Assembly (NCBI RefSeq): GCF_026810445.1 | Contig: NZ_CP113949.1 | Span: 4,216,001 to 4,280,000 of the forward strand | Source: Pseudomonas sp. BSw22131 | Lineage (GTDB): Bacteria > Pseudomonadota > Gammaproteobacteria > Pseudomonadales > Pseudomonadaceae | Reading direction: 5' to 3' | Length of the DNA: 64,000 nucleotides | Shown: in pieces, positions 1 through 64,000 of the stretch | Layout: every line of letters starts with the position of its first letter | How positions within the stretch are numbered: the stretch's first letter is position 1 | Translations under genes and position numbers: made by a program | The notes under the pieces: model-generated | What the model was told of the DNA's origin: nothing | Database searches by the model: none | The model's input: the letters and a program-made list of their open reading frames with translations, nothing else

Positions 1-1761
1 CTGTCGCCCAAGGCGCACGAGACCATTCACGGGTTCCTCGGTTCTGAAGGCGAAGCGTTGCTGGGCGCCGTGGCCGATGGCGATGCCGAAGCCAGTGCCC
101 GCCTGATCCGCGAGTTACTCGACCGCCACGGCACAGGCCGCGTGCTGTTCCGTAACACCCGCGCCGCCGTGCAAGGGTTCCCGGAGCGCAAACTGCACCC
201 GTACCCGCTTCCCTGCCCTGCGCAATATCTGGAGTTGCCGATTGGCGAACACGCCGACCTGTACCCGGAAGTCAGCTTTCAGTCGCAAATGGAGACGCCA
301 GAAGACGAGCGCTGGTGGCGCTTCGATCCGCGCGTTGACTGGCTGATCGACACGCTGAAAATGCTCAAGCGCGTCAAAGTACTGGTGATCTGCGCCCACG
401 CCGAAACCGCCATGGATCTGGAAGACGCACTGCGCGTGCGCTCCGGCATTCCCGCCACGGTCTTCCACGAAGGCATGAACATCCTTGAGCGCGACCGCGC
501 CGCAGCCTACTTCGCCGACGAAGAGTTTGGTGCGCAGGTACTGATCTGTTCGGAAATCGGCAGCGAAGGCCGAAACTTCCAGTTTTCACACCACTTGGTG
601 CTGTTCGACCTGCCTGCTCACCCGGACCTGCTTGAGCAGCGCATCGGCCGTCTGGACCGGATCGGCCAGAAGCACATCATCGAGTTGCACGTGCCGTACC
701 TTGAAACCAGCCCGCAGGAGCGTCTGTTCCAGTGGTACCACGAAGCGCTCAATGCCTTTCTCAACACGTGCCCTACCGGTAATGCGCTGCAACATCAGTT
801 TGGCCCGCGCCTGCTGCCGTTGCTTGAAAGCAGTGACGGTGATAACTGGCAAGCGTTGGTGGACGAGGCGCGAAGCGAACGTGTGCGTCTGGAAACCGAG
901 CTGCACACCGGTCGCGACCGTCTCCTGGAGCTGAATTCGGGCGGCGCTGGCGAAGGCGATGCGCTGGTCGAGGCGATTCTCGAGCAGGACGATCAGTTCG
1001 CGCTGCCTATCTATATGGAAACCTTGTTCGATGCGTTCGGCATCGACAGCGAAGACCATTCGGAAAACGCGCTGATCCTCAAGCCGAGCGAGAAAATGCT
1101 CGATGCCAGTTTCCCGCTGGGCGACGACGAAGGCGTGACCATCACTTACGACCGCAACCAGGCGCTGTCCCGCGAGGACATGCAATTCCTGACCTGGGAG
1201 CACCCGATGGTTCAGGGCGGCATGGACCTGGTGCTGGCCGGTTCGATGGGCAACACCGCCGTGGCGCTGATCAAGAACAAGGCGCTGAAACCCGGAACCG
1301 TGCTGCTCGAACTGCTCTACGTCAGTGAAGTGGTTGCGCCGCGTTCGCTGCAACTGGGCCGCTACCTGCCGCCGGCTGCATTGCGCTGCCTGCTGGATGC
1401 CAATGGCAACGACCTGTCCAATGGCGTGTCATTCACCAAGCTCAATGAGCAACTGGAAAGTGTGCCCCGCGCCAGCGCCAACAAGTTCATTCAGGCTCAG
1501 CGGGACGTCCTCACTCCGCGGATCAATGCCGGTGAAGCCAAGATCGCACCCAAGCACATCGAGCGCGTGGCCGAAGCCCAGCGCCGACTGGCAGCCGACA
1601 CCGACGAAGAGCTGGCACGCCTGACCGCGCTGCAAGCGGTCAACCCGACCGTGCGCGACAGCGAACTGGCGGCGTTGCGCGAGTTGCGTGAGCAAGGCCT
1701 GGCCATGCTGGACAAAGCCGCGCTGCGTCTGGAAGCGATCCGGGTGTTGGTGGCGGGTTAA
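1..1761 (+). CDS. rapA: RNA polymerase-associated protein RapA, C-terminal 586 residues (5' end outside window)
   Basis: The frame is open from base 1, so this is the C-terminal part of a longer protein; RapA is usually about 950 residues. RapA is a Swi2/Snf2-type ATPase that binds RNA polymerase and helps it recycle. The visible part contains the second helicase lobe (near residues 180-230 of the fragment), including [13 protein letters not shown] and [12 protein letters not shown], the latter being motif VI with its arginine fingers. The RapA-specific C-terminal region follows. The last codons (EAIRVLVAG, then TAA) lie inside a 100-bp repeat that recurs at 4225-4324, so the gene tail is present twice in the chromosome. 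The family is sure from the helicase motif and the long RapA-specific tail. Confidence 0.95.
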
Positions 1762-1828
1762 GACTGCGACACAGGGGACTGATCTTATTTACAACGCCTC
1801 ACCGTAAATAAATCTGTCCCCTGTTTTG
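1729..1828 (+). repeat. Direct repeat, left copy (rapA tail plus downstream hairpin)
   Basis: This 100-bp stretch matches 4225-4324 at 97 of 100 positions by eye. The differences are GCG versus GCA in an Ala codon, TAA versus TGA at the stop, and one C/T further on. It covers the last ten codons of rapA, the stop and the hairpin behind it. The two copies bracket the toxin/IS islet between them, which is the expected trace of an insertion that duplicated its target or brought its own copy. Confidence 0.9.
1771..1824 (+). terminator. Inverted repeat with GGGGACAGATTTATT-like arms behind rapA
   Basis: The arms ACAGGGGAC and GTCCCCTGT pair perfectly at the base (1771-1779 with 1816-1824), and the inner arms TTATTTAC and GTAAATAA also pair. 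A short T-run follows. It could end rapA transcription. Arms resembling GGGGACAGATTTATTT are also known as dispersed palindromes associated with Y1-type (RAYT) transposases, so it may instead be a mobile palindrome that serves as a terminator. The same hairpin lies at 4267-4320. Confidence 0.6.
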
Positions 1829-1995
1829 GCCAGGAGGAAGCCTAACAGTCAGTATTGACACGTTTGCTGACTGGTCAGGTTTGTGGGCACCTCACGACGT
1901 GCAGTTAAACCAAGGACACGTTGCGCTGGCAATTATAGCGTAAATGCGGTTGTATTTTTTTATCTCAAGATTTTTGCGAGAAGCAGTTAGCTTTT

Positions 1996-2401
1996 ATGAC
2001 TTTTGATGCGTTTATGAATGTCGATGGTATTGAGAGTGAGTACCTTGACGATGACACAAAAGTTGGATCGAACTCTCTTCCTACCACTAACACCCAGTTC
2101 CGCGATTAGTCATACAGCCAGCTCCAGCGGTGGTGCCTCTGCTGGGGCATTTCCCTCGGAGATTTCCAGATCAGCAAGTGCATTGATCGCGCAGTGCCTA
2201 AGCCGTTTGAGCTTTGCTGCAGAGGGTCGCACATTAAAACCGTGATTATTCAAGCCCATCGTGCAGGTACTGAAAAAAAACAAGTATCTGGATACAGTGT
2301 TTGAAGAGGTGTTGATCTCGATGGTGAGCGATCAGGGCGCCGAACAATCCGGATTACCTGTAATAGTTGTAACTCTGAATTACGGCCGAATCAAATTCTA
2401 A
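1996..2401 (+). pseudogene. hcp: Decayed hcp (type VI secretion Hcp tube / effector carrier)
   Basis: The translation shows Hcp landmarks scattered over three frames. The start reads MTFDAFMNVDGIESEYLDD and then hits a stop. A second frame gives HTASSSGGASAG, the serine-rich loop usual after the first strands of Hcp1-type proteins. A third gives ISKCIDRAVPKPFELCC. The end reads VFEEVLISMVSD and TLNYGRIKF before TAA, the typical Hcp C-terminus. At least three frameshifts and stops break it, so no functional protein is expected. It sits directly upstream of a toxin and immunity pair, matching the usual hcp-effector-immunity order of orphan T6SS islands. The identification rests on motif reading alone but the order and spacing fit well. 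Confidence 0.8.
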
Positions 2402-2507
2402 TACTCTCAACAGCGACGCGCCGGTGGTGGGAGCGCTAGTATTGCTTCTGGTGGCCGGGACAGGACTGCTAACAAGCTTTTTGCGTAAGGAAATGCTTTA
2501 TGTCTGA
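2394..2507 (+). pseudogene. Possible remnant of a small one-TM protein overlapping the toxin start
   Basis: In the frame whose codons start at 2394, a hydrophobic stretch (APVVGALVLLLVAGTGLL, then TSFLRKEMLYV) ends at TGA 2505-2507, inside the toxin start ATGTCTGA. This eight-base overlap with the next gene suggests a real, translationally coupled small membrane protein once lay between hcp and the toxin. There is no in-frame ATG upstream within the intact part, so it looks 5'-truncated or frameshifted. No family could be assigned. Confidence 0.35.
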
Positions 2508-3344
2508 TGATGGTAGCTTTCGCGTAATCCTCAATACCGCTCAAATGGCGGCAGTGCTAACGCATGAATCTCTTACGCCTGCAGAGATGATGTCCAATCG
2601 AATCTTTGGTAGCTTGCGGCTTGCAGGCGGAATTATCGAACTTGCTGGTTCGGGCGTGCTGTGTGCGTTGCCTGAGCCAACTATGATCTCTAAAGTCGGT
2701 TGCGTAGCTATGGGCGTTCACGCATCCGATCAGCTAGCTGCTGCTTCCAATCAGATCTTGACTGGTGAGGAAACTAATTCTTACGCTTTCAAGGCTGGAA
2801 TGAGTGCGGCCGAGGCATTGGGTGCTTCTCGAGAGACTGGTCAAGTTATTGGGCTAGCCACTGAATTCGTAGTTCCCCTAACTACTGCATCTATGTATAA
2901 CGCATTTCGAGTTTCTTCGATCCGCGCTGGTAGGATGACGGTGGAGGTTAGCGAACAACCCAAAAACGTGCCCAAAAAATCCCCGGGTGGTCATACGCTG
3001 GAAGATCATTTTCAAAAAGATATTCCCGGATTACAGAAGCGCCTTAAAAAGCTTAGATCTGCGCCTGTAATGTCTACTTTTGAACGGATAGAAATTGCGG
3101 AATGGGCAGTAAGCCAAACATTGAAAGCAAATCACCTCAGAATTATGATGTTTCCCAAACTCAATTTATACGTAAAAATAATCGCCTAGTTTTAAATTTC
3201 GATGCGAAGCGGGATATAGGGTGGGGGATATTCCGTTCCGCACCCAATGTTCCAGTTACCATGACAAAAGTCAGGGTGATTATAGAGTTCGCCGAGTTCA
3301 ATCACATGCCCAAATATATCCTAACTGCCTTTCCGATACCTTGA
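2500..3344 (+). pseudogene. RNase A-like polymorphic toxin (T6SS or CDI effector), frameshifted near its 3' end
   Basis: The first frame (2500-3189) begins MSDDGSFRVIL after a clear AAGGA ribosome site. It carries a glycine/alanine-rich N-terminal region, then GGHTLEDH (residues 163-170) and a downstream STFERIEIAEWAVSQ helix. This is the layout of the bacterial CdiA-CT RNase A domain (RNAse_A_bac): a GGHT catalytic histidine, a spacer, then a C-terminal L-T-x-x-P ending. The expected end is present but in another frame: RKNNRLVLNFDAKRDIG up to YILTAFPIP, stopping at 3344. The frame change lies near 3155-3175. The domain is therefore complete in sequence but split, either by real inactivation or by a base-calling error. 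If intact it would cleave RNA in a target cell. GC content is lower than in the backbone. Confidence 0.75.
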
Positions 3345-3354
3345 GGTTTTTGTA

Positions 3355-3726
3355 ATGCGCGGATATATGGAGCTGGTAGATTTTATGAAAGAGTTGGGTG
3401 ACGGAATACTTGACTATCTACCCGAAGATCAAAGAGATGGACAGCTCACTACTGAAGAAATCATTGAGCAGTGGATGTCAAAAAAACCCTATTGTGCCGC
3501 CCTTTCTCTAAGAAAGGATATCTCAACTTATATAAAGCTCCAAAAGTCCGGTAATTTATCAGTTGATGAAATTCTTTCATGGTACGACCTTTGTTTTATC
3601 CCCGAGAGATTTGGAGTAGAGGAATATATTTTTTTTACCGGCATCCTTGATTCAATTGACTTTCATATCAAACGCAAGAGAAAAGTTTTTTTTGTTAAGT
3701 ATTTTGGATGGATCGGCTACAGATGA
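3355..3726 (+). CDS. Candidate immunity protein for the RNase A-like toxin
   Basis: This is a 123-residue acidic to neutral helical protein with no signal peptide, starting 10 bp behind the toxin and in the same direction. Position, size and cytoplasmic character fit an immunity protein that would bind the RNase A-like toxin, and the sequence resembles CdiI-type immunity families (helix with TTEEIIEQW, then DEILSWYDL). That family link is weak. An AGGTTTTTG stretch precedes the ATG; the next in-frame ATG is four codons later. Codon use is AT-rich like the toxin and unlike the surrounding chromosome, a sign of transfer. The open frame is intact although the toxin looks broken, so it may persist as an orphan immunity gene. 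Confidence 0.55.
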   Translation: MRGYMELVDFMKELGDGILDYLPEDQRDGQLTTEEIIEQWMSKKPYCAALSLRKDISTYIKLQKSGNLSVDEILSWYDLCFIPERFGVEEYIFFTGILDSIDFHIKRKRKVFFVKYFGWIGYR

Positions 3727-3789
3727 AAATTTGAGCGTATACAAAGGATCCTAATGGCTATATTAACCGGGATGACGGACAGCCAAGAA

Positions 3790-4000
3790 AGGTCTGAAGT
3801 AGGCTGACGCTTTAATCCAACCGTTGTTTCAGGGTTCAAAAAATGTCGATTCAATCGAAAATCAGGATTTTCGCTCGCCCAACTCTTCTTTTTCTGCGAA
3901 CAAGCGCTTTTCAGCGCTCATTGTCCGCATTACAGGCGCACCTCTCTTGCATTCAGCAATCGTTGTCGCATCATCCACAGGTTGGACAGAGCAAACAACG
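3790..4000 (-). mobile_element. IS5-family-like remnant (transposase C-terminus and one end)
   Basis: On the minus strand the bases from 4000 down to 3930 encode FALSNLWMMRQRLLNA followed by REVRL and stop, typical of the end of an IS5-group DDE transposase. The following non-coding stretch contains GGTTGGATTAAAGCGTCAGC, which looks like the right end of such an element. Everything upstream of the last 23 codons is gone, replaced by IS66 sequence, so this is debris from a deletion between elements. Confidence 0.55.
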
Positions 4001-4014
4001 TGATCTCCTGATCG

Positions 4015-4257
4015 ATGTTTTGTATCCGCCTGGAGCGCTATGTGGAGGCCGGTCTTTTACTGATCGACAACAATGCAGCTGAAAAAGCGATAAAGCCGTT
4101 TGTCATAGGTCGCAAGACATGGCTCTTCAGCGGCACGCCCAAAGGCGCCACGGCGAGTGCTCAGATTTACAGCTTGGTCGAGACCGCCAAGGTCAACGGC
4201 CAAAAGCCCTATAAGTGGCTGGGCCTGGAAGCAATCCGGGTGTTGGTGGCGGGTTGA
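4015..4257 (+). pseudogene. Chimeric ORF: IS66 TnpC C-terminal fragment fused to the rapA tail
   Basis: From about 4024 the frame reads RLERYVEAG, then [19 protein letters not shown] and [20 protein letters not shown], the highly conserved C-terminal block of IS66 TnpC transposases, including the catalytic-region D-N-N-A-A-E. At 4225 it runs without a break into the last ten codons of rapA (EAIRVLVAG, stop TGA). Only about 70 residues of a roughly 510-residue transposase remain, so there is no activity. It marks the right border of the islet. Confidence 0.8.
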
Positions 4258-4324
4258 GACTGCGACACAGGGGACTGATCTTATTTACAACGCCTCACCG
4301 TAAATAAATTTGTCCCCTGTTTTG
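4225..4324 (+). repeat. Direct repeat, right copy (second rapA tail plus hairpin)
   Basis: This is the partner of 1729-1828 with three mismatches. It repeats the final rapA codons, with TGA instead of TAA as the stop, and the downstream hairpin at 4267-4320. It joins directly to the backbone leading to the MFS gene, so this may be the original chromosomal tail and the left copy the one that arrived, or the reverse. Confidence 0.9.
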
Positions 4325-4377
4325 CTGATAAACGCGCTCATACAAGCTATTGGCCGCGATGACGCCCGTTACACGCC

Positions 4378-5748
4378 TCAGGCCACCGACGGCCTGGCGC
4401 CTTGCACTTCCGGGGCATCAGCCACCATTCCCTCGCGCATCCGTTCGGCATCGCGACTGAAACACCGCGAGCCCTGCACCAGGAACACCAGCGCAAAACC
4501 CAGCGCCACCGGTATCAAGTACATCGCATCGTGCAGACCCACCGCCTTGAAGGCTTCCGTCATTTGCCCGGCCTGAGCTGCGTACATCGCGGCGTGGGCA
4601 AAATGATCTGACAGCAACCCAACCACCACCGGTCCCAGTCCCCCTCCCAGCAAGTACAGGCCAGCGAAGAACAACGCCATCGCCGTTGCCCTCAAGCGCG
4701 GCTGCACTACGTCTTGAATCGCGGTATAGACGCACGTGTAGAAGTTGTAGGAAAACAGCCAGCCAACACTGAACACCGCGACGAACAGACCGATCTCGAT
4801 TCGCCCGGCATGCAACGCGTAGCCCGTGGTCAGTGCAGCAACCAGCATGCTGAACGCCGCAAACAGCAGCCGCCCGTTGCGCGTGCGCTGATGCAGCTTG
4901 TCGGCCACCCAACCGCCCGCGGTCAGCCCCACCAGACCAGTGACGCCGACGATCAAACCAGTGGCCATCGCAGCTTCCTGCAAGGGCAGCAGGAAATAAC
5001 GCTGGAGCATGGGCACCATGAACGAGTTGCAGGCGTAGGTCGCGAAGTTAAACGCCAGCCCGGCAAGTACCAACCAGCGAAACGTGGGAATTGCCAATAC
5101 GCTGCGGATCGGCTTGTGTATCTTCTCACGGGACATTTTCACACTCTCGGCCGCGCCCCGTTGTGGCTCGCGAATGAAAAACATGAACACTGCCAGAATC
5201 AAACCCGGCACCGCGGCAATAAAGAAAGGTGCCCGCCAGCTTCCGAACGCTTGCACCATCGCGCCAATTGTGAAGAACGCCAACAACAGCCCCAGCGGCA
5301 ACCCGAGCATAAAGATGCCCATGGCGCGTGCCCGTTTGTGCGCCGGAAACAAGTCGCCAATCAGCGAATTGGCGGCTGGCGCGTAACTCGCCTCGCCAAT
5401 GCCGACCCCCATGCGCACCAGCAGAAACGTCCAGAAATTGCCCGCCAGGCCATTCACCGCCGTCAGCCCGCTCCACACCGCCAACCCCCAGCCCATCAAT
5501 TTGCGCCGCGAGCCGTTATCAGCCATGCGCCCAAGCGGCAACCCGGCAATGGCATAAACCAGCGTGAACCCGGTGCCGATGATCCCCAGCTGAAAATCGC
5601 TCAGGTGCCACTCCATGCGGATCGGCTCAATGATGATGGCCGGGATGGTGCGGTCGAAGAAGTTGAACAGGTTGGCGAGAAACAGCAGGAATAGAACGCG
5701 CCACGCATTCGTCGCTTGTTGATTAGCCGCAATCGAAGTTTCGCCCAT
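4378..5748 (-). CDS. MFS transporter, spinster-like
   Basis: This is a 456-residue protein with about twelve hydrophobic segments and the MFS loop-2/3 signature GRMADNGSRRKLMGWG (near residues 75-90). The N-terminal NLFNFFDRTIPAIII and the conserved GEASYAPAANSLIGDLFP fit the spinster-type branch of the major facilitator superfamily (sphingolipid or organic-anion transporter-like), seen in Pseudomonas with unknown substrates. It should sit in the inner membrane as a secondary transporter. The next gene upstream on its strand is far away, so it is probably transcribed alone from the 5749-6100 gap. The substrate cannot be told from sequence. Confidence 0.8.
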   Translation of the reverse strand: MGETSIAANQQATNAWRVLFLLFLANLFNFFDRTIPAIIIEPIRMEWHLSDFQLGIIGTGFTLVYAIAGLPLGRMADNGSRRKLMGWGLAVWSGLTAVNGLAGNFWTFLLVRMGVGIGEASYAPAANSLIGDLFPAHKRARAMGIFMLGLPLGLLLAFFTIGAMVQAFGSWRAPFFIAAVPGLILAVFMFFIREPQRGAAESVKMSREKIHKPIRSVLAIPTFRWLVLAGLAFNFATYACNSFMVPMLQRYFLLPLQEAAMATGLIVGVTGLVGLTAGGWVADKLHQRTRNGRLLFAAFSMLVAALTTGYALHAGRIEIGLFVAVFSVGWLFSYNFYTCVYTAIQDVVQPRLRATAMALFFAGLYLLGGGLGPVVVGLLSDHFAHAAMYAAQAGQMTEAFKAVGLHDAMYLIPVALGFALVFLVQGSRCFSRDAERMREGMVADAPEVQGARPSVA

Positions 5749-6102
5749 GAGTCATCCGTCTGGTTTTTTTGTTATTTGGGGACTACTTGTCTGCGCAATC
5801 TAAATCTGTAAAAGACCTGTGTCTGTAAACATTCGTAAAGCGGATGGATGAGGATCATTGAGCTAGACGCATATCTGCACAAGACCGTCTATTTTCTTAT
5901 AACCATTAGCAAGCAGCTCTATTTCGAAATAGTTGATACCCGGGTCCTGCATTGGCTGACCAACCCAAACGGATATCTATAACCATTCCAAATTGCCAGC
6001 AATTCTATCCGAATGATGGCAACCTTGAATTTAGAAGCAGGGGCACCCGATGGAATGGCTAGGCATACAATTTTATCCGCCATCCCCGCAGACGGCCGCC
6101 TG
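5749..6102. other. Intergenic region between divergent MFS gene and MHYT remnant
   Basis: These 354 bases are AT-richer than their surroundings and should hold the promoter of the MFS gene on the minus strand. I see no convincing coding frame, no strong terminator and no repeat. The open frame at 6013 upstream of the MHYT start has no ribosome site and is not counted. Confidence 0.4.
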
Positions 6103-6594
6103 ATGATGACCTGCAACCACAACCCTTCTCTTGTGTTGCTCGCCTATCTAGTGGCCTGCGCTGCCAGTTTCGCCACGCTGAACATTGCCGAACGCGTGGA
6201 TCATGTGGAAAATCTCAATGTCAGGATGCGCTGGCGCTGGCTGGACGCGTTATGCCTGGCCGTGGGCATCTGGGCCATGCATTTCATTAGCATGTTGTCG
6301 TTCCAGACGCCGCTGGAAATACATTACGACCTGCCGATCACGGTGGCGTCGCTGATCATTGCGCTGTTTGCGGGGCTGGTCGCGATGCGCGCGCTGAACC
6401 GGGCGTCGCTGGGGCCGGGGTAATATCTGTTGGCCGCCCCGTGCATGGGGCTTGGTATTGCAGCCATGCATTACGTGGGCATGTCGGCGATGCGCTCCAG
6501 CGCTACCCAGTATTACGCCCCCCTGTTGTTCGGCCTGTCGATCGTGATCGCCATTGCATCGAGTCTGGCCTTGTTCGCGAGGCGGCTGACCTGA
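6103..6594 (+). pseudogene. MHYT-domain protein remnant with in-frame stop
   Basis: The frame starts MMTCNHNPSLVLLAYLVAC and carries two copies of the MHYT signature: GIWAMHFISMLSF, and GIAAMHYVGMSAMR about 70 residues later. MHYT is an integral-membrane sensor module, thought to bind copper through its Met/His residues and usually found ahead of GGDEF-EAL or kinase domains. A TAA at 6421-6423 interrupts the frame between the two motifs. The same frame then continues to TGA at 6594, where the third MHYT repeat and any output domain should follow but do not. Point mutation plus 3' truncation make this a relic. There is no clear ribosome site. Confidence 0.8.
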
Positions 6595-6605
6595 TTCACC
6601 CCAGA

Positions 6606-6634
6606 TCCCGTCTCGCCAACAAGTTGGCTCTACA
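6606..6634 (-). repeat. Single REP-like palindrome
   Basis: Read on the minus strand this is TGTAGAGCCAACTTGTTGGC followed by GAGA. It is the Pseudomonas TGTAGGAGC...GCGA repetitive extragenic palindrome with a near-perfect internal stem (GCCAAC/GTTGGC). It lies just behind the MHYT remnant and may mark where the gene was truncated. Confidence 0.6.
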
Positions 6635-6734
6635 GAAAAGCAGGCACTGTCATGGGATTTTTCGCTACCCGACCGCAGCCGACGGTTACGGACTTACCCA
6701 CTTTGCCATCACTAAGCGCACCAAAATAAAGCAC

Positions 6735-7043
6735 CTAAGGATGAGACGCCCTCTCCTGGACCAGCACCCAGGGTGCTACAACCACGGCCCACAACGCAGG
6801 ATCACGTGCCAGCAGGTCCAAGGCCCGCGACTCAGCGACCTTGCCAACGTCCCCGGCGCCTAGCCATGCAGCCACTGCGGCCTCGTCGTTCTCGGCAAAT
6901 GCCTCTGCAACCGCGATCAAATCCTGCGATGGCTCGACCCACAACAGGGCACCCTTTGCAAAAAACGGTTGCAATTCTTTCCAGGTAATTGAGGCCGTCT
7001 CACCAAGCAGTTTGGCATAGAGGGTGCTAGGTTCTTGCGTCAT
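6735..7043 (-). CDS. DUF2288 family protein
   Basis: This is a 102-residue cytoplasmic protein beginning MTQEPSTLYAKLLGETASI, with WKELQPFFAKGALLWVEP and a C-terminal VVVAPWVLVQER. It matches the small DUF2288 family of gammaproteobacteria, whose function is unknown. The open frame extends 39 codons further upstream, but the ATG at 7043 gives the usual family length and start, and the extension has no ribosome site. It is a single gene between two intergenic regions, convergent with nothing obvious. Confidence 0.8.
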   Translation of the reverse strand: MTQEPSTLYAKLLGETASITWKELQPFFAKGALLWVEPSQDLIAVAEAFAENDEAAVAAWLGAGDVGKVAESRALDLLARDPALWAVVVAPWVLVQERASHP

Positions 7044-7372
7044 GGGTTTCACCGAGTTGGAAATCGGGGGCAATGATAGCGTCCGGTTTTCTCCAGACAA
7101 ACCCAGATTCAAGTGATTGATTGCAGAGAACTTCGCACAAGCCGGTGGATATGGGGACATCAGTCAAAGATCGACCGGCATGATTGTGTATCTTTCTGTC
7201 GATTAAGCGACACCAACAGGCTTTGCCCCCCGCAGCCAGCTTTTCAAGCGCTCGACCGGCGCTCTAAACTGTTCCGGTACAGTTGCCCGGGGTGTGGCCT
7301 GGATACGTTAATCCGGTCCTGTGCCTATCGGCCGTCAGGATTATAAAAACGACAACGCAAGAGTGGAGCATC
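7044..7372. promoter_or_regulatory. Upstream region of the BCAA transporter operon, with an 18-bp dyad
   Basis: This is the 329-base leader and promoter region of braC. It contains an imperfect dyad at 7267-7284 (AACTGT, six bases, ACAGTT) that could be an operator for a nutrient-responsive regulator; its spacing is too short for a LexA site. No small gene or riboswitch is recognised. The braC ribosome site is TGGAG at 7364-7368. Confidence 0.35.
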
Positions 7373-8500
7373 ATGACTAAGGGTATTAATCAGATTTCCA
7401 AGCTGTTTGCCGCACTGGTTCTGGCGGGGATTGCCAGCCATTCGTTCGCAGCTGACACCATCAAGATCGGCATCGCCGGCCCTAAAACCGGCCCCGTCGC
7501 ACAATATGGCGACATGCAGTTCAGCGGCGCCAAAATGGCCATCGAACAGATCAACGCCAAAGGCGGCGTGGATGGCAAGAAGCTCGAAGCCGTGGAATAT
7601 GACGACGCCTGCGACCCTAAACAAGCGGTAGCCGTCGCCAACAAAGTGGTCAACGACGGCGTCAAGTTCGTGGTCGGTCACCTGTGCTCCAGCTCTACCC
7701 AGCCTGCGTCCGACATCTACGAAGACGAAGGCATCATCATGGTGACCCCGGCTGCCACCAGCCCGCAAATCACTGCCCGTGGTTACAAACTGATCTTCCG
7801 CACCATCGGTCTGGACAGCGCCCAGGGCCCGGCCGCTGGCGAATACATCGCCAAGCAGGTCAAACCTAAAGTCGTGGCGGTCATCCACGACAAGCAGCAG
7901 TACGGCGAAGGCATCGCCACTGCCGTAAAACAAACTCTGGAAAAAGACGGCGTGAAAGTCGCTGTGTTCGAAGGCATCAACGCCGGCGACAAAGACTTCT
8001 CCTCGCTGATCGCTAAGCTGAAACAAGCCAACGTCGATTTCGTTTACTACGGCGGCTACCACCCTGAGCTGGGTCTGATCCTGCGTCAGGCGCAAGAAAA
8101 AGGCCTGAAAGCCGGCTTCATGGGCCCGGAAGGCGTGGGCAACGCGTCGATCTCGCAGATCGCTCAGGACGCTTCCGAAGGCCTGCTTGTGACCCTGCCA
8201 AAATCGTTCGACCAAGACCCGTCAAACAAGGCGCTGGTTGACGCGTTCGCCGCGAAGAAAGAAGACCCGAGCGGTCCGTTCGTGTTCCCGGCCTACGCTG
8301 CCGTCGAAGTGATCGCCGAGGCCATCAAAACCGCCAAGTCCGAAGACACCGCCAAAGTGGCTGCTGCCATTCACGCGGGCACCTTCAAGACTCCTACCGG
8401 TGAGCTGTCGTTCGACGCCAAGGGTGACTTGAAAGACTTCAAATTCGTCGTTTACACCTGGCACAAAGATGGCACCAAGACAGAAGCGCCTGTGAAGTAA
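7373..8500 (+). CDS. braC: Branched-chain amino acid ABC transporter, periplasmic binding protein
   Basis: This is a 375-residue precursor. Residues 1-26 form a signal peptide (KLFAALVLAGIASHSFA, cleavage before ADTIKIG). The mature part is a periplasmic-binding-protein type I (Leu/Ile/Val-binding) domain: IGIAGPKTGPVAQYGD, the DDACDPKQA loop, GHLCSSSTQPAS with its paired cysteine, and TPAATSPQIT. It binds leucine, isoleucine, valine and probably alanine or threonine and hands them to LivHM. The ATG at 7373 is chosen because it follows a good TGGAG site and begins a signal peptide; the longer frame from 7283 would bury it. A strong terminator follows, so expression of this subunit can exceed that of the membrane part. 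Confidence 0.95.
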   Translation: MTKGINQISKLFAALVLAGIASHSFAADTIKIGIAGPKTGPVAQYGDMQFSGAKMAIEQINAKGGVDGKKLEAVEYDDACDPKQAVAVANKVVNDGVKFVVGHLCSSSTQPASDIYEDEGIIMVTPAATSPQITARGYKLIFRTIGLDSAQGPAAGEYIAKQVKPKVVAVIHDKQQYGEGIATAVKQTLEKDGVKVAVFEGINAGDKDFSSLIAKLKQANVDFVYYGGYHPELGLILRQAQEKGLKAGFMGPEGVGNASISQIAQDASEGLLVTLPKSFDQDPSNKALVDAFAAKKEDPSGPFVFPAYAAVEVIAEAIKTAKSEDTAKVAAAIHAGTFKTPTGELSFDAKGDLKDFKFVVYTWHKDGTKTEAPVK

Positions 8501-8522
8501 TCACACGCTCCCTGTTGAACCC

Positions 8523-8556
8523 AAAGCCCACTGCAATCGCAGTGGGCTTTGTTTTA
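8523..8556 (+). terminator. Rho-independent terminator / attenuating hairpin after braC
   Basis: A perfect 12-bp stem (AAAGCCCACTGC with GCAGTGGGCTTT) with a four-base loop and a following GTTTT tract lies 22 bp behind the braC stop. It probably limits read-through so that binding protein is made in excess over livHMGF, a usual arrangement for this operon. Confidence 0.85.
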
Positions 8557-8718
8557 AAGGCCCGGACACTGTTCACAAGACTGTCTCCCCCTGAACATCT
8601 TGAAACCGCACCAGTGAATCACTGGGCTCGTGCCGAACGCGGACGTAGATCACGACGCGCGAGCGGGAAAAAGACTTCACCAGTGGAACACCGAGAAGGT
8701 TTTTAGGAGCATGCGGCA

Positions 8719-9644
<926 letters not shown>

Positions 9645-9648
<4 letters not shown>

Positions 9649-10913
9649 CTCGCAATCTTAAATCAGCCTTTTTCAGTGCCTTGCTGGTGCTGGCGGTGGC
9701 GTACCCGATCCTGGGGCTGAAACTGGAAATCGTCGGGGTCAACCTGACCGTTCTGAACGCCAGCACCACTACCGTCATGATGATCTTCGGCTGTGCGTTG
9801 CTGATGTTCCTGCGCGTGCTGTTCGCCGAGCAAATCAGCGCCGCATGGCGTTCAGCGCCCAATCGCCCGCAGGTCCCGGCCAAAGCCAGTAACTTCCTGA
9901 CCTTGCCCTCGACACAGCGCTGGTTCGTGCTGGCGCTGGTGGTTGGCGCGTTTGTCTGGCCGTTTTTCGGTTCGCGCGGCGCGGTGGACATCGCCACCCT
10001 GATCCTGATCTACATCATGCTCGGCCTGGGCCTGAACATTGTGGTCGGGCTTGCCGGTCTGCTGGACCTGGGTTACGTGGGCTTCTACGCCGTCGGGGCC
10101 TACAGCTACGCCCTGCTCTCGCACTATTTCGGTCTGGGGTTCTGGATCTGCCTGCCGATTTCCGGGTTGATGGCGGCGTTATTCGGCTTTCTGCTCGGCT
10201 TCCCGGTGTTGCGTCTGCGTGGCGATTACCTGGCCATCGTGACGCTGGGCTTTGGTGAAATCATCCGCCTGCTGCTGCGTAACATGACCGACCTCACCGG
10301 CGGCCCGAACGGCATCAGCAACATCGAGAAGCCCACGCTGTTCGGTCTGAGCTTCGAGCGCAAAGCGGCCGAAGGCATGCAGACTTTCCACGAGTACTTT
10401 GGCCTGGCCTACAACTCGATCAACAAGGTGATCTTCCTCTACCTCGTTGCACTGTTGCTGGCACTGGCTGCCCTGTTCGTGATCAACCGCCTGCTGCGCA
10501 TGCCGATTGGCCGTGCATGGGAAGCACTGCGCGAAGACGAAATCGCCTGCCGCGCGCTGGGCTTGAATCCGACCATCATCAAACTTTCGGCCTTTACCCT
10601 CGGCGCTGCGTTTGCGGGTTTCGCGGGCAGCTTCTTTGCCGCACGTCAGGGCCTGATCACGCCGGAATCGTTCACCTTCCTTGAGTCGGCGATCATTCTG
10701 GCGATCGTGGTACTGGGCGGTATGGGCTCGCAACTGGGTGTGATTCTGGCCGCTATCGTCATGATCCTGCTGCCGGAAATGATGCGTGAGTTCAGCGAAT
10801 ACCGCATGTTGGGCTTCGGCGCCTTGATGGTGCTGATGATGATCTGGCGTCCTCAGGGCTTCCTGCCCATGCAGCGTCCCGTAATGAAACTCAAAGGGGA
10901 TCTGAGCCGATGA
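9645..10913 (+). CDS. livM: Branched-chain amino acid ABC transporter permease LivM
   Basis: This is a 422-residue permease with an N-terminal extension of about 90 residues holding two extra hydrophobic segments (the DUF3382-type region of long LivM proteins). The conserved core follows, with [40 protein letters not shown] and the ATPase-coupling loop [17 protein letters not shown]. It partners LivH. It overlaps the neighbouring genes by four bases on each side, so livH, livM and livG are translated in series. Confidence 0.95.
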
Positions 10914-11677
10914 GCCGTCCACTTCTGCAAGCTTCAGACTTGTGCATGCGCTTTGGCGGGCTGCTGGCCGTCAACGGCGTGGGCCTGACCGTTCACGAGA
11001 AACAGGTGGTGTCGATGATCGGCCCTAACGGCGCCGGCAAGACCACCGTCTTCAACTGCCTGACCGGTTTCTACAAGCCGACGTCGGGCACCATCCTGCT
11101 GGACGGTGAGCCTATTCAAGGCCTGGCCGGTCATGAAATCGCACGCAAGGGCGTGGTCCGTACTTTCCAGAACGTGCGCCTGTTCAAGGAAATGACGGCC
11201 GTCGAAAACCTGCTGGTCGCCCAGCATCGCCACCTCAATACCAACTTCCTGTCCGGCCTGTTCAAGACCCCGTCGTATCGCAAAAGCGAGCGCGAGGCCA
11301 TGGAGTACGCCGAGCACTGGCTGGAAGCGGTCGATCTGAAAGAGTTCGCCAACCGCCCTGCCGGTACGCTTGCCTATGGCCAGCAACGCCGTCTGGAAAT
11401 CGCCCGCTGCATGATGACGCGCCCACGCATCCTCATGCTCGACGAGCCGGCCGCAGGTCTGAACCCCAAGGAAACCGAAGACCTCAAGGCGCTGATCGGA
11501 TTGCTGCGTAACGAGCACAACGCGACCGTTTTGTTGATTGAGCACGACATGAAACTGGTGATGAGCATTTCCGACCACATCGTGGTGATCAATCAGGGCA
11601 CGCCGCTGGCTGACGGGACGCCCGAGCAGATTCGTGACAATCCTGAAGTGATCAAAGCCTACCTGGGGGAAGCGTAA
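10910..11677 (+). CDS. livG: Branched-chain amino acid ABC transporter ATP-binding protein LivG
   Basis: This is a 255-residue ABC ATPase. Walker A is GPNGAGKTT (near residue 38), the signature region is [14 protein letters not shown], Walker B is [13 protein letters not shown], and the switch histidine is in LLIEHDM. The extended insert between Walker A and the signature ([17 protein letters not shown]) is typical of LivG rather than LivF. It powers transport together with LivF. It starts inside the livM stop codon and is followed directly by livF with no gap. Confidence 0.95.
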
Positions 11678-12379
11678 ATGCTGCAGTTCGATAACGTTTC
11701 CACCTTTTACGGCAAGATCCAGGCCTTGCATGGCGTCAGTGTCGATGTGCGTCAGGGCGAGATCGTCACGCTGATCGGCGCCAACGGCGCGGGCAAGTCA
11801 ACGCTGTTGATGACCCTGTGCGGTTCGCCACGCGCCCACAGCGGCAGCATCCGCTACATGGGTGAAGAGCTGGTCGGCCTGGAGTCGTCGGTGATCATGC
11901 GCAAGAGCATTGCGGTGGTGCCGGAAGGCCGTCGCGTGTTCGCGCGTCTGACCGTCGAAGAAAACCTCGCGATGGGCGGATTTTTCACCGAAAAAGACGA
12001 TTATCAGGAGCAGATGGACAAGGTCTTGAATCTGTTCCCGCGCCTGAAAGAACGCTTCAACCAACGCGGTGGCACCATGTCCGGCGGCGAACAGCAAATG
12101 CTCGCCATCGGCCGTGCGCTGATGAGCAAGCCAAAACTGCTCCTGCTGGACGAGCCGTCGCTGGGTCTGGCGCCGATCATCATTCAGCAGATTTTCGAGA
12201 TCGTCGAACAACTGCGCCGCGACGGCGTGACGGTGTTTCTGGTCGAGCAGAACGCTAACCAGGCGCTGAAAATCGCTGATCGCGCGTACGTGCTGGAGAA
12301 CGGTCGGGTGGTGATGCAAGGCACCGGTGAAGAGCTGCTGGTGGACCCGAAAGTGCGGGATGCTTATTTGGGTGGATGA
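11678..12379 (+). CDS. livF: Branched-chain amino acid ABC transporter ATP-binding protein LivF
   Basis: This is a 233-residue ABC ATPase. Walker A is GANGAGKST, the signature is TMSGGEQQMLAIGRAL, Walker B is LLLLDEPSLGLAP, and the H-loop position is occupied by Q in FLVEQNANQAL, as is normal for LivF. It is the second nucleotide-binding subunit of the BCAA importer. Its ATG follows the livG stop immediately. No obvious T-tract terminator is visible; a REPIN begins 15 bp downstream and may serve as an mRNA-end structure. Confidence 0.95.
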   Translation: MLQFDNVSTFYGKIQALHGVSVDVRQGEIVTLIGANGAGKSTLLMTLCGSPRAHSGSIRYMGEELVGLESSVIMRKSIAVVPEGRRVFARLTVEENLAMGGFFTEKDDYQEQMDKVLNLFPRLKERFNQRGGTMSGGEQQMLAIGRALMSKPKLLLLDEPSLGLAPIIIQQIFEIVEQLRRDGVTVFLVEQNANQALKIADRAYVLENGRVVMQGTGEELLVDPKVRDAYLGG

Positions 12380-12393
12380 ATGCAGCGATGATC

Positions 12394-12483
12394 CTGTAGG
12401 AGCGCGCTTGCCCGCGATAGCGTTTTGTCAGTGACAAGAGTGTGTCAGACATACCGAAATCGCGGGCAAGCGCGCTCCTACAG
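12394..12483. repeat. REPIN (paired REP palindromes) between livF and the LysR gene
   Basis: Two 25-bp arms, CTGTAGGAGCGCGCTTGCCC plus GCGAT and its exact reverse complement, enclose 40 bp. This is the classic Pseudomonas REP doublet. Its right arm overlaps the last codon of the convergent LysR gene, supplying the TAG stop at 12478-12480. Confidence 0.9.
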
Positions 12484-13404
12484 AGTGTGTGCAGTCTGCA
12501 GATCGGCCAGCGCCGCACTGCTGCGCTCGAACCAGGTCGTCAGGTAGTCAGCCATGACTTGCGTACGCCTCGGCAATTGCCCTTCAAACGGGTGCACCAG
12601 GAACAGCGAAGAGATCGGTGTCTGGTAATCACGCAACAGCCAGTGCAAATCACCGTCGTTCAACGCCTCATGAATCATGTAGGAAGGCAGCCGCGCAACG
12701 CCTGCCCCCGCAAGCGCTGCCCGCTTTAGCAAACTGTAATGATTGCTGGCGAACGTCCCTTTGACGTGGACCCGCTGCAACTCATGGTTTTGATGGTAGA
12801 CCCAGGATTCCCGCCCACTGTAGTGGCTATTGAGCAGGCAGCGGTGGCTGCGCAAGTCTTCCGGCGCCTGAGGTGTACCGCACGACTCCAGATACGCCGT
12901 GCTGGCACAGGTCAGTTCTTGCATCGCCAATAGCGGCTTCGCCACCAGACGCTCGTCAATGCCGACGCTTGAACGTATGCCCAGATCAAAGCCATCTCGG
13001 CGCATGTCGCGGAAGTGATTGTTGAGGTCCAACTCAACCTGCAACTGCGGGTAGCTGTGCGCAAAATCCGTCAGCAACCCGCCAAAAAACGTCTCCCCCA
13101 GAGAAACCGGTACCGTCAGACGCACGGTGCCTGACAGGCTCTCGCTCAAGTACGCCATGGCGTCGCGCACCCGATCACGCTGCAGCAGCAATGCACGTGC
13201 TTCGGGCAGCAGAATCGCCCCCGCCGAGGTCAGGGTCATGCTGCGGGTCGTGCGATGCAGCAAGGTCACGCCGTAGCTTTTTTCAAGCTTGCTGATGCGT
13301 TTGGACAGCTGACTGGTGCTGGTGTCCAGCCACTGCGCGGCGAGGGTAAAACTGTTTGCCTCCACCAGCATCGCGAACGCTGCCAGATCATCCATTTCGC
13401 TCAT
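12478..13404 (-). CDS. LysR-family transcriptional regulator
   Basis: This is a 308-residue protein. Residues 1-60 form the winged helix-turn-helix (FAMLVEANSFTLAAQWLDTS, SQLSKRISKLEKSYGVTLL, HRTTRSMTLTSAG), followed by a linker helix and a periplasmic-binding-like effector domain (RLTVPVSLGETFFGGLL). It is of the CrgA/PecT-like type common in Pseudomonas. The ATG at 13404 is preceded by AAGGA; the 29-codon upstream extension has no ribosome site. It is divergent from an SDR-like gene 105 bp away, the usual arrangement for a LysR regulator and its target. The ligand is unknown. The stop codon lies within a REP arm. Confidence 0.88.
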   Translation of the reverse strand: MSEMDDLAAFAMLVEANSFTLAAQWLDTSTSQLSKRISKLEKSYGVTLLHRTTRSMTLTSAGAILLPEARALLLQRDRVRDAMAYLSESLSGTVRLTVPVSLGETFFGGLLTDFAHSYPQLQVELDLNNHFRDMRRDGFDLGIRSSVGIDERLVAKPLLAMQELTCASTAYLESCGTPQAPEDLRSHRCLLNSHYSGRESWVYHQNHELQRVHVKGTFASNHYSLLKRAALAGAGVARLPSYMIHEALNDGDLHWLLRDYQTPISSLFLVHPFEGQLPRRTQVMADYLTTWFERSSAALADLQTAHTL

Positions 13405-13509
13405 GATTGTTTCCTTATCGACAAACCAGGTTTGCCGTTTACCCCCTATATCCCGCAGGCAAACGCGCCTCAGACTGTCCCTCACATTCACACAGAGATG
13501 GACAGCATC

Positions 13510-14109
13510 ATGAAAATTCTATTGATCGGGGCCAGCGGAATCGTGGGTTCGGCAATCGAGAAAGAGCTAGCTCCACGCCATGAGATCGTTCGCGTTGGTC
13601 GCAACAGTGGCCAAGAACGGGTCGATATTAGTGATAGCCAGTCAATCCGCAAACTATTCGAACGAGCGGGTTCATTCGACGCGCTGATTTGCGCGGCCGG
13701 CAATGTCACCTTCGCGCCACTGGCCGACATGAGCGAAGACTCGTTCACCCTTGGGCTGCAAGACAAGCTGATGGGCCAGGTGAATTTGTTGCTGATCGGC
13801 CGTGAGTTTGCCAACGACGGCGCCTCGTTTACGTTCACCACTGGTGTGCTGAGCCGCGACCCGATTGCCGCAGGTGTATCGGCCAGTCTGGTGAACGGCG
13901 GCATTGATGCCTTTGTGCGTGCAGCAGCCCTGGAAATGCCGCGCGGCATGCGGGTCAATACGGTCAGTCCGACCGTGCTGGTGGAGGCCATGGACAGCTA
14001 TGCGCCGTACTTTAGAGGCTTCAAGCCGGTGCCGGCTGCGGATGTAGCGCTTGCGTACGCTAAAAGTGTCGAAGGGCTACAAACCGGACAGACTTATCAC
14101 GTCGGTTAA
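13510..14109 (+). CDS. Short SDR-like oxidoreductase lacking the usual Tyr-Lys catalytic pair
   Basis: This is a 199-residue Rossmann protein that starts MKILLIGASGIVGSAIEKEL, a clear nucleotide-binding GASGIVG loop. It continues with DALICAAGNVTFAPL (the N-A-A-G-like strand 4) and MRVNTVSPTVL, conserved in short-chain dehydrogenases. The catalytic YxxxK motif expected before the last helix is replaced by SLVNGGIDAFVRAAALEMPR, so the active site is altered. Similar short proteins are common beside LysR regulators in pseudomonads. GGA at 13500-13502 gives the better ribosome site for the ATG at 13510; an ATG at 13498 is the alternative. It is likely controlled by the divergent LysR. Confidence 0.8.
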   Translation: MKILLIGASGIVGSAIEKELAPRHEIVRVGRNSGQERVDISDSQSIRKLFERAGSFDALICAAGNVTFAPLADMSEDSFTLGLQDKLMGQVNLLLIGREFANDGASFTFTTGVLSRDPIAAGVSASLVNGGIDAFVRAAALEMPRGMRVNTVSPTVLVEAMDSYAPYFRGFKPVPAADVALAYAKSVEGLQTGQTYHVG

Positions 14110-14172
14110 TCGCCTCTTGTGATGAGCGAACAGGCTGAGTAACGTGGCGGCACCTGTCTGGAGACCCGTCCC

Positions 14173-14853
14173 ATGTTCGCTGCTCGTTCCGTTGTGATGT
14201 TCACTTTGCTACCGCTGTTTGCCGGGTGCCAGATGCTGGCGCCCAAGTCTGCCGACACCCCCGCTTCAACCGCCGGGATGATTCGTATGCAGGGCGAATT
14301 GACCGGGCAGAATGGCAAGCTGATGTTCCAACCGTGCGACGAACATCGCCTGTACGTGGTGCTGGACAAAGGCAACACCGGGATCTTGCAGGAGACGGCT
14401 TCGGTGGTCGACAAGAACGGTAAAGCGTTCGCCGACCTGCGTGGCAATTTCGTCGCGAGCAAGGCGGCGGGCAGCGAGGGAGAGCTGAGCCTGTATCAGT
14501 TCTATCGCGTCGAGCGCCCGAGCGACGCGTGCATGGACCCCAACTTCAAGCGCCTGACGATTCATGCCAGTGGCAACGGTCCCAAGTGGAACCTCAATGC
14601 CAGCGGCAAAGGCATGGTTCTGGAACGCCAGGGCAAAGAGCCGTTCGCCGTGCCGTACATGGAAGAGCAATTGCCTGATGGCCGCTTCAATCTGGTCACG
14701 GACGCCAACAACCAGCACGTAGAACTCTGGGTCGCCCCGCAGCGCTGCGTCGACACCGTCAACGGCTCGGTGCAGCACTTGACCGCGCAATTGCGCGTCA
14801 ATGGTCAGGTGCAACAGGGGTGTGCGTATTACGGTGGTGGCAGGAACGATTGA
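14173..14853 (+). CDS. Putative lipoprotein, COG3650-like
   Basis: This is a 226-residue protein with a lipoprotein signal: hydrophobic MFTLLPLFAGC, the cysteine at residue 19 being the lipidation site. The mature part has paired cysteines (QPCDEHR, DACMDP, QRCVD, QGCAYYG), and GMIRMQGELTG resembles the small periplasmic membrane-anchored proteins that bind or sense heat and metals (NlpE/META-like fold). No clear function. GGAG lies eight bases before the ATG. It is monocistronic and followed by a REPIN. Confidence 0.7.
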   Translation: MFAARSVVMFTLLPLFAGCQMLAPKSADTPASTAGMIRMQGELTGQNGKLMFQPCDEHRLYVVLDKGNTGILQETASVVDKNGKAFADLRGNFVASKAAGSEGELSLYQFYRVERPSDACMDPNFKRLTIHASGNGPKWNLNASGKGMVLERQGKEPFAVPYMEEQLPDGRFNLVTDANNQHVELWVAPQRCVDTVNGSVQHLTAQLRVNGQVQQGCAYYGGGRND

Positions 14854-14863
14854 TCGCGGAAAA

Positions 14864-14957
14864 TCTGTAGGAGCGAATTCATTCGCGAAAGAATAACTCA
14901 GGCGCTGGATTTTTATCGTCTGTGCTGACGACTCGCGAATGAATTCGCTCCTACAGA
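14864..14957. repeat. REPIN between the lipoprotein gene and the FAD dehydrogenase
   Basis: Two perfectly complementary 25-bp arms, TCTGTAGGAGCGAATTCATT plus CGCGA and its inverse, enclose 44 bp. The arm sequence differs from the REPIN at 12394 in the stem (GAATTCATTCG versus CGCGCTTGCCCG), so two REP subfamilies are present. Confidence 0.9.
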
Positions 14958-15044
14958 ACCGCTTGCCGCCTCAATTGGGCTTATAATCGCCGGTTCTTGT
15001 AGCGCTGCCGGGCCGAACCTGCGGCCTGGAAACTGGACCTTTCA

Positions 15045-16658
15045 ATGTTACGAATCACCGAACTCAAACTTCCCCTGGACCACGCAGACGATGCGATGCG
15101 CCCTGCGCTCCTGCAACGCCTGGGGATCGACAGCGATGACCTGATCGACTTCACGCTGTTCAAGCGCAGTTACGACGCGCGCAAAAAATCTTCCGAGCTG
15201 CAATTCATCTACACCGTTGACCTGGAAGTCCGCGATGAGGCTGCACTCCTGGCGCGCCTGTCCAATGACCGCCACGTGAACCCGTCCCCGGACGTGAGCT
15301 ACAAAATCGTCGGCCACGCGCCGGCCGATCTCGCCGAGCGTCCGGTTGTCGTAGGGTTCGGCCCTTGCGGCATTTTCGCGGGTTTGCTGCTGGCCCAGAT
15401 GGGTTTCAAGCCCATCATCCTCGAACGCGGCACCGAAGTGCGTCAGCGCACCAAAGACACCTGGGGCCTGTGGCGCAAAAACGTGCTCAAGCCTGAATCC
15501 AACGTTCAGTTCGGCGAAGGTGGCGCGGGCACGTTCTCCGACGGAAAGCTCTACAGCCAGATCAAGGATTCGAAATTCCACGGCCGCAAAGTCCTTCACG
15601 AGTTCGTCAAAGCAGGCGCACCGCAAGAGATTCTCTATGTCAGCAAGCCGCACATCGGCACCTTCCGCCTGACAGGCGTCGTGGAGAACATGCGCGAACA
15701 AATCATCGCCCTCGGCGGCGAGGTCCGTTTTCAACAGCGTGTGACTGACGTACTCATCGAAGACGGCCAGTTGCGAGGGATCGAACTGGATGGCGGTGAA
15801 CGCATCGAGTCGCGCCACGTGATCCTTGCGCTGGGCCATAGCGCGCGCGACACCTTCCGCATGCTCCACAGCCGGGGTGTCTACATGGAGGCCAAGCCGT
15901 TCTCCGTGGGGTTTCGCATCGAGCACCCACAGGGTTTGATTGACCGTGCACGCCTGGGCAAATACGCGGGTCACCCGAAGCTGGGTGCAGCGGATTACAA
16001 ACTGGTGCACCACGCCAAAAACGGTCGTTCGGTCTACAGCTTCTGCATGTGCCCTGGCGGCACCGTAGTTGCGGCCACCTCCGAGCCCAACCGCGTCGTG
16101 ACCAACGGCATGAGCCAATACTCGCGTAACGAGCGCAACGCCAACTCCGGAATCGTGGTGGGCATCACGCCGGACGAAGACTACCCGGGTAGCCCGCTGG
16201 CAGGCATCGAATTGCAGGAGCGGCTGGAGTCACACGCGTACGTGATGGGCGGCGAAAACTACGAAGCGCCTGCGCAGTTGGTAGGCGATTTCATTGCCGG
16301 TAAGGCATCGAGCGAGCTGGGCAGCGTTGAGCCGTCCTATAAGCCCGGCGTCAAACTGGTCGATCTGGCCGATGCCCTGCCCGCCTACGCCATCGAAGCC
16401 ATCCGCGAGGCGCTTCCGGCGTTCGACAAGCAGATCAAAGGCTTCGCGCAGCACGACGCTGTGTTGACCGGCATCGAGACCCGCACCTCATCGCCACTGC
16501 GCATGACGCGTGGAGACGATATGCAAAGCCTGAACGTCAAAGGCCTGTTCCCGGCCGGTGAAGGTGCAGGTTACGCTGGCGGCATCCTGTCAGCAGGCGT
16601 GGACGGCATCCGCATTGCCGAAGCATTGGCCAAAAGCATGTTGGGAATTGCGCACTAA
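15045..16658 (+). CDS. NAD(P)/FAD-dependent oxidoreductase, COG2509 type
   Basis: This is a 537-residue flavoprotein. An N-terminal domain of about 95 residues (FKRSYDARKKSSELQFIYTV, with an RNA-binding-like fold in this family) precedes an FAD Rossmann domain: VVVGFGPCGIFAGLLLAQMG near residue 100, then ERGTEVRQR. The core reads FGEGGAGTFSDGKLYSQIKD, and the C-terminal FAD-contacting stretch is GLFPAGEGAGYAGGI. It fits the uncharacterised COG2509 dehydrogenases. The substrate is unknown. The ATG at 15045 is the first plausible start and the ribosome site is weak. It is monocistronic, between a REPIN and nhaA. Confidence 0.88.
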   Translation: MLRITELKLPLDHADDAMRPALLQRLGIDSDDLIDFTLFKRSYDARKKSSELQFIYTVDLEVRDEAALLARLSNDRHVNPSPDVSYKIVGHAPADLAERPVVVGFGPCGIFAGLLLAQMGFKPIILERGTEVRQRTKDTWGLWRKNVLKPESNVQFGEGGAGTFSDGKLYSQIKDSKFHGRKVLHEFVKAGAPQEILYVSKPHIGTFRLTGVVENMREQIIALGGEVRFQQRVTDVLIEDGQLRGIELDGGERIESRHVILALGHSARDTFRMLHSRGVYMEAKPFSVGFRIEHPQGLIDRARLGKYAGHPKLGAADYKLVHHAKNGRSVYSFCMCPGGTVVAATSEPNRVVTNGMSQYSRNERNANSGIVVGITPDEDYPGSPLAGIELQERLESHAYVMGGENYEAPAQLVGDFIAGKASSELGSVEPSYKPGVKLVDLADALPAYAIEAIREALPAFDKQIKGFAQHDAVLTGIETRTSSPLRMTRGDDMQSLNVKGLFPAGEGAGYAGGILSAGVDGIRIAEALAKSMLGIAH

Positions 16659-16832
16659 GCAGCTCGGCCCCAGTTCGCGGGGCCTTGACATAAATTGTCA
16701 CCAAATAACGCAAATCTTGTATACATACCAACGCTCATTTTTTATAACAAAAACGAATATAACTTTTGTTTTAAGAAATAAGAACACGGGTTAGGGTGTC
16801 GCTCCCTTCGCGCAGAGACATGGAGAGCGCCC

Positions 16833-18020
16833 TTGCCCGTTCGCAATACATTCAAGAATTTCTTTCAGCTGGAAGCCGCTGGTGGCCTGCTCCTGATTGC
16901 CGCCGCCGCGCTTGCGCTGATCATCAATAACTCGCCGCTTTCCTGGCTTTACACTGGCCTTCTCGACGTCCCTGTGGTCGCCCAGGTGGGCGCATTGGCC
17001 ATCGCAAAACCCCTGCTGCTGTGGATCAACGATGGCCTGATGGCGCTGTTTTTTCTGTTGATCGGTCTGGAGGTCAAACGCGAGGTTGTGCAAGGCCATC
17101 TGTCCCGGTTGTCGCAGATCGTGTTGCCGGGTGCTGCGGCTGTCGGTGGCATGGTCGTCCCGGCACTGATTTTCTGGGCTCTGAACAAGGAAAGCCCCGC
17201 CGCCATGAACGGCTGGGCCATTCCCATGGCAACCGACATTGCCTTTGCCCTCGGGGTGCTGGCGTTGCTCGGCAAACGCGTGCCGGTCTCGCTCAAGCTG
17301 TTCCTGATGACCCTGGCCATCATTGATGACCTGGGCGCCATCATCGTCATCGCGCTGTTCTACTCGGGCGAACTGTCTACGCTGTCACTTGGGTTAGCGG
17401 CGGCGTCCATCGTCACGCTCATTGCCATGAACCGCCTGGGCGTGGTCAAGCTGACGCCGTACCTGGTGGTCGGCGCGCTGCTGTGGGTCTGCGTACTGAA
17501 AAGCGGGGTTCACGCCACACTGGCTGGCGTAGTACTGGCGTTCTGCATTCCGCTGAAGGTCAAACGCGATGCGTCTTCACCATTGCTGCGTCTTGAACAC
17601 GGACTGCACCCCTGGGTCGCCTACGGCATTCTTCCGCTTTTCGCGTTCGCTAACGCCGGGGTTCCGCTGGCAGGCGTCACACTCGAAAGCTTCACGCATC
17701 ACGTGCCCATGGGCATCGCGGCGGGCCTGCTGCTGGGCAAGATGATCGGCGTCTATGGCCTGACCTGGCTGGCGGTGAAGACCGGCATTGCCGCATTGCC
17801 AGCCGGAGCAAATTGGGGACAGGTGCTGGGGGTGTCGATCCTGTGTGGCATCGGTTTCACCATGAGCCTGTTCGTCGGATCCCTCGCTTACGTGCCGGGC
17901 CAAAGCGAGTTTGCCGGGATGGACAGAATGGGCATCCTGACCGGATCGATACTGGCGGCCTTCATCGGCTACGCGATAACAGCAATGGCCAGCGGCAACC
18001 AAGCCGCCGTCATCCGCTAG
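16833..18020 (+). CDS. nhaA: Na+/H+ antiporter NhaA (TTG start)
   Basis: This is a 395-residue membrane protein with the NhaA landmarks: [16 protein letters not shown] at the start, [20 protein letters not shown] and [10 protein letters not shown], the ion-binding aspartate in [12 protein letters not shown], and the adjacent Asp pair in [19 protein letters not shown]. The ending [16 protein letters not shown] is also conserved. It exchanges two H+ inward for one Na+ outward and serves pH and sodium homeostasis. The start is a TTG preceded by GGAG at 16821-16824; the nearby ATG at 16820 is out of frame. A strong terminator follows. Confidence 0.95.
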
Positions 18021-18033
18021 CCTCACGCGTGAC

Positions 18034-18067
18034 AAAAAACGCCCCGAAATATCGGGGCGTTTTTTTG
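18034..18067 (+). terminator. Rho-independent terminator of nhaA
   Basis: The stem AACGCCCCGA / TCGGGGCGTT with a four-base loop is followed by seven T residues. The A-run on the left also gives it a usable U-tract in the minus direction, so it may serve slyB from the other side too. Confidence 0.9.
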
Positions 18068-18107
18068 TAACAGCGTTTTACATCTTCGCTTAAAACAGCT
18101 TTCAGAC

Positions 18108-18572
18108 TCAGTGCGAAACGCGGCTGGTGCCATTGACAGTCATGATGCGAACGCGCTCGCCAACACGGAAAATCTCGTTTTCCTGAACTTCCTGAACGTA
18201 GGCGCGCATGGTGCCGTCGTCTTCACGAACAGTGATTTCGACGCCTTGGGCACGGGTCAGGCCTTCTTCGGTCATGGAACCCAGCAGACCACCGGCTACC
18301 GCGCCGATCACTGCGGTCACGATGCTGCCGCGACCACCACCGATGGCGCTACCGCCTAAACCACCCACAATCGCACCGGCACCGGCGCCGATTGGGGTTT
18401 TGGTGCCTTCAATCTTCACGGGACGCAGGGATTCGACGGTACCCAAACGCACGGTCTGCACTGTCCGGGCTTCATCACGGGAATAAGAATCGCCGGTCAG
18501 ACTTGAAGTACAGCCGCCCAGTGTCAGCGCCATGGCGGTGAACGAAGCAACCAACAGAACAGACTTACGCAT
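18108..18572 (-). CDS. slyB: Outer-membrane lipoprotein SlyB / PcpY-like (glycine zipper)
   Basis: This is a 154-residue lipoprotein. The signal MRKSVLLVASFTAMALTLGG ends at a lipidation Cys (GGC). A glycine-zipper 2TM segment follows (GAGAGAIVGGLGGSAIGGG, then IGAVAGGLLGS), and then a soluble beta-rich tail (VEITVREDDGTMRAYVQEVQ). This is the SlyB family of PhoPQ-linked outer-membrane lipoproteins that stabilise the envelope. The ATG at 18572 is preceded by CTGGAG; the 16-codon extension upstream is rejected because it would destroy the signal peptide. Confidence 0.88.
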   Translation of the reverse strand: MRKSVLLVASFTAMALTLGGCTSSLTGDSYSRDEARTVQTVRLGTVESLRPVKIEGTKTPIGAGAGAIVGGLGGSAIGGGRGSIVTAVIGAVAGGLLGSMTEEGLTRAQGVEITVREDDGTMRAYVQEVQENEIFRVGERVRIMTVNGTSRVSH

Positions 18573-18747
18573 AAAGGTATCTCCAGAGGAACAGGTGGCC
18601 ATTAAACTCCGCGACGCCAACCGATGTCACGGCCCTGTGCCGATAATTTACGTTCATTCAGGCGCGATACAGATACGCCAGCGTCTAGGATTATGGACGA
18701 CCGCAGGGTGATTTGATTCAAAGAAAATCATGAGGCGCGAACGACTT

Positions 18748-19395
18748 TCAGGGGGCGAGACGTTCACGCACCCACTGGCCGCTTGCGAGGTGGTAGTTCA
18801 AGCGGTCGTGAAGGCGACTCGGCCGCCCTTGCCAGAATTCAATGCGATCAGGGATCAGTCGATAACCGCCCCAGTGCTCTGGACATTCCGGCTGGGAATC
18901 GACGTAACGCTGTTCAGTGGCAGCAAGCAGGCTTTCCAGCTCCGCCCGGTCAGCGATGACCCGGCTTTGCGGCGACGCCCACGCTCCCAGACGACTGCCC
19001 AGAGGACGCACCTGGTAGTAGGCATTGGATTCTTCGGCCGTGACCTTGGCCACGCGCCCCTCAATGCGCACCTGGCGCTCAAGGGTTGGCCAGAAAAACG
19101 TCATCGCTGCATATGGGTGTGCAGCCAGATGCTGGCCTTTGGCGCTGTCGTAGTTGGTGAAGAAGGTAAAGCCCTGGGCATCCAGGCCCTTGAGCAACAG
19201 CACTCGGCTGTGCGGCCTGCCCTCTGCGTCCACCGTTGCCAGATTCATGGCATTGGCTTCCACCGGGGCCTGCTCAGTCTTCACCGCTTCTTCGAACCAC
19301 TGGTGAAACAGTGCGAATGGTTCATCAGTGGCCTGCGCTTCGGTCAACCCGTCGCGTGCGTAGTTACGGCGCATATCGGCCAGACGCTCAGTCAT
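18748..19395 (-). CDS. pdxH: Pyridoxamine 5'-phosphate oxidase
   Basis: This is a 215-residue FMN flavoprotein that oxidises pyridoxine or pyridoxamine 5'-phosphate to pyridoxal 5'-phosphate, the last step of vitamin B6 synthesis and salvage. Signature stretches include [40 protein letters not shown] and the C-terminal [17 protein letters not shown] with WVRERLAP, all strongly conserved in PdxH. The ATG at 19395 is chosen; a GTG one codon earlier is possible. AGGAAGG precedes it. A perfect 11-bp hairpin lies between this gene and the upstream OmpA-like gene. Confidence 0.95.
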
Positions 19396-19408
19396 CACAA
19401 CCTTCCTG

Positions 19409-19437
19409 TATCGGCATCCGTTGTCGGGATGCCGATA
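19409..19437 (-). terminator. Intergenic hairpin between the ompA-like gene and pdxH
   Basis: A perfect 11-bp stem (TATCGGCATCC / GGATGCCGATA) with a seven-base loop lies just behind the ompA-like stop and immediately ahead of the pdxH ribosome site. There is no T-run, so it is more likely an mRNA-stability or attenuation structure than a simple terminator. Confidence 0.5.
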
Positions 19438-19442
19438 GTACG

Positions 19443-20552
19443 TCAGTTAGCGTTGGCTTGAGCATCGGAAGCTGGCTTCTTGGCCGCCGCTTTTGCTGGT
19501 GCGGCTTTAGCTGGCGTGGTCTTCTTGGCCGCGGTCTTTTTGGCAGGTGCTTTTGCAGCAGCCTTCGAAGCGGTCGCCTTCTTCGCCGGGGCAGCGGCTT
19601 TTTTCGCAGGGGTCGCCTTAGGCGCAACGACCGGAGCAGGTGCAGCGACCACAGGCTTGGGGCTCTGAACCGCAACCAGGATCGGCGCAGGCGTTGGCAT
19701 GTTGTATTTGGCCAGCAGGGCAACCATGGTTTCCTGAGGCGTCATGATCATTTCGACACGACGGTTAAGCGCACGGCCCGGGGCGCTGTCGCTGGCTGCA
19801 CGCGGTTGCAGGTCGCCCATGCCACGCAGGTTCAGGCGGTTACGCTGCAAACCGCTGAGGCGGAAAATCGCAGCAACCGACTGAGCGCGCTCCTGGCTGA
19901 TTTTCAGCGGCGCGTCCCCCGCAATGTCCGAGTGGCCGAGTACCAGCACGGCGGTCTTGGGATCGCTCTCGAGCATTTTCGCAAGATTGGTGATAGGGCC
20001 CAGGTTGATCGGCAGCAACATGGCAGGACGGTCTGGGTTAAACGTGCTGTCCACGGGTGCGGTGATCACCAGCACGTCTTCGCGGCGCTCAAGTTCGAAC
20101 TTGCTGCCCTTGATGGCATCGCGCATGCGGGGTTCATTCTGATCGAGCCACGCCTGGGTAATTTTAGGGTCGACTTTCGGGACAGCCTGGGCCGATGCGT
20201 CTTTCTTGCCTTCGGCGCCAAACGGCCACCACCACTTGCTGCCATCGTCAGCTTTGGCAACTGCCGGGGCAGTTTTCGCAGCAGGTTGCGTTGCCGCCAA
20301 TGCCGGTTTGGTCTCAGCAGAACCGTGATCCGACCCGAAAGGCCAGTACCAACGGGTACCTGCCTCGGCTTCAGTCTTCTTCACGTTGGCAACCGCAGGT
20401 TTCACCTCTGTTTTGTCAGGCGCTGCATCGGCGGTTTTAGCCCCACCGAACGACCACCAATGATCGTTTTGGGCAGAGTTATCCTGAGGTGTCTGAGCGC
20501 AGCCGGTAACGGCGAGGCAGATGGCGAGAGCAAGGCTTTTATTAGTCGACAT
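19443..20552 (-). CDS. OmpA-family lipoprotein with WPFG repeats and a histone-H1-like Lys/Ala/Pro tail
   Basis: This is a 369-residue protein. A lipoprotein signal ends at VTGC (Cys near residue 18). Three aromatic modules follow, spaced 30-40 residues apart: [18 protein letters not shown] and KWWWPFGAE. The OmpA-like peptidoglycan-binding domain spans about residues 150-285 ([31 protein letters not shown]). The last 80 residues are a low-complexity, strongly basic run of AKK, PAK and AAK units like the AlgP/histone-H1-type tails of pseudomonads. It should anchor in the outer membrane and bind peptidoglycan; the basic tail could contact LPS, nucleic acid or wall polymer. I cannot assign a specific role. 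Confidence 0.8.
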
Positions 20553-20705
20553 GGGTGACCCAAAAAATTAATTGATCAGAAAATGAACGAAGCAGCGCCC
20601 ATATAACACGCTTGAACGGTCTGGTGGAAAAAGAAACCGCCCTACGGCGCCCTAATGGGCGATTTACCTGACAGTCGGTTATAAACAAGCACTTATCGGC
20701 GATAT

Positions 20706-21854
20706 CTATTGCAAACACTCACCAAGGATACGCACCAGTTTTTGCGCCCTCGGGTCCATCAGCACATAAGGCCCGAGGGTATTGGTGACAAAACCAAAAG
20801 CGACGTCGCGTTCCGGGTCGGCAAACCCTACAGATCCCCCTGCGCCGGGATGACCGAAGGCTTTAGCGCCCAGTCCGAAGGTCGCGTTCGGCACACCCGG
20901 CAGGTCCAGCATGCAGCCCAGGCCGAAACGGGTCTGGGTGAGCAGTGTTTTGTCCGGGCCAAGGCTGTGCTCGCGCGTCAGCTCGTTGAGCAGCTCGGCT
21001 TCAAGGAGACTGCCGTCCAGCAGCGCACTGTAAAAGCCAGCCAGGCTGCGAGCGTTGCCATGGCCGTTGGCTGCCGGTTGTTGCATGCGGCGCCATTCAG
21101 GCTTGTTGGTGCTGGTCATGACCGAAGGCGGATTGATGAAGGCGCGGGCAGTCATTGATGTTGGCTCACGCATCGTGGTTTGCACCAGGCGCTGCGCAGC
21201 CTCATCACCCTGGTTGCCTTTGCCCCGCGCGATATGCGCCACGCGGTAGAAATCCTCATCAGCAAGGCCAACATGAAAATCCAGCCCGAGAGGACATGCA
21301 ATGCGCGCAGCAATTGACTCGCCCGGCCCACGGCCATCGGCGCGACGAATCATTTCACCGACCAGCCAGCCATAAGTAATCGCGGCATAACCGTGCCCTT
21401 GGCCTGGCGTCCACCAAGGCTGCTCGGCGGCCAGCGCGGCGGTCATTGCCTGCCAGTCGTAAAGCGCTTCGGCGGGGAGCAGTTGCCGAATGGCCGGGAG
21501 TCCGGCCTGATGGCACAGCATCTGGCGCAGCGTGACGCTGGCCTTTCCCGCCGCAGCGAACTCGGGCCACAGATCAGCAGCGGGCTTGTCGAGGTGCAAC
21601 TTCCCCTCGTCAACCAGTTGCAGGGCAGCGACGGCAGTGAAGGTTTTCGTGCAGGAAAACAGGTTGGCGATGGTATCGGTGTGCCAGGCCTCGGCACCGT
21701 CTTTGTCGGCGGTCCCTGCCCACAGGTCGACGACACTCTGTCCGCCGATCTGAATGCAAAGCGCCGCGCCGCGCTCTTGTGGATCGTCAAACAATGCCGC
21801 GAACGCCTCGCGCACTGGCTCGAACTGAAGCTCAAAGTGACCCTGAATCTGCAC
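20706..21854 (-). CDS. EstB-like serine hydrolase (class C beta-lactamase fold, family VIII esterase)
   Basis: This is a 382-residue protein with the serine hydrolase S-x-x-K motif in ANLFSCTKTFTAVAALQLVD (near residue 75), a downstream tyrosine motif in GYAAITYGWLVGEMIRR, and the C-terminal FGHPGAGGSVGFADPE (HPGAGGS in place of the KTG box). This combination marks EstB/family VIII carboxylesterases and related penicillin-binding-like enzymes more than true AmpC enzymes. There is no signal peptide, so it acts in the cytoplasm. The chosen GTG start at 21854 has GGGAG at a good distance and gives MQIQGHFELQFEP, the customary start of this family; the TTG at 21884 is a longer alternative. Confidence 0.85.
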   Translation of the reverse strand: MQIQGHFELQFEPVREAFAALFDDPQERGAALCIQIGGQSVVDLWAGTADKDGAEAWHTDTIANLFSCTKTFTAVAALQLVDEGKLHLDKPAADLWPEFAAAGKASVTLRQMLCHQAGLPAIRQLLPAEALYDWQAMTAALAAEQPWWTPGQGHGYAAITYGWLVGEMIRRADGRGPGESIAARIACPLGLDFHVGLADEDFYRVAHIARGKGNQGDEAAQRLVQTTMREPTSMTARAFINPPSVMTSTNKPEWRRMQQPAANGHGNARSLAGFYSALLDGSLLEAELLNELTREHSLGPDKTLLTQTRFGLGCMLDLPGVPNATFGLGAKAFGHPGAGGSVGFADPERDVAFGFVTNTLGPYVLMDPRAQKLVRILGECLQ

Positions 21855-21960
21855 GTACTTGCTCCCGGTCAATCGCTGCGTCAAAGGGCGCGCATTGTTT
21901 CAGCGATTGACCGGTTTGTGAATCAGGAGGCCTTCTTGTAACAGTAAAGAGGCTGCATCC

Positions 21961-24216
21961 TCACTGGCTTTTCGGTTTGGTTTTGCCCAGGACGTCGGCC
22001 ACTTGATTGTTGCTTTTGCGCACCGCGTCGACAAAACCCTGGTAAGGCACGTCTGTGATACCAACCAGGCCCAGATGGCCGTTTTCGCCATCCAGCAACC
22101 GTCCAGAAACAGGCTGGTCGAGGTACTGGAACCAATGCACGCCAACAATCGAAGGCTCGGCCAACGCGTTTTTCAGGAAGTTGGCGTAAGCAGGACCACG
22201 ATCCTCCTCTTTCGCGACTTCCATCACCCCGCCCCAGAAAGGCCCCCGGTCTCTGGACCCGAAATGGAACTCGGTCACCATCACCGGCTTGTCCAGCACG
22301 CGCAGTTTGGCGAAGTCAAAACCGTCCTGCGGTTTGGGCGTGTAAAAATTAAAACTCAATACATCGCAGTATTTAGCGCACGCTTCGACGGCTTCCGGCG
22401 TGGCGATTCCGAAACGGCCGCCCAGCAGCAATTGATTGGGCGCGTGCCACTTCAGTGAGTCGGAAATCGTCTTGAAATACGTCTCGGCAAACACGCGCTG
22501 GAAATACTTGAAGTCGTTCTCGATTTCCGGATGCTCGGGACTTGGCAGCGGTGGTTCGAAGCCCGGATCTTCCATCAGTTCCCAGGCTTCAAGATCAATG
22601 CCCCAAGCTTTGGAGAGCCCTTCCTGGTTGCGATACTTGTCGCGCAATTGCTTGAGAAACGCACGTTTGGCGGGCACATCCGTGGTCTGCTTCAACGTGC
22701 TGTAGGCCAGGGCGTAGCGCGCTTTGGGATCATCCCCCGGCCCGGCCCAGGCCAGCTCGTTGTCGGCAAAGTAACCGATCAACCAAGGGTCGTCGCGATG
22801 ATCACGTGCGGCAATAGCGACCGCGCGCTCGGTGGCCATGGCAAAGCGCGGATCAAACGGATCGGGCATGCCGCCCCACCAGTCCTGGCCTGTGCTGATG
22901 CTCACGTAGTCGCCGACGATGGACAGCGGCAATGTGTATGGCATGCGCTCTTTGCGCCCCAGCTCTGGATCACTCCAGTTGCCAACGGTGTTGAAGCCCC
23001 AGGCCTGAAGGCGAGTCAGCGTGTGATCGACCCAGCGTTCGGCGTCGACCGCCGGCACCTTGCACGCAGCAGCGGGGGCATCAGACGCAGTCGTGGGCCG
23101 GCTGGCTTCGCTGCACTTGGCCACGCCGTAGGTGCGCTGCAGATTGGCGCCGTAGAAGTCGAACCAGCGTCCTTGATCGAACTGGCGATTGCGGTTGGCA
23201 CCGGTGTCGCGGTCATCGTCGCCCTTGCCGTAGAAGGCGGCCAGCGAGTCATCACCCTGAGGCAGGTTGGCGAACATCGACTCACGGCCTTCGACGTAGG
23301 TCTGACTGTCATCGGCTGTAACCGCATTAACCCCCAGCGAGTAGAACGGGTGGCCTTCCGGTGTCACCAGATACCAGCGATCGTCGCGTTTCTCGGTTCG
23401 GAAAAACCCGCTCGACTCAAAGGTCGGCCCATTGAGCAAACCGCCATATTTGTCGTGAGACGGGCGTTGGTTCAGCCATGTCTTGAACTGCTGTTGCTCT
23501 CTGGCCGCCTGAGCCTTGAGCTGGTCGTCGCTGCTGATTTTTTCTGGCCATTTACTGCGCGTGGATTGCCCGTAAGCATCGACAAGGTTGCCGTAGACGG
23601 CCTGCTGTAGCGCGTCGCCTTCCTGGACGCCAAAACGCTCGAAAAGGACGCTCTGCGCAATGTCGGGGCGTGACATGGCGACGGTGACCGAGGCGACCTG
23701 ACTCAGATTCAACTCGCCTTCGCTGTTTGCCAGCAACACGCGCTGGCCATCGTAGATCCACGGCATCGGCGGGCCAGCGCGCATGCCCTGGCTCAGGGAA
23801 GAGCTGGCGTGCAGCGGCACGAACAGTGTCTGCGCAGGGCCAGCGGGCAGATCGACGCGGCTGTTGAGGATGTTGCCGTCCGTGCTCTGAATCTGCACAT
23901 AGAGGGTCAGCGCCCAATCCATGGCGCTCTGGACACGCAGTGTCATGGCGCTATTGGCGGACCAGTCCCAGACACCGTCTTTAGGGGCCAGACGCAGCGT
24001 GGGCCTTGCCACCGGGTTGAACGTCACCCGCCGCAGGACTTCGCCTTCTGCGGTCTGCTCGGCGTTGGATTGCGGCAAGCTGGCGTCCTGCGTCGAGATC
24101 TGCACGACGTCGGCAGGACGCACGAAGTTAAACAGCGTCTGCTGGCCGTTGGGAGCAGCGATGGCAGGCCCGACGCAGAGGATGGCGAAAAGAGCGGACA
24201 GTGAACGGTACATCAT
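21961..24216 (-). CDS. Secreted agarase-like glycoside hydrolase (GH50-type, clan A)
   Basis: This is a 751-residue precursor with signal peptide MYRSLSALFAILCVGPAIAA. The N-terminal half is beta-rich (carbohydrate-binding-like). The C-terminal half reads as a TIM barrel: SGFFRTEKRDDRWYLVTPEG, HPFYSLGVNAVT, LQAWGFNTVGNWSDPELG, the acid/base NE in LIGYFADNELAWAGPGDDP, and a nucleophile Glu in MVTEFHFGSRDRGPFWGG. These are features of beta-agarase-like enzymes of family GH50. Pseudomonads are not agar degraders, so the real substrate is probably another galactose- or uronate-containing polymer. AGGAG lies 11 bases before the first ATG; a second ATG follows directly. Confidence 0.75.
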   Translation of the reverse strand: MMYRSLSALFAILCVGPAIAAPNGQQTLFNFVRPADVVQISTQDASLPQSNAEQTAEGEVLRRVTFNPVARPTLRLAPKDGVWDWSANSAMTLRVQSAMDWALTLYVQIQSTDGNILNSRVDLPAGPAQTLFVPLHASSSLSQGMRAGPPMPWIYDGQRVLLANSEGELNLSQVASVTVAMSRPDIAQSVLFERFGVQEGDALQQAVYGNLVDAYGQSTRSKWPEKISSDDQLKAQAAREQQQFKTWLNQRPSHDKYGGLLNGPTFESSGFFRTEKRDDRWYLVTPEGHPFYSLGVNAVTADDSQTYVEGRESMFANLPQGDDSLAAFYGKGDDDRDTGANRNRQFDQGRWFDFYGANLQRTYGVAKCSEASRPTTASDAPAAACKVPAVDAERWVDHTLTRLQAWGFNTVGNWSDPELGRKERMPYTLPLSIVGDYVSISTGQDWWGGMPDPFDPRFAMATERAVAIAARDHRDDPWLIGYFADNELAWAGPGDDPKARYALAYSTLKQTTDVPAKRAFLKQLRDKYRNQEGLSKAWGIDLEAWELMEDPGFEPPLPSPEHPEIENDFKYFQRVFAETYFKTISDSLKWHAPNQLLLGGRFGIATPEAVEACAKYCDVLSFNFYTPKPQDGFDFAKLRVLDKPVMVTEFHFGSRDRGPFWGGVMEVAKEEDRGPAYANFLKNALAEPSIVGVHWFQYLDQPVSGRLLDGENGHLGLVGITDVPYQGFVDAVRKSNNQVADVLGKTKPKSQ

Positions 24217-24420
24217 GTATTCGGGTGCTCCTGGTTGAATCTCAAGCCATTGTGCGATCAGCGCAAGGGGCAGACGCGACGTAGAACACGTCGAGTCGCT
24301 CAGCCTGTTTCGCAGCATGGAAGATGATGTCCGCAGGTGATTCCTTTCCTGCGGGCTTGAAATGCAGTGTCGCGACGATCGAATTAAGACCCGGTCTCCC
24401 GCGATTAATCCCGGGGGATA

Positions 24421-26565
24421 TCAGGAAATCTCGCGGCGGAACGGAGGGAGTGCATTGAGGATGGCTTTGCCGTAGCGCTGGGTAACAACCCGGCGATCAA
24501 GCAGCGTGATGGTGCCGCGATCCGCTTCGGTGCGCAGCAGGCGACCGCAAGCCTGGATCAGGCGTAATGACGCGTCGGGCACGGCGATTTCCATGAACGG
24601 ATTGCCGCCGCGCGCTTCGATCCACTCAGCCAGCGCGGCCTCGACAGGATCGTCCGGGACCGCGAACGGAATCTTGGCGATAACCACGTGTTCACAGTAG
24701 GCGCCAGGCAGGTCGACACCTTCGGCAAAACTGGCCAGACCGAACAGCACACTGGCATCCCCGCCATCGACGCGGGCCTTGTGCTTGTTGAGGGTTTCCT
24801 GCTTGGACAGGTTGCCCTGAATGAACACGCGTTTGCGCCAGTCACGTTCCAGGCCATCGAACACGTCTTGCATTTGCCTGCGTGAAGAGAACAGCACCAG
24901 CGTGCCTTTCGAGCCTTCAACCAGGTCCGGCAAGTCGCGAATGATGGCAGCGGTGTGCTCGGCAGCATTGCGCGGATCTGCCTTGAGATCCGGCACCCGC
25001 AGCACGCCCGCGTCTGCGTGATGGAAAGGGCTCGGCACGACTGCAGTTACGGCATCTTTGGGAAGCCCGGCGCGCATCCGGAAGCGATCAAACTTGCCCA
25101 GTGCGGTCAGCGTCGCCGACGTCACCAAGGCACCGTAAGCCACGTTCCAGAGATTGCGCCGCAGCATTTCGGCCGCGAGAATCGGACTGGCATTGACCTC
25201 GATATCGAACAACGAACCGCTGTCGGCCAGTGTCAGCCACCGCGCCATTGGCGGGCTGTTTTCAGGGTCTTCGGCGGTAAAGGCGGTCCACAGCTCCCAG
25301 TTGCCATGCGCACGCGCCAGCAGACTGCCAAACAGCGGATACCATTCTTCGGCCTGGTGGCTGGCGATGCCGATGTTGACCTCGCCGTCCATGCCTTCTT
25401 TAAGCAGCTCGGTCAGGCGGGTGAACAGATCGTCCAGGCGCGCAAAACCCTTCTTCAATTCAATGCCCATCTCGCGCATGTGCTCAGGCACCACGCCGCC
25501 GACGAAACGGTGACGCGGGCGCTCGCGACCTTCCATGTCTTCACCGGCCTTGAAATCGGCCAGTTGCTCGCAGGCAGTGAACATGAACTGTTGCTGGGCC
25601 TTTATCTCTCGGGCCAGTTCGGGCACTTGCTCGATCAGCTTGCCAAGGTCGCCCGGCAGTGGGTGCTGGGCGAGCAGTTTGGTGAGGTTCTTGGCGGTCT
25701 GCTCCAGCCAGTCGGCGGTGGAACGCAGGCGCGTGTAATGGGCGAAGTGGCCGATGGCCTTGTCCGGCAGGTGATGACCTTCATCGAACACATAAAGTGT
25801 GTCGCGTGGATCAGGCAATACTGCGCCGCCACCCAGGGCAAGGTCCGCCAGCACCATGTCGTGATTCGTCACGATCACGTCGACTTTTCCCATGCCCTCG
25901 CGAGCCTTGTAGAAGGCGCATTGTTGAAAGTTCGGACAATGGCGGTTCGTGCACTGGCTGTGATCGGTCGTCAGACGCGCCCAGTCCTGGTCTGCCAGCT
26001 CCTGAGGCCAGCTGTCACGGTCGCCGTCCCACTTGTTGCCGGCCAGCTTCTCGATCATTGTCGTGAAGAGCTTCTGGCTGGCTTCATCGACCTCGATCTT
26101 GAAGCCTTCTTCTTCGAAAAGCTGCGCCGTAGCGCTTTGTGCATCGCCTTCTTGCAGCAGCACATCCAGCTTGGACAGGCACATGTACCGCCCGCGCCCC
26201 TTGGCCAGCGAGAACGTGAAGTTCAGGCCGCTGTTGCGCATCAGGTCGGGGAGGTCTTTGTAGACGATCTGCTCTTGCAGGGCGACGGTTGCCGTCGCGA
26301 TGACCAGCCGCTTGCCAGCGGCCTTGGCAGTGGGGATGGCGGCAATCGCATAGGCCACCGTCTTGCCGGTGCCTGTACCCGCTTCCACCGCGACCACCGC
26401 TGGATCGCCGGAACGACGGCCTTCTTCGTCGGTATCGATATCCCCCAGCACCTTGGCGACCTCGGCGATCATCAAGCGCTGGCCGTACCGCGGCTTCAGG
26501 CTTTTGGCTTCAAGGAAACGCGAGTACGCGCCCTGAATCTGGGATTTGAGTTCGGTGCTGATCAT
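24421..26565 (-). CDS. dinG: ATP-dependent DNA helicase DinG
   Basis: This is a 714-residue XPD-like superfamily 2 helicase. Walker A is EAGTGTGKT (residues 61-69). Four cysteines for the iron-sulphur cluster lie in RGRYMC and QCTNRHCPNFQQCAFYK. Motif II is VFDEGHHLPD and motif VI is IQACGRLLRTEADRG. It unwinds 5'-3', removes R-loops and helps replication across transcribed regions. The family is sure. DinG is LexA-controlled in E. coli, but I see no LexA box directly upstream here. The ribosome site is weak. It is divergent from the CopD-like gene. Confidence 0.93.
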   Translation of the reverse strand: MISTELKSQIQGAYSRFLEAKSLKPRYGQRLMIAEVAKVLGDIDTDEEGRRSGDPAVVAVEAGTGTGKTVAYAIAAIPTAKAAGKRLVIATATVALQEQIVYKDLPDLMRNSGLNFTFSLAKGRGRYMCLSKLDVLLQEGDAQSATAQLFEEEGFKIEVDEASQKLFTTMIEKLAGNKWDGDRDSWPQELADQDWARLTTDHSQCTNRHCPNFQQCAFYKAREGMGKVDVIVTNHDMVLADLALGGGAVLPDPRDTLYVFDEGHHLPDKAIGHFAHYTRLRSTADWLEQTAKNLTKLLAQHPLPGDLGKLIEQVPELAREIKAQQQFMFTACEQLADFKAGEDMEGRERPRHRFVGGVVPEHMREMGIELKKGFARLDDLFTRLTELLKEGMDGEVNIGIASHQAEEWYPLFGSLLARAHGNWELWTAFTAEDPENSPPMARWLTLADSGSLFDIEVNASPILAAEMLRRNLWNVAYGALVTSATLTALGKFDRFRMRAGLPKDAVTAVVPSPFHHADAGVLRVPDLKADPRNAAEHTAAIIRDLPDLVEGSKGTLVLFSSRRQMQDVFDGLERDWRKRVFIQGNLSKQETLNKHKARVDGGDASVLFGLASFAEGVDLPGAYCEHVVIAKIPFAVPDDPVEAALAEWIEARGGNPFMEIAVPDASLRLIQACGRLLRTEADRGTITLLDRRVVTQRYGKAILNALPPFRREIS

Positions 26566-26716
26566 CGGGCTACGGTCTTCGCTCGGGCACTTAAGCAGGT
26601 GCTAAACAGGGATGGAACGGAAAAAAACGCTGCCAGACTGCTGGATATATCTTCAGTAGTTGCAGCGGGCGGCTATCATACCGCGCTTAATCCTTGCGCG
26701 CAGAACGGAGTTCCGC

Positions 26717-27181
26717 ATGTCACCGACAGCCCTTGTATACACCCTGCATGTACTGGCCGCGATGTTGTGGGTCGGCGGTATGCTTTTCGCCTGGATGATT
26801 CTGCGCCCGGCGGTCATTGCCTCACTTGAAGGGCCTGCGCGCCTAAAATTGTGGCTGCAGGTGTTTTCACGCTTCTTCGTGTGGGTGTGGGCTGCAGTGG
26901 TGATGTTACCGGTGACGGGCATTGGCATCATCCAGATGAACTTCTCAGGATTTGAAACCGCGCCGCGCTATGTGCAGGTGATGATCGGGTTGTACGTGGT
27001 GATGGTCGCACTGTTCATCAAGATTCAGTCGGTGCAATTGCCGGAGTTGCGGCGCGCGGTAGCGGCTGAACAGTGGCCCGATGGCGTGGCAGCGCTGGGC
27101 AAGATTCGAAGGCTGGTCGGGATCAATCTGCTGGTAGGGATTGCGGTGGTGTGCATCGCCTCGGCACGCCCGAGCTTTTGA
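26717..27181 (+). CDS. CopD-family membrane protein
   Basis: This is a 154-residue protein with four hydrophobic segments. HVLAAMLWVGGMLFAWMIL near residue 9 carries the His and Met typical of CopD/YcnJ-like cytochrome-b561-fold proteins, and a basic RRLVGINLLVGIAVV closes it. Relatives take part in copper tolerance or heme-linked redox in the inner membrane; no metal function is proven by the sequence. The ATG at 26717 follows CGGAG; the longer frame from 26660 is rejected. Confidence 0.75.
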   Translation: MSPTALVYTLHVLAAMLWVGGMLFAWMILRPAVIASLEGPARLKLWLQVFSRFFVWVWAAVVMLPVTGIGIIQMNFSGFETAPRYVQVMIGLYVVMVALFIKIQSVQLPELRRAVAAEQWPDGVAALGKIRRLVGINLLVGIAVVCIASARPSF

Positions 27182-27190
27182 CGGCGCCGC

Positions 27191-27270
27191 CCTGCAGGAG
27201 CCAACTGGTTGGCGAGGCAATCACTGCGGTATGTCAGGTACGCCGCCTCGCGAACAAGTTCGCTCTCATC
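27191..27270. repeat. Degenerate REPIN behind the CopD-like gene
   Basis: Two decayed REP arms (GCAGGAGCCAACTGGTTGGC at left, and CGCGAACAAGTTCGCTC at right, inverted) are spaced by about 30 bp. Mutations in the stems suggest an old copy. Confidence 0.6.
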
Positions 27271-27324
27271 AAACATAAAACATGTCGTTGATTTAAAAGG
27301 CCCCGAAATTTCGCTTCTGCCGCA

Positions 27325-27475
27325 GGCGTGGGAGCTCGGCTTGCCAGCGATGGACTGCGCAGCAGTCCTGAAATCAGACGCCCCAGTCGTCCTGACAAGC
27401 CGAGTTGTCAGGATTTACTGCCGCTTCGCGGCAGATCGCCGGCAAACGGAACGCCGCCCGGCCAGCTCCCACGCC
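27325..27475. repeat. 151-bp palindromic repeat unit (second REP family)
   Basis: Perfect 12-bp ends, GGCGTGGGAGCT and AGCTCCCACGCC, enclose a GC-rich region with inner stems (GCTTCGCGGC). The GTGGGAGCT...GGCTTGCC arms belong to a different REP family from TGTAGGAGC. The whole gene-free stretch 27182-27575 is occupied by these two repeat units and has no credible gene. Confidence 0.65.
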
Positions 27476-27575
27476 CTCCGGACAGAATCAAAGACAGAAG
27501 CGCATGCTGCAATGTTTGCTGCGCGACAGCGCGGCGTCTGGACGACGGGGGATCTCCTACAGATTCAAGCCAGGA

Positions 27576-28349
27576 TCACAACTGCCGCAGGTAAACCGCG
27601 CCCGCCGGACCCGCAGCGCCGTCCTCGCCTTTTTCCCCGGTCTTGCCGGACTTGGCGCCGTCCGCACGGTAGACGATGCAACCCTTGGACGTGCCGCCCT
27701 TGCCGCCGTTGCCGCCTGCGCCGCCCTGACCACCGGCGCCACCCTGGACGTTGACCTTTACCCGGTCCTGAGCAAAAGCGACGGGCAGTTCCAGCCTGAC
27801 CAGCCCACCTGCGGCGCCGTCATGACCGTTGCCACCGTTGTCGCCATTGGTGCCACGGCTCGCTGCGCCCCATGTGCAACCTGGTTCTTGTCCGTTGCCA
27901 CCGTCAAGTCCGGCAAAACCCGGTGTGCCTGAGCCTCCGCGCGCGTCCACCGACAACACATCAGCGTTGAGTTGCTCGATCCGCAGCGTCAGGTTGCGGC
28001 CCGGCATCGGGGGTTTGGTGAACGTCCCGGGGGCTCCACGCGCAGTGATCTGGCTGCCGCTGCCCAGTTCGGCGTGCTTGACCTGAAAGCTGAAAGGCTG
28101 CTCGCTCGGCACGATGGCGATACGCGCTTCGTGTCCCAGCACGAGCTGGTCAACCTTGACTTCGGTCAGTCCGCCGGGGATCAGCAGCGTGCCGTAATCG
28201 GCGACTTCCAGACGATCAAGTTGCAGCACGCTGGTGTTACTCGGCAGACGCATCAGCGAGTGCGTTTCGACCGAAATGGTCTGAGCCATTACCCAGGAAC
28301 TGCTCAACGCTGACAGCAGCCCCGCCGTCATCAGCAACCCATTACGCAT
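27576..28349 (-). CDS. Secreted collagen-like glycine-rich protein
   Basis: This is a 257-residue precursor with signal peptide MRNGLLMTAGLLSALSSSWVMA. The first half of the mature protein is beta-strand-rich. From about residue 120 it changes to Gly-x-x-type repeats (GGSGTPGFAGLDGGNGQEPG, GGAGGQGGAGGNGGKGG, GKTGEKGEDGAAGPAG) with a cysteine on each side. Bacterial collagen-like proteins usually form surface or spore fibres; its location here is periplasmic or extracellular. It starts inside the end of the DUF1145 gene with a strong GGAGG site, so the two are translated together. The glycine repeats make the region sensitive to length change. Confidence 0.75.
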   Translation of the reverse strand: MRNGLLMTAGLLSALSSSWVMAQTISVETHSLMRLPSNTSVLQLDRLEVADYGTLLIPGGLTEVKVDQLVLGHEARIAIVPSEQPFSFQVKHAELGSGSQITARGAPGTFTKPPMPGRNLTLRIEQLNADVLSVDARGGSGTPGFAGLDGGNGQEPGCTWGAASRGTNGDNGGNGHDGAAGGLVRLELPVAFAQDRVKVNVQGGAGGQGGAGGNGGKGGTSKGCIVYRADGAKSGKTGEKGEDGAAGPAGAVYLRQL

Positions 28350-28617
28350 GTTGAACCTCCGCAGGACGACGACCGAAAGATTGCAGGTGAAAAATACCGA
28401 ACAATAGAATCAACACCCGGTCGCGCCAAGGTTGTTCGCGCCCACGCAGGCTACCGTTGAACAGAAACAGCTCCAGAACATGCGTCAGCAGCAACAGGCT
28501 GCCCGCCAGTCTGATCAGCACGTCGAAGGGATTTGGCAGCGCTATCGCCTGATTGATCAGCACTACCGCCCAGAATGCCAGCGTCAACATCTTTCCCAAA
28601 CCCCAAAACACCCTCAT
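28342..28617 (-). CDS. DUF1145 family small membrane protein
   Basis: This is a 91-residue protein with two or three hydrophobic helices (LTLAFWAVVLINQAIALPNP, LIRLAGSLLLLTHVLELFLF, RVLILLFGIFHLQSF). The family is annotated only as DUF1145, widely found in gammaproteobacteria and predicted to lie in the inner membrane. The stop codon lies eight bases inside the collagen-like gene, so they form a two-gene unit. Confidence 0.75.
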   Translation of the reverse strand: MRVFWGLGKMLTLAFWAVVLINQAIALPNPFDVLIRLAGSLLLLTHVLELFLFNGSLRGREQPWRDRVLILLFGIFHLQSFGRRPAEVQHA

Positions 28618-28782
28618 GACACGCCCCTGCCGTTCTTTATTAATCCGTCATGCTTTTTGAAGCGTCGCTGAAAGCTGAAACCAGAATTCCCCGCGCACAT
28701 TACGGCGCTCGCACCGACTATGCCAGCAGCCCATGAAAATAGTTGAGCAGCCAGGTGCTTGAAAGAATTTAGCCATAAAAAA

Positions 28783-28803
28783 CCCCGGCACAAAGGCCGG
28801 GGG
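28783..28803 (-). terminator. Rho-independent terminator of the ompA-like gene
   Basis: The stem CCCCGGC / GCCGGGG with loop ACAAAG, preceded on the plus strand by AAAAAA (a U-tract for minus-strand transcription), lies 20 bp after the stop at 28824. Confidence 0.8.
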
Positions 28804-28823
28804 CTGTTACGCCGTTGCCGCAA

Positions 28824-29525
28824 TCAACGGTTGATCTTGATCTCTACACGACGGTTGAGCGCACGGCCCTCTGCAGTTTTGTTGTCTGCAACAGGGCGGC
28901 CTTCACCATCACCTTCCACTGACACGAACGCACTGCGGACGACGCCGGCGCCGACCAGATAGTCAGTCACCGCGTTCGCGCGTTTTTCGGAGAGTTTCTG
29001 GTTGTAAGCATCGCTGCCCACGCTGTCCGTGTGCCCGCTGACACGCAGTTGCACGTTGGCGGCTTCAGTTTTCAGGCGGGTCGCAACGGTGTCCAGTTGC
29101 GCCTTGTCAGCAGGCGTCAGGACCGCTTTGTTGAACTCGAAACGCACATCACGAATGGTGATGATTTCCTCTTTAGGCTGAACCACAGGCTCTACGACAG
29201 GTGCAGGTGCGGCCGGAACGATTGGGCAGCCGGTTGCATCGACAGGCGTACCTTTAGGTGTATTCGGGCACTTGTCGACGCTGTTCAATACGCCGTCGCC
29301 ATCATCATCGCCATCCCCATGAACCCAGCAGTACGCACCCGCCATCACGCCGGTTGCAGCACCCAGGCCCGCCGCCACAGAAGCCGTCTGAAATGCGCCG
29401 ATGGCCGCGCCACTCAGCACACCGCCTGCGGCACACAATGGCCAGTCGGTCTTTTGCAGGCCCGCACACCCCGTCAAAACACTGGTAACCAAAATCAGAG
29501 GTAACGCTGTCCGAATCATGCTCAT
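28824..29525 (-). CDS. OmpA-family lipoprotein with a calcium-type TSP3 repeat
   Basis: This is a 233-residue protein. The lipoprotein signal ends at VLTGC (Cys 20). A glycine-zipper-like stretch follows (GVLSGAAIGAFQ, AAGLGAATGVMAGA), then an acidic TSP type-3 repeat DGDDDGDGVLNSVDKCPNTP, and finally an OmpA peptidoglycan-binding domain ([33 protein letters not shown]). It is an outer-membrane lipoprotein tethered to peptidoglycan. The ATG at 29525 is preceded by AAGGAG. A T-run hairpin (CCCCGGCACAAAGGCCGGGG) lies just behind the gene at 28783-28803. Confidence 0.88.
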   Translation of the reverse strand: MSMIRTALPLILVTSVLTGCAGLQKTDWPLCAAGGVLSGAAIGAFQTASVAAGLGAATGVMAGAYCWVHGDGDDDGDGVLNSVDKCPNTPKGTPVDATGCPIVPAAPAPVVEPVVQPKEEIITIRDVRFEFNKAVLTPADKAQLDTVATRLKTEAANVQLRVSGHTDSVGSDAYNQKLSEKRANAVTDYLVGAGVVRSAFVSVEGDGEGRPVADNKTAEGRALNRRVEIKINR

Positions 29526-29842
29526 ACAGTTCTTCTCCTTTGGTATCGGCTAAAACCGACTGGGGTGGAGTAAAGACGGCTGTTTGCCAGTTTTCCACCC
29601 CACAGCAGCGGCGCAGGCCAATACAGCGAAGAATTCACCAATTATTCGCGTTGATGCGGTCATTTACTGGTCTTCGCAAGGATTGGCCTGCACTCGAAAC
29701 AGCTTTGGGACGGAAAACATGTCGGTTTGAATAGCCAATGGCTTTCACTTCGTATGTTTGGTAATGGGCCTGCAACAAAAACTCAAGCACTAGGCCATCT
29801 CGGCTCGGCAGGCTAGTCTTGCAACTCAATCGAGGGATTTAG
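29526..29842. other. Intergenic region between divergent OmpA lipoprotein and DUF6231-like genes
   Basis: These 317 bases should hold both promoters. A GGTGGAG...CTCCACC-like dyad lies near 29566-29603. I see no gene or repeat family. Confidence 0.4.
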
Positions 29843-30340
29843 ATGACCGACAGTTTTTCCACCCGCACGCCACAGCAAGCGTTGGCAGCGCTGCTGGACC
29901 TGCATGCGCCCAAGCGTCTTTTACTGATAGGCGCCCAGACGTTTCCTGCGTTGCAGGCGTTTCAGGAAGCGCATCCGGGCACCGAAGTCGCACTCGCCTC
30001 ACCCGGTCCACTGCCGCCTGAACTTGCGGCTCAGCGCTTCGACCTCGCCTTGGTTGTAGATTGCCTGGAGCACATTCCGAAACGTGTGGGTCTTGAGCTG
30101 CTTGGCGGGATTCGTAACCTCAACGCGAGCCGGATCGCGGTGCTGGCGGACCTTACGGCTGCGGGCTGGCAAACCACTGACTTTTACTCGCTGGCCTTGC
30201 AGCTCAATGAACGCTTCACGCGCGATGATCAAGTGCTGACACTGTTCACCTACGATCTGCGTGAGTACAAACAGGTCCCGGACTGGCTGAACGCGAAGTT
30301 CTGGGCCAACCCGGAAAACTTCGGCAAATACTGGTGGTAA
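29843..30340 (+). CDS. DUF6231-like protein; island integration target
   Basis: This is a 165-residue cytoplasmic protein with a Rossmann-like core (APKRLLLIGAQTFPALQAFQ, then FDLALVVDCLEHIPKRVG), the D-C-L-E-H resembling a methyltransferase motif post-I, but it is too short for an active SAM methyltransferase. It resembles the DUF6231 family of pseudomonads. GAGGG precedes the ATG. The last 44 bases, ending FGKYWW and TAA, recur at 45009-45052 with TGA just before ychJ. This gene's 3' end is therefore the left junction of the 14.7-kb island, and originally it probably abutted ychJ. Confidence 0.75.
   Translation: MTDSFSTRTPQQALAALLDLHAPKRLLLIGAQTFPALQAFQEAHPGTEVALASPGPLPPELAAQRFDLALVVDCLEHIPKRVGLELLGGIRNLNASRIAVLADLTAAGWQTTDFYSLALQLNERFTRDDQVLTLFTYDLREYKQVPDWLNAKFWANPENFGKYWW
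30297..30340 (+). repeat. Direct repeat, left copy (putative attL of the 14.7-kb island)
   Basis: These 44 bases starting AGTTCTGGGCCAACCCG match 45009-45052 except for one G/A change and the stop (TAA here, TGA there). The insertion point is therefore at the 3' end of the DUF6231-like gene, keeping its protein sequence unchanged. Confidence 0.9.
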
Positions 30341-30388
30341 ACCCATGAATATCAAGGGATTACCTCGCCATGAGGTGTCATCGAAGCT

Positions 30389-30706
30389 ATGCCCGAGCAG
30401 GGCCAACTGTCACCAATTAGTCACCCGTGGTTTCACCAGAAACCTTCTCAGAACCTTTCCATCTGGCACTATCGACGCTCAGGCATCTACTACCTTCGAG
30501 TCCGTCCAAGCGGTTGCTCGCTACGCTGCTTTACCATTTCGCTACGCTCTACCAACAGGTCCAACGCAATGCAGTACTCCAAGGACATACTGAAGACCCT
30601 TGCTGTTTTCTTTCTTGCGCTAAATTTTGCTGGGACTCGAACCCTTCGTCGTCAGAATAACCTTCCATCTCGATGGCGTATTCATGTTCTCGAAGTTCAT
30701 GGGTAA
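30389..30706 (+). pseudogene. Site-specific integrase (tyrosine recombinase) N-terminal remnant
   Basis: Right behind the left repeat the frame reads SHPWFHQKPSQNLSIWHYRR, SGIYYLRVRPSG and CFTISLRSTNRSNAM, then QYSKDILKTLAVFFL. This is the start of pseudomonad integrases, with the arm-type DNA-binding region and a first core helix. After about residue 75 the similarity stops and the catalytic R-H-R-Y part is missing. Location directly inside the putative attachment site supports it as the original integrase of the island, now truncated. The family call is from memory of such proteins; moderate certainty. Confidence 0.6.
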
Positions 30707-30836
30707 CGCTGAGCGCTACACCTTCCAGCGCACAAATGCTGTTGCTAAGGAAGACTATGAATACATCGCGAGCCAACGTTCCATTGCTGTAGGCCAGCGA
30801 GCCCTCTAGCCGGTTGAGAATCGATAGGTTTGACAT
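30549..30836 (-). CDS. Small hypothetical protein, antisense to the integrase remnant
   Basis: This is a 95-residue frame starting MSNLSILNRLEGSLAYSNG after an unusually strong AGGAGG site. It has a hydrophobic middle (VFIVFLSNSICALEGVALSV) and an acidic EMEGYSDDEGFES. Codon choice looks real up to about residue 65; the tail lies over the integrase remnant and may be a read-through of a junction. No family recognised. Confidence 0.4.
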   Translation of the reverse strand: MSNLSILNRLEGSLAYSNGTLARDVFIVFLSNSICALEGVALSVTHELREHEYAIEMEGYSDDEGFESQQNLAQERKQQGSSVCPWSTALRWTCW

Positions 30837-30891
30837 AACCCTCCTTGTGCCTCCTCTAGAATGAATATAACGCGACCGTCCGCTTCTGACC

Positions 30892-31050
30892 CAGAATGTG
30901 TAAAAACGCTTCGCTAAAATTGAAGTGCGCGCGTCTACGTTAAGTCTGAAATTTATCGGCATGTCAGCAGATGTGGATTTCGCGTAGAGGCCCGTTTTCC
31001 GGTCCGGTTTTGAGTACCTGTCGCACTCAAAAACGTTTTTACACAGCCTG
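30892..31050. mobile_element. MITE-like element with 17-bp inverted ends
   Basis: CAGAATGTGTAAAAACG at the left and the inverse CGTTTTTACACAGCCTG at the right match in 15 of 17 positions, 12 of them contiguous (30897-30908 with 31034-31045). They bound 159 bp with no coding capacity. It looks like a non-autonomous or solo transposon derivative. No target-site duplication is clear. The rest of 30837-31204 holds nothing else I can identify. Confidence 0.6.
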
Positions 31051-31204
31051 GCCCGATTGCTGCCTCTCGTGAAGGGCTGCAACCGGCCCAGAGTTTGAAG
31101 CTGCTGACCTTAGCCCGGCAGGCGCGCCTCGATCATCCAGGGTTGTGACAACGGTGGGCGAGGGAGATGGAGGTGTCAGACATCGCTGCATACCGCTGAA
31201 ACCC

Positions 31205-31777
31205 TCAGCGAATCTGCTTGCCCATGTTAAATCGAAGCAACATCAGCGCCGCATCGCAGGCATCGCCGGCAAAGTGGCTTTTGCTGAAGGCCTGGGCATT
31301 CACCGTGGCCCCGTCGAGCAGCATCATGATGTAGGTCGCGAGGGTATTAGCCGTATCGGGGGTGTGGTGGCGTGCTAATTCGTGCTCAACAAGCGCATGC
31401 AGTTTGTGCTTGTAGTCAAGGGCGATCTCCCGGATGTCGGAGTGCTCCGGGTACTCGCCCACCGCGCGGCCGAACAGGCAGCCGGCGAAGCTGGTGGAAC
31501 AGAACCACTGACCACGCCAATCGAAGATCGAAATGATCTTTTCTTCCAGGCTGGGCTTTTCATCCATACGCGTCTTCAATTGCTCGATCAGATGTGACGA
31601 GCGTTGCGTCAATACGGTTTTGACTAGGTCTTCCTTACCGTTGAAATTACGGTACATCGTCATTCTGGCGACGCCCGACGCTTCGATGATCCAGTCGACA
31701 CCTACGGGGTGGAAACCGTGCTGGGAAAACAGGCTGGTAGCAGTGTCAACGACATGCTGCTTCTTCGATACGGACAA
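31205..31777 (-). CDS. TetR-family transcriptional regulator of the island cluster (TTG start)
   Basis: This is a 190-residue protein. The N-terminal TetR helix-turn-helix is clear: VVDTATSLFSQHGFHPVGVD, WIIEASGVARMTMYRNFNG and KEDLVKTVL. The C-terminal ligand domain reads LAGCLFGRAV-like (FAGCLFGRAVGEYPEHS) and resembles other small TetR repressors. The start is TTG with GGAG seven bases upstream; there is no in-frame ATG in the HTH-containing part before it. A dyad ATAGAC-CA-GTCTAT lies 55 bp upstream and is likely its own operator. It is last in the minus-strand direction of the cluster but has its own promoter gap. Confidence 0.85.
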   Translation of the reverse strand: MSVSKKQHVVDTATSLFSQHGFHPVGVDWIIEASGVARMTMYRNFNGKEDLVKTVLTQRSSHLIEQLKTRMDEKPSLEEKIISIFDWRGQWFCSTSFAGCLFGRAVGEYPEHSDIREIALDYKHKLHALVEHELARHHTPDTANTLATYIMMLLDGATVNAQAFSKSHFAGDACDAALMLLRFNMGKQIR

Positions 31778-31830
31778 CTCGGAACTCCAGGTTCAAGCAG
31801 CTGGGATGGGCGAAAACCGTAACATTATGA

Positions 31831-31846
31831 TATAGACCAGTCTATC
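31831..31846. promoter_or_regulatory. Probable TetR operator (TATAGACCAGTCTATC)
   Basis: The half-sites ATAGAC and GTCTAT are perfectly inverted around CA. This form (ATAGACYRGTCTAT) is common for AcrR/TetR-type repressors that bind their own promoter. It is placed between the tetR start at 31777 and the end of the SDR gene at 31886. Confidence 0.65.
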
Positions 31847-31885
31847 TCGGTCTCGTTTCGGTGTTTCGCCCATATGTCGCAAAAC

Positions 31886-32596
31886 TTACGTAAAGCTCAC
31901 GGTATCCCCGCCGTCTACGGCCAGTACAGTGCCGCTGATCATTGGGTTGGTGGCCAGCAGCAGGGCCGCCGAGGCGATGTCTTCAGGCCGGGCTATGCGT
32001 TTGACGGGGAGTGCCTGGCTGCGTTGGCGCATTTTTTGTACCAGTGCTTCGGGGTGCATGCCGGTGTCGACGAAGCCCGGGGACAGCACATTGACGCGCA
32101 CCGGCGAGAGTTCGCTGGCCAGCCCGCGGGCAAAACCTTCGATACCGGCGTTGACCGCGCTGATCAGTGCCGTCTGCGGCCCGGCCCGCTGGGCAAAACG
32201 CCCCGAGATCAGGATCAGCGAGCCGTCCTCGTCGAAAGGTGCCAGCCGGGCAATGTGGTACGCCGCCCAGAACTTGCTGTCGAAGATGCGCTGCGCATCC
32301 TCCAGCGCAACGCTGCGCACCGGCCCGAACGTCAGCGAGGCGGCGGTGACAATAATGTGCTTCCAGCGCGTGGGCCGAGCAAAAAAGCGCTCCAGTTCGG
32401 CCGGCTGCGTGACGTCCAGTGGCACGGTTGCAACATCGGCGCCGATGTCGTGCGCCGCCTGGCTTAGCCGCACTGCAGTGCGCCCCGCCAGGGTGACCGT
32501 GGCACCTTGCTGGTGGAACAATTTGGCGATGGCAAAGCCGATACCGGCGGAGCCGCCGATGACCAGGACCTGGGTGTTGCGCTCAAGCATAGGCAT
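31886..32596 (-). CDS. SDR family oxidoreductase (cluster member)
   Basis: This is a 236-residue classical-size SDR. The NAD(P) loop is LVIGGSAGIGFAIAKLF, AGRTAVRLSQAA suggests NADP preference (Arg after the second strand), and the C-terminal NVLSPGFVDTGM and SGTVLAVDGGDTV are standard. The catalytic Ser is in LILISGRFAQRAGP, but the usual Tyr-x-x-x-Lys is replaced by ALISAVNAGIEGFA, so Tyr is missing and the chemistry is uncertain. The ATG at 32596 follows a GGGGGAAG site. It overlaps the Dabb gene by 14 bases, so it is co-translated. Confidence 0.8.
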   Translation of the reverse strand: MPMLERNTQVLVIGGSAGIGFAIAKLFHQQGATVTLAGRTAVRLSQAAHDIGADVATVPLDVTQPAELERFFARPTRWKHIIVTAASLTFGPVRSVALEDAQRIFDSKFWAAYHIARLAPFDEDGSLILISGRFAQRAGPQTALISAVNAGIEGFARGLASELSPVRVNVLSPGFVDTGMHPEALVQKMRQRSQALPVKRIARPEDIASAALLLATNPMISGTVLAVDGGDTVSFT

Positions 32597-32903
32597 GACA
32601 GTCTTCCCCCTGTGACAAAGGGTTTGGGAGCGGGTAATCAAAAATCAACATCTGGCACAGCGCACGCAAGCGGGGGCGAAAGCCTGCGTGTAACGGGTGT
32701 TCTCGCCAGCTGGGTAGCACGGACTCGTCGGTAAACGTGAGGATAAAACCCTGGTCGTAACCCAATGAACGGTCGCCGCTGTCGGCAATCACTTCCACCG
32801 CGACCAGGCCGGGCACACGGCCGGGAAAGCCGTGCAGTTCCTGTAGCAGCGCCGAGACGGCCGGGGCGTCAGGGCTTTTGAGCAAAACGATGCGCTTATA
32901 CAT
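32583..32903 (-). CDS. Dabb-domain (stress-responsive alpha/beta-barrel) protein
   Basis: This is a 106-residue protein with the Dabb order beta-alpha-beta-beta-alpha: YKRIVLLKSPDAPAVSALLQ, PGLVAVEVIADSGDRSLGYD, QGFILTFTDESVLPSWREHP. These dimeric ferredoxin-like barrels include polyketide cyclases such as plant olivetolic acid cyclase and also monooxygenase-like folds. The conserved histidine sits in REHPLHAGF. In this cluster a cyclase or isomerase role on an oxo-acid is possible but inferred only. GGGAG precedes the ATG. It overlaps both neighbours. Confidence 0.75.
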   Translation of the reverse strand: MYKRIVLLKSPDAPAVSALLQELHGFPGRVPGLVAVEVIADSGDRSLGYDQGFILTFTDESVLPSWREHPLHAGFRPRLRALCQMLIFDYPLPNPLSQGEDCHAYA

Positions 32904-33768
32904 GGAGGTTCTCCCATTCGATCAAGTTGCTCAGGCGCGGGCCGTTGTCGAACTCGCACACCACGGTATCGCCGTGGCTAAGGTGGATACCGGCGTCGGC
33001 ACTGTTGCAATCGGCGCCCATATAGAGGTAGATCAGCGTGCCGGGCAGTCGCAGTGACGGGTGCTGCCATAGGGTGTCGAACAGGTCATCGGCGTCATAA
33101 CACAGGCAGGAAAGGCCGGTACTGAAACTCTGTTCCCAGTGCAGGTCGCCCGCGCGGTAGATGGAGGTTGTGCCCCTTATCAGGTCGGGCAGAGGCTGCC
33201 AATACAGCAGGTGGGAAATGGCGCTGGGCTGCAACTTGGCGTAGGCCAGGTAGTTGCGCTTGGATTTGGCCAGGGCGATATCGGTAAGGTCGTTGCCGAA
33301 GGTGTAGCCGATGTAGTCCGGGCGGCCGTTGTCGGCCACCAGAAACAGCGCCACCACTTCCGCCTCCTCACACGCCGACAGAGCGCCGCGACTCATGCGC
33401 AGCACGTCGCCGCTGCTCTTGAGCGTGTCGGCAAAGCCCTTGATAAAAAAGGCCGGGCGCTCGTCGCTTTCCGGTGGTTGCGCGACTTTGCTCTGGTGGG
33501 TCAAGCCAAAGCCGCACACCACGCCCTGGCGCGGGTCGGGCGGCAGCAGGCAAGGCAGCAGCTCAAATCCTGCAAGGTCGGTAACCGTCAACGGCGCTGG
33601 CGAGTGTTCGCGCAGATACGCCAGTGGCCCACCGGGGAATTCGCGCGCCGGTGTGTCGCGCAACAACACATACAGGTCGGAGACCGGGTAGAGGCTGTAT
33701 TGCCCGGCGGTGCTGAGGCTGGTGACATAGCGCTGGCCGCCCCGCACGCATTCAAAAATGATCGACAT
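32896..33768 (-). CDS. Fumarylacetoacetate hydrolase (FAH) superfamily protein
   Basis: This is a 290-residue protein. The C-terminal half shows the FAH fold: GYTFGNDLTDIALAKSKRNY, LAYAKLQPSAI and the strand SNLIEWENLHV. FAH-family enzymes cleave C-C bonds of 2,4-dioxo acids, or isomerise or hydrate 2-hydroxydienoates, with a divalent metal. The acidic metal ligands expected as E-x-E (here VVALFLVADNGRP upstream) are only partly recognisable, so activity is open. AGGAG lies eight bases before the ATG at 33768; the 10-codon extension is unlikely. It starts 10 bp after the ThDP gene. Confidence 0.7.
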   Translation of the reverse strand: MSIIFECVRGGQRYVTSLSTAGQYSLYPVSDLYVLLRDTPAREFPGGPLAYLREHSPAPLTVTDLAGFELLPCLLPPDPRQGVVCGFGLTHQSKVAQPPESDERPAFFIKGFADTLKSSGDVLRMSRGALSACEEAEVVALFLVADNGRPDYIGYTFGNDLTDIALAKSKRNYLAYAKLQPSAISHLLYWQPLPDLIRGTTSIYRAGDLHWEQSFSTGLSCLCYDADDLFDTLWQHPSLRLPGTLIYLYMGADCNSADAGIHLSHGDTVVCEFDNGPRLSNLIEWENLHV

Positions 33769-33778
33769 GGGCAAGCTC

Positions 33779-35500
33779 CTAGAGGGTCTTGATTTCAAGC
33801 AGGGCGGGTTTGCCGTGAGTTTCCATATAGGCTAGGCAGTCGGCGATCTTTTCTTGAATCGACGCAGGGGTGTCGGCGCTGCCAGGACTATAGAGGTCGA
33901 AGGTTTTCGCCAGGGCGACGAAATCCACTTCGTTTTCAAGGAAGCTGGTGCCCAGGTTGGACAGGTCGCTGGGCCGCTGGCGCAGGTCGGCAATGCGTTC
34001 GGCGTGTTGCTTGGAATTGAGGTAGAGGCGGTTATTGATCACCAGCACCAGCAAGGGAATGTCGTAGGCCGACAAGGTCCACAGGGCACTCGGGGTATAG
34101 AGCAAATCGCCATCGGATTGCAGGTTGATGCTCAGCCGGCCCGTGCCCTTGTGGGCAACGGCCGCGCCGATGGCTGCGCCCAGGCCATAACCCAGCCCGG
34201 CGCCGCCGCTCATGCCGATATAAGCCTCGCTACGTTCGATTGGCCAAAGCTGGCGCACCAGGGTGTCGATGGTCACGCTGCCAGTGTTGGTGAGTACCCA
34301 ACGCTGATGCCCGATGGCTTCGTGGATAGCGATCAGCGCCTGGGCGATAGTCAGGCCATCTGCAGGTTGGGTGACCTGTGCAAGCAACGCCTGGCGGCGT
34401 ACCTGCTTGTAAGCCGCAATACGCGCGATGCGTTCGTTCACCAAGGCTCGCGCCGTGCTATCGCACCGTTCGGCGGATGCCTGCACCGCCTCGGCAATAC
34501 GCGCGATGGAGGCGACCACGTTGGCGTGCAGGACCAGGTCGGCGCACACCAGTTTCTGGCTGTCGGCCACCCAACTGCTGATGAGCAGCGAATGGGTGCC
34601 CAGTGTGGCGATGTACAAACCTGGGTGGGGTTTCTGCCCAGAGTTGGCCAGCAGGCCATACAGGTCCTGGACTTCCAGGGCCAACAGAAAGTCGCATTCG
34701 CCCAGCAGGTGTGCATCATGGTCCTGGAAGACCAGAGGGTGGGTATTGGGCACGTTATACCGGCCATTGCGTGAAATCACAGCGGTACCGGTGAGGCTGG
34801 CGATCCCCAGCAGCTGCTCGGCCTGCTTATCGTCGAGTGCGGCGTAGTCAATGGCGATGACGGGGTACTGCGCGGTCATCAACTGGGTGACCAGTTCGGC
34901 CAGTTGCTGGTCGTCCAGCGCCGGCAAGCGTTCCGGGCGCACCGGCCCGGCCGGCAGTGAGAGCCCGTCGGCCAGTGACTCTTCCTGAACCGCACTGTCG
35001 ATGGCGACATAACACGGGGCATGGGGCTCGGCGGCGCAGAGTTTGAGCGCGCGTTGCACCGACTCCAGGGTGGCGGCCTGGGACACCGGCATGTCCGTCC
35101 ATTTGGTGTAGCCCGAGAGGATTTTATCGATGCTCTGGGATGTGTGAATCCAGTCGATCCACGGGCGGCGCAGGGCCGCATCAATCGGCCCATTGCCGCC
35201 CAATACCAGCAACGGCACGCGGTCGCACCAGGCGTTGAAGATGGCCATGCTCGCGTGCTGCAAGCCGATATTGGCGTGCACCAATACCGCCATGTGCTTG
35301 CCGCTGGCTTTGTAATAACCGTGGGCCATGGCCACCGAGATTTCTTCATGGCAGCACATCAGGATGGCCGGCACGGCATGGTCGGGGTGATGCACCAGCG
35401 AGTCATGAATGCCGCGAAATGATGCGCCGGGGTTGAAACAGACGTACTCGATGCCCTGGTTGATCAACAGATCCACAAGCAAATCGGAAAAATACTTCAT
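33779..35500 (-). CDS. Thiamine diphosphate-dependent enzyme (acetolactate synthase / decarboxylase superfamily)
   Basis: This is a 573-residue three-domain ThDP enzyme. The pyrimidine domain holds the activating Glu in MCCHEEISVAMAHGYYKASG (E52/E53). The middle domain reads LLVLGGNGPID and onward. The PP domain has the GDG-x-NN motif SDGDLLYTPSALWT to VLVINNRLYLN. The sequence is nearer to 2-oxo-acid decarboxylases/ligases of the IlvB type than to MenD. It would decarboxylate or ligate a 2-oxo acid and make the carbon skeleton of the product. It overlaps the enolase-superfamily gene by four bases (ATGA). GGAG precedes the ATG. Confidence 0.85.
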   Translation of the reverse strand: MKYFSDLLVDLLINQGIEYVCFNPGASFRGIHDSLVHHPDHAVPAILMCCHEEISVAMAHGYYKASGKHMAVLVHANIGLQHASMAIFNAWCDRVPLLVLGGNGPIDAALRRPWIDWIHTSQSIDKILSGYTKWTDMPVSQAATLESVQRALKLCAAEPHAPCYVAIDSAVQEESLADGLSLPAGPVRPERLPALDDQQLAELVTQLMTAQYPVIAIDYAALDDKQAEQLLGIASLTGTAVISRNGRYNVPNTHPLVFQDHDAHLLGECDFLLALEVQDLYGLLANSGQKPHPGLYIATLGTHSLLISSWVADSQKLVCADLVLHANVVASIARIAEAVQASAERCDSTARALVNERIARIAAYKQVRRQALLAQVTQPADGLTIAQALIAIHEAIGHQRWVLTNTGSVTIDTLVRQLWPIERSEAYIGMSGGAGLGYGLGAAIGAAVAHKGTGRLSINLQSDGDLLYTPSALWTLSAYDIPLLVLVINNRLYLNSKQHAERIADLRQRPSDLSNLGTSFLENEVDFVALAKTFDLYSPGSADTPASIQEKIADCLAYMETHGKPALLEIKTL

Positions 35501-36690
35501 CGCGTACGCTCCATGTGGTGGGACAGATAGGTGTGTTCGTCTGCGCCGATGGCGCAGCGATAAGGCAGTACGTGGGCGGTCAGCCGCCCGCCAAGGCCCT
35601 GTTGCATTTGGGCTGGCAAGTGAATGGCGTTGTGTTGCCGGTCTATCGCCGGCATGGGTTCGAGCAGGTGGTCGTCGAAAAAGCGGTCGTGCTGGCCGGC
35701 CTCCACGCCGATAAAACCGTCAAAGGCCGCCAGCAGTGCGCGGTGGGCGGCAATCAGCGGGCCGACTTCAGCGACCTGCACGCCCAGGTAGACCGGCAAG
35801 CCCCAGCGGCGGCATTGCTCTATCATTTTTGCGCTGCTGAGCAAGCCACCGCATTTGGCAATGCGCAGGTTCACCGCATCCAGCGCCTGGTTTTGCCAGG
35901 CGTGTTCCAGGCTCAGGGCCGAGGTGACCGACTCGTCGAGCATGATCGGCACGCCATGCTTGAGGCGCGCCTGGCGGTAATCCTCCAGGCTGCCACGCGG
36001 CAAGGGCTCCTCGAACAACGCCACGCCGAGCTCGCGAAACTGCCGGGCGCTGCTGTGAAGTTGCGCGGGTGACCAGCTCATATTCGGGTCGACATACAGC
36101 GCCAGGCTCGGCGCAAGCGCCCTGATGCTGTCCAGGCGCTGTTGATTGGCCCGGACATCGCCGGCCAGTTTGAGCTTGAGCGAGCGCAACGGTTTGCGCT
36201 GTTCGAGGAACGCGTGCACCGATTGCGACAGGTCGAGCACCTGGGTGATGTTGACCTGGGCGGGCAGTGTACGGCGCGCCGCCGGGGGCGCCTCGGTGAT
36301 GCGCAGCAGGTAGGCGGACAAGGGCAGTCCGGCCTGTTGCGCCAGAGTGTCGAGCAGCGCCATTTCCACCAGGCAGCGGGTATTGTTGCCCAGGCTTGCA
36401 TCGGTCTCGCAGGGCAGGCCGTACTCATAGAGCGCACGGCCTCGGTCGACCGGGTCGCCGCTGGCCAATGCTTTTGCCAAGTGCGCGAAGTCAAGGCTGC
36501 GCAGTTGGGTCAGCACCGACTCGCAGTCTTCGCCTGTCACGTAGCGGCGCGGCGCGCATTCACCGATCCCTGTAAAGGCGCCGAGCGTCCAACTGAGCAC
36601 CACACTGTCTGAAGTGTGGCGTCGGTGGGCGCCATGCACGAACGGGTTGGCCATGGGCTGGCGCACCAGGTAGACCTCAGGCGGCGTCAT
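35497..36690 (-). CDS. Enolase-superfamily enzyme (muconate lactonizing / dipeptide epimerase subgroup)
   Basis: This is a 397-residue protein with an N-terminal capping domain and C-terminal barrel. The second-strand lysine pair is LKLKLAG, the metal ligands are Asp in YVDPNMSW, Glu in ALFEEPLPRG and Asp in PIMLDESVTSA, and the opposite-face lysine is in VNLRIAKCGGL. This is the complete MLE-subgroup set (K-x-K, D, E, D, K), so the enzyme should abstract a proton next to a carboxylate and racemise, cycloisomerise or eliminate. The substrate is unknown. It is coupled to the ThDP enzyme and to the hydrolase gene by overlaps. Confidence 0.85.
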   Translation of the reverse strand: MTPPEVYLVRQPMANPFVHGAHRRHTSDSVVLSWTLGAFTGIGECAPRRYVTGEDCESVLTQLRSLDFAHLAKALASGDPVDRGRALYEYGLPCETDASLGNNTRCLVEMALLDTLAQQAGLPLSAYLLRITEAPPAARRTLPAQVNITQVLDLSQSVHAFLEQRKPLRSLKLKLAGDVRANQQRLDSIRALAPSLALYVDPNMSWSPAQLHSSARQFRELGVALFEEPLPRGSLEDYRQARLKHGVPIMLDESVTSALSLEHAWQNQALDAVNLRIAKCGGLLSSAKMIEQCRRWGLPVYLGVQVAEVGPLIAAHRALLAAFDGFIGVEAGQHDRFFDDHLLEPMPAIDRQHNAIHLPAQMQQGLGGRLTAHVLPYRCAIGADEHTYLSHHMERTR

Positions 36691-37555
36691 AGGCGTAGCG
36701 TCCGTTGGCTTTGACGAAGTCGGCGGTGAACCGCACGACCTGCCCCATGGCCGGGGTAAAAAACAGGTAGTGCTTGTCTTGATTCACCAGCAGGGTCGAG
36801 CCGTTGCGGCACAGGCGCTGGAAGTGGCCCACCGTGGCATTTACGTCCACCAGCGGATCTTTATTGGCGCAGATAAACAGGCTGGGCGCGTCGATAGGAC
36901 GGGCGTCGACCGCCAGGTAAACCTTCTCCAAGGCCAGCAACTTCTTGCGTTCGCGATGCTGCAGGTGAGTGGTCGCAAGCGAGTCGTTACGGATAAATTC
37001 GACCAAGTGCGGGTTGGCGGTGAAGTCCTCGGCGTCGAGCCCCGAATCCCACAGGCTGTGTCGGTCGTCCAGGTCGATACTGGCGCGCTCCTGCTCACTC
37101 AACCGGTCGTGCATCTTGCCCAGCGACGCCGAGCAGATGACCAGATTGTCATAGGGCAATTGCGCATAAGAGCTGCTTGCGATGGCGGCCAGCACCGACC
37201 CGCCCAGGCAGTGGCCGAACAGGCACAGCGGAATGTCGTCGGGCACTTCGCAGCGAATGTGCTCGATGGCTGCCGCCGCATCCTCGTGCAGCGTGCGCAC
37301 GTCCGGGAACCCATGTTTCTGGCCGCTGCTGATGCCGCACCCTTCGCGGTCGAGGGCGTAAAACGCGATGCCCAGGTTGGCGAAGGCGTTGCCCACCGAC
37401 CACAGCCACCCGGCGTGGCTTTGCAGGCCATGAAAATACAAAATGGCGCCTTGCGGACGCTGCGGGCGCCAGGCGTGCAGGGCCATGCGCCGATCTGCCT
37501 GAGCCAAGTGGTGAACTTCACGCGCAATGCTGTGTGCAAACAAGTGCATATTCAT
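36677..37555 (-). CDS. Alpha/beta hydrolase with Cys in the nucleophile elbow
   Basis: This is a 292-residue alpha/beta hydrolase of the monoacylglycerol-lipase type: the oxyanion-side ILYFHGLQSHAGW, DREGCGISSGQKHGFP, and a lid region of variable sequence. The nucleophile elbow reads LFGHCLGGS (G-x-C-x-G, Cys116) where lipases have Ser. The acid is in FICANKDPLVD and the base in VNQDKHYLFF. Cys at this position occurs in dienelactone hydrolases, polyhydroxyalkanoate synthases and some thioesterases, so this may be an acyltransferase or cyclising enzyme and not a simple lipase. The ribosome site is GAGAGG. It is placed between GH3 and enolase-superfamily genes. Confidence 0.8.
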   Translation of the reverse strand: MNMHLFAHSIAREVHHLAQADRRMALHAWRPQRPQGAILYFHGLQSHAGWLWSVGNAFANLGIAFYALDREGCGISSGQKHGFPDVRTLHEDAAAAIEHIRCEVPDDIPLCLFGHCLGGSVLAAIASSSYAQLPYDNLVICSASLGKMHDRLSEQERASIDLDDRHSLWDSGLDAEDFTANPHLVEFIRNDSLATTHLQHRERKKLLALEKVYLAVDARPIDAPSLFICANKDPLVDVNATVGHFQRLCRNGSTLLVNQDKHYLFFTPAMGQVVRFTADFVKANGRYAYDAA

Positions 37556-37570
37556 GAGTGCCTCTCAAAG

Positions 37571-39226
37571 TCAGAATTGCTGGATGCCCAGCAGGGACAG
37601 GTCCGGTTGGAAGGGCTTGTATTTGATCTGCAGGGTTTTCCTCGCGGCCTTTTCGCGCTCGATGGCCATGGAGATCGCGTTGCCGGGCACCGTGATGACC
37701 TTGATTTGCCCCAGGCGCTTGCTGGAGCGCTTGGACTCGTACTCGATATTGATCGCCTGCAGGTGCCCGTCGAGCAGTTGGCTGAGGGTCTGCGACTCGC
37801 CGCACGATGCGCCGCCGGCCTCGATGGCTACGGCGTAGTAAGGCGTTTCGTGCCAGACCGGGGCGCACAGGTAGAGCCCGGCATTGGGAATGCCGCACAT
37901 CTGTACGGCTTCGTGTAGCTGGGTCTCGGTGATCTTTTCGCCGGTAAAGGAGTGCATGACGCCGTTGCGCCGGCTGAAACTGATGCGCGGCACGCCGCGG
38001 TAGTAGCCGTGCACGCGGTAAATATCACCGGTGTACATGCGGACCATGCCGTTGCCTTGCCACATGACCAGGTGGTATTCGTCGCCTTCTTTGAGTTGGT
38101 CCAGGGCAACGGTTTCGGGCTGCGCCTGATCGCGTACCAGCGCATCCATGTCCACCGACACGGGGATGAACTCGAAGAACGCCTGGTCCACCGCCAGCGG
38201 TTGGCTGTCCTGGTCAGCGTCCATCGGTAGGGTCACCACACCTTCGGTACCGCACGACATGAAGGGCAGCACCTTGGCCTGCCCCATGATCCGCTCCAGC
38301 TGAGGCTTGTAGAGTTTGGCCGACGCCGCCGTCCAGCAACTGAAGCGCTCAAGCCCCGGCCATACATCGGTCAGCGACACCCCGTCAGCGGCGAGCACAG
38401 TCTCCAGCCGTCGCGCGGCAGCCGGGTCGGCCGCGCGCAAGAGGCTGCCGGTGTGGGCGCCGTCATGCAGGTCACGCAGCAGAAGCTCGCTGTTTTCCAG
38501 CAGGCTGTGGTGCAGGGAAAGCAGGGTGCTGGGGTTGATGGCGGTGAGCAGCCTTACGTCTTCGCCCAAGGTCCACAGCAGCCGCGCGTACATCTTCTGC
38601 TCATGGCTGGCATCTTGGGTCGGCGTGAACCACGGGGCTTCATACCAGGGCGGGTTCCAGTCGCCGCTGCCGATTTGCGGGTGGCGGTTGCTGATGGCCT
38701 GATAGGGAAGGCCATCCACGTATTCGTTACTCGGGTCACGTACGGTCTGGGTGTCCAGCGTGGCCCAGGGGTTGGCATGCAGCGCCGGGTAGTCATGGCC
38801 AAAAAAGCCCCACATGGCCTGGATGGCGGGCACCCGGTACTGGCGGATCCAGTGCAACGTGTAAGGAATGCGTTTGGACTGGCCGGTGGTGCCGCTGGTC
38901 TTGAGCCAGCGCACCACCGGGCTGCAGCTGAGTATCCCGCCTTTTTGCTGGCCTTCACGCACCAGGATTTCACGAAACCCTTCGTAGGTCATGACCGGGA
39001 TGTTAGTGCGGGTGATGCGGCCGTTGCAGTGGCTGACCTGAAAGCGGTTTTCCTTCCAGAACAGCGATTTCTGGCACACCGAAATGATGTCCTCAAGCAC
39101 GTGTTCCTGCGTCCTGAGGGGTTTGTCGAGCCTTTCCAAATAGTTCGCTTGCGCTTGGGCGCATTCAGCTTTGAAGGTAGGCACCCTGCGTTCCCAATGG
39201 CCGATCCAAGAGTCCATCTTGCCCAT
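37571..39226 (-). CDS. GH3-family acyl-acid amide synthetase
   Basis: This is a 551-residue member of the firefly-luciferase-like GH3 family, known in plants for joining jasmonate or auxin to amino acids (AMP-forming). The ATP P-loop is LKTSGTTGQSKRIP (residues 109-122), the acyl pocket motif is SCWTAASAKLYKPQLER, and the C-terminal hinge is RISFSRRNGVMHSFTGEKI. Bacterial GH3 genes are often found in biosynthetic clusters with unknown amine partners. The ATG at 39226 follows GAGG eight bases upstream; the longer frame from 39334 would run through the AT-rich promoter. It is the first gene of the minus arm. Confidence 0.85.
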   Translation of the reverse strand: MGKMDSWIGHWERRVPTFKAECAQAQANYLERLDKPLRTQEHVLEDIISVCQKSLFWKENRFQVSHCNGRITRTNIPVMTYEGFREILVREGQQKGGILSCSPVVRWLKTSGTTGQSKRIPYTLHWIRQYRVPAIQAMWGFFGHDYPALHANPWATLDTQTVRDPSNEYVDGLPYQAISNRHPQIGSGDWNPPWYEAPWFTPTQDASHEQKMYARLLWTLGEDVRLLTAINPSTLLSLHHSLLENSELLLRDLHDGAHTGSLLRAADPAAARRLETVLAADGVSLTDVWPGLERFSCWTAASAKLYKPQLERIMGQAKVLPFMSCGTEGVVTLPMDADQDSQPLAVDQAFFEFIPVSVDMDALVRDQAQPETVALDQLKEGDEYHLVMWQGNGMVRMYTGDIYRVHGYYRGVPRISFSRRNGVMHSFTGEKITETQLHEAVQMCGIPNAGLYLCAPVWHETPYYAVAIEAGGASCGESQTLSQLLDGHLQAINIEYESKRSSKRLGQIKVITVPGNAISMAIEREKAARKTLQIKYKPFQPDLSLLGIQQF

Positions 39227-39539
39227 GCGTTCGTCCTCAATGACGTGAAAGGAAGAGAGACTGGTACGTCTCTGTTGTAAGTATTTATGCTCTCGAAATT
39301 TATGTGTCAATATGTTTCTTGTTATTAGATCCAATCATTCGATTTGTATGACGAGGTCAATAAAATCTTGATTTAAGTTATCAAGTAACTGTTATTTAAG
39401 TTTTTTTTGTTTTGTTTTGAGAGTGTTTTTTCGACCCTGAGCCAAAAATGAAATTTTATTTATTGAAATTTTGTGTTGACGGGAAAGCGATAATTTGAAA
39501 ACCATGTAGAACGATCAGTATCAAAAGGAGGGCGATTCC
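39227..39539. promoter_or_regulatory. Divergent promoter region of the cluster
   Basis: These 313 bases are very AT-rich (39290-39500) compared with the flanking genes. They separate the GH3 arm and the aldo-keto reductase arm and must contain both promoters. A dyad AGAGAC-(6)-GTCTCT lies at 39256-39273, 30 bp ahead of GH3. It does not match the ATAGAC operator near tetR, so regulation by that TetR here is unproven. The low GC suggests H-NS/MvaT-type silencing is possible. Confidence 0.55.
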
Positions 39540-40526
39540 ATGGTTTCCAGGATCACGTTGGGTACTCAAGGGCTGCGTGTTGGCCGCATCGGCCTTGGCT
39601 GCATGGGCATGAGCCAGTGGTATGGCGCGACGGATGACAATGAATCGGTGCGCACCCTGCACCGCGCGCTGGAGCTGGGCGTGGACTTCTTCGATTCGGC
39701 GGAGGCGTATGGGCCGTTTACCAACGAGCGACTTTTGCAGCGCGCGTTTGCTGGTCGGCGTGAAGAGGTGGTGATCGCCACCAAGTTTGGTTTCCGTATC
39801 GTCGACGGCCAGATCGTTGGCGTCGACAGTTCGCAGGGCAATCTGCAAAAGGTCGTCGAGGCCTCCCTCAAACGGCTGGGTACGGACCACATCGACGTGC
39901 TGTATCAGCACCGGCTCGATCCCAGCATTCCCATCGAAGAGGTGGTAGGCGCGATGGGGCGCTTGGTTGAGCAAGGCAAGGTCAAATACCTGGGCCTGTG
40001 TGAGGTGGGGACAAGCACGATCGAGCGCGCCCATAAAACCCACCCGATATCCGTGGTCCAGGGTGAGTACTCGTTGTGGGAGCGCAATGTCGAGCAAGAG
40101 ATCTTGCCGCTGCTGCACAACCTGGGAATCGGCTACGTCGCGTTCTGCCCCTTGGGTCGCGGTTTTTTGACCGGCAAGGCCGTCAGCGCCGCGCACTACG
40201 ACGCCAATGACTTCCGCCAGCAGGACCCGCGCTTTCGCGAAGAAAACTTCGCAACCAATACCTTCCTGACCGAGTCGATTCTGGCGCTGGCCGCCTCTTG
40301 GTCAATGACGCCCGCGCAACTGGCGCTGGCCTGGTTGCTGACGCGCAGCCCTCACCTGACGGTGATCCCCGGCACCAAGCGTGTGGCCTACCTGGAAGAA
40401 AACGTAGCCGCCGACGACTGCGTGCTCAGCGATGAACAGCTTCAGGCGATCGAGGCCTTGCTGAGGCAGTGGGCGGTTGCCGGTGAACGTTACGAGCAGC
40501 GAATGATGCAGTTCATCGACCGATAG
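39540..40526 (+). CDS. Aldo/keto reductase
   Basis: This is a 328-residue (beta/alpha)8 NADPH-dependent oxidoreductase. The catalytic tetrad is visible: Asp and Tyr in DFFDSAEAYGPFTNE, Lys in IATKFGF, His in LYQHRLDP. The C-terminal cofactor site is TVIPGTKRVAYLEENV. It belongs to the AKR13-like group (IGLGCMGMSQWYG). In the cluster it would reduce a carbonyl of the intermediate. AAAGGAGG lies at a good distance before the ATG. First gene of the plus arm. Confidence 0.92.
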   Translation: MVSRITLGTQGLRVGRIGLGCMGMSQWYGATDDNESVRTLHRALELGVDFFDSAEAYGPFTNERLLQRAFAGRREEVVIATKFGFRIVDGQIVGVDSSQGNLQKVVEASLKRLGTDHIDVLYQHRLDPSIPIEEVVGAMGRLVEQGKVKYLGLCEVGTSTIERAHKTHPISVVQGEYSLWERNVEQEILPLLHNLGIGYVAFCPLGRGFLTGKAVSAAHYDANDFRQQDPRFREENFATNTFLTESILALAASWSMTPAQLALAWLLTRSPHLTVIPGTKRVAYLEENVAADDCVLSDEQLQAIEALLRQWAVAGERYEQRMMQFIDR

Positions 40527-40546
40527 GCACTGCCAGGGAGGCCAGC

Positions 40547-41704
40547 ATGCAATCGCACCGCTTGCTTGACGAAACGGAACAGCGCTTTCACCAGAACTTT
40601 TTGCAACGTAACGGCAACACGCAGGTGACCTCCTTGCTGACGGTGCCTGGATGTGTGGGCCCTGTGCAGGCCCGCAAAGCGTTCGCGCAGTTGGTGGTGG
40701 AGTACCCGTTTCTGCACCAGAAGATTGTGGCTGTCGGTGACGGCCAGTACGGGTTCGTGCCGGTCGAAAATCACGTGCAGTCGTCGACCTGCACAACACC
40801 GCCGTCGCGGCGTACCGACGTGTTGCTCAAGCTTGAATTGAACCGCTTGCTGGGGGATCAAGAGGGCTGGCGCGCGTTAGTGGTTGCCGATTCCGAGATC
40901 AACCAGACCCATATTCTGCTGACGCGTAACCATGCGATCTCCGACGGCTACAGCACCGCCAGGCTGGTCAACAGCCTGGCCGGTTACCTGGGCGCGATGC
41001 CCGCGAGCCTCGATAGCCGGGTGTCGCAGGCGTTCCATATCCGCCTGAAGTATTGGCGCGGGTCACCCCTTGAGACGGGCAAAGCCAGCTACGCCGATTT
41101 TGTCCAGTTGCAGGTCAGCCGCCAGGCCGCAGAACGCCTGGATCAACTGCGCGCGGCGTCTGGCTTCACCACCAATGCCATTTGGGGTGGGGTGCTGGCG
41201 CACAGTTTTCTCAGCTACGCGGATGTGCCGGCGTTCGACTTGTTCACCGCGTACTCACTGCGTGAACCCGCCAGCCATGGCCATCCGTTGACCAAGGCCT
41301 GCCTGATCGATGTGCGCAAAACCACGTTTGCGCGCCAAAACCCAGGCGTGCTCGAGTGTATTGAGCGCTATGCGCAGGCGGTCGCCGAGGGCAGGGCGCA
41401 ACTGGGTGCGCCCTCGCCCAGTGCGGCCAACGACAGCCCGCGGCCCGCGCTTGCCTTTACCAATACCGGGCCGCTGGACCGCTTCTTGACTCACCCCGCG
41501 CCGGCCGTGCTCGGGTTTTCAACCCTAGTTAACCGCTCCGGCGGCAACTACGACTTCGTCTTGCACCTGGGCAGATTCAATGGCAACTGGCATGCGGCGC
41601 TGGCGTTCAGTTCGCTGAAAGTCGAGCGCGCTACGGCACTGGCGTTCAAGGCGCAGATCGAGGCGACCCTGGAGTCGCTGCCGGCTGCGCTCCACACCTC
41701 CTGA
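40547..41704 (+). CDS. Condensation-domain-like acyltransferase (PapA / alcohol acetyltransferase type)
   Basis: This is a 385-residue stand-alone protein of the chloramphenicol-acetyltransferase-like condensation superfamily. The active-site HxxxDG is RNHAISDGYS (His129, Asp133). The N-terminal half (RKAFAQLVVEYPFLHQKIV) and a C-terminal strand (LAFTNTGPLDRF) fit the two-lobed V-shape. Stand-alone members make esters or amides between an acyl-CoA or acyl carrier and an alcohol or amine. There is no carrier protein in the island, so an acyl-CoA donor is more likely. The ATG has GGGAGG upstream. Confidence 0.75.
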   Translation: MQSHRLLDETEQRFHQNFLQRNGNTQVTSLLTVPGCVGPVQARKAFAQLVVEYPFLHQKIVAVGDGQYGFVPVENHVQSSTCTTPPSRRTDVLLKLELNRLLGDQEGWRALVVADSEINQTHILLTRNHAISDGYSTARLVNSLAGYLGAMPASLDSRVSQAFHIRLKYWRGSPLETGKASYADFVQLQVSRQAAERLDQLRAASGFTTNAIWGGVLAHSFLSYADVPAFDLFTAYSLREPASHGHPLTKACLIDVRKTTFARQNPGVLECIERYAQAVAEGRAQLGAPSPSAANDSPRPALAFTNTGPLDRFLTHPAPAVLGFSTLVNRSGGNYDFVLHLGRFNGNWHAALAFSSLKVERATALAFKAQIEATLESLPAALHTS

Positions 41705-41714
41705 GGAATTGATA

Positions 41715-43094
41715 ATGGATACTTCCAGTAATAAGAAGTTGACGCTGTTCGCCACCTGCCTTGGCTTTGTGGTGGTGCTGCTCGATGTGAGCGTGGTCAA
41801 CGTGGCCCTTGAAAGTTTCAAGGCGGAGTTCGCCACCGACGTGCTGCAACTGCAATGGATCGTCAACGCCTACACGCTATTGTTTGCCTCGTTTTTGCTG
41901 ACCGGCGGCGCATTGGGTGACCGGTTTGGCCACAAGAAAATCTTCCTGTGGGGGTATGCGGTCTTTAACTTGGCATCGCTCGGCTGCGGTCTGGCGGACA
42001 CCTTGCCCGCGCTTATCGGCTTTCGGGCGCTGCAAGGCATTGGCGCAGCACTGTTGGTGCCCACATCCCTTGCGCTGGTGCGAATTACCTTTGAGGTGCC
42101 CGCCGAACGCAGCAAGGCCATCGCCTTGTGGGCGGGCGTTGCCGGTATCGCGCTGGCCGCCGGCCCGGTGGTGGGCGGCTTGCTGATTGGTGTGTTCGGC
42201 TGGCGCAGCATCTTTTTCATCAACCTGCCCATTGGCCTGATCGGCATTGTGCTTTGCCTGGCCAACGCGCCACGTATCCCGCCCAACCACAAAGGCGGTT
42301 TCGACTTGTGGGGGCAGCTGCTGGCGTTGTTTACCTTGGCCAACTTGACCTACGCGGTGATCGAGTTGGGCCGCCAGAACGGCGTCGATCTGCGCGTTGC
42401 GGTGCATGCCGTGTGCTTTGTCGGCGGCTTGCTCGGGTTTTTGTGGGTCGAGTCGCGAACTGCCCGGCCGATGGTGCCGCTCACAGTGTTCAACAACGCG
42501 GCGTTCAGCCTGGCCTCGATCTTGGGCGTGATCGTGAACTTCGTGTTCTACGGGCTGATTTTCGTGTTCAGCATCTTTTTACAGCAGGTCAATCACTACT
42601 CGGTGATCAATACCGGGCTGGCCTTTATCCCCATGACCGGCGTGCTGTTTTTCGGCAATCAGCTGGCTGCCCGCTGGCTGCCCAAGTTGGGTGAGCGGCG
42701 CCTGCTGGCGCTGGGCCTGGCCATCGCGCTGCTCGGCGTGGTGGCACTGACACCCTTCGTGGGTGGCGCGCCTTACGCCAACATCGCCGTGCAAATGTTT
42801 GTGATCGGCTTCGGTATTTCACTCACGGTGCCCACCTTGACCGCCACTGCCGTCAACCACGTCAGCAGTGATAAGTCCGGCGTGGCGTCCGCCATCGTCA
42901 ATGCCTCGCGCCAAGTGGGTGGCCTGATCGGAGTGGCCATCTTCAGCCTGTTGATCAACGTGACCGATGCAGCCCAGTTCGGCCACGGGTTCGCCCAAGT
43001 TATCGCCTTGTCCTCGCTGCTATTGGCCGCGGGCTGGGCGTTGACGCTCGTGCTGTTGCGCAAGCAACCCCTGGCCGCGCAATCGGCCACCTGA
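41715..43094 (+). CDS. DHA2-family MFS exporter (EmrB/QacA-like)
   Basis: This is a 459-residue transporter with fourteen hydrophobic segments. The N-terminal motif D1-like LLDVSVVNVALESF is followed by motif A (GGALGDRFGHKKIFLWG) and the antiporter motif C-like GVAGIALAAGPVVGGLL. This is the drug:H+ antiporter-2 type. Within a biosynthetic cluster it most likely exports the product and gives self-protection. The ATG at 41715 is chosen; a TTG six bases earlier is less likely. GAGG lies 8 bp before. Confidence 0.9.
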   Translation: MDTSSNKKLTLFATCLGFVVVLLDVSVVNVALESFKAEFATDVLQLQWIVNAYTLLFASFLLTGGALGDRFGHKKIFLWGYAVFNLASLGCGLADTLPALIGFRALQGIGAALLVPTSLALVRITFEVPAERSKAIALWAGVAGIALAAGPVVGGLLIGVFGWRSIFFINLPIGLIGIVLCLANAPRIPPNHKGGFDLWGQLLALFTLANLTYAVIELGRQNGVDLRVAVHAVCFVGGLLGFLWVESRTARPMVPLTVFNNAAFSLASILGVIVNFVFYGLIFVFSIFLQQVNHYSVINTGLAFIPMTGVLFFGNQLAARWLPKLGERRLLALGLAIALLGVVALTPFVGGAPYANIAVQMFVIGFGISLTVPTLTATAVNHVSSDKSGVASAIVNASRQVGGLIGVAIFSLLINVTDAAQFGHGFAQVIALSSLLLAAGWALTLVLLRKQPLAAQSAT

Positions 43095-43134
43095 AGCAGT
43101 GCTCAATAAACCCTGGAAGCAATGGAGATTGAAC

Positions 43135-43965
43135 ATGCAAGCAGTCATGAAGACCGAGGCAAATTCCGGCTACGCGCCGCACCAACTGGATGCCCAGCAA
43201 ATCCTGGATTTTCGGGCCAATGGGTGGATGAAGCTGGAAAATGTGATCAACGCCGAGACGGTGCAGATGTTGCTCCAAGAGGCCAAGACCCGCATGGGCG
43301 AAGTGGCGCGCACGGTCGATCGCAACGACCCGGGCAAGCAGATCGAGAATGCCTACCGCTGGTATGCGCGCTGGGATGAAGTCTCCAGCACCTGCCCGCA
43401 GATCAAGGCGCTCAGCCATTCGCCTCAGTTGGCCAGCATTGCTTCGCAACTGGTGGGCGAGGAAGTGCGGTTCTATTCCGACCACGTGTTCGCCAAGAAC
43501 CCCGAGTCCGAGGCCGGTGGCGACACCCCTTGGCATCAGGACTTTCCCCACCATCCGCTGGATCGGCAGGGCGCGCTCAATATCTGGATCGCATTGGTCG
43601 ACCTGACGCCGGAGATGGGCACCATGCAGTTTCTCAGCCGCAGCCATCGGGCGGGCATGCTAGGGCGTTACTTCAACCGCAGCGATAACGTGACCTTGCT
43701 CGACGAGCATCCTTGGGTGCTGGACGAGTTCGAGATGTCGCCGCCGATTGCACTCAAGGCCGGCGATGCCACGGTGCACGACATGAACGTGATCCATGCG
43801 GCGCCCGCCAATAGCTCCAATGTGCCGCGCTGGGTGTATTCCACCCTATGGCTGCCGGTTTCGGCGCGCTACACCGGCGCCTCGAACCATCGCACCGATC
43901 CGCTTGGGCTGACGCTCGACATGCCCATGGAGCACCCCAAGTTTCCCGTTATCCCGACCCGTTGA
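43135..43965 (+). CDS. Phytanoyl-CoA dioxygenase (PhyH) family Fe(II)/2-oxoglutarate oxygenase
   Basis: This is a 276-residue double-stranded beta-helix oxygenase. The metal-binding H-x-D is TPWHQDFPHH (His134, Asp136); the distal His is in DMNVIHAAPANSSNVPR, with the Arg that salt-bridges 2-oxoglutarate some 10 residues on. NPESEAGGDTPWHQDF is typical of PhyH proteins that hydroxylate or desaturate small molecules. The start at 43135 follows GGAG; the upstream ATG at 43099 lacks one. It probably tailors the product. Confidence 0.88.
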   Translation: MQAVMKTEANSGYAPHQLDAQQILDFRANGWMKLENVINAETVQMLLQEAKTRMGEVARTVDRNDPGKQIENAYRWYARWDEVSSTCPQIKALSHSPQLASIASQLVGEEVRFYSDHVFAKNPESEAGGDTPWHQDFPHHPLDRQGALNIWIALVDLTPEMGTMQFLSRSHRAGMLGRYFNRSDNVTLLDEHPWVLDEFEMSPPIALKAGDATVHDMNVIHAAPANSSNVPRWVYSTLWLPVSARYTGASNHRTDPLGLTLDMPMEHPKFPVIPTR

Positions 43966-44026
43966 CAGCCTTGTACTCCGACCGGCACTTGCCGGTCGGC
44001 GTTCTATTACGTGAGGGGAACTGAAC

Positions 44027-44410
44027 ATGCCACATGTCTATCTTGAGTACACCGCAGGGGTGGCTGACGAGGTTGATTTCAAAAGTGCCTGCCAGCGTCT
44101 GCATCGAACACTGGTCGAGGTGTCGGGGTTGCGACTGGACCTGGTCAAAACTCGCCTTGTCAGCTACGACCACGCGTTCGTTGGCGATTGTGACGAGCGC
44201 CAGCATTTCATCCACCTCAACGTCTCCACGGTGACCGGCAAGGCCGGTGGCGATGAGCAGCGACGCGCGATCAGCACGGCGCTGCTTGCGGTGATGGCCG
44301 ATATCTTCGCGCCTGCGCTGCTGCGACATAAAGTTGATCTCTCGGTGCAAGTCACCGAGGTTCCGGCCAGTGGCTATGTGCGCAAGCGATCGACGACCTT
44401 GCTGCCGTGA
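44027..44410 (+). CDS. CHMI-like tautomerase (5-carboxymethyl-2-hydroxymuconate isomerase family)
   Basis: This is a 127-residue protein of the tautomerase superfamily. Pro2 (MPHVYLEYTAGV) is the expected catalytic base after Met removal. SYDHAFVGDCDERQHFIHLN and VSTVTGKAGGDEQRRAISTA are CHMI-type strands. It could isomerise an enol-oxo acid. Together with the FAH-like protein it resembles steps from homoprotocatechuate breakdown, re-used in this cluster. GAGGGG precedes the ATG. Last gene of the plus arm. Confidence 0.8.
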   Translation: MPHVYLEYTAGVADEVDFKSACQRLHRTLVEVSGLRLDLVKTRLVSYDHAFVGDCDERQHFIHLNVSTVTGKAGGDEQRRAISTALLAVMADIFAPALLRHKVDLSVQVTEVPASGYVRKRSTTLLP

Positions 44411-44734
44411 ATGCTATGTAAATAACGAAGGCCGTTATTCACAAGATTGTTCAGTCGCAGTCAGTTCGATGAAAAGTTTTTATAACCTTATGTCGTAACA
44501 GTATTGGTCTTTATTGGTCTTTGAGATTTTTGCGATGTACTAATCGCTGCGTAATCACGCCGGGATCCAGAGAAATCAAGCCGTTCTGATGCCAGGCTGT
44601 CACACCACTTGGAACGTAATCAGGACGGTTCTCATGGATGCCACTGATGGGGGGGCGGAGGAGCGGGACATCTCAAAAAGCCGCCGCGTACTTTGCCAAG
44701 GGGGGGGGGTGGCAGGAGTAAGCCCCTTTATTAA
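44411..44734. other. Gene-free stretch with poly-G runs and a 10-bp tandem repeat
   Basis: It contains a tandem ATTGGTCTTT pair (44503-44522), a G7 run (44649-44655) and a G10 run (44700-44709). No coding frame with a ribosome site spans the runs. It lies between the cluster end and IS3 debris, inside the island. The G10 is exceptional for this genome and might be hypervariable, but nothing to switch is visible. Confidence 0.5.
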
Positions 44735-44820
44735 CCTACTGACGAGAGATCTTTTGGTCATCTAACACCTCAGTCTGGCGGGTATTCTCGCCTAAATGGG
44801 TGTCCGGAATCATTAGACCA
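44735..44820 (-). mobile_element. IS3-family left-end remnant
   Basis: On the minus strand the sequence reads TGGTCTAATGATTCCGGACA, then CCCATTTAGG, a T-G-terminal inverted repeat like those of Pseudomonas IS3 elements. Then comes GAGGTGTTAG with an ATG at 44761 and codons for M-T-K-R, the usual start of OrfA. The element stops after a few codons. Confidence 0.55.
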
Positions 44821-44970
44821 CTACACTACATGCAACAGTTCCTTCCCATGCGGTCTCGCTCGACCTCGCGCAATAGTCACCTGAAGTTGACACCAATCGA
44901 CGAACTCGGGACTGCCTTCTGTCACCAACACTGTAACTATCATGTCACCAGGCCAGTTGAGGTGCATCAT
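44821..44970 (-). CDS. Short hypothetical frame near the right island junction
   Basis: This is a 49-residue frame (MMHLNWPGDMIVTVLVTEG onward to GKELLHVV). Position between the IS3 end and the right repeat suggests debris. No family recognised and no ribosome site seen. Very uncertain. Confidence 0.2.
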   Translation of the reverse strand: MMHLNWPGDMIVTVLVTEGSPEFVDWCQLQVTIARGRARPHGKELLHVV

Positions 44971-45008
44971 GAAGCCCGGTACGCTTAGGCTCCCGCCGGA
45001 CTCCCTAC

Positions 45009-45052
45009 AGTTCTGGGCCAACCCGAAAAACTTCGGCAAATACTGGTGGTGA
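45009..45052 (+). repeat. Direct repeat, right copy (putative attR of the 14.7-kb island)
   Basis: This is the partner of 30297-30340, ending in TGA (45050-45052), 10 bp before ychJ. It encodes the last codons of the DUF6231-like gene ([13 protein letters not shown]). Its G-to-A change gives Lys for Glu in the repeated peptide. Confidence 0.9.
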
Positions 45053-45062
45053 GAGAGGCCCG

Positions 45063-45536
45063 ATGAGCAGTTCGACTTGTCCCTGCGGCAGCGGCAATCT
45101 GATGCACGCTTGCTGCGGCAATTACCACTCCGGCCAGCCCGCGCCGAGCGCCGAGGCACTGATGCGCTCACGCTACAGCGCCTACGTGCTGGGGCTGATC
45201 GATTATCTGGTCGACACCACCCTCCCCGCGCAAACTAATGCTCTGGACCGCGAATCCATCAGCCAATGGAGCGCGCAGAGCACCTGGCTAGGGCTTGAAG
45301 TGGAGAGCGCAGACGTGTTTGGCGGTAAACCCCAGCATGCATTCGTGACCTTCATCGCTCGCTGGCACGACTCAGCGGGAGAGCACAGTCATCGTGAGCG
45401 CTCGGCGTTCGTCCAGAATCAAGGCCGTTGGTACTTCATCGACCCCACGGTGACGTTCAAAGCCGGCCGCAACGACCCCTGTCCATGTGGCAGCGAGCAT
45501 AAATTCAAGAAATGCTGCGCCGCGTACGTCAACTGA
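45063..45536 (+). CDS. ychJ: YchJ family SEC-C protein (UPF0225)
   Basis: This is a 157-residue protein with two SEC-C zinc-binding motifs: N-terminal [19 protein letters not shown] and C-terminal [17 protein letters not shown], each with the C-x-C...CC pattern. The NTF2-like middle ([21 protein letters not shown]) is typical of YchJ. Function unknown, possibly linked to SecA-like zinc chaperone contacts. It starts 10 bp after the repeated DUF6231-like tail, which shows the ancestral gene order was DUF6231-like gene, then ychJ. Confidence 0.9.
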
Positions 45537-45557
45537 TGAGGTTTGCGCGCTTCAAAG

Positions 45558-46151
45558 TCAGGATTTCTCCAGACTAAGGTGGGACACATCGGGCGCTGGC
45601 GCCGGAGCCGGTCGTTTAAGGGGCTCGATATCGCTTCCGGCAGGCGCAAGGCTCAGGCCGGACAGGTCCAGACGCGGCGCCGCAGGCTGAGCTTTTGGGT
45701 CCTGCATGTCGCTGCCCAGTTGAGCGATGGAAAAATCGGGGGCCTGGACATCGATAAAGGCAGCCATGTAAACGTCCCGGGGCTCAACGTGCAGTTGGCG
45801 GTCCGGTGCACGCGCAGGCTGCGGAGCCGTCGGGGCATGCGCCGTTTTGCGGGTCCAGTTAGGCTCGTCGGGTGGAGGCGCGAGCTCGACTTCTTCGACT
45901 TCAACCTCGACCTGCGCCGCCTCGGGCATTGGCACAACATCCGCCATTGCGCCAGCACGCTCCAGCGTCGAGCGGTATTTCTCGGCACTGGCCTGGTCCA
46001 GATTGTTCTTCAGCACCAGACGACGACCGGAAAACAACAAAGCGACACGTTGCGCGTCAGCCTGGAACAGCTTCGCGAGGTTGGCCTGGACCCGCTCCGC
46101 TTGCGCGCCGGGAACCAATTGGCCGGAAAATACAATTTCGTATAACTTCAC
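45558..46151 (-). CDS. Conserved hypothetical protein with Pro-rich linker (GTG start)
   Basis: This is a 197-residue protein. A compact N-terminal domain of about 75 residues (KLYEIVFSGQLVPGAQAERV, FSGRRLVLKNNLDQASAEKY) contains repeated positions typical of a bacterial small alpha/beta domain seen in other hypothetical pseudomonad proteins. It is followed by an acidic stretch (VEVEVEEVELAPPPDEP) and a proline/alanine-rich disordered tail. No signal peptide. GTG at 46151 follows AAGGAG. Function not recognised. Confidence 0.7.
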   Translation of the reverse strand: MKLYEIVFSGQLVPGAQAERVQANLAKLFQADAQRVALLFSGRRLVLKNNLDQASAEKYRSTLERAGAMADVVPMPEAAQVEVEVEEVELAPPPDEPNWTRKTAHAPTAPQPARAPDRQLHVEPRDVYMAAFIDVQAPDFSIAQLGSDMQDPKAQPAAPRLDLSGLSLAPAGSDIEPLKRPAPAPAPDVSHLSLEKS

Positions 46152-46261
46152 GGGTCAATACTCCTTCGACACATGGCGTGGGTATGGCGCAGGCTCTTTA
46201 AGACAGCGAGTTGCCCCCAATCGGTCAATTGCTAGACTCAAGCCCGACAGGGAGCAAATGA

Positions 46262-46753
46262 ATGTTTTTTCCGACACGTATTTTTCAGATGGTCAGCCTT
46301 TCGCTGGTGTTGCTGGGACTGTCCGGCTGTTCGTCGTGGATCACCGGCAGCTACCAGGACCCCGACGTTCAGCTGATGAAGGTCGATGTGGTCAAGGCAA
46401 AGCTGCTGCGCCAGGACTTCAAGCTGCGCTTTCGCGTTGATAACCCCAACGACTCAAGCGTGCTGGTGCGCGGCCTCCGCTACAAAATCCTGCTTAACGA
46501 CATATTGCTGAGCGAAGGCGAGTACAGCGACTGGTTCGTGGTCAAGGCCAACAGCCATCGAAACTTCTCTGTGCCGGTGCGCACCAACCTCTGGGAGCAC
46601 CTCAAAGACATTTCAAAAATGCTCGGAAAACCCAATCAGCCTATTCATTACCGTCTGGAAGGCAAGCTCAAGACCGGATTTTTATTCGGACATAGCGTGC
46701 GTCTTGGTCGCAACGGCGACATAATTCCGAGTGCGTTATTGCCAGTAGACTAG
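46262..46753 (+). CDS. LEA type 2 (LEA14-like) lipoprotein
   Basis: This is a 163-residue protein with lipoprotein signal ending LLGLSGC (Cys 23) and the LEA14/WHy fold: VDVVKAKLLRQDFKLRFRVD, NPNDSSVLVRGLRYKILLN, HRNFSVPVRTNLWEHLKDI. Relatives protect the envelope under desiccation or stress, not proven here. Last backbone gene before the prophage. Confidence 0.8.
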   Translation: MFFPTRIFQMVSLSLVLLGLSGCSSWITGSYQDPDVQLMKVDVVKAKLLRQDFKLRFRVDNPNDSSVLVRGLRYKILLNDILLSEGEYSDWFVVKANSHRNFSVPVRTNLWEHLKDISKMLGKPNQPIHYRLEGKLKTGFLFGHSVRLGRNGDIIPSALLPVD

Positions 46754-46879
46754 GGCAGCAAATGCGGGGTTTAGCTTACCTGCTTCACCCCGCTATTCGC
46801 CCCCTATACATAACCTGTGGTACAAAAAGTGGTACAGAGCCTCACCCATCTACGGCGTCCTGCCAACGACCTCGCCTCC
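46754..46879. other. Backbone/prophage boundary region
   Basis: It contains a short direct repeat, TGGTACAAAAAG TGGTACAG (about 46818-46840), that may be part of the phage attachment region. The other attachment site lies outside the window, so the core cannot be defined. Confidence 0.35.
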
Positions 46880-47119
46880 CTAAATGCCCCGCCTGCTTTG
46901 ATCGTCTAGCTGCTCAGCAACGTGGCTGAAGGCTGCGTCCGCCTCTTCCTGCATATCCCGTAACTCACCAGCGTCGATGATTCCCAGACGCTCGAGCGCC
47001 GCCGCATGCCCTGCGAGTTCACCGGCCCAGTGCTCGGGCGAGTTTTCCCGTCGCGCTTCATGCTCGAGCAGCTGATTCCACAACCGGAGTTCGCGTTCTT
47101 TGGTCTGCTAGCCTCTCAT
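46880..47119 (-). pseudogene. Prophage hypothetical protein, amber stop at codon 4
   Basis: On the minus strand the ATG at 47119 has a good GGAG site and reads M-R-G, then TAG, then continues Q-T-K-E-R-E-L-R with a good frame to 46880 (ARRENSPEHWAGELAGHAAA, EADAAFSHVAEQLDD). The stop removes translation unless a TTG at 47083 is used, which would give 67 residues. It is an acidic helical protein like small phage accessory proteins. Function unknown. Confidence 0.5.
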
Positions 47120-47231
47120 GCCCTGCTCTCCTATGTTGATGCATGTCTGACCGGGTGCCGCAATGCTCGTTCAGGTGACTGAATTCGACTGCCCGTCAGA
47201 TGACCTTCGCCATCTTTCCTCAAGTCGATTA

Positions 47232-47247
47232 CTGTATATGCAGACAG
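47232..47247. promoter_or_regulatory. SOS box (LexA-type) upstream of a prophage operon
   Basis: CTGTATATGCAGACAG matches the consensus CTGT-N8-ACAG with an AT-rich centre. It lies 23 bp before the start at 47270, so the operon of the next genes, including a SRAP/HMCES protein, is probably induced by DNA damage. Confidence 0.8.
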
Positions 47248-47269
47248 TATTTATGATTAAGTGCCCACC

Positions 47270-48022
47270 ATGGATATTCCTCAGAAGGACGAGATTCTTG
47301 CCGACTGGCATCAACAGATCGACAACCGACGGCTGTGGCTTAACCCCCTCGCCCACTACAAATACCTGATGCGTCTCGCCGACAGGCTGTCGGACCTTGG
47401 CGCCATTGACCCGCTGGAACGCTTCGACATGGTTGAACTTGCTAATGCCGCCTTCTGCCATTTCACAGAGGAGGTGCCCGCCGAGTGGCGTCACCCCGCT
47501 TCGGACTACGACGTTTACAACGCCGGCGGAGAGCCGGTCGGGAGCATCCGTGGGAATCGATATTTCCTGAAGGCGGGTATGGCGCAGCCAGGCCCGATGG
47601 ATTTCTTCGCCCAGATCCAGCGCGCCGACGGCCAATCTAAAATCGTCACGCGCTCCTACCAGCCCTATGGCGAACTGATCGACCGGCACATCTACACGGA
47701 AACCGGGCAGAAGCTGACGCTGGTCGAACGCAACCGGCTGTTTGCAGGCGTGGCCAGGACGCGGCTGGACGATCCGGATTGCTATCGCGCGACAGTCGAC
47801 GCGGCACTGATCGCCTTGGAAGAAGGCAACATGGCTCTGTACGTCGAGCTGTGGGAGAAAGAAAACTTCTCGATCTTCCGCCGATGCTCGGCCTGCTGCG
47901 ATCGCTTCTATCTGCGTGAGGACTGCCAAGCCTGCGATGGTCAAGGCTTTGTCGAAGATCCTGAATGCCCGAGCAAACTTCCTCTGTCCATGCGCGGTCA
48001 ACCGGTGACGAAAACGGATTGA
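47270..48022 (+). CDS. Prophage hypothetical protein with C-terminal zinc-finger-like cysteines
   Basis: This is a 250-residue protein. The N-terminal part is helical (LAHYKYLMRLADRLSDLGAI, a phage-type ERFDMVELANAAFCHF segment), and the C-terminal part has CSACCDRFYLREDCQACDGQ, four to six cysteines that could hold zinc. It lies downstream of an SOS box and ahead of the SRAP gene, so a DNA-damage role in the phage is likely but not defined. The ATG at 47270 is chosen; a GTG three codons earlier is the alternative. Neither has a good ribosome site. Confidence 0.6.
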   Translation: MDIPQKDEILADWHQQIDNRRLWLNPLAHYKYLMRLADRLSDLGAIDPLERFDMVELANAAFCHFTEEVPAEWRHPASDYDVYNAGGEPVGSIRGNRYFLKAGMAQPGPMDFFAQIQRADGQSKIVTRSYQPYGELIDRHIYTETGQKLTLVERNRLFAGVARTRLDDPDCYRATVDAALIALEEGNMALYVELWEKENFSIFRRCSACCDRFYLREDCQACDGQGFVEDPECPSKLPLSMRGQPVTKTD

Positions 48023-48034
48023 TAGAGGTGCGCC

Positions 48035-48688
48035 ATGTGCAGCCGTTACGAAGCCCCGTCGCACCCGCAGATCATGAAAGCGTTCGGTGTTGAGGGCCCG
48101 GAACAAGGCAGGCTTGATTTGTGGCCGACCTACATGGGCCCATTCCTACGCCGACCTGAGCGAGAAGAAGGGCAGGACGAGCCTGGTCCAGCGCTCGAAG
48201 TACTGTCCGGATCATTCGGCCTGATCCCTAGCTGGAGCAAAGATACGAAGATTGCCCGGCGCACTTACAACGCCCGATCGGAAACGGCCGCGAAGAAACC
48301 ATCTTTCCGCAGCGCCTGGAAGAACGGGCAGCATTGCATCATCCCCGCCGCAGCCATCTACGAACCCGACTGGCGTTCCGGCAAGGCAATCCCGACACGG
48401 ATCGCCCGGGCCGACGGCGAACTACTGGGCATCGCTGGGCTGTGGGAGTGGTGGCGCAATCCCGACGGTGAGGTGATTCACAGCTATTCGATGCTGACAA
48501 TCAACGCCGACGATCACACATTCATGCGGGATTACCACAAGCCGGACGACGAAAAGCGGATGGTAGTGATCCTGCCAGCTGGGCTCTACAACGACTGGCT
48601 CGACGCGCCAGCCCGCGAAAGCATGGAATTCATGCGGCAGTATCCGGCCGATCGCATGGCAGTGGTGCCAAAGGAGAGAGAATCATGA
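48035..48688 (+). CDS. yedK: SOS response-associated peptidase / HMCES-like (YedK, SRAP)
   Basis: This is a 217-residue SRAP domain protein. The catalytic Cys2 follows Met (MCSRYEAPSHPQ); the Asn-Ala-Arg loop TYNARSETAAKKPSFRSAW, Glu in AAAIYEPDWRSG and His near the end (MRDYHKPDDEKRM) are all in place. It forms covalent links with abasic sites in single-stranded DNA and shields them. The gene sits behind an SOS box with another phage gene; prophages often carry it. It overlaps the next gene by four bases (ATGA). Confidence 0.9.
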   Translation: MCSRYEAPSHPQIMKAFGVEGPEQGRLDLWPTYMGPFLRRPEREEGQDEPGPALEVLSGSFGLIPSWSKDTKIARRTYNARSETAAKKPSFRSAWKNGQHCIIPAAAIYEPDWRSGKAIPTRIARADGELLGIAGLWEWWRNPDGEVIHSYSMLTINADDHTFMRDYHKPDDEKRMVVILPAGLYNDWLDAPARESMEFMRQYPADRMAVVPKERES

Positions 48689-48921
48689 TTTTGGATGATG
48701 GCGCTTTACCGCCAAGGTATCGCGAGGAGGTCCAACGGCTGCTGTCGATGATCGGCACCGCTGTGGATGCTGATACGGCGCGAATCGTTGGCCGGTATTC
48801 GGAGGGAGTCGTGCGAGGTTTTGAGATTGCGAAGTCGCTGAGGGATAGCGACATTGAGGAGCTATTCGTGATGATCGAAGCCGCGATACAGATGCGGCTT
48901 AAATATCTGGCTTCTCAGTGA
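48685..48921 (+). CDS. Prophage hypothetical protein (third SOS operon gene)
   Basis: This is a 78-residue helical protein (YREEVQRLLSMIGTAVDADT, SDIEELFVMIEAAIQMRL) with AAAGGAG before the ATG, overlapping the SRAP gene. Its end overlaps the end of the convergent Rz gene by seven bases. Not recognised. Confidence 0.65.
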   Translation: MILDDGALPPRYREEVQRLLSMIGTAVDADTARIVGRYSEGVVRGFEIAKSLRDSDIEELFVMIEAAIQMRLKYLASQ

Positions 48922-49433
48922 GCGGACAGGGCTTGATAGGCTGACTCACACGCCAGCCCGGCTATTCGGGCACCGTCATAAGCCCTTGCCAGCTCTCCCG
49001 CTCGTTTGTCAGCCCTTTGGAACAAGTCGGAGAGCACCATTGCGGCGCGGGTGGCTGTTTTGCTTCGCTCGGCAGCGCCGGTATCGCTGGAGCTGCAGGT
49101 TGATCTGGCAGCAAGGCTTGCGGCTTCGGCCCGCACGCGCTCACCAGCGTCGTCAGAGCCAGCAGCATCAGCAACGGCAACCTTTGTTTGTTCTCTCGCA
49201 TCATCCCCTACCTGGTCGATTGCCGTCTGGCGGCGTTGCTCTTCTGTTCGATTGGCCGTCGTTGCGGCGGCGAGCCCCTTAGCCTGCAAAACTTGCTGAT
49301 CCGCCCACAGCGCCTTCCACCGAAGATCGGTAACGGTCACGCCGTGGTGGTAAGACCCGTAGAGCACGCCTGCGCAAGCCAGGATGATCAGCACTAATAC
49401 CCCAAGCCTCACGTACAAGCTGGCTGAGTTCAT
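48915..49433 (-). CDS. Rz: Spanin Rz (inner-membrane subunit, DUF2514-like)
   Basis: This is a 172-residue protein with an N-terminal membrane segment (LGVLVLIILACAGVLYGSYH) and a periplasmic coiled-coil stretch rich in Ala, Glu, Arg (AATTANRTEEQRRQTAIDQV, ERVRAEAASLAARS). This is the i-spanin of the lysis cassette and it contains the whole Rz1 gene in another frame. AAGGA precedes its ATG. It follows the endolysin with a four-base overlap. Confidence 0.85.
   Translation of the reverse strand: MNSASLYVRLGVLVLIILACAGVLYGSYHHGVTVTDLRWKALWADQQVLQAKGLAAATTANRTEEQRRQTAIDQVGDDAREQTKVAVADAAGSDDAGERVRAEAASLAARSTCSSSDTGAAERSKTATRAAMVLSDLFQRADKRAGELARAYDGARIAGLACESAYQALSAH
48962..49204 (-). CDS. Rz1: Spanin Rz1 (outer-membrane lipoprotein), nested in Rz
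   Basis: This is an 80-residue lipoprotein: MMRENKQRLPLLMLLALTTL ends at a lipidation Cys (VSAC), then a proline-rich periplasmic part (LLPDQPAAPAIPALPSE). Being fully inside Rz in another frame is the classic lambda arrangement. Rz and Rz1 together fuse inner and outer membrane in the last lysis step. Confidence 0.85.
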   Translation of the reverse strand: MMRENKQRLPLLMLLALTTLVSACGPKPQALLPDQPAAPAIPALPSEAKQPPAPQWCSPTCSKGLTNERESWQGLMTVPE

Positions 49434-49867
49434 GGCACGTCCTTAAAGAAAATGTGGTGGCCCAGGCGCAACGTCTGCTTCGCGCCCACTACCCACTTCG
49501 GCGGCTTCGGCATGGTAGTGGCGTAATAGTGAGTTGCGCCCCCGGTAGAGTCGGGTTTTACTCCGTCGATCACTTGTTGCGCTGCCAACTGGCACATTGC
49601 GAATTCAGCCTTCGGAATTGCCTTGGCGCCGCTGAGGAACGGAAAGTTCGGATCGTTTCGGTTCCAGCAGCTGAACTGCCACGGCTTCTGGCATACGCCG
49701 ATGTAACCCTCGCCCCACCAGTCAGGCTTGCCATCGGTGTGTAGATCGATGTCCACCCGGTTCCTGATCGACCACGCCACGGCAACCATTCCGGCCAGTC
49801 CCTCGCCGCGCGCCTCGCCCCAAAGCGTACGCGCCAGCACATCGCGATCTTTCTCAGTTACAGGCAT
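49430..49867 (-). CDS. Endolysin, SleB-type cell wall hydrolase
   Basis: This is a 145-residue SleB (Hydrolase_2) fold protein. It starts MPVTEKDRDVLARTLWGEAR, with catalytic Glu in GEARGEGLAGMVAVAWSIRN, then the KPDWWGEGYIGVCQKPWQFS and TGGATHYYA stretches typical of phage and spore muramidase/lytic transglycosylase-like hydrolases. No signal peptide, so a holin would be required for export; none is visible in the neighbourhood. Its ATG overlaps the DUF1353 stop (TAATG). Confidence 0.85.
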   Translation of the reverse strand: MPVTEKDRDVLARTLWGEARGEGLAGMVAVAWSIRNRVDIDLHTDGKPDWWGEGYIGVCQKPWQFSCWNRNDPNFPFLSGAKAIPKAEFAMCQLAAQQVIDGVKPDSTGGATHYYATTMPKPPKWVVGAKQTLRLGHHIFFKDVP

Positions 49868-50274
49868 TACTTTTCTCCAGGCGAAAAAAACCCCGAACTC
49901 GTCGGGGTCTGTGTGTAGTTTTTGGCGGCTCCTATTCGGACGCCGGCCCAAAAGAGCCAGGCCCGCCATCGCGCCACGCCCTCGGCGCGTAAAGCCCGGT
50001 ACAGGATTGCGTCGGCATCTTTGCGGGAAACCTGGCCAGTCGTGTAAAGCCAGTCATGCACGGTCGCGGCATAGTTGCCGTATCCCGACACCAGAGCGAA
50101 TAGCACGAACAGAAAGACGTTGTGCAGCACCTTGATGCTGGCAAAGTCCGTGGTGAAACCAGACGGCACCGTGATTACTTTCAGGTCGTCGTCGGCCAGC
50201 ACCAGATCATCCAGGAGCGTATGCATCCGCCGGCCGATCTGTTCGGTTTTCAGTGTGGTGGTGAAGCGGCTCAT
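49867..50274 (-). CDS. DUF1353 phage protein
   Basis: This is a 135-residue protein with the DUF1353 core: VPSGFTTDFASIKVLHNVFL, GNYAATVHDWLYTTGQVSRK, DADAILYRALRAEGV. The family is common beside phage tail fibre and lysis genes; its role is not known. The last 13 codons overlap a terminator hairpin (49884-49908). ATG at 50274 is the usual start. Confidence 0.8.
   Translation of the reverse strand: MSRFTTTLKTEQIGRRMHTLLDDLVLADDDLKVITVPSGFTTDFASIKVLHNVFLFVLFALVSGYGNYAATVHDWLYTTGQVSRKDADAILYRALRAEGVARWRAWLFWAGVRIGAAKNYTQTPTSSGFFSPGEK
49884..49908 (-). terminator. Rho-independent terminator overlapping the DUF1353 end
   Basis: On the minus strand ACCCCGA-CGAGT-TCGGGGT is followed by seven T residues (the complement of 49884-49890). 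It lies inside the DUF1353 coding end, giving the peptide TPTSSGFF, so transcription into the lysis genes is likely reduced until antitermination. Confidence 0.75.
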
Positions 50275-50696
50275 ACCTGCCACCAGCGGTCATCGGTAAA
50301 ATCAGCTGGTACGGTCTCCATCTGCTTGAGGTTGCTCCCCGCAAAGATCAGGGCCAGCTTGCGCGAGGCCGAGGCCTTGCCGAACTCGACCACGGTCTGC
50401 GCATCCATGGGCACTCGGCTGTTGTCATCGGCAATCCACTCAAAATCAGACCCCGAGCCGGACCAGCGCAGATCGCCAGGCTGGGCGCCCATCACAATGG
50501 CCATGAAAGCGAGCTGCGCGGATCCGGCTATGTTTTCCCGATCTGACTCCCGCGACTGGTACAGCACACCATTGAAAACTACCCCGGCGCTGATTCGGCG
50601 GTCGCGCTCCGTATCAATCAAGCCCCGAAAGACCTCCGACGCCAAGCTATCCTTGGCCTGCTTGGTAACTACCTGTGCCCAGTCAATAGTGCTCAT
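50271..50696 (-). CDS. DUF4376-like tail fibre assembly protein
   Basis: This is a 141-residue protein resembling the DUF4376 region of phage tail fibre assembly chaperones: ISAGVVFNGVLYQSRESDRE, NIAGSAQLAFMAIVMG, WIADDNSRVPMDAQTVVEFG. It lies directly behind tail fibre genes, overlapping by four bases on both sides. Confidence 0.75.
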   Translation of the reverse strand: MSTIDWAQVVTKQAKDSLASEVFRGLIDTERDRRISAGVVFNGVLYQSRESDRENIAGSAQLAFMAIVMGAQPGDLRWSGSGSDFEWIADDNSRVPMDAQTVVEFGKASASRKLALIFAGSNLKQMETVPADFTDDRWWQV

Positions 50697-51007
50697 TCAT
50701 AAAGCTCCAACGGCAGAGCGCCAGGTAATACAACATCTCCGTCCGCAACATCCACCAAGTCATCGGGATAGGCTTGCGCGGGGCTGTAATTTATAGGCAG
50801 AGGTAAGATCAGGGTTACTACCAGCTCTCCACCCTGCCGGTGAACGTCCCCTGCAAACCAAGGACTATCGATAGCAGTAGATGGAAGGGTGCCGCCATCT
50901 GGTAGCCGTGCTAAGTCGAACGCCTCCCCATTGAGGATGAGCGCGTCCCCACGCTTTTCAACAGTCAACGTGTCGTCTCGACGTGAAGGTGAAAGTTTGA
51001 TAATCAT
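50693..51007 (-). CDS. Phage hypothetical protein (tail fibre region)
   Basis: This is a 104-residue beta-rich protein (MIIKLSPSRRDDTLTVEKRG, LILNGEAFDLARLPDG) starting inside the stop codon of the tail fibre gene (TGATG). Size and place fit an accessory of the tail fibre module. Not recognised otherwise. Confidence 0.6.
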   Translation of the reverse strand: MIIKLSPSRRDDTLTVEKRGDALILNGEAFDLARLPDGGTLPSTAIDSPWFAGDVHRQGGELVVTLILPLPINYSPAQAYPDDLVDVADGDVVLPGALPLELYE

Positions 51008-51705
51008 CAGAACCACCTTCCTATGGCGATCCAGTGGCAGGCGTAGGGCTGCACAGCAGCGCTACCCTGTACGTCAAGCGCATAAAAGGTTACTTGTGAA
51101 TTTGTTGCTGCTGCATATGCAGACGGAGTAACGCGAGCACTACCCTGAATAGACAGACCCGTATAGGGGGCAGCGGCAAAAGTGGCGGGGAAGGTCCAAA
51201 CTACCTGACCGTAATACCCGACCCCGTATGCGTTGGTAACTGAAACGGTAGGGCCAGCAGAAAACTTGCAGATCATCGTGCCATCGGCAAACTTTGTGTA
51301 TTCCCCGTTCGCGTTTGAGCCCCTCTCAATGATCGCCCCTGTTGGGGTTCCATTAGTTTGGCCAACGCCTCCAAGAATAGTCCCCCGTGAGTAGGCCAAG
51401 TCCCACGCGACCCAAGTGTTACCATTCAGGGTTCTTTGAAGAACAACAGCGGAGTTCAGCTGCTTGGCTACCTGCTTAATAAAGGTCCCTACGCCTATTA
51501 CCTCCAGTAGCCAATTACCACTGGATAGCGGTTGATCGGTGCCTGTTGCGAGGGGGATATAATACCTGCCGGGCGTGGTGACACTGTTCCACGCCACCCC
51601 GCTTGCCAGCGTGACCGCTGTGGTGCTGACCTTCCCGCTAATCAGCACCTTGATATCGGCGCCCACGGCTTGCGCCAGCGCGGTAATGCGCGCATCAAGG
51701 CCCAC
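51007..51705 (-). CDS. Phage tail fibre, receptor-binding tip with pyocin-knob-like domain
   Basis: This is a 232-residue protein. The N-terminal helix ARITALAQAVGADIKVLI is also present in the next gene upstream. It continues with a knob-like domain (TPGRYYIPLATGTDQPLSSG, NWLLEVIGVGTFIKQVAKQL) and a C-terminal beta-structured tip (NANGEYTKFADGTMICKFSA, ACHWIAIGRWF). It should set host range. Confidence 0.8.
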   Translation of the reverse strand: MGLDARITALAQAVGADIKVLISGKVSTTAVTLASGVAWNSVTTPGRYYIPLATGTDQPLSSGNWLLEVIGVGTFIKQVAKQLNSAVVLQRTLNGNTWVAWDLAYSRGTILGGVGQTNGTPTGAIIERGSNANGEYTKFADGTMICKFSAGPTVSVTNAYGVGYYGQVVWTFPATFAAAPYTGLSIQGSARVTPSAYAAATNSQVTFYALDVQGSAAVQPYACHWIAIGRWF

Positions 51706-51708
51706 CGG

Positions 51709-52203
51709 TTAGGCCTTGGCGGTAGCGTAGGAAGCGGAGAAATCCGTTTCAGGATTGCCCACGCCGATGTTCTGGCAGGCTTGCAGCTTCTGTGCAGTGC
51801 TTAGGGTTTGCGCATCGTCAAAACGGACCCGGTTCGCCACCGCAGTGGTGAGCGCGGTCAACAAGCCTTCGTCGCTGACAATCAGATCCTGAAGCTCTTT
51901 CAGAGTGTCGAACGCCGCACTGGCACCGCCTAAAATCGATGCCTGAACCGCCGCCTTTGCCGCCTCAATCGAATCAAAGATTTTGTTGGCTGACCAGGTG
52001 ACAGCGGTAGCGCCATCGCCGGCGGTGTCGTCAATGTTGGCGCCGGACGAACCCAGCAGGCCGTACAGTTCGTTTACGGCAGCAACCAAGTTGCCTTTGG
52101 CGGTGGTGGACAGCGCAGTCAGGTCCCCCTGTTTGCTGGTGAGCGTCTTAATGTCGGTGCCGATGGCTTGGGCAAGACCGATAATCCGGGTTTCGAGGGA
52201 CAT
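51709..52203 (-). CDS. Phage tail fibre, shaft segment
   Basis: This is a 164-residue protein starting MSLETRIIGLAQAIGTDIKT, a paralogue of the N-terminus of the next gene. The remainder is typical of fibre shafts: TAKGNLVAAVNELYGLLG, DTLKELQDLIVSDEGLL, RFDDAQTLSTAQKLQACQNI. It ends 3 bp before the tip gene. The two may be one fibre split into two subunits. Confidence 0.75.
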   Translation of the reverse strand: MSLETRIIGLAQAIGTDIKTLTSKQGDLTALSTTAKGNLVAAVNELYGLLGSSGANIDDTAGDGATAVTWSANKIFDSIEAAKAAVQASILGGASAAFDTLKELQDLIVSDEGLLTALTTAVANRVRFDDAQTLSTAQKLQACQNIGVGNPETDFSASYATAKA

Positions 52204-52206
52204 AAC

Positions 52207-52467
52207 TTATCCTTTGGCGAGAATGTAATAGTTGAGTGGGTCAGGGCTTAAATCGTCTGAGACATACAGCTTCTGGTCAGAGCCGAAGGTGAGGCGGTTG
52301 TTAGGGTCCGAGCTGATATCGGCAGCGTTGATGCCTGGCGGGCCCTGCTCGCCGGCGGTGATCACTTCGATTTCCGGCGTCTCGATGCTGATCGCGTACT
52401 CAAGCTCCACCGTTGCCGTCTCCCGGTCTTCCACTTCAAAGGTGACGACCTGGGCAGCTATCGACAT
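52207..52467 (-). CDS. Phage hypothetical protein (tail fibre module)
   Basis: This is an 86-residue protein with a glycine/proline junction (EQGPPGINAADISSDPNNRL, collagen-like GPPG) and the ending KLYVSDDLSPDPLNYYILAK. Such short proteins sit between baseplate and fibre genes. Overlaps the previous gene by 10 bases. Confidence 0.6.
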   Translation of the reverse strand: MSIAAQVVTFEVEDRETATVELEYAISIETPEIEVITAGEQGPPGINAADISSDPNNRLTFGSDQKLYVSDDLSPDPLNYYILAKG

Positions 52468-53015
52468 TTGAAGCCCCCTTCGGCATAGCGCGTGACGGTA
52501 ACGCCGCCATAGATCACATCGAAGGTGTAGTGCAGGCCCTCGCCCGTCAGCATCGCGGTCTGGGCGGCTGTCAGTTCACGCGTGAACGTGCCGGCGGTGG
52601 TGATGGCCAGGCCAGTGCCCACGCCCAGGACAAACAGAAGCTCGTCACCCCGGTAAGCACTAAGGGCGCCCGAGGCTTCGGCCAGATCCACAGCACGTCT
52701 GTAGATCAACTGCCCACCCGTTGGCTTGAGTCCGCTCGCCGACATTGCGTTGATTTCCAGCGTGTCGACATCGATGACCTTGGCGCGGTGCGGCAACTGC
52801 TTGAAAGGCTCACGATTGAGGTCGGGCATACCCTGAACGCCACGCGCCCAAACGGGCCAGGCACCTTCGAGACCGTGAGCAACGGCCTTGACCAGAACAG
52901 GCGCGCCCGCAATCCCGGCGATGTCCCGATAAACGAACTCAGGCTGCATGATGCGGATAGTGTCGCGGTAAGTGGTTCCCGGAGTAACAGGCAGGTCTTG
53001 GCGGGCCGGCTGCAT
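52458..53015 (-). CDS. Phage hypothetical protein (tail tip module)
   Basis: This is a 185-residue beta-rich protein (VTPGTTYRDTIRIMQPEFVY, REPFKQLPHRAKVIDVDTLE). Common structure in tail regions of Pseudomonas siphophages; no domain assigned. Confidence 0.6.
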   Translation of the reverse strand: MQPARQDLPVTPGTTYRDTIRIMQPEFVYRDIAGIAGAPVLVKAVAHGLEGAWPVWARGVQGMPDLNREPFKQLPHRAKVIDVDTLEINAMSASGLKPTGGQLIYRRAVDLAEASGALSAYRGDELLFVLGVGTGLAITTAGTFTRELTAAQTAMLTGEGLHYTFDVIYGGVTVTRYAEGGFKCR

Positions 53016-53043
53016 GGCTGGCTCCTCTTAACAGAAAGTTGGA

Positions 53044-54576
53044 TTAGACCCAGTTGACGGGCGTCGGCGATCCGACAACAAACTCTTGGGATGCGGGATT
53101 AAAACTGCCGTAGTGACGAACGTCATCTATCGGATAACTGCCAGATTGTTTGAGGTAGCCAGCAGGGGTTAACGCCCCTTCAAAAACTGCCGGCTGCTGG
53201 TTCACCTGATGACTGATAGCAATCAGGTTGTTGCTGTACAGCGAGAAGTGCCAGAACTTAGAAAGTGATCCGACAGCGGCGCCGAACTGCGGCACACGAC
53301 CGATAGCGCTACCTTCAAGCACACCTCCAATTGATGGGCCGATCTGGAATGAGCCTCCCGGATACGACTGAGTTTCCTGCACGCCGTCAATGCTTACGCC
53401 AAGCGTAAGCTCATCCCCGTTGATTGACCCTGATGATCCGTAGGACACGCTTTGCACCCAGTCATCGCCCGGACCTTCCCAACTGATCGTTGAATTACCA
53501 GCCGAAACAGCGCCGCCAGATACGACACCCACGCCGTTCTGAACAATGTTCACCTCGCCGTTGTAATACTCATTGGCAATGCGCGGGCTGCTGGTGGCCA
53601 CCGAGAAGCTTGCACCGCCGATAGCCCATGAATCGGTGAAATTGAGGTAACAGGGCGAAGGCTGCTCCCCCTCAAACGGCAGCATCACAAGCCATTTGAT
53701 GGCCGTGCTGCTACTGGTCGGACCTTGCCAGCCGTTGCCGCTCACAACCCCCAAAGATGACGGGTAGTTGTACGTCACCTTGTCCCCTATCGCGACGCCC
53801 TGCTCATTCAGTATCGGCTCACGGTCTATCTCTTCGGTCGCTGACAGCAGCGCGAATTGATTTTGTCCGCCTCCCGTCAGACTGCGCTCGACCTTCATGA
53901 CCTCACCTGAGCCATATAGAACCGTTACGGTAACGGCTACATCAGCGCCGAATCCCGACAGCGTAACTTGGGCGAACGAATACGGCCGCAGGCGGGCGTC
54001 CGTATCCATGTCTGATTGATCGGTGGTGTTGAAAGCGCTCCAGGCCAATACGGCATTTCGACCTGACGTGCTGACCGAATGCAGCCGAACAGCGGTTGCG
54101 CTCTCTGAGCCAAGGTCGGAGAAAAAATTGATTCGATCCTCAAAGGACAGCTGACCCAATGGAACCACCACCGTTCGGAGCCGCGCTTCAGGTGCAACGC
54201 CAAATTCGCCAAAGCGCGATATCGAAAATTGCAGCCTGGTGGTCGAAGCACTGATCGTGCGCTGCAACATAGTGACCCGCCACCGACTGCCGTCTAGTGC
54301 CTGATAAATCCACCCATCCAATTGCCTGTTGTAAAGGCTATTACCTGAGATAAGCGCCCTTCCCGCCCAGTAACTCCCACCAGGCGGCGTCAGCGCCAGT
54401 TCTTCATCGGTGATCGGCGATATCCCCGGCACAACAATCAGGTGGGTATCGCCGGCACCGATCAGCGTGCGCTGGGCGTTCGGGGGCTGGGTGTAGGGCT
54501 TGGTCATGCCGCTGGGCAACTGGATAGAGCTGTTGTTAATCAGGCCATGCCAAGGCCATACCAGTAGTCTCTGCAT
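53044..54576 (-). CDS. Phage tail protein, large beta-structured
   Basis: This is a 510-residue protein (MQRLLVWPWHGLINNSSIQL start, many Ser/Thr/Gly-rich strands). It lacks a recognised domain. Position between the fibre module and the hub suggests a tail tip or upper-fibre part. Confidence 0.6.
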   Translation of the reverse strand: MQRLLVWPWHGLINNSSIQLPSGMTKPYTQPPNAQRTLIGAGDTHLIVVPGISPITDEELALTPPGGSYWAGRALISGNSLYNRQLDGWIYQALDGSRWRVTMLQRTISASTTRLQFSISRFGEFGVAPEARLRTVVVPLGQLSFEDRINFFSDLGSESATAVRLHSVSTSGRNAVLAWSAFNTTDQSDMDTDARLRPYSFAQVTLSGFGADVAVTVTVLYGSGEVMKVERSLTGGGQNQFALLSATEEIDREPILNEQGVAIGDKVTYNYPSSLGVVSGNGWQGPTSSSTAIKWLVMLPFEGEQPSPCYLNFTDSWAIGGASFSVATSSPRIANEYYNGEVNIVQNGVGVVSGGAVSAGNSTISWEGPGDDWVQSVSYGSSGSINGDELTLGVSIDGVQETQSYPGGSFQIGPSIGGVLEGSAIGRVPQFGAAVGSLSKFWHFSLYSNNLIAISHQVNQQPAVFEGALTPAGYLKQSGSYPIDDVRHYGSFNPASQEFVVGSPTPVNWV

Positions 54577-54605
54577 CTGTAACCCCAGTGTTCAATCGAT
54601 TCGGA

Positions 54606-55469
54606 TCAGACTTTGTCCGGCGTCAGTTGATGGGTGCTCAGAAGGCTCCAGCTGTGCTGGGCATAGCCAATGAAGTAGGCCAGACGAAAAAGCATAGTCA
54701 CCCCGCTGGGTACGGAAAGCGTGGCCGCGCCCATCAGGGGAAATCCCAAATCCTCATCGATTGTCACGACCAGCGTTCCAGGAGCGCTATTGCGGATCAC
54801 CAAATCGACCTTAGAAAACAGGTCAGTGGCGAACGTCTCGCCGAACGATGGCAGCACAAGACGCTTAGCAAAACCTTCGCTTGAATCCCAGAACGTCTGG
54901 GGCTTCTTGGGAAGAAACAGCATGTTGCCTTGGTTCTCCGGGCCGCCACCGTAGCCTGGCTTCGCCTCATCCAGGGGGCGGTTTTCGATCAAGCGCCAAT
55001 AAGGGTTAAGCCCCTTGAACGGACTGACCCAAAGCCCAAGACGGACAAGGGTCGGGGCGCCTGAAAAAATGTATAACGGGTCCGGGATGTCGAAGTTTAA
55101 ACCCGGCAGCCAGTTGTTATCGTAGGTCATCGAGATTTGGAGGTCGGCTCCAATCGTGGGTTGAAAAATCAAATCCACTTCGTAGTAACCTGGGGCTTCC
55201 GGCGGCGGGCCAAATTTCACCTCGTAATCAGAAGCCGGATTAACAGGCCAGATGATGCGCGGCACATTCAAGTCTATCGTGTAGCTCAGCTGTGCTACGT
55301 CAAGCGTCAACTCAGTGCCCGGCAGGGGGTGCCCCCAATCGTTAACCGATTCAATTCCGGACGACAACCAGCGCTGTTTAGTCGCTGTATTGATGTAATG
55401 GGCCCCCACACTTGGCGGCGCGGCTGTTGGGTTAACTGTCGCTGTAACGGTGTGTTGAACTGAACTCAT
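54606..55469 (-). CDS. Phage hypothetical protein, tail region
   Basis: This is a 287-residue protein starting MSSVQHTVTATVNPTAAPPS. Contains VGAHYINTATKQRWLSSG, a bacteriophage-type carbohydrate-facing stretch, and ends with SLLSTHQLTPDKV. No family assigned. It follows the next upstream gene by 1 base. Confidence 0.6.
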   Translation of the reverse strand: MSSVQHTVTATVNPTAAPPSVGAHYINTATKQRWLSSGIESVNDWGHPLPGTELTLDVAQLSYTIDLNVPRIIWPVNPASDYEVKFGPPPEAPGYYEVDLIFQPTIGADLQISMTYDNNWLPGLNFDIPDPLYIFSGAPTLVRLGLWVSPFKGLNPYWRLIENRPLDEAKPGYGGGPENQGNMLFLPKKPQTFWDSSEGFAKRLVLPSFGETFATDLFSKVDLVIRNSAPGTLVVTIDEDLGFPLMGAATLSVPSGVTMLFRLAYFIGYAQHSWSLLSTHQLTPDKV

Positions 55470-55470
55470 A

Positions 55471-55920
55471 TCATTCGCCTACCAGTTGATTGTTTTGTTC
55501 GTCTTCGAGCAAGTCGCCGCTATCTGACGTCAAGGCCCCATCCGGGGCGGGTGTTACGCCGCCGCCACCATCACCACCACCGGCCTCAAGCACCGCGACC
55601 CGTGCAACCAGGTCGGCGATCTGTTCAGCCATCCGGTTAATCCCTCCCGCCGTGATCGAGCAATAGATAACGGTGCCCATCGGCCAGAACTGGGCGCCGG
55701 TGTTTTCCTGCGCTCGGGAAACGGTGACTACACCTCCCGCTTTCTTGAGCGCGATGATCTCCCAGGCGCTTTGCTCGACAGGATTAAGCGAGTTGACCAG
55801 CGTTAACCGATACTCCCCGTTTCCCAGCAGCGCGACGGCAGAAGCGCTGATCGGCAACACCGTTGCCGCCTGCTGCATGTCCGCATTGAGCTGCGTGATC
55901 CAGTTGTTTACGTAATTCAT
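55471..55920 (-). CDS. Phage hypothetical protein, tail tip
   Basis: This is a 149-residue protein (NAWEIIALKKAGGVVTVSRA-like middle written SAWEIIALKKAGGVVTVSRA, then NTGAQFWPMGTVIYCSITAG) and a glycine/aspartate tail (GGGDGGGGVTPAPDGA). It resembles virion proteins with an N-terminal clamp and coil (RMAEQIADLVARVAVLEAGG, a short coiled coil). AAAGGA precedes the ATG. Confidence 0.6.
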   Translation of the reverse strand: MNYVNNWITQLNADMQQAATVLPISASAVALLGNGEYRLTLVNSLNPVEQSAWEIIALKKAGGVVTVSRAQENTGAQFWPMGTVIYCSITAGGINRMAEQIADLVARVAVLEAGGGDGGGGVTPAPDGALTSDSGDLLEDEQNNQLVGE

Positions 55921-55941
55921 GACAGTCCTTTACGGGATGGA

Positions 55942-56391
55942 CTAGGCAGGGATTGGCTGCGCCAGGTTGATCACGGCTTCAGCGCCGTTTGCGTCGGCAA
56001 GCACCAGTTTTTTGATGGCAGGAATCGAGAACAGGCCGTCACTGCTCAGCATCCCGTCTGGCCAATACTCGCGAGCCTTGAATGCCGTTTCCGTGAGAGG
56101 GCTTGCGATACCGCCACCGGATGTCGCCGGCGCATTCTTCGGATTGAACGTCCCGACGCCCTTTGCCGCTGGCACCCGACCTCGCGGATCCAGAGCCGGC
56201 AAAGAAGTGGTTTTTTTCTTGGGTGTTACCAGGCGGTTAATGTCGTCGCTGATCTGCGATCCAGATCCGCTGCGATCAGTGCTGATTCCGGTTGCGATGG
56301 CCTTTCGTTCGGCAATCAGGGATGTCGCCCCGGATTGGCGGCTAGCCACCGCTGACGCCCCGGCGCTACGGCGATCACTTTCGAGGCTCAT
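55942..56391 (-). CDS. Phage hypothetical protein
   Basis: This is a 149-residue protein with a basic, low-complexity N-terminus (SAGASAVASRQSGATSLIAE) and a C-terminal ordered part (REYWPDGMLSSDGLFSIPAI). It starts 2 bp after the hub-like gene. Not recognised. Confidence 0.55.
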   Translation of the reverse strand: MSLESDRRSAGASAVASRQSGATSLIAERKAIATGISTDRSGSGSQISDDINRLVTPKKKTTSLPALDPRGRVPAAKGVGTFNPKNAPATSGGGIASPLTETAFKAREYWPDGMLSSDGLFSIPAIKKLVLADANGAEAVINLAQPIPA

Positions 56392-56393
56392 GC

Positions 56394-58124
56394 TTAAAGC
56401 TCCAGTGGGTCGTTGGGAATGGTCAATCGATACCGTGCGGCGATGTCCACGACCTTTTCGTCTCGCTCAGTAGCAGCGATTTCAGATGCAGTGATTTGCA
56501 GGCGTCTATCAAAAACCGGGAGTGTTGGATCGGCGTTGTCGTAGTTGCCGGAAAACCCATCAAGGCTGTCGTTGTAAACAGGCGAACTGGGCTTGCCCCC
56601 AAGCTGGGTGCCCAGCGCCGGTACAGCGATATCGGCTTCCTGCGCAGCGGTTGAGAAAGCTGGAGCCGAAAGCGCATCCTGATCTGCCCCACCGCAGCGC
56701 ATGACCTTCACGGTCAGCGTGGTTACAGCAGAGCCCGAGGCAAGGTCGAACGTGTCGGCAACGCGACTACAGCGCGCCTGAGCAAGCACGCCTTGATCGT
56801 CAAGTCGCAAGGTATGGATCAGGTCAACATCCAGCACCATGCTGGTCGGTACGCTCCAGCTCACAGCCGTGGCGCTGTGCGCCAGCACCACCGTTGTTTT
56901 GGCCTGATTGAGCAGACAACGCAACGCGGCCTGCCGCTGTGATTCGTCACGCTCGTCGACGTGGCCCGACCTGCCGTCGACTGCCGAGGGCACCTCAAGG
57001 CCAAACGGGGCGCTTTCCCACGCATTGCCTCGATCAGTCGTGTAATCAATGGAAAGCGAGTCGCGCGCAATTACCTCGCCGGCCTGCTCCACGCTGGCCT
57101 CAGCCACTACCGTAAGCACGTACTTTTCCGTAACAGCCTGAGCCCAGCGCCGCCCGCCGGTGAAGGTCACACCCAGCAGTAAGTCGGGATAGTTATTGAT
57201 CCATGGCACACCGTTGCCGCAAATGTTCGCACCGGTTGCCGGGGTCTTGATGTAGATCGGCGACTTGATAATGTTCAGCCCGGCAGAGGACGCCGAGTCT
57301 TTCATCATGGCAACGTCGGGCAGCTCCGAGCTGCTCTGCCGCCACTGGCAGAAACCTTGTGTACCGCCCAAACCGCTGGTGTCCGGGTGACGCCAGGTGA
57401 ATGTCTCGTTTCGCTGGTGCAGCCGCGAAAACCGATAGCTCGCCTCGATTTCGACGGTGTTCGTCAGGCTTGTCAGATCTGCATAACCAACGCTTACCGA
57501 ATCATAAATACTGGTGCCCGCACCAAATGTGAAGTCCACGCTACCTGCGTACCAGGTCGTTAGGCGAAGTTCGCCGCCGGCAGATGAATCCAAACTTGAT
57601 TGCACTGTGCTCAGACGCTCGCTCAGATAGTCCCAGCGACTGCGGCCCTCTGCCTCCGAGAAAACATCAATCGACCAGTACGCCGGCACCAAGGCATCAA
57701 TCTGTGCGACCGTCAGTTTTTCGATCCGCTGCTGAAGTTGATCCCCGCAATGACACAACAGCAAACGTCCAATCGAGTCCCACTCGGTTGTAACGATACG
57801 GCCGGTGTAACGGCGCTTTTGCGTTGTGACGCCCAAGGCATTGGTGATGTAGTCAATGCTTACCGTGCGGCCCACCCAATCCATGGGCAGGATAGAGCCA
57901 GGCAGCATTTGCAATGTGAAGGTGGCCAAACCCGCAGCACCTCGCTCGCGATCTACTTCCACCTGGCCGGTCAGCCGCGCCGTGAAGTCGACACCGCCGA
58001 CCAGAACGCGCAGCGCCCAACGGAATGCATTCCCTGGAACAACGGGTTTTGGGTCTGATCCTGCCGCGCCACTGTACAAGCCGTTAAGAGGCGCAGAGTT
58101 AAGCGGCGATCCGTTGAGAAGCAT
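56394..58124 (-). CDS. Phage tail hub / tip protein
   Basis: This is a 576-residue protein. An N-terminal segment similar to baseplate-hub proteins (VLVGGVDFTARLTGQVEVDR, ERGAAGLATFTLQMLPGSIL, RRYTGRIVTTEWDSIGRLL) is followed by a middle domain and a C-terminal part. This arrangement is seen in tail hubs of Pseudomonas siphophages. Four-base overlap with the gene before. Confidence 0.65.
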   Translation of the reverse strand: MLLNGSPLNSAPLNGLYSGAAGSDPKPVVPGNAFRWALRVLVGGVDFTARLTGQVEVDRERGAAGLATFTLQMLPGSILPMDWVGRTVSIDYITNALGVTTQKRRYTGRIVTTEWDSIGRLLLCHCGDQLQQRIEKLTVAQIDALVPAYWSIDVFSEAEGRSRWDYLSERLSTVQSSLDSSAGGELRLTTWYAGSVDFTFGAGTSIYDSVSVGYADLTSLTNTVEIEASYRFSRLHQRNETFTWRHPDTSGLGGTQGFCQWRQSSSELPDVAMMKDSASSAGLNIIKSPIYIKTPATGANICGNGVPWINNYPDLLLGVTFTGGRRWAQAVTEKYVLTVVAEASVEQAGEVIARDSLSIDYTTDRGNAWESAPFGLEVPSAVDGRSGHVDERDESQRQAALRCLLNQAKTTVVLAHSATAVSWSVPTSMVLDVDLIHTLRLDDQGVLAQARCSRVADTFDLASGSAVTTLTVKVMRCGGADQDALSAPAFSTAAQEADIAVPALGTQLGGKPSSPVYNDSLDGFSGNYDNADPTLPVFDRRLQITASEIAATERDEKVVDIAARYRLTIPNDPLEL

Positions 58125-58633
58125 CAGATTTCTTCCCAGGCAATAGACCAGCCGAACGTTGCCTGCGCTGCGCTCATGGACTTTGGCGGCTTACTGGCGA
58201 AGACGTTGTAAACCGGCATCCATTGGATCATGTACTTGGTGCCGCCTATCACCTGGCCTGCCGTGGCTATCGAGCCATCCAGCTCGCAGGAAGTCTGGAC
58301 CCACTCAGATCCAACCAAGGCGAATGCCTTCGGGCTAGTGTCAGGCCGCACAAGGCTGGTCAGGGCATAAGACAAAGAATCACCGACAATGCACTCTTGC
58401 GAAGTCAGGCGAAGTTCAAGCGGCTGACTGTAGTCAAGGCCGTCCAGTCCTGGGGGCATCCAGCCCTGGCCACTGATCGAACCAGAAGCTTTTCCCCAGT
58501 GAGTCATCTTCACGCCGGCACCGCCCGAAAGTCGCACCACAGTTTCCCCCAGCAGCGGCGTGTCAGACTGGTCCGGCGCACCGGCGTGCAACACGATGGG
58601 AACACCACCCAAGGTGACAAGAGGTAGGCTCAT
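58124..58633 (-). CDS. Phage tail-associated protein
   Basis: This is a 169-residue protein (MSLPLVTLGGVPIVLHAGAP, KMTHWGKASGSISGQGW). Similar to small proteins placed between tape measure and hub genes in siphophages. GGAG lies before the ATG. Confidence 0.6.
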   Translation of the reverse strand: MSLPLVTLGGVPIVLHAGAPDQSDTPLLGETVVRLSGGAGVKMTHWGKASGSISGQGWMPPGLDGLDYSQPLELRLTSQECIVGDSLSYALTSLVRPDTSPKAFALVGSEWVQTSCELDGSIATAGQVIGGTKYMIQWMPVYNVFASKPPKSMSAAQATFGWSIAWEEI

Positions 58634-58651
58634 GCATTTACTCCGGACACA

Positions 58652-58677
58652 AAAAAACCGCCACTTAGGGCGGTTCG
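58652..58677 (-). terminator. Rho-independent terminator behind the 116-residue prophage gene
   Basis: On the minus strand AACCGCC and GGCGGTT pair around CTAAGT-like bases and are followed by seven T residues. It separates that accessory gene from the tail tip genes. Confidence 0.75.
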
Positions 58678-58692
58678 CTTGAACAAAAAGGT

Positions 58693-59043
58693 TTAGCGCT
58701 TGGTGACGATCACCGAGGGCGGGTCACTGCCAAAATCACATGACGCTTGATAGGGCAGCATGTTGCCGAATGCGTTTTTTGCGTCGAAGTTGAACGCTAC
58801 TCGGGGCTTTCCTCCGGCACCCGACAAATCACTCCCCATGCCCGTGACGTAATGCACGTCTACCGATGAAGGGAAGGCGGCGCGCTGCCTGACCAGCGCT
58901 TCACAGGTCTTAAAAGCTTCCTGCTCTGCACTGGATCGGCTGGGTCTGTCATCCGCGTTCCGGTTGAGATAAACCATTATCAATAACAGCACGCACAACA
59001 ACAGATATGGCTTAAGCCGTCTTACTGTGAATGGTTCAGCCAT
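58693..59043 (-). CDS. Prophage membrane-anchored protein, possible conversion gene
   Basis: This is a 116-residue protein with one N-terminal membrane segment (LKPYLLLCVLLLIMVYLN) and a soluble part with two cysteines (AFKTCEALVRQRAAF, YQASCDFGSDPPSVIV). Bounded by its own terminator within the tail module, it looks like an accessory (moron-like) gene, perhaps for superinfection exclusion. Not recognised. Confidence 0.6.
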   Translation of the reverse strand: MAEPFTVRRLKPYLLLCVLLLIMVYLNRNADDRPSRSSAEQEAFKTCEALVRQRAAFPSSVDVHYVTGMGSDLSGAGGKPRVAFNFDAKNAFGNMLPYQASCDFGSDPPSVIVTKR

Positions 59044-59081
59044 TAACCGCTCCCTGTTAAATTTCGCGGAACCATAGCAGA

Positions 59082-62000
59082 TTACGGCGCGCCGAATTTC
59101 AATCGCTGATTGCGCAAAATACGGCCCATGTCCTGGCGCTCTACCTGCACTTGGTAGACCTCCCCGCCAGCATTGAGACTCAGACTTCCCCAGTTTTCCG
59201 GCGCCCTTGGGCTGGCCTGTTCGAGCAAGTCCTGGCTCGGCGCGGCCACGCTAGGGAAAAAACCGGGACTAACTTCACCACCACTCGAAAACCCTGGCAA
59301 TCGCCGCTCATTGATGCTGCGCAGTAAGTCGGGACCGTAATGCCGAACGGCCGCTGCGCGCATGATGAACTCGCCATTTGAGACCCTGGCCAGAATGCTA
59401 TCGCTGGTTCCGGTGCCAGGACCGCGCACCATATCGCCCCTTGCAAAGGTTGGTATGTCGCTGCTGGCCACAGCCGGACCACCATCAGCCCCCGTTACCG
59501 TAACGGGTATGGTTAGCGAACGACGCAAGCCCTCAGCCATTGCCGCAATCTGGCTTTGAGCCTCAGACACGGAGGCTGAATCCACAGACGTCTCAACTGG
59601 CACATCTACAGAATCCAAATCTGGCAATTCAGGATCAAGATCGACCGGTATATCACCCTGCTGATCAAGCTGGCTTTGAATCTTGGAGGCAGCGTCCGAA
59701 CTCACTTGAGGTTTTACAGTTACACCCACCGACTGATCAGAGTAGCTGGCCTGCCCTGGAACGTATTTCAATTGCCCATTGTTAGCATCAGTAGCAAGCA
59801 CACCGTTTTTGACTTCCGCTTGGGCAGTGCCGCTCACCTTATTGACCAGACTTTCCGCCAGATTCTTACCTTGCGGTAAAGCATTGGAGGCAATGGCAGG
59901 ATCCACAGCTTGACCGAGCGAGGTTTGCAGGTCTCGCAACTGCTTTTTGACCTGCGCCATTCCGTCCTCAGAAAGCGTCGGGGTGATGGTCAGCGTTTTC
60001 AGTTTCGCAAGTTCCGCCTTGAAGTCCACCGCCTGCGCAGTTGCTGCCTTTAAACCTTCCTGAGCCTTGTCCAGAGAAATACCGTCTGCCTGGGTCTCAA
60101 TGGCTTGCAGCTCTTTGATAAATCCTGAAAAGCCGTAAGTATTCTCGCCATTGTCAGCCAACTTCTGAATCATTTTCAGAGCAGAATCGGCCTGTTTTTT
60201 TGCGGTTTCCACGTCACCGGAGGCCAGTGCTTTACGAGCGCTTACCTTTAGTGACTGGGCTGCTCCGTAACTGGGATCTGTCGAACCGCTGCCATCAATT
60301 GCGGCCAGGGCATCGGTGTACTTTTTCTTGGTATCGACTTGCTCTTTCAGAGCCTTTTTGATTTCGGCCGTTGCAACTCGCTGCGCCGCCACTTGCTTAG
60401 CAAGCGCCGTTTTGGTGTCGGTGGTCAGCTTGGTCTGAATGCCCTTCAACTGATCACTGTAGGCCTGCGCACTGTCGGTTCGTTGCTTCTCATAACCAGC
60501 TTCTGCTTCTAAGGCTTTCCCGTATTCGCGAGACTTTTTGAACGCATCCATCGCCTCTTGAGTTACCGGCGCGGTGGGTCCGTTCTTAGCAGAATCAGCG
60601 CGTGCTATCTGTTCGGCTAACTTTGAATAATAGGTCTGGGCATTCTGAAGACGCTGCACATACTCTTTGCGCTCCGTCTCCGACATTTTTGCCACCTCGG
60701 CAGTAGTGGAAACCAAGGTGTCTTTGTAAGTCGAATTAACGCGAATCAGATCATCCAGAGTTTTGGCTTGATCCTTCTGCGACTTTTCAAGCTCTTGCAT
60801 CTCTGAATAAAGGCTGTAGAGCTGGCTCAACTGCCCACCAACGTAAATCAGTTCCGCAGTGAGAACCGTCCCTCCCAGGCCGCTAAAAATTCCTTTCAGC
60901 TTTCCGGCTTTGCCGGACAAGCCATCAATGGCAGATCCGGCCGTAATGGCTGCTGGAGCGACACCAGATAAACTGCCACGAAACAATGCAAACACCGCAG
61001 CGGCCGATTTTATAGCCAGCGAAAGAGTCCCGGCGGCTACCCCCAGCGCAACGGTCGACACAATGCCGTTACGTAACGGCTCGGGCAGACTATTGAATGC
61101 ATTGAGCAAGTCAGTCAGAAGACGCACTACAGGCAGACCCGCCGCTACCGCAGCACCAAAAGTGTTTTGGAGATCCTTCATTGCGGCGTCAAAACGCTGC
61201 ATCTGCGCTTCGGGCGTGGCTTTCATCTTGTTGTAGGCCACTTCCGTGGCACCCGCCGCATGGTTCAGCCGGTCAACCTGATCGGCAAATTGGGCGTAGT
61301 TTTTGGACAGGGCTAGAATTGCTGTTCGGCCCTCTGTGTCCGGGATTATTTGCCGCATGGCCTCAAAGCCGATTTTCTTTTGCGCGATCTGCTGAATGGT
61401 TGCGGTCAGGCCTTTCCACTCAATGCCCAGCGCTGCCATGGCTTTGGCCGCTTCTGGCGCCGGCGCTGCCAACTGGTTGATGGCACTGGTCAAGCCGGTG
61501 AATGCTTGAGGCGCCTGAATGCCCTGCACCGTCATACGCGCGATGGATGATGCCACCTCAGAAAAGCTTACTTTGGCCGCAGCAGCGGTCGGCAGAACCT
61601 GCCCCAGGCCTGCCGAGAACTGGTCAAAGGAAACCACACCATCCTTGATCGCAAGGAAAAGCTGGTCGTAACGGGTATCAAGATTGCCCATGCTTTCGCC
61701 ATAGGCGTTGATGATCGAAACCCCAACGCCGGCGGCGGTCTTGGTGTCCGACATTCCCGCCACGGCGGCCTTGGTCGAAGACGCCAGAACCTTCATCACA
61801 TCAGCGGTTTCAACACCGCTACCCAACAGCTCATAAACCGCAGCCGCGCTGTCCGTGGATTGCTTGCCCATGTCACGGCTGATACCGCGAATACCTTCCG
61901 AAAGACCCTTAAGCTGATCGTCAGTGAGGTCGGTAATAGTACCGATGGCCGCAATCTGTTGCTGAAAACTGGCGAAGCTGTTGAACGAACTACCAGCCGC

Positions 62001-62714
62001 TAATGCGAAGCCTGCAAAGGCAGCCGCACCGGCCAGAATTTCGGAGCGGACATCGCTCAAGCCGCCCTTCCAGGTCGCGGTAGCTCCAGTGAGGACGCGG
62101 GTCTGATTGGAGGATTCAGATAGCGCCTGACGCAAAGTGTTCTGCCCGATAGCAATTTCGGTGGCGGTCAGCCTGCCAGTCGAGCGCAGTAAGGTGAACT
62201 GCTCTTGAAGCTTGGAAATCTGTGCAGTGCTGTCGGAATACTTGGTGATTCCCAGGTCAACCTTGCCTGTTTGGACGGTTTTGTCAGCCTGACCAGTGCT
62301 CAAGCGCCTCGACAGCTCACCCTGAAGCCGCTTCTGTTCACTGGCGAGGTTTCGTGTATCTGTACCGGCCGCTTGCAGCTCGCGGCGCATCTTGCCCAGT
62401 TGCAGGCTCTGCGAGGCCTCTTGTCGCTCCAGCAACTTAAGCTGACTGGTTGCGTCTCGGTATTCAAGCTGTAGCTGCTTGGTCGGGATAGCTGTCGATG
62501 CCATCTGATCGCCAAGTGCCCGCACGCTGTCCCGAGCGGTCGCCAACTGCCGCCCGGTTTTCTCAATAGTGTTTTCCAATTCACGAAAGGTGTTTATCTG
62601 ACGCAGTGGCTTTTCAACTACACGAACTAGGTCGGCAAACTCCTTTCGAAAACCGCCTACGCTTTTGGTTGCTTGGTCAACGTCGGCTGTCAGCTTTAGT
62701 TCGATATCAGACAC
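59082..62714 (-). CDS. Phage tail tape measure protein
   Basis: This is a 1210-residue protein. The N-terminal half is helical with a TP901-type tape measure core (SIINAYGESMGNLDTRYDQL, FLAIKDGVVSFDQFSAGLGQ, VLPTAAAAKVSFSEVASSI). A hydrophobic central segment (GIVSTVALGVAAGTLSLAIK) and long coiled-coil stretches (AYSDQLKGIQTKLTTDTKTA) follow. It sets tail length and helps DNA entry. Its size implies a tail of the order of 180 nm by the usual 1.5 angstrom per residue rule. Confidence 0.9.
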   Translation of the reverse strand: MSDIELKLTADVDQATKSVGGFRKEFADLVRVVEKPLRQINTFRELENTIEKTGRQLATARDSVRALGDQMASTAIPTKQLQLEYRDATSQLKLLERQEASQSLQLGKMRRELQAAGTDTRNLASEQKRLQGELSRRLSTGQADKTVQTGKVDLGITKYSDSTAQISKLQEQFTLLRSTGRLTATEIAIGQNTLRQALSESSNQTRVLTGATATWKGGLSDVRSEILAGAAAFAGFALAAGSSFNSFASFQQQIAAIGTITDLTDDQLKGLSEGIRGISRDMGKQSTDSAAAVYELLGSGVETADVMKVLASSTKAAVAGMSDTKTAAGVGVSIINAYGESMGNLDTRYDQLFLAIKDGVVSFDQFSAGLGQVLPTAAAAKVSFSEVASSIARMTVQGIQAPQAFTGLTSAINQLAAPAPEAAKAMAALGIEWKGLTATIQQIAQKKIGFEAMRQIIPDTEGRTAILALSKNYAQFADQVDRLNHAAGATEVAYNKMKATPEAQMQRFDAAMKDLQNTFGAAVAAGLPVVRLLTDLLNAFNSLPEPLRNGIVSTVALGVAAGTLSLAIKSAAAVFALFRGSLSGVAPAAITAGSAIDGLSGKAGKLKGIFSGLGGTVLTAELIYVGGQLSQLYSLYSEMQELEKSQKDQAKTLDDLIRVNSTYKDTLVSTTAEVAKMSETERKEYVQRLQNAQTYYSKLAEQIARADSAKNGPTAPVTQEAMDAFKKSREYGKALEAEAGYEKQRTDSAQAYSDQLKGIQTKLTTDTKTALAKQVAAQRVATAEIKKALKEQVDTKKKYTDALAAIDGSGSTDPSYGAAQSLKVSARKALASGDVETAKKQADSALKMIQKLADNGENTYGFSGFIKELQAIETQADGISLDKAQEGLKAATAQAVDFKAELAKLKTLTITPTLSEDGMAQVKKQLRDLQTSLGQAVDPAIASNALPQGKNLAESLVNKVSGTAQAEVKNGVLATDANNGQLKYVPGQASYSDQSVGVTVKPQVSSDAASKIQSQLDQQGDIPVDLDPELPDLDSVDVPVETSVDSASVSEAQSQIAAMAEGLRRSLTIPVTVTGADGGPAVASSDIPTFARGDMVRGPGTGTSDSILARVSNGEFIMRAAAVRHYGPDLLRSINERRLPGFSSGGEVSPGFFPSVAAPSQDLLEQASPRAPENWGSLSLNAGGEVYQVQVERQDMGRILRNQRLKFGAP

Positions 62715-62720
62715 GGATAC

Positions 62721-62903
62721 TCACTTTGCCGCCTTGATAGCCGCATTGAAATAAGACCAGGGGTAATACAAGGCGTTTGCATGGCCCAAACGAACCAGAG
62801 CATTCAGCGTTGTATCAATGTTCTTTAGACTTTGGCCGGGAGGTGTAGGGCTTGCCCCAGCCTGCCCAGCATCGCGAAAAAATGCGGGTTCAATTCTTTG
62901 CAA
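62721..62903 (-). CDS. Tail chaperone extension (reached by -1 frameshift)
   Basis: This frame lies after the chaperone gene and overlaps it by 79 bases in the -1 frame. It has no good start of its own (a TTG without ribosome site at 62903). A canonical T TTT TTC slippery site at 62876-62882 in the upstream gene would fuse residues 1-90 of that protein with 51 residues of this one (RDAGQAGASPTPPGQ to NAAIKAAK), giving about 141 residues, just before the tape measure, as in lambda gpG/gpGT. Confidence 0.8.
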   Translation of the reverse strand: MQRIEPAFFRDAGQAGASPTPPGQSLKNIDTTLNALVRLGHANALYYPWSYFNAAIKAAK

Positions 62904-63145
62904 ATAGCGATTACCTCCTGAACCTGCGAGGGCTTTAGGCCGTCGATAATCGCGGGGGTCAGGTCCGTCATTCGCTTCAAATCATCCAGACTGCAATCGA
63001 CAAACAAATATGAATCCACGATATCCAGCGCAACAGGCTCTGAATAGGTCTGAAGCCAGTTGCGAACCTGCAATACTGTCATTTCTCGACAAATCACCGT
63101 AACTTCACCGATGGCTATTTCTCGGCTGTTGGTTTGCGCTGCCAT
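62825..63145 (-). CDS. Phage tail assembly chaperone
   Basis: This is a 106-residue protein (MAAQTNSREIAIGEVTVICR, SLDDLKRMTDLTPAIIDGLK) directly between tail tube and tape measure genes, the standard place for the chaperone that coats the tape measure. The 3' end has the slippery site described under the neighbouring entry; the unshifted product ends LPAKV. Confidence 0.8.
   Translation of the reverse strand: MAAQTNSREIAIGEVTVICREMTVLQVRNWLQTYSEPVALDIVDSYLFVDCSLDDLKRMTDLTPAIIDGLKPSQVQEVIAICKELNPHFFAMLGRLGQALHLPAKV
62876..62882 (-). promoter_or_regulatory. Programmed -1 ribosomal frameshift site T TTT TTC
   Basis: On the minus strand codons CAT TTT TTC allow X-XXY-YYZ slippage in the correct phase, leading into the overlapping frame that stops at 62721. 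This fits all expectations for tail chaperone frameshifting. Confidence 0.8.
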
Positions 63146-63153
63146 ATAAACCC

Positions 63154-63179
63154 CATAAAAAACCCGCCTAAGCGGGTTT
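63154..63179 (-). terminator. Rho-independent terminator after the tail tube gene
   Basis: On the minus strand AAACCCGC-TTAG-GCGGGTTT continues into a T-run. It reduces read-through from the abundant tail tube transcript into the chaperone and tape measure genes. Confidence 0.8.
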
Positions 63180-63209
63180 CGATCTATCCACCGAAAACTG
63201 ACTCAGAAG

Positions 63210-63968
63210 TTAAGCGACCGACTCAACTTCCTTTTCAATGCGCATGTACTTCGACTTGCCCGCGCCGACTTTCTTCGGATCGGAAAGGACTTTAACTGCC
63301 ACTTCCGAGCCCATGAAATCGTCAGCGCTGATCCAATCGGTACTTGCTGCGGGGCTCAATTGGCAACGGAAATACTGCAGGTTCAACCGCTTTTTGGTGC
63401 CCGCGGCGTTCGCGCCCTCAAAGAGGAATTCAACGACCTTGCCGCTGTTGGTCAGCGCTTCGATGACATCAACCTCAGCGCACTGGTAATCGATCAGCAG
63501 ATTTGCAGCTTCCGCAATTGCACCGCCAGACAGGATCTCGATGCCGGAACCGGTCATCTGATAATCGTCACCGTCCTTGAACACGGTTGCCGGAGCGCTG
63601 GCCAACGCCACCGACGTGATGCTCAGCGGCATCTTGTCGAGCTTGATGGTGCCGCCCTTGGTGGCCGTATGAGCTTCGTCACTGACCGTTTCAGACGGGA
63701 TGCGAGTGACATCACCCCAGTACATCAATGCGAGGTTTTCGGTGTACAGCTCGCGCCAGTTCATGGTCAGGCCCATGCTGGTAATGCGGCTGATCGAATC
63801 GTATTCGCCGCCCTGCGGGGTAGTGGTGTCAGCCAGCGTCAGGTCAGTTTTTTCAATGGCCTGGGCGAGTGTCGACACCAAGCCGATCGGCATGAACGGG
63901 CCACCAATGCCGTAGAGGCGCATTTTGACCAGACCGCCGACGACGAACGTTTCAATTTCGCGGGACAT
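63210..63968 (-). CDS. Phage major tail tube protein
   Basis: This is a 252-residue protein (MSREIETFVVGGLVKMRLYG, TPQGGEYDSISRITSMGLTM, AANLLIDYQCAEVDVIEALT) with the beta-sandwich character of siphophage tube proteins. AGGAG precedes its ATG. It is the highest-expressed gene expected in the module, in line with the terminator after it. Confidence 0.8.
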   Translation of the reverse strand: MSREIETFVVGGLVKMRLYGIGGPFMPIGLVSTLAQAIEKTDLTLADTTTPQGGEYDSISRITSMGLTMNWRELYTENLALMYWGDVTRIPSETVSDEAHTATKGGTIKLDKMPLSITSVALASAPATVFKDGDDYQMTGSGIEILSGGAIAEAANLLIDYQCAEVDVIEALTNSGKVVEFLFEGANAAGTKKRLNLQYFRCQLSPAASTDWISADDFMGSEVAVKVLSDPKKVGAGKSKYMRIEKEVESVA

Positions 63969-64000
63969 GTTTTACTTCTCCTGGGTGTCGCCGGCGATCA

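Follow-up and report, generated by a model that had tools for sequence, protein, structure and literature searches.

The window analysed here is a stretch of 64,000 nucleotides from Pseudomonas sp. BSw22131 (NZ_CP113949.1, positions 4,216,001 to 4,280,000), and positions 31205-44410 of it hold thirteen tightly packed open reading frames (ORFs) in two divergent arms (Table 1). Arm 1 runs TetR, SDR, Dabb, FAH/AraD1-like protein, ThDP enzyme, enolase-superfamily enzyme, alpha/beta hydrolase and GH3; arm 2 runs AKR, condensation-type acyltransferase, DHA2 exporter, PhyH and CHMI tautomerase. Every ORF lies where a sequence-only reading of the DNA had placed it, and its family assignments were upheld by profile matches, that of the acyltransferase through a profile of homologues. 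The genes also overlap or nearly touch, as had been claimed: if the starts of sdr and fah are set at 32596 and 33768, adjacent genes from sdr to gh3 overlap by 4-14 bp or are spaced by 10-15 bp, and the plus-arm genes are separated by 20, 4, 4 and 61 bp. Co-expression of the tightly packed genes is likely, judging from these overlaps. The most likely start of the GH3 gene is 39226, not the ORF limit of 39334: it gives a protein of 551 aa, which is also the length of each of the six nearest full-length homologues. A Pfam scan (E up to 0.01) gave no carrier-protein match for any of the 13 proteins.

Table 1. Features of the gene block and its borders (window coordinates).
Feature	Position	Strand	Evidence
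Left direct repeat, DUF6231 gene 3' end	30297..30338	+	42 bp, 41/42 bases identical to right copy
TetR-family regulator	31205..31777	-	PF00440 (TetR_N) 1.4e-11; orthologue in 7 other intact Pseudomonas clusters
Operator-like palindrome TAGACCAGTCTA, upstream of tetR	31833..31844	.	exact in 6/7 aligned loci
Atypical short-chain dehydrogenase/reductase (SDR)	31886..32596	-	SDR profile 9.4e-35
Dabb alpha/beta-barrel protein	32583..32903	-	PF07876 1.1e-9
FAH-superfamily (AraD1/GguC-like) enzyme	32896..33768	-	NF040903 2.7e-28
ThDP-dependent enzyme	33779..35500	-	TPP_enzyme N 3.5e-22, C 1.1e-18
Enolase-superfamily enzyme, MLE subgroup	35497..36690	-	PF13378 (MR_MLE_C) 1.4e-30
Alpha/beta hydrolase, monoglyceride-lipase-like	36677..37555	-	PF12146 (Hydrolase_4) 6.8e-26
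GH3-type acyl-acid amido synthetase, 551 aa	37571..39226	-	PF03321, PF23571, PF23572
Divergent A+T-rich putative promoter region between arms	39227..39539	.	
Inverted repeat AGAGAC-N6-GTCTCT, upstream of gh3	39256..39273	.	in 6/6 loci spanning it
Aldo/keto reductase (AKR)	39540..40526	+	PF00248 (Aldo_ket_red) 4.8e-72
Stand-alone condensation-type (PapA5-like) acyltransferase	40547..41704	+	homologue profile; HxxxDG intact
DHA2 (EmrB-type) MFS exporter	41709..43094	+	PF07690 2.4e-52
PhyH Fe(II)/2-oxoglutarate oxygenase	43099..43965	+	PF05721 1.5e-24
CHMI-family tautomerase	44027..44410	+	PF02962 1.8e-17
Right direct repeat, just before ychJ	45009..45050	+	42 bp

The expected catalytic or cofactor residues are conserved in the GH3, enolase-type, ThDP, FAH-like and acyltransferase proteins. 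All three GH3 domains are recognised by Pfam (N, M and C at 1.4e-29, 1.7e-15 and 4e-7) and the nucleotide-binding motif LKTSGTTG is invariant except for one position in 12 sequences. MLE-subgroup enolases have a KxK motif and a second lysine as acid/base pair, plus metal ligands; all of these are present in the enolase-type enzyme, with K172, K174, D201, E228, D252 and K279 invariant in 13 sequences. Dipeptide epimerases carry a DxD motif, the position of which reads VEAGQ here, with the register judged by eye. The ThDP enzyme is PRK08327-like, with benzoylformate decarboxylase and acetolactate synthase among its relatives, and keeps the Glu of CHEE and the DGD...NN cofactor site in 9/9 aligned sequences. 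The FAH-like protein scores 98.9 bits against NF040903, below the cut-off of 340, and gave no match in Pfam, nor in the PDB whether searched as a single sequence or as a profile; its EEAE motif and D160/D163 are invariant in an alignment of 13 sequences. In the alpha/beta hydrolase Cys replaces the Ser nucleophile, the motif being GHCLGG in 12 of 13 aligned sequences and GQSLGG in the remaining one (L091). The classical Tyr-x-x-x-Lys catalytic pair is absent from all nine aligned SDR sequences, and the family name therefore need not tell the function of every gene.

On the other arm, the condensation-type acyltransferase matched no Pfam or NCBIfam model and, as a single sequence, nothing in the PDB at E up to 1, while a profile of 11 homologues found the solved members Txo1 (2.1e-6) and the PDIM acyltransferase (4e-6). 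Its motif reads NHAISDG, in which the catalytic His and DG are kept and the first His of HHxxxDG is Asn. The exporter scores 247.8 bits against the DHA2/EmrB model TIGR00711, above the cut-off of 230.2, and is thus of the efflux type. The HxD and distal His of PhyH were spotted by eye, and its best solved relatives include SnoK, SnoN, MysH and EvdO2. The CHMI tautomerase has the N-terminal Pro in 7/7 aligned sequences.

Two repeats resemble operators. The palindrome TAGACCAGTCTA, which has one mismatch in the one aligned locus where it is not exact (L011), is not matched elsewhere in the window with one mismatch or none, yet at least one match occurred in 42 of 100 shuffles. AGAGAC-N6-GTCTCT is a possible second candidate operator, counted only in loci that span 39256..39273 (L008 is not among them); inverted repeats of such size are not rare in that interval by a chance control. 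Both repeats are within chance expectation.

The block is an insertion in this genome. Its flanking genes are direct neighbours, leaving an empty site, in 21/21 other Pseudomonas genomes and lie 14.7 kb apart here; a genome from another family of the order (G038) had a DUF6231 match without flank similarity in blastn and was left out of the 21. As in site-specific elements, direct repeats flank the block and one of them lies inside a gene 3' end, and the bases 3' of the right repeat resemble the junction of an empty site (L050). Carriage on an island is thus borne out by the empty sites and the 42-bp repeats. No integrase gene was found between the repeats, where the longest extra ORF is 177 aa and ORFs were Pfam-scanned in part. 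Among six other insertion loci tested, direct repeats were found at one (L009, 21 bp at 95%).

All 13 genes are present and collinear in seven other Pseudomonas genomes, in differing surroundings, so the search for the whole gene set recovered it intact and the loss of synteny in all relatives that would have spoken against the sequence-only reading is clearly not what is found. Of 398 Pseudomonas genomes, six have an intact close GH3, and the close ThDP enzyme is found in exactly these six; 12 further genomes hold a distant GH3 (24-29% identity) and were excluded from the carriers. Collinearity and co-occurrence bear out the claim of one functional unit. The cluster DNA is 94.9% and 94.5% identical to that of G196 and G395, respectively, against 82.6% for gyrB in both, and because of this difference (about 95% versus about 83%) the block is seen to move as a unit between Pseudomonas species by horizontal transfer. 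Compared with each other, G088 and G142 have the opposite pattern (gyrB 92.1, cluster 78.9). Across four comparisons dN/dS stays at 0.03-0.25 for every one of the 13 genes, and all of them are under purifying selection. One strain holds a broken copy of the cluster. A plasmid collection contained no near DNA match of the whole block and a single GH3 match (35.5%); an enolase match on a plasmid (H2) has peptidase, ABC-transporter and regulator genes around it and no GH3. Phages searched with GH3 alone gave no match at 1e-10.

Beyond Pseudomonas, 297 bacterial GH3 relatives were found at E <= 0.001 among 7999 candidates scored, and a collinear ten-gene counterpart is present in 7/16 non-Pseudomonas loci (L012-L014, L016, L020-L022). 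In these loci, from Streptomyces and close relatives, the order is akr-gh3-abh-enol-thdp-fah-cond-mfs-chmi-sdr at 27-60% identity (57-60% for AKR to its actinobacterial homologues), but the genes form a single transcriptional arm, and Dabb and PhyH homologues were not found. The grouping exceeds chance, because the genes are collinear in seven other Pseudomonas genomes and ten of them stand together in seven actinobacterial loci. Among the loci compared, PhyH and Dabb belong to the Pseudomonas version of the cluster only; no Dabb homologue was detected in 15 of 16 non-Pseudomonas loci and L091 (1e-6), nor in L019 (1e-8). In seven actinobacterial loci a large protein is encoded next to the homologous cluster, the one scanned (in L021) being KS-AT-DH-ACP, and a PKS-like protein adjoins four of the seven ten-gene loci; the PKS adjoining some relatives is predicted to be of the iterative type. 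The family is therefore not always carrier-free: the description as carrier-free holds for the block itself and fails for the family as a whole. Burkholderia cenocepacia (L017) shares homologues of sdr, mfs, gh3, abh, enol, thdp, fah and tetR, but has a PF14518 iron-containing redox enzyme and an FAD/NAD(P)-binding protein nearby, and homologues of AKR, the acyltransferase, PhyH, Dabb and CHMI were not found in the 21.6 kb examined. Shorter loci (L015, L025, L026) keep gh3-abh-enol-fah without the ThDP enzyme, and the GH3-hydrolase-enolase core is present in L091, a genome of 1.7 Mb.

No characterised pathway with the 13-gene set, and no bacterial GH3 with an assigned reaction in a pathway of this kind, was found in searches of an open-access paper library, in keeping with the earlier description of the cluster as unrecognised. 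The only solved relatives found for the GH3 protein are plant enzymes (VvGH3-1, GH3.12, JAR1), which share the three-domain family but are distant (about 42-68 bits), whereas the bacterial GH3 sits in an operon context. The Streptomyces rubiginone cluster includes an annotated GH3 protein, RubP3, but is of the angucycline type, and RubP3 is given no role in the accessible text (PMC8487521). Bestatin was considered since S. olivoreticuli ATCC 31159 carries a ten-gene version (L012), and no link was found in the text available; the accessible parts of the paulomycin and Synteruptor papers do not mention GH3. A type I PKS was not recognised elsewhere in the genome: PF00698 matches in G000, G196, G395 and G142 fall only in ORFs of 315-386 aa, and those in G340 and G088 in ORFs of 828-2220 aa.

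The block is probably a biosynthetic cassette spread by horizontal transfer, and its product an acylated small molecule that is exported from the cell. A biosynthetic rather than catabolic character, as proposed from the sequence alone, is supported because predicted acyl activation, an acyltransferase and an efflux-type exporter occur together and a PKS adjoins some relatives; from the enzyme families we infer scaffold-forming and amide- or ester-forming roles. The ThDP enzyme would decarboxylate a 2-oxo acid and form a C-C bond. The oxo-acid so formed could then undergo keto-enol, elimination, cyclisation or epimerisation steps, catalysed by the FAH-like protein, the tautomerase, Dabb and the enolase-type enzyme, and AKR would reduce a carbonyl. 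GH3 would convert a carboxylate to an acyl-adenylate, with an amine as the acceptor or, in a less usual variant, the Cys of the alpha/beta hydrolase. Addition of an acyl group would fall to the condensation-type enzyme, PhyH may hydroxylate and the DHA2 pump would export the product, with TetR repressing the genes until released by product or intermediate. Step order, substrate and product are all predictions. Some observations weigh against the biosynthetic reading: aromatic catabolism also makes use of enolase, tautomerase and FAH folds; the core is also present in the 1.7-Mb L091 genome, from which a product of the antibiotic type would be less expected; the SDR lacks its catalytic pair; the operator-like repeats are unremarkable by chance controls; the lack of carriers does not extend to the whole family; and the PDB yielded no match for the FAH-like protein or for the acyltransferase as a single sequence.

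A catabolic or detoxification island is an improbable alternative, in which a plant-derived aromatic or sugar acid would be taken up or expelled, conjugated by GH3 and degraded by the enolase, hydrolase, FAH and CHMI proteins in the manner of muconate or homoprotocatechuate breakdown. The homoprotocatechuate pathway uses CHMI and FAH folds, the enolase matches include muconate cycloisomerases, and the ThDP enzyme resembles benzoylformate decarboxylase. However, the enolase, ThDP and CHMI profile matches are far under equivalog cut-offs, the transporter scores above the cut-off for the DHA2/EmrB type, and the 13 proteins lack the ring-cleavage dioxygenase, CoA ligase, thiolase and recognised importer of a catabolic operon. 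Moreover, a PKS stands beside several relatives and an AfsA-type protein beside the L012 cluster.

Less probable still is a pathway resembling the borrelidin starter-unit genes and leading to a cyclopentanoid or similar C7-C8 dicarboxylate, in which GH3 and FAH would act like BorL and BorN, the names and roles that we assume for their counterparts. The lead came from the plasmid search with GH3, the nearest natural-product GH3 recognised being 36% identical and encoded on the Streptomyces plasmid NZ_CP027299.1, in a series PKS-P450-aminotransferase-dehydrogenase-GH3-F420-FAH-thrS that includes an FAA_hydrolase protein and that, by its gene content, we take to be the borrelidin right arm (borI-borO). 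Both systems thus hold a GH3-type synthetase and an FAH-superfamily enzyme in a natural-product setting, but the two FAH proteins have only remote similarity (hhalign probability 72%), and the borrelidin arm has a modular type I PKS, which makes up the remainder of the stretch, as well as a P450, an aminotransferase and an F420 oxidoreductase. The annotation of the stretch examined lists no ThDP enzyme, stand-alone acyltransferase or alpha/beta hydrolase. A borrelidin-type pathway combines a modular PKS with starter-unit genes, and the block, compared through GH3 and FAH, has no PKS. In a partial bor-like remnant of another genome (L124-L128, 100 kb), the window's other genes had no match at 1e-5. 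A menaquinone-like aromatic-building route, in which the ThDP enzyme, hydrolase, enolase and adenylating enzyme would act like MenD, MenH, MenC and MenE on a cyclohexadiene acid, sets the same four reaction types side by side and finds weak MenC profile matches, but is highly improbable and was rejected on the family of the ThDP enzyme, the best matches of which are PRK08327 and benzoylformate decarboxylase with no MenD in the best 25 of 44 families, while L015, L025 and L026 keep gh3-abh-enol-fah without it.

Within the preferred biosynthetic reading, a bolder and doubtful proposal is that GH3, the Cys-hydrolase, enolase and FAH form a hitherto unrecognised, carrier-independent biosynthetic module, in which the adenylated acid is passed on free or bound to the enzyme Cys, and which has spread across Proteobacteria and Actinomycetota with varied partners (ThDP enzyme, iterative PKS, PhyH, PF14518 enzyme). 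If so, a metabolite family would be invisible to carrier-based cluster finders.

The block very probably makes and exports a small molecule without the usual assembly-line machinery. Its 13 genes form a small, intact and transferable set that some related species naturally have and others lack, and one strain has a broken copy; the metabolic role of bacterial GH3 enzymes thus becomes directly testable by comparison of metabolite profiles. Furthermore, the core shared across phyla, with genes for GH3, a Cys-type hydrolase and an enolase in succession, gives an easy way to search for clusters that may escape finders based on carrier proteins.

The thirteen ORFs that occupy 31205–44410 form two divergent arms on either side of a 313-bp A+T-rich stretch, and the sequence-only reading was right about this gene set and its layout. 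In transcription order, the minus strand carries genes for a GH3 enzyme (gh3), an alpha/beta hydrolase (abh), an enolase-superfamily enzyme (enol), a ThDP enzyme (thdp), a FAH-like enzyme (fah), a Dabb protein (dabb), an SDR (sdr) and a TetR protein (tetR), and the plus strand those for an aldo/keto reductase (akr), a condensation-type acyltransferase (cond), a DHA2 exporter (mfs), a PhyH oxygenase (phyH) and a CHMI-family tautomerase (chmi). Families were assigned with Pfam and NCBIfam, and that of the acyltransferase by profile comparison with solved structures. The genes are as tightly packed as had been claimed: from sdr to gh3, neighbours overlap by 4–14 bp or sit 10–15 bp apart, and the plus-arm gaps are 20, 4, 4 and 61 bp. 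Translation of gh3 most likely starts at 39226, because its six closest full-length homologues are 551 aa long.

The block is an island. DUF6231 and ychJ are directly adjacent in 21/21 other Pseudomonas genomes of the relatives set (G001–G021; a 22nd match, G038 from another family of the same order, is uninformative, with no flank similarity by blastn, and is not among the 21), and in the window 14.7 kb lies between them. The flanking repeats look as if the island had integrated within the 3' end of DUF6231. No integrase was found between the repeats, where the longest ORF outside the thirteen genes (177 aa) is too short to encode one, and no repeats like the 42-bp pair were found at six other insertion sites tested.

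Features flanking the island (window coordinates)
Feature	Position	Identity	Remark
DUF6231 gene	29843–30340		island flank
ychJ	45063–45536		island flank
Direct repeats	30297–30338 and 45009–45050	41/42 positions identical	DUF6231 3' end, copied just before ychJ

Other Pseudomonas copies have different neighbours, namely GNAT and AraC genes (L008), MFS and SAICAR synthetase genes (L009), a GNAT gene (L010) or a ShlB gene (L074); 4/10 flank proteins scanned had no family match. In pairwise comparison, long flank similarity was confined to G196, G395 and a broken copy in G006, while the window has 229 bp in common with G395 just past chmi and 306 bp of more distant sequence in common with L011. 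This pattern argues for a mobile unit close to 31205–44410, whose ends extend slightly further in the nearest relatives. Elsewhere in the window, 2001–4000 has a G+C content of 45%, against 60% and 57% in the adjoining 2-kb steps, and is possibly a second foreign stretch.

A GH3 search of genome contigs gave 21 loci, five of them in Pseudomonas. Four of the five (P. simiae, P. costantinii, P. japonica and P. kairouanensis) carry all 13 genes; the fifth, in Pseudomonas sp. MWU13-2100, is broken and has lost abh, enol and chmi altogether, gh3 and thdp for the most part, and phyH in part. This decayed copy (G006, L077/L027) lies in a genome whose DUF6231-ychJ site (L060) is empty. Among 398 Pseudomonas genomes, one per species, a close GH3 occurs in seven (the window's genome, five others and the broken copy) and a close ThDP enzyme in exactly the six with an intact cluster. 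Twelve more (G011, G311, G321 and nine others; loci L003, L034–L045 and L048) have only a distant GH3 of 24–29% identity, with no matches to other cluster genes within the short stretches compared. With G196, G395 and G142 added, and with G340 and G088 counted once as the japonica and kairouanensis genomes, all thirteen genes stay together in seven other intact Pseudomonas clusters.

Cluster DNA is 94.9% (G196) and 94.5% (G395) identical to the window, against 82.6% for gyrB in both, and the broken copy is 96.4% identical over 7.8 kb, against 83.3% for gyrB. For G142, G340 and G088, cluster identity to the window (84.3, 83.0 and 79.1%) is near or below that of gyrB (82.4, 81.7 and 83.1%), and G088 and G142 match at 92.1% in gyrB and 78.9% in the cluster. 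Such a mismatch in both directions is the signature of horizontal transfer, and the block moves between species as a unit. Furthermore, dN/dS was 0.03–0.25 for all 13 genes in four comparisons; enol, cond, chmi and dabb were the most changed and phyH, mfs, gh3 and akr the least, differences that may point to variation in the acyl part.

Beyond Pseudomonas, gh3, abh and enol co-occur in 16/16 loci. Ten homologues in the order akr-gh3-abh-enol-thdp-fah-cond-mfs-chmi-sdr are present in 7/16 (L012–L014, L016 and L020–L022), from Streptomyces, Streptacidiphilus and one contig named Streptosporangium, and L028 has eight before its contig ends. The Burkholderia cenocepacia locus L017 has seven homologues plus tetR; near this core lie a PF14518 iron-containing redox enzyme and a FAD/NAD(P)-binding protein (5863–7845 and 16608–17735), perhaps another oxidative partner. 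No ThDP homologue was found in L015, L018, L019 or L023–L026, of which L018 and L019 stop at contig ends. L015, L018, L025 and L026 seem to make up a single type that has a CN-hydrolase, SDR, aminotransferase or ATP-grasp gene nearby, each family scanned in one or two of these loci only. Outside Pseudomonas, no Dabb or PhyH homologue was found. At 1e-60, GH3 matched only the window and a 1.7-Mb gammaproteobacterial genome among 369 genomes drawn from the class; the latter has gh3, abh and the beginning of enol at a contig end (L091, 66–2981). A ThDP enzyme of 46% identity (P0205) is labelled Pseudomonas savastanoi pv. glycinea.

The description of the cluster as carrier-free holds for this block, where none of the 13 proteins matched a carrier-protein family in Pfam, but not for all of its relatives: a domain scan identified a large KS-AT-DH-ACP protein beside the cluster in L021. 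Large proteins recognised by similarity to it bring the total to 6/16 loci (L016, L020–L023 and L028), plus the later-fetched L136. No type I PKS was detected in the source genome (G000), G196, G395 or G142, where all PF00698 matches fell in ORFs of ≤386 aa; in G340 and G088 this domain occurs in longer ORFs.

Across Pseudomonas, Burkholderia (where present) and Streptomyces-type proteins, alignments showed the expected catalytic or cofactor residues to be kept in the GH3, ThDP, enolase, FAH-like and acyltransferase proteins. Cys replaces the nucleophilic Ser of the alpha/beta hydrolase in 12/13 sequences, L091 retaining Ser; in other pathways, Cys enzymes of this kind are often acyltransferases and not hydrolases. 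In the SDR, Tyr-x-x-x-Lys is missing from 9/9 sequences, which makes ordinary reductase activity unlikely. Members of the GH3 family activate carboxylates by adenylation and make amides; related ThDP enzymes act on 2-oxo acids by decarboxylation or ligation; acyl transfer is the reaction of HxxxDG enzymes, PhyH enzymes are hydroxylases and DHA2 pumps are exporters. Judged by family, the cluster enzymes probably act together in a single route whose exported product is acylated, and the TetR protein is the putative switch of this route. The palindrome that precedes tetR has an exact copy in 6/7 loci, and a second inverted repeat stands before gh3 in 6/6 loci spanning the region, neither by itself striking against chance.

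The nearest natural-product GH3 recognised (36% identity) is encoded on a Streptomyces plasmid, in a PKS-P450-aminotransferase-dehydrogenase-GH3-F420-FAH-thrS series that we take to be the borrelidin right arm. The GH3 and FAH enzymes common to both suggest some shared chemistry, tempered by the remote FAH similarity. The rubiginone gene list also includes a GH3 protein (PMC8487521), and an antiSMASH 'NRPS-like, T1PKS' region of Streptomyces alfalfae XN-04, 20% similar to borrelidin (PMC8493286), might be a PKS-linked relative of the thirteen-gene cluster. No published pathway with the whole gene set was found in the open-access literature (subscription literature and MIBiG being outside the scope), in keeping with the earlier statement that no characterised Pseudomonas metabolite with this set was known. 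As a class, the biosynthetic interpretation has good support. The block does not amount to a new kind of system: it is a biosynthetic cluster, so far uncharacterised, whose core is unusual and spans phyla. The island nature and mobility of the thirteen-gene cluster are now shown.
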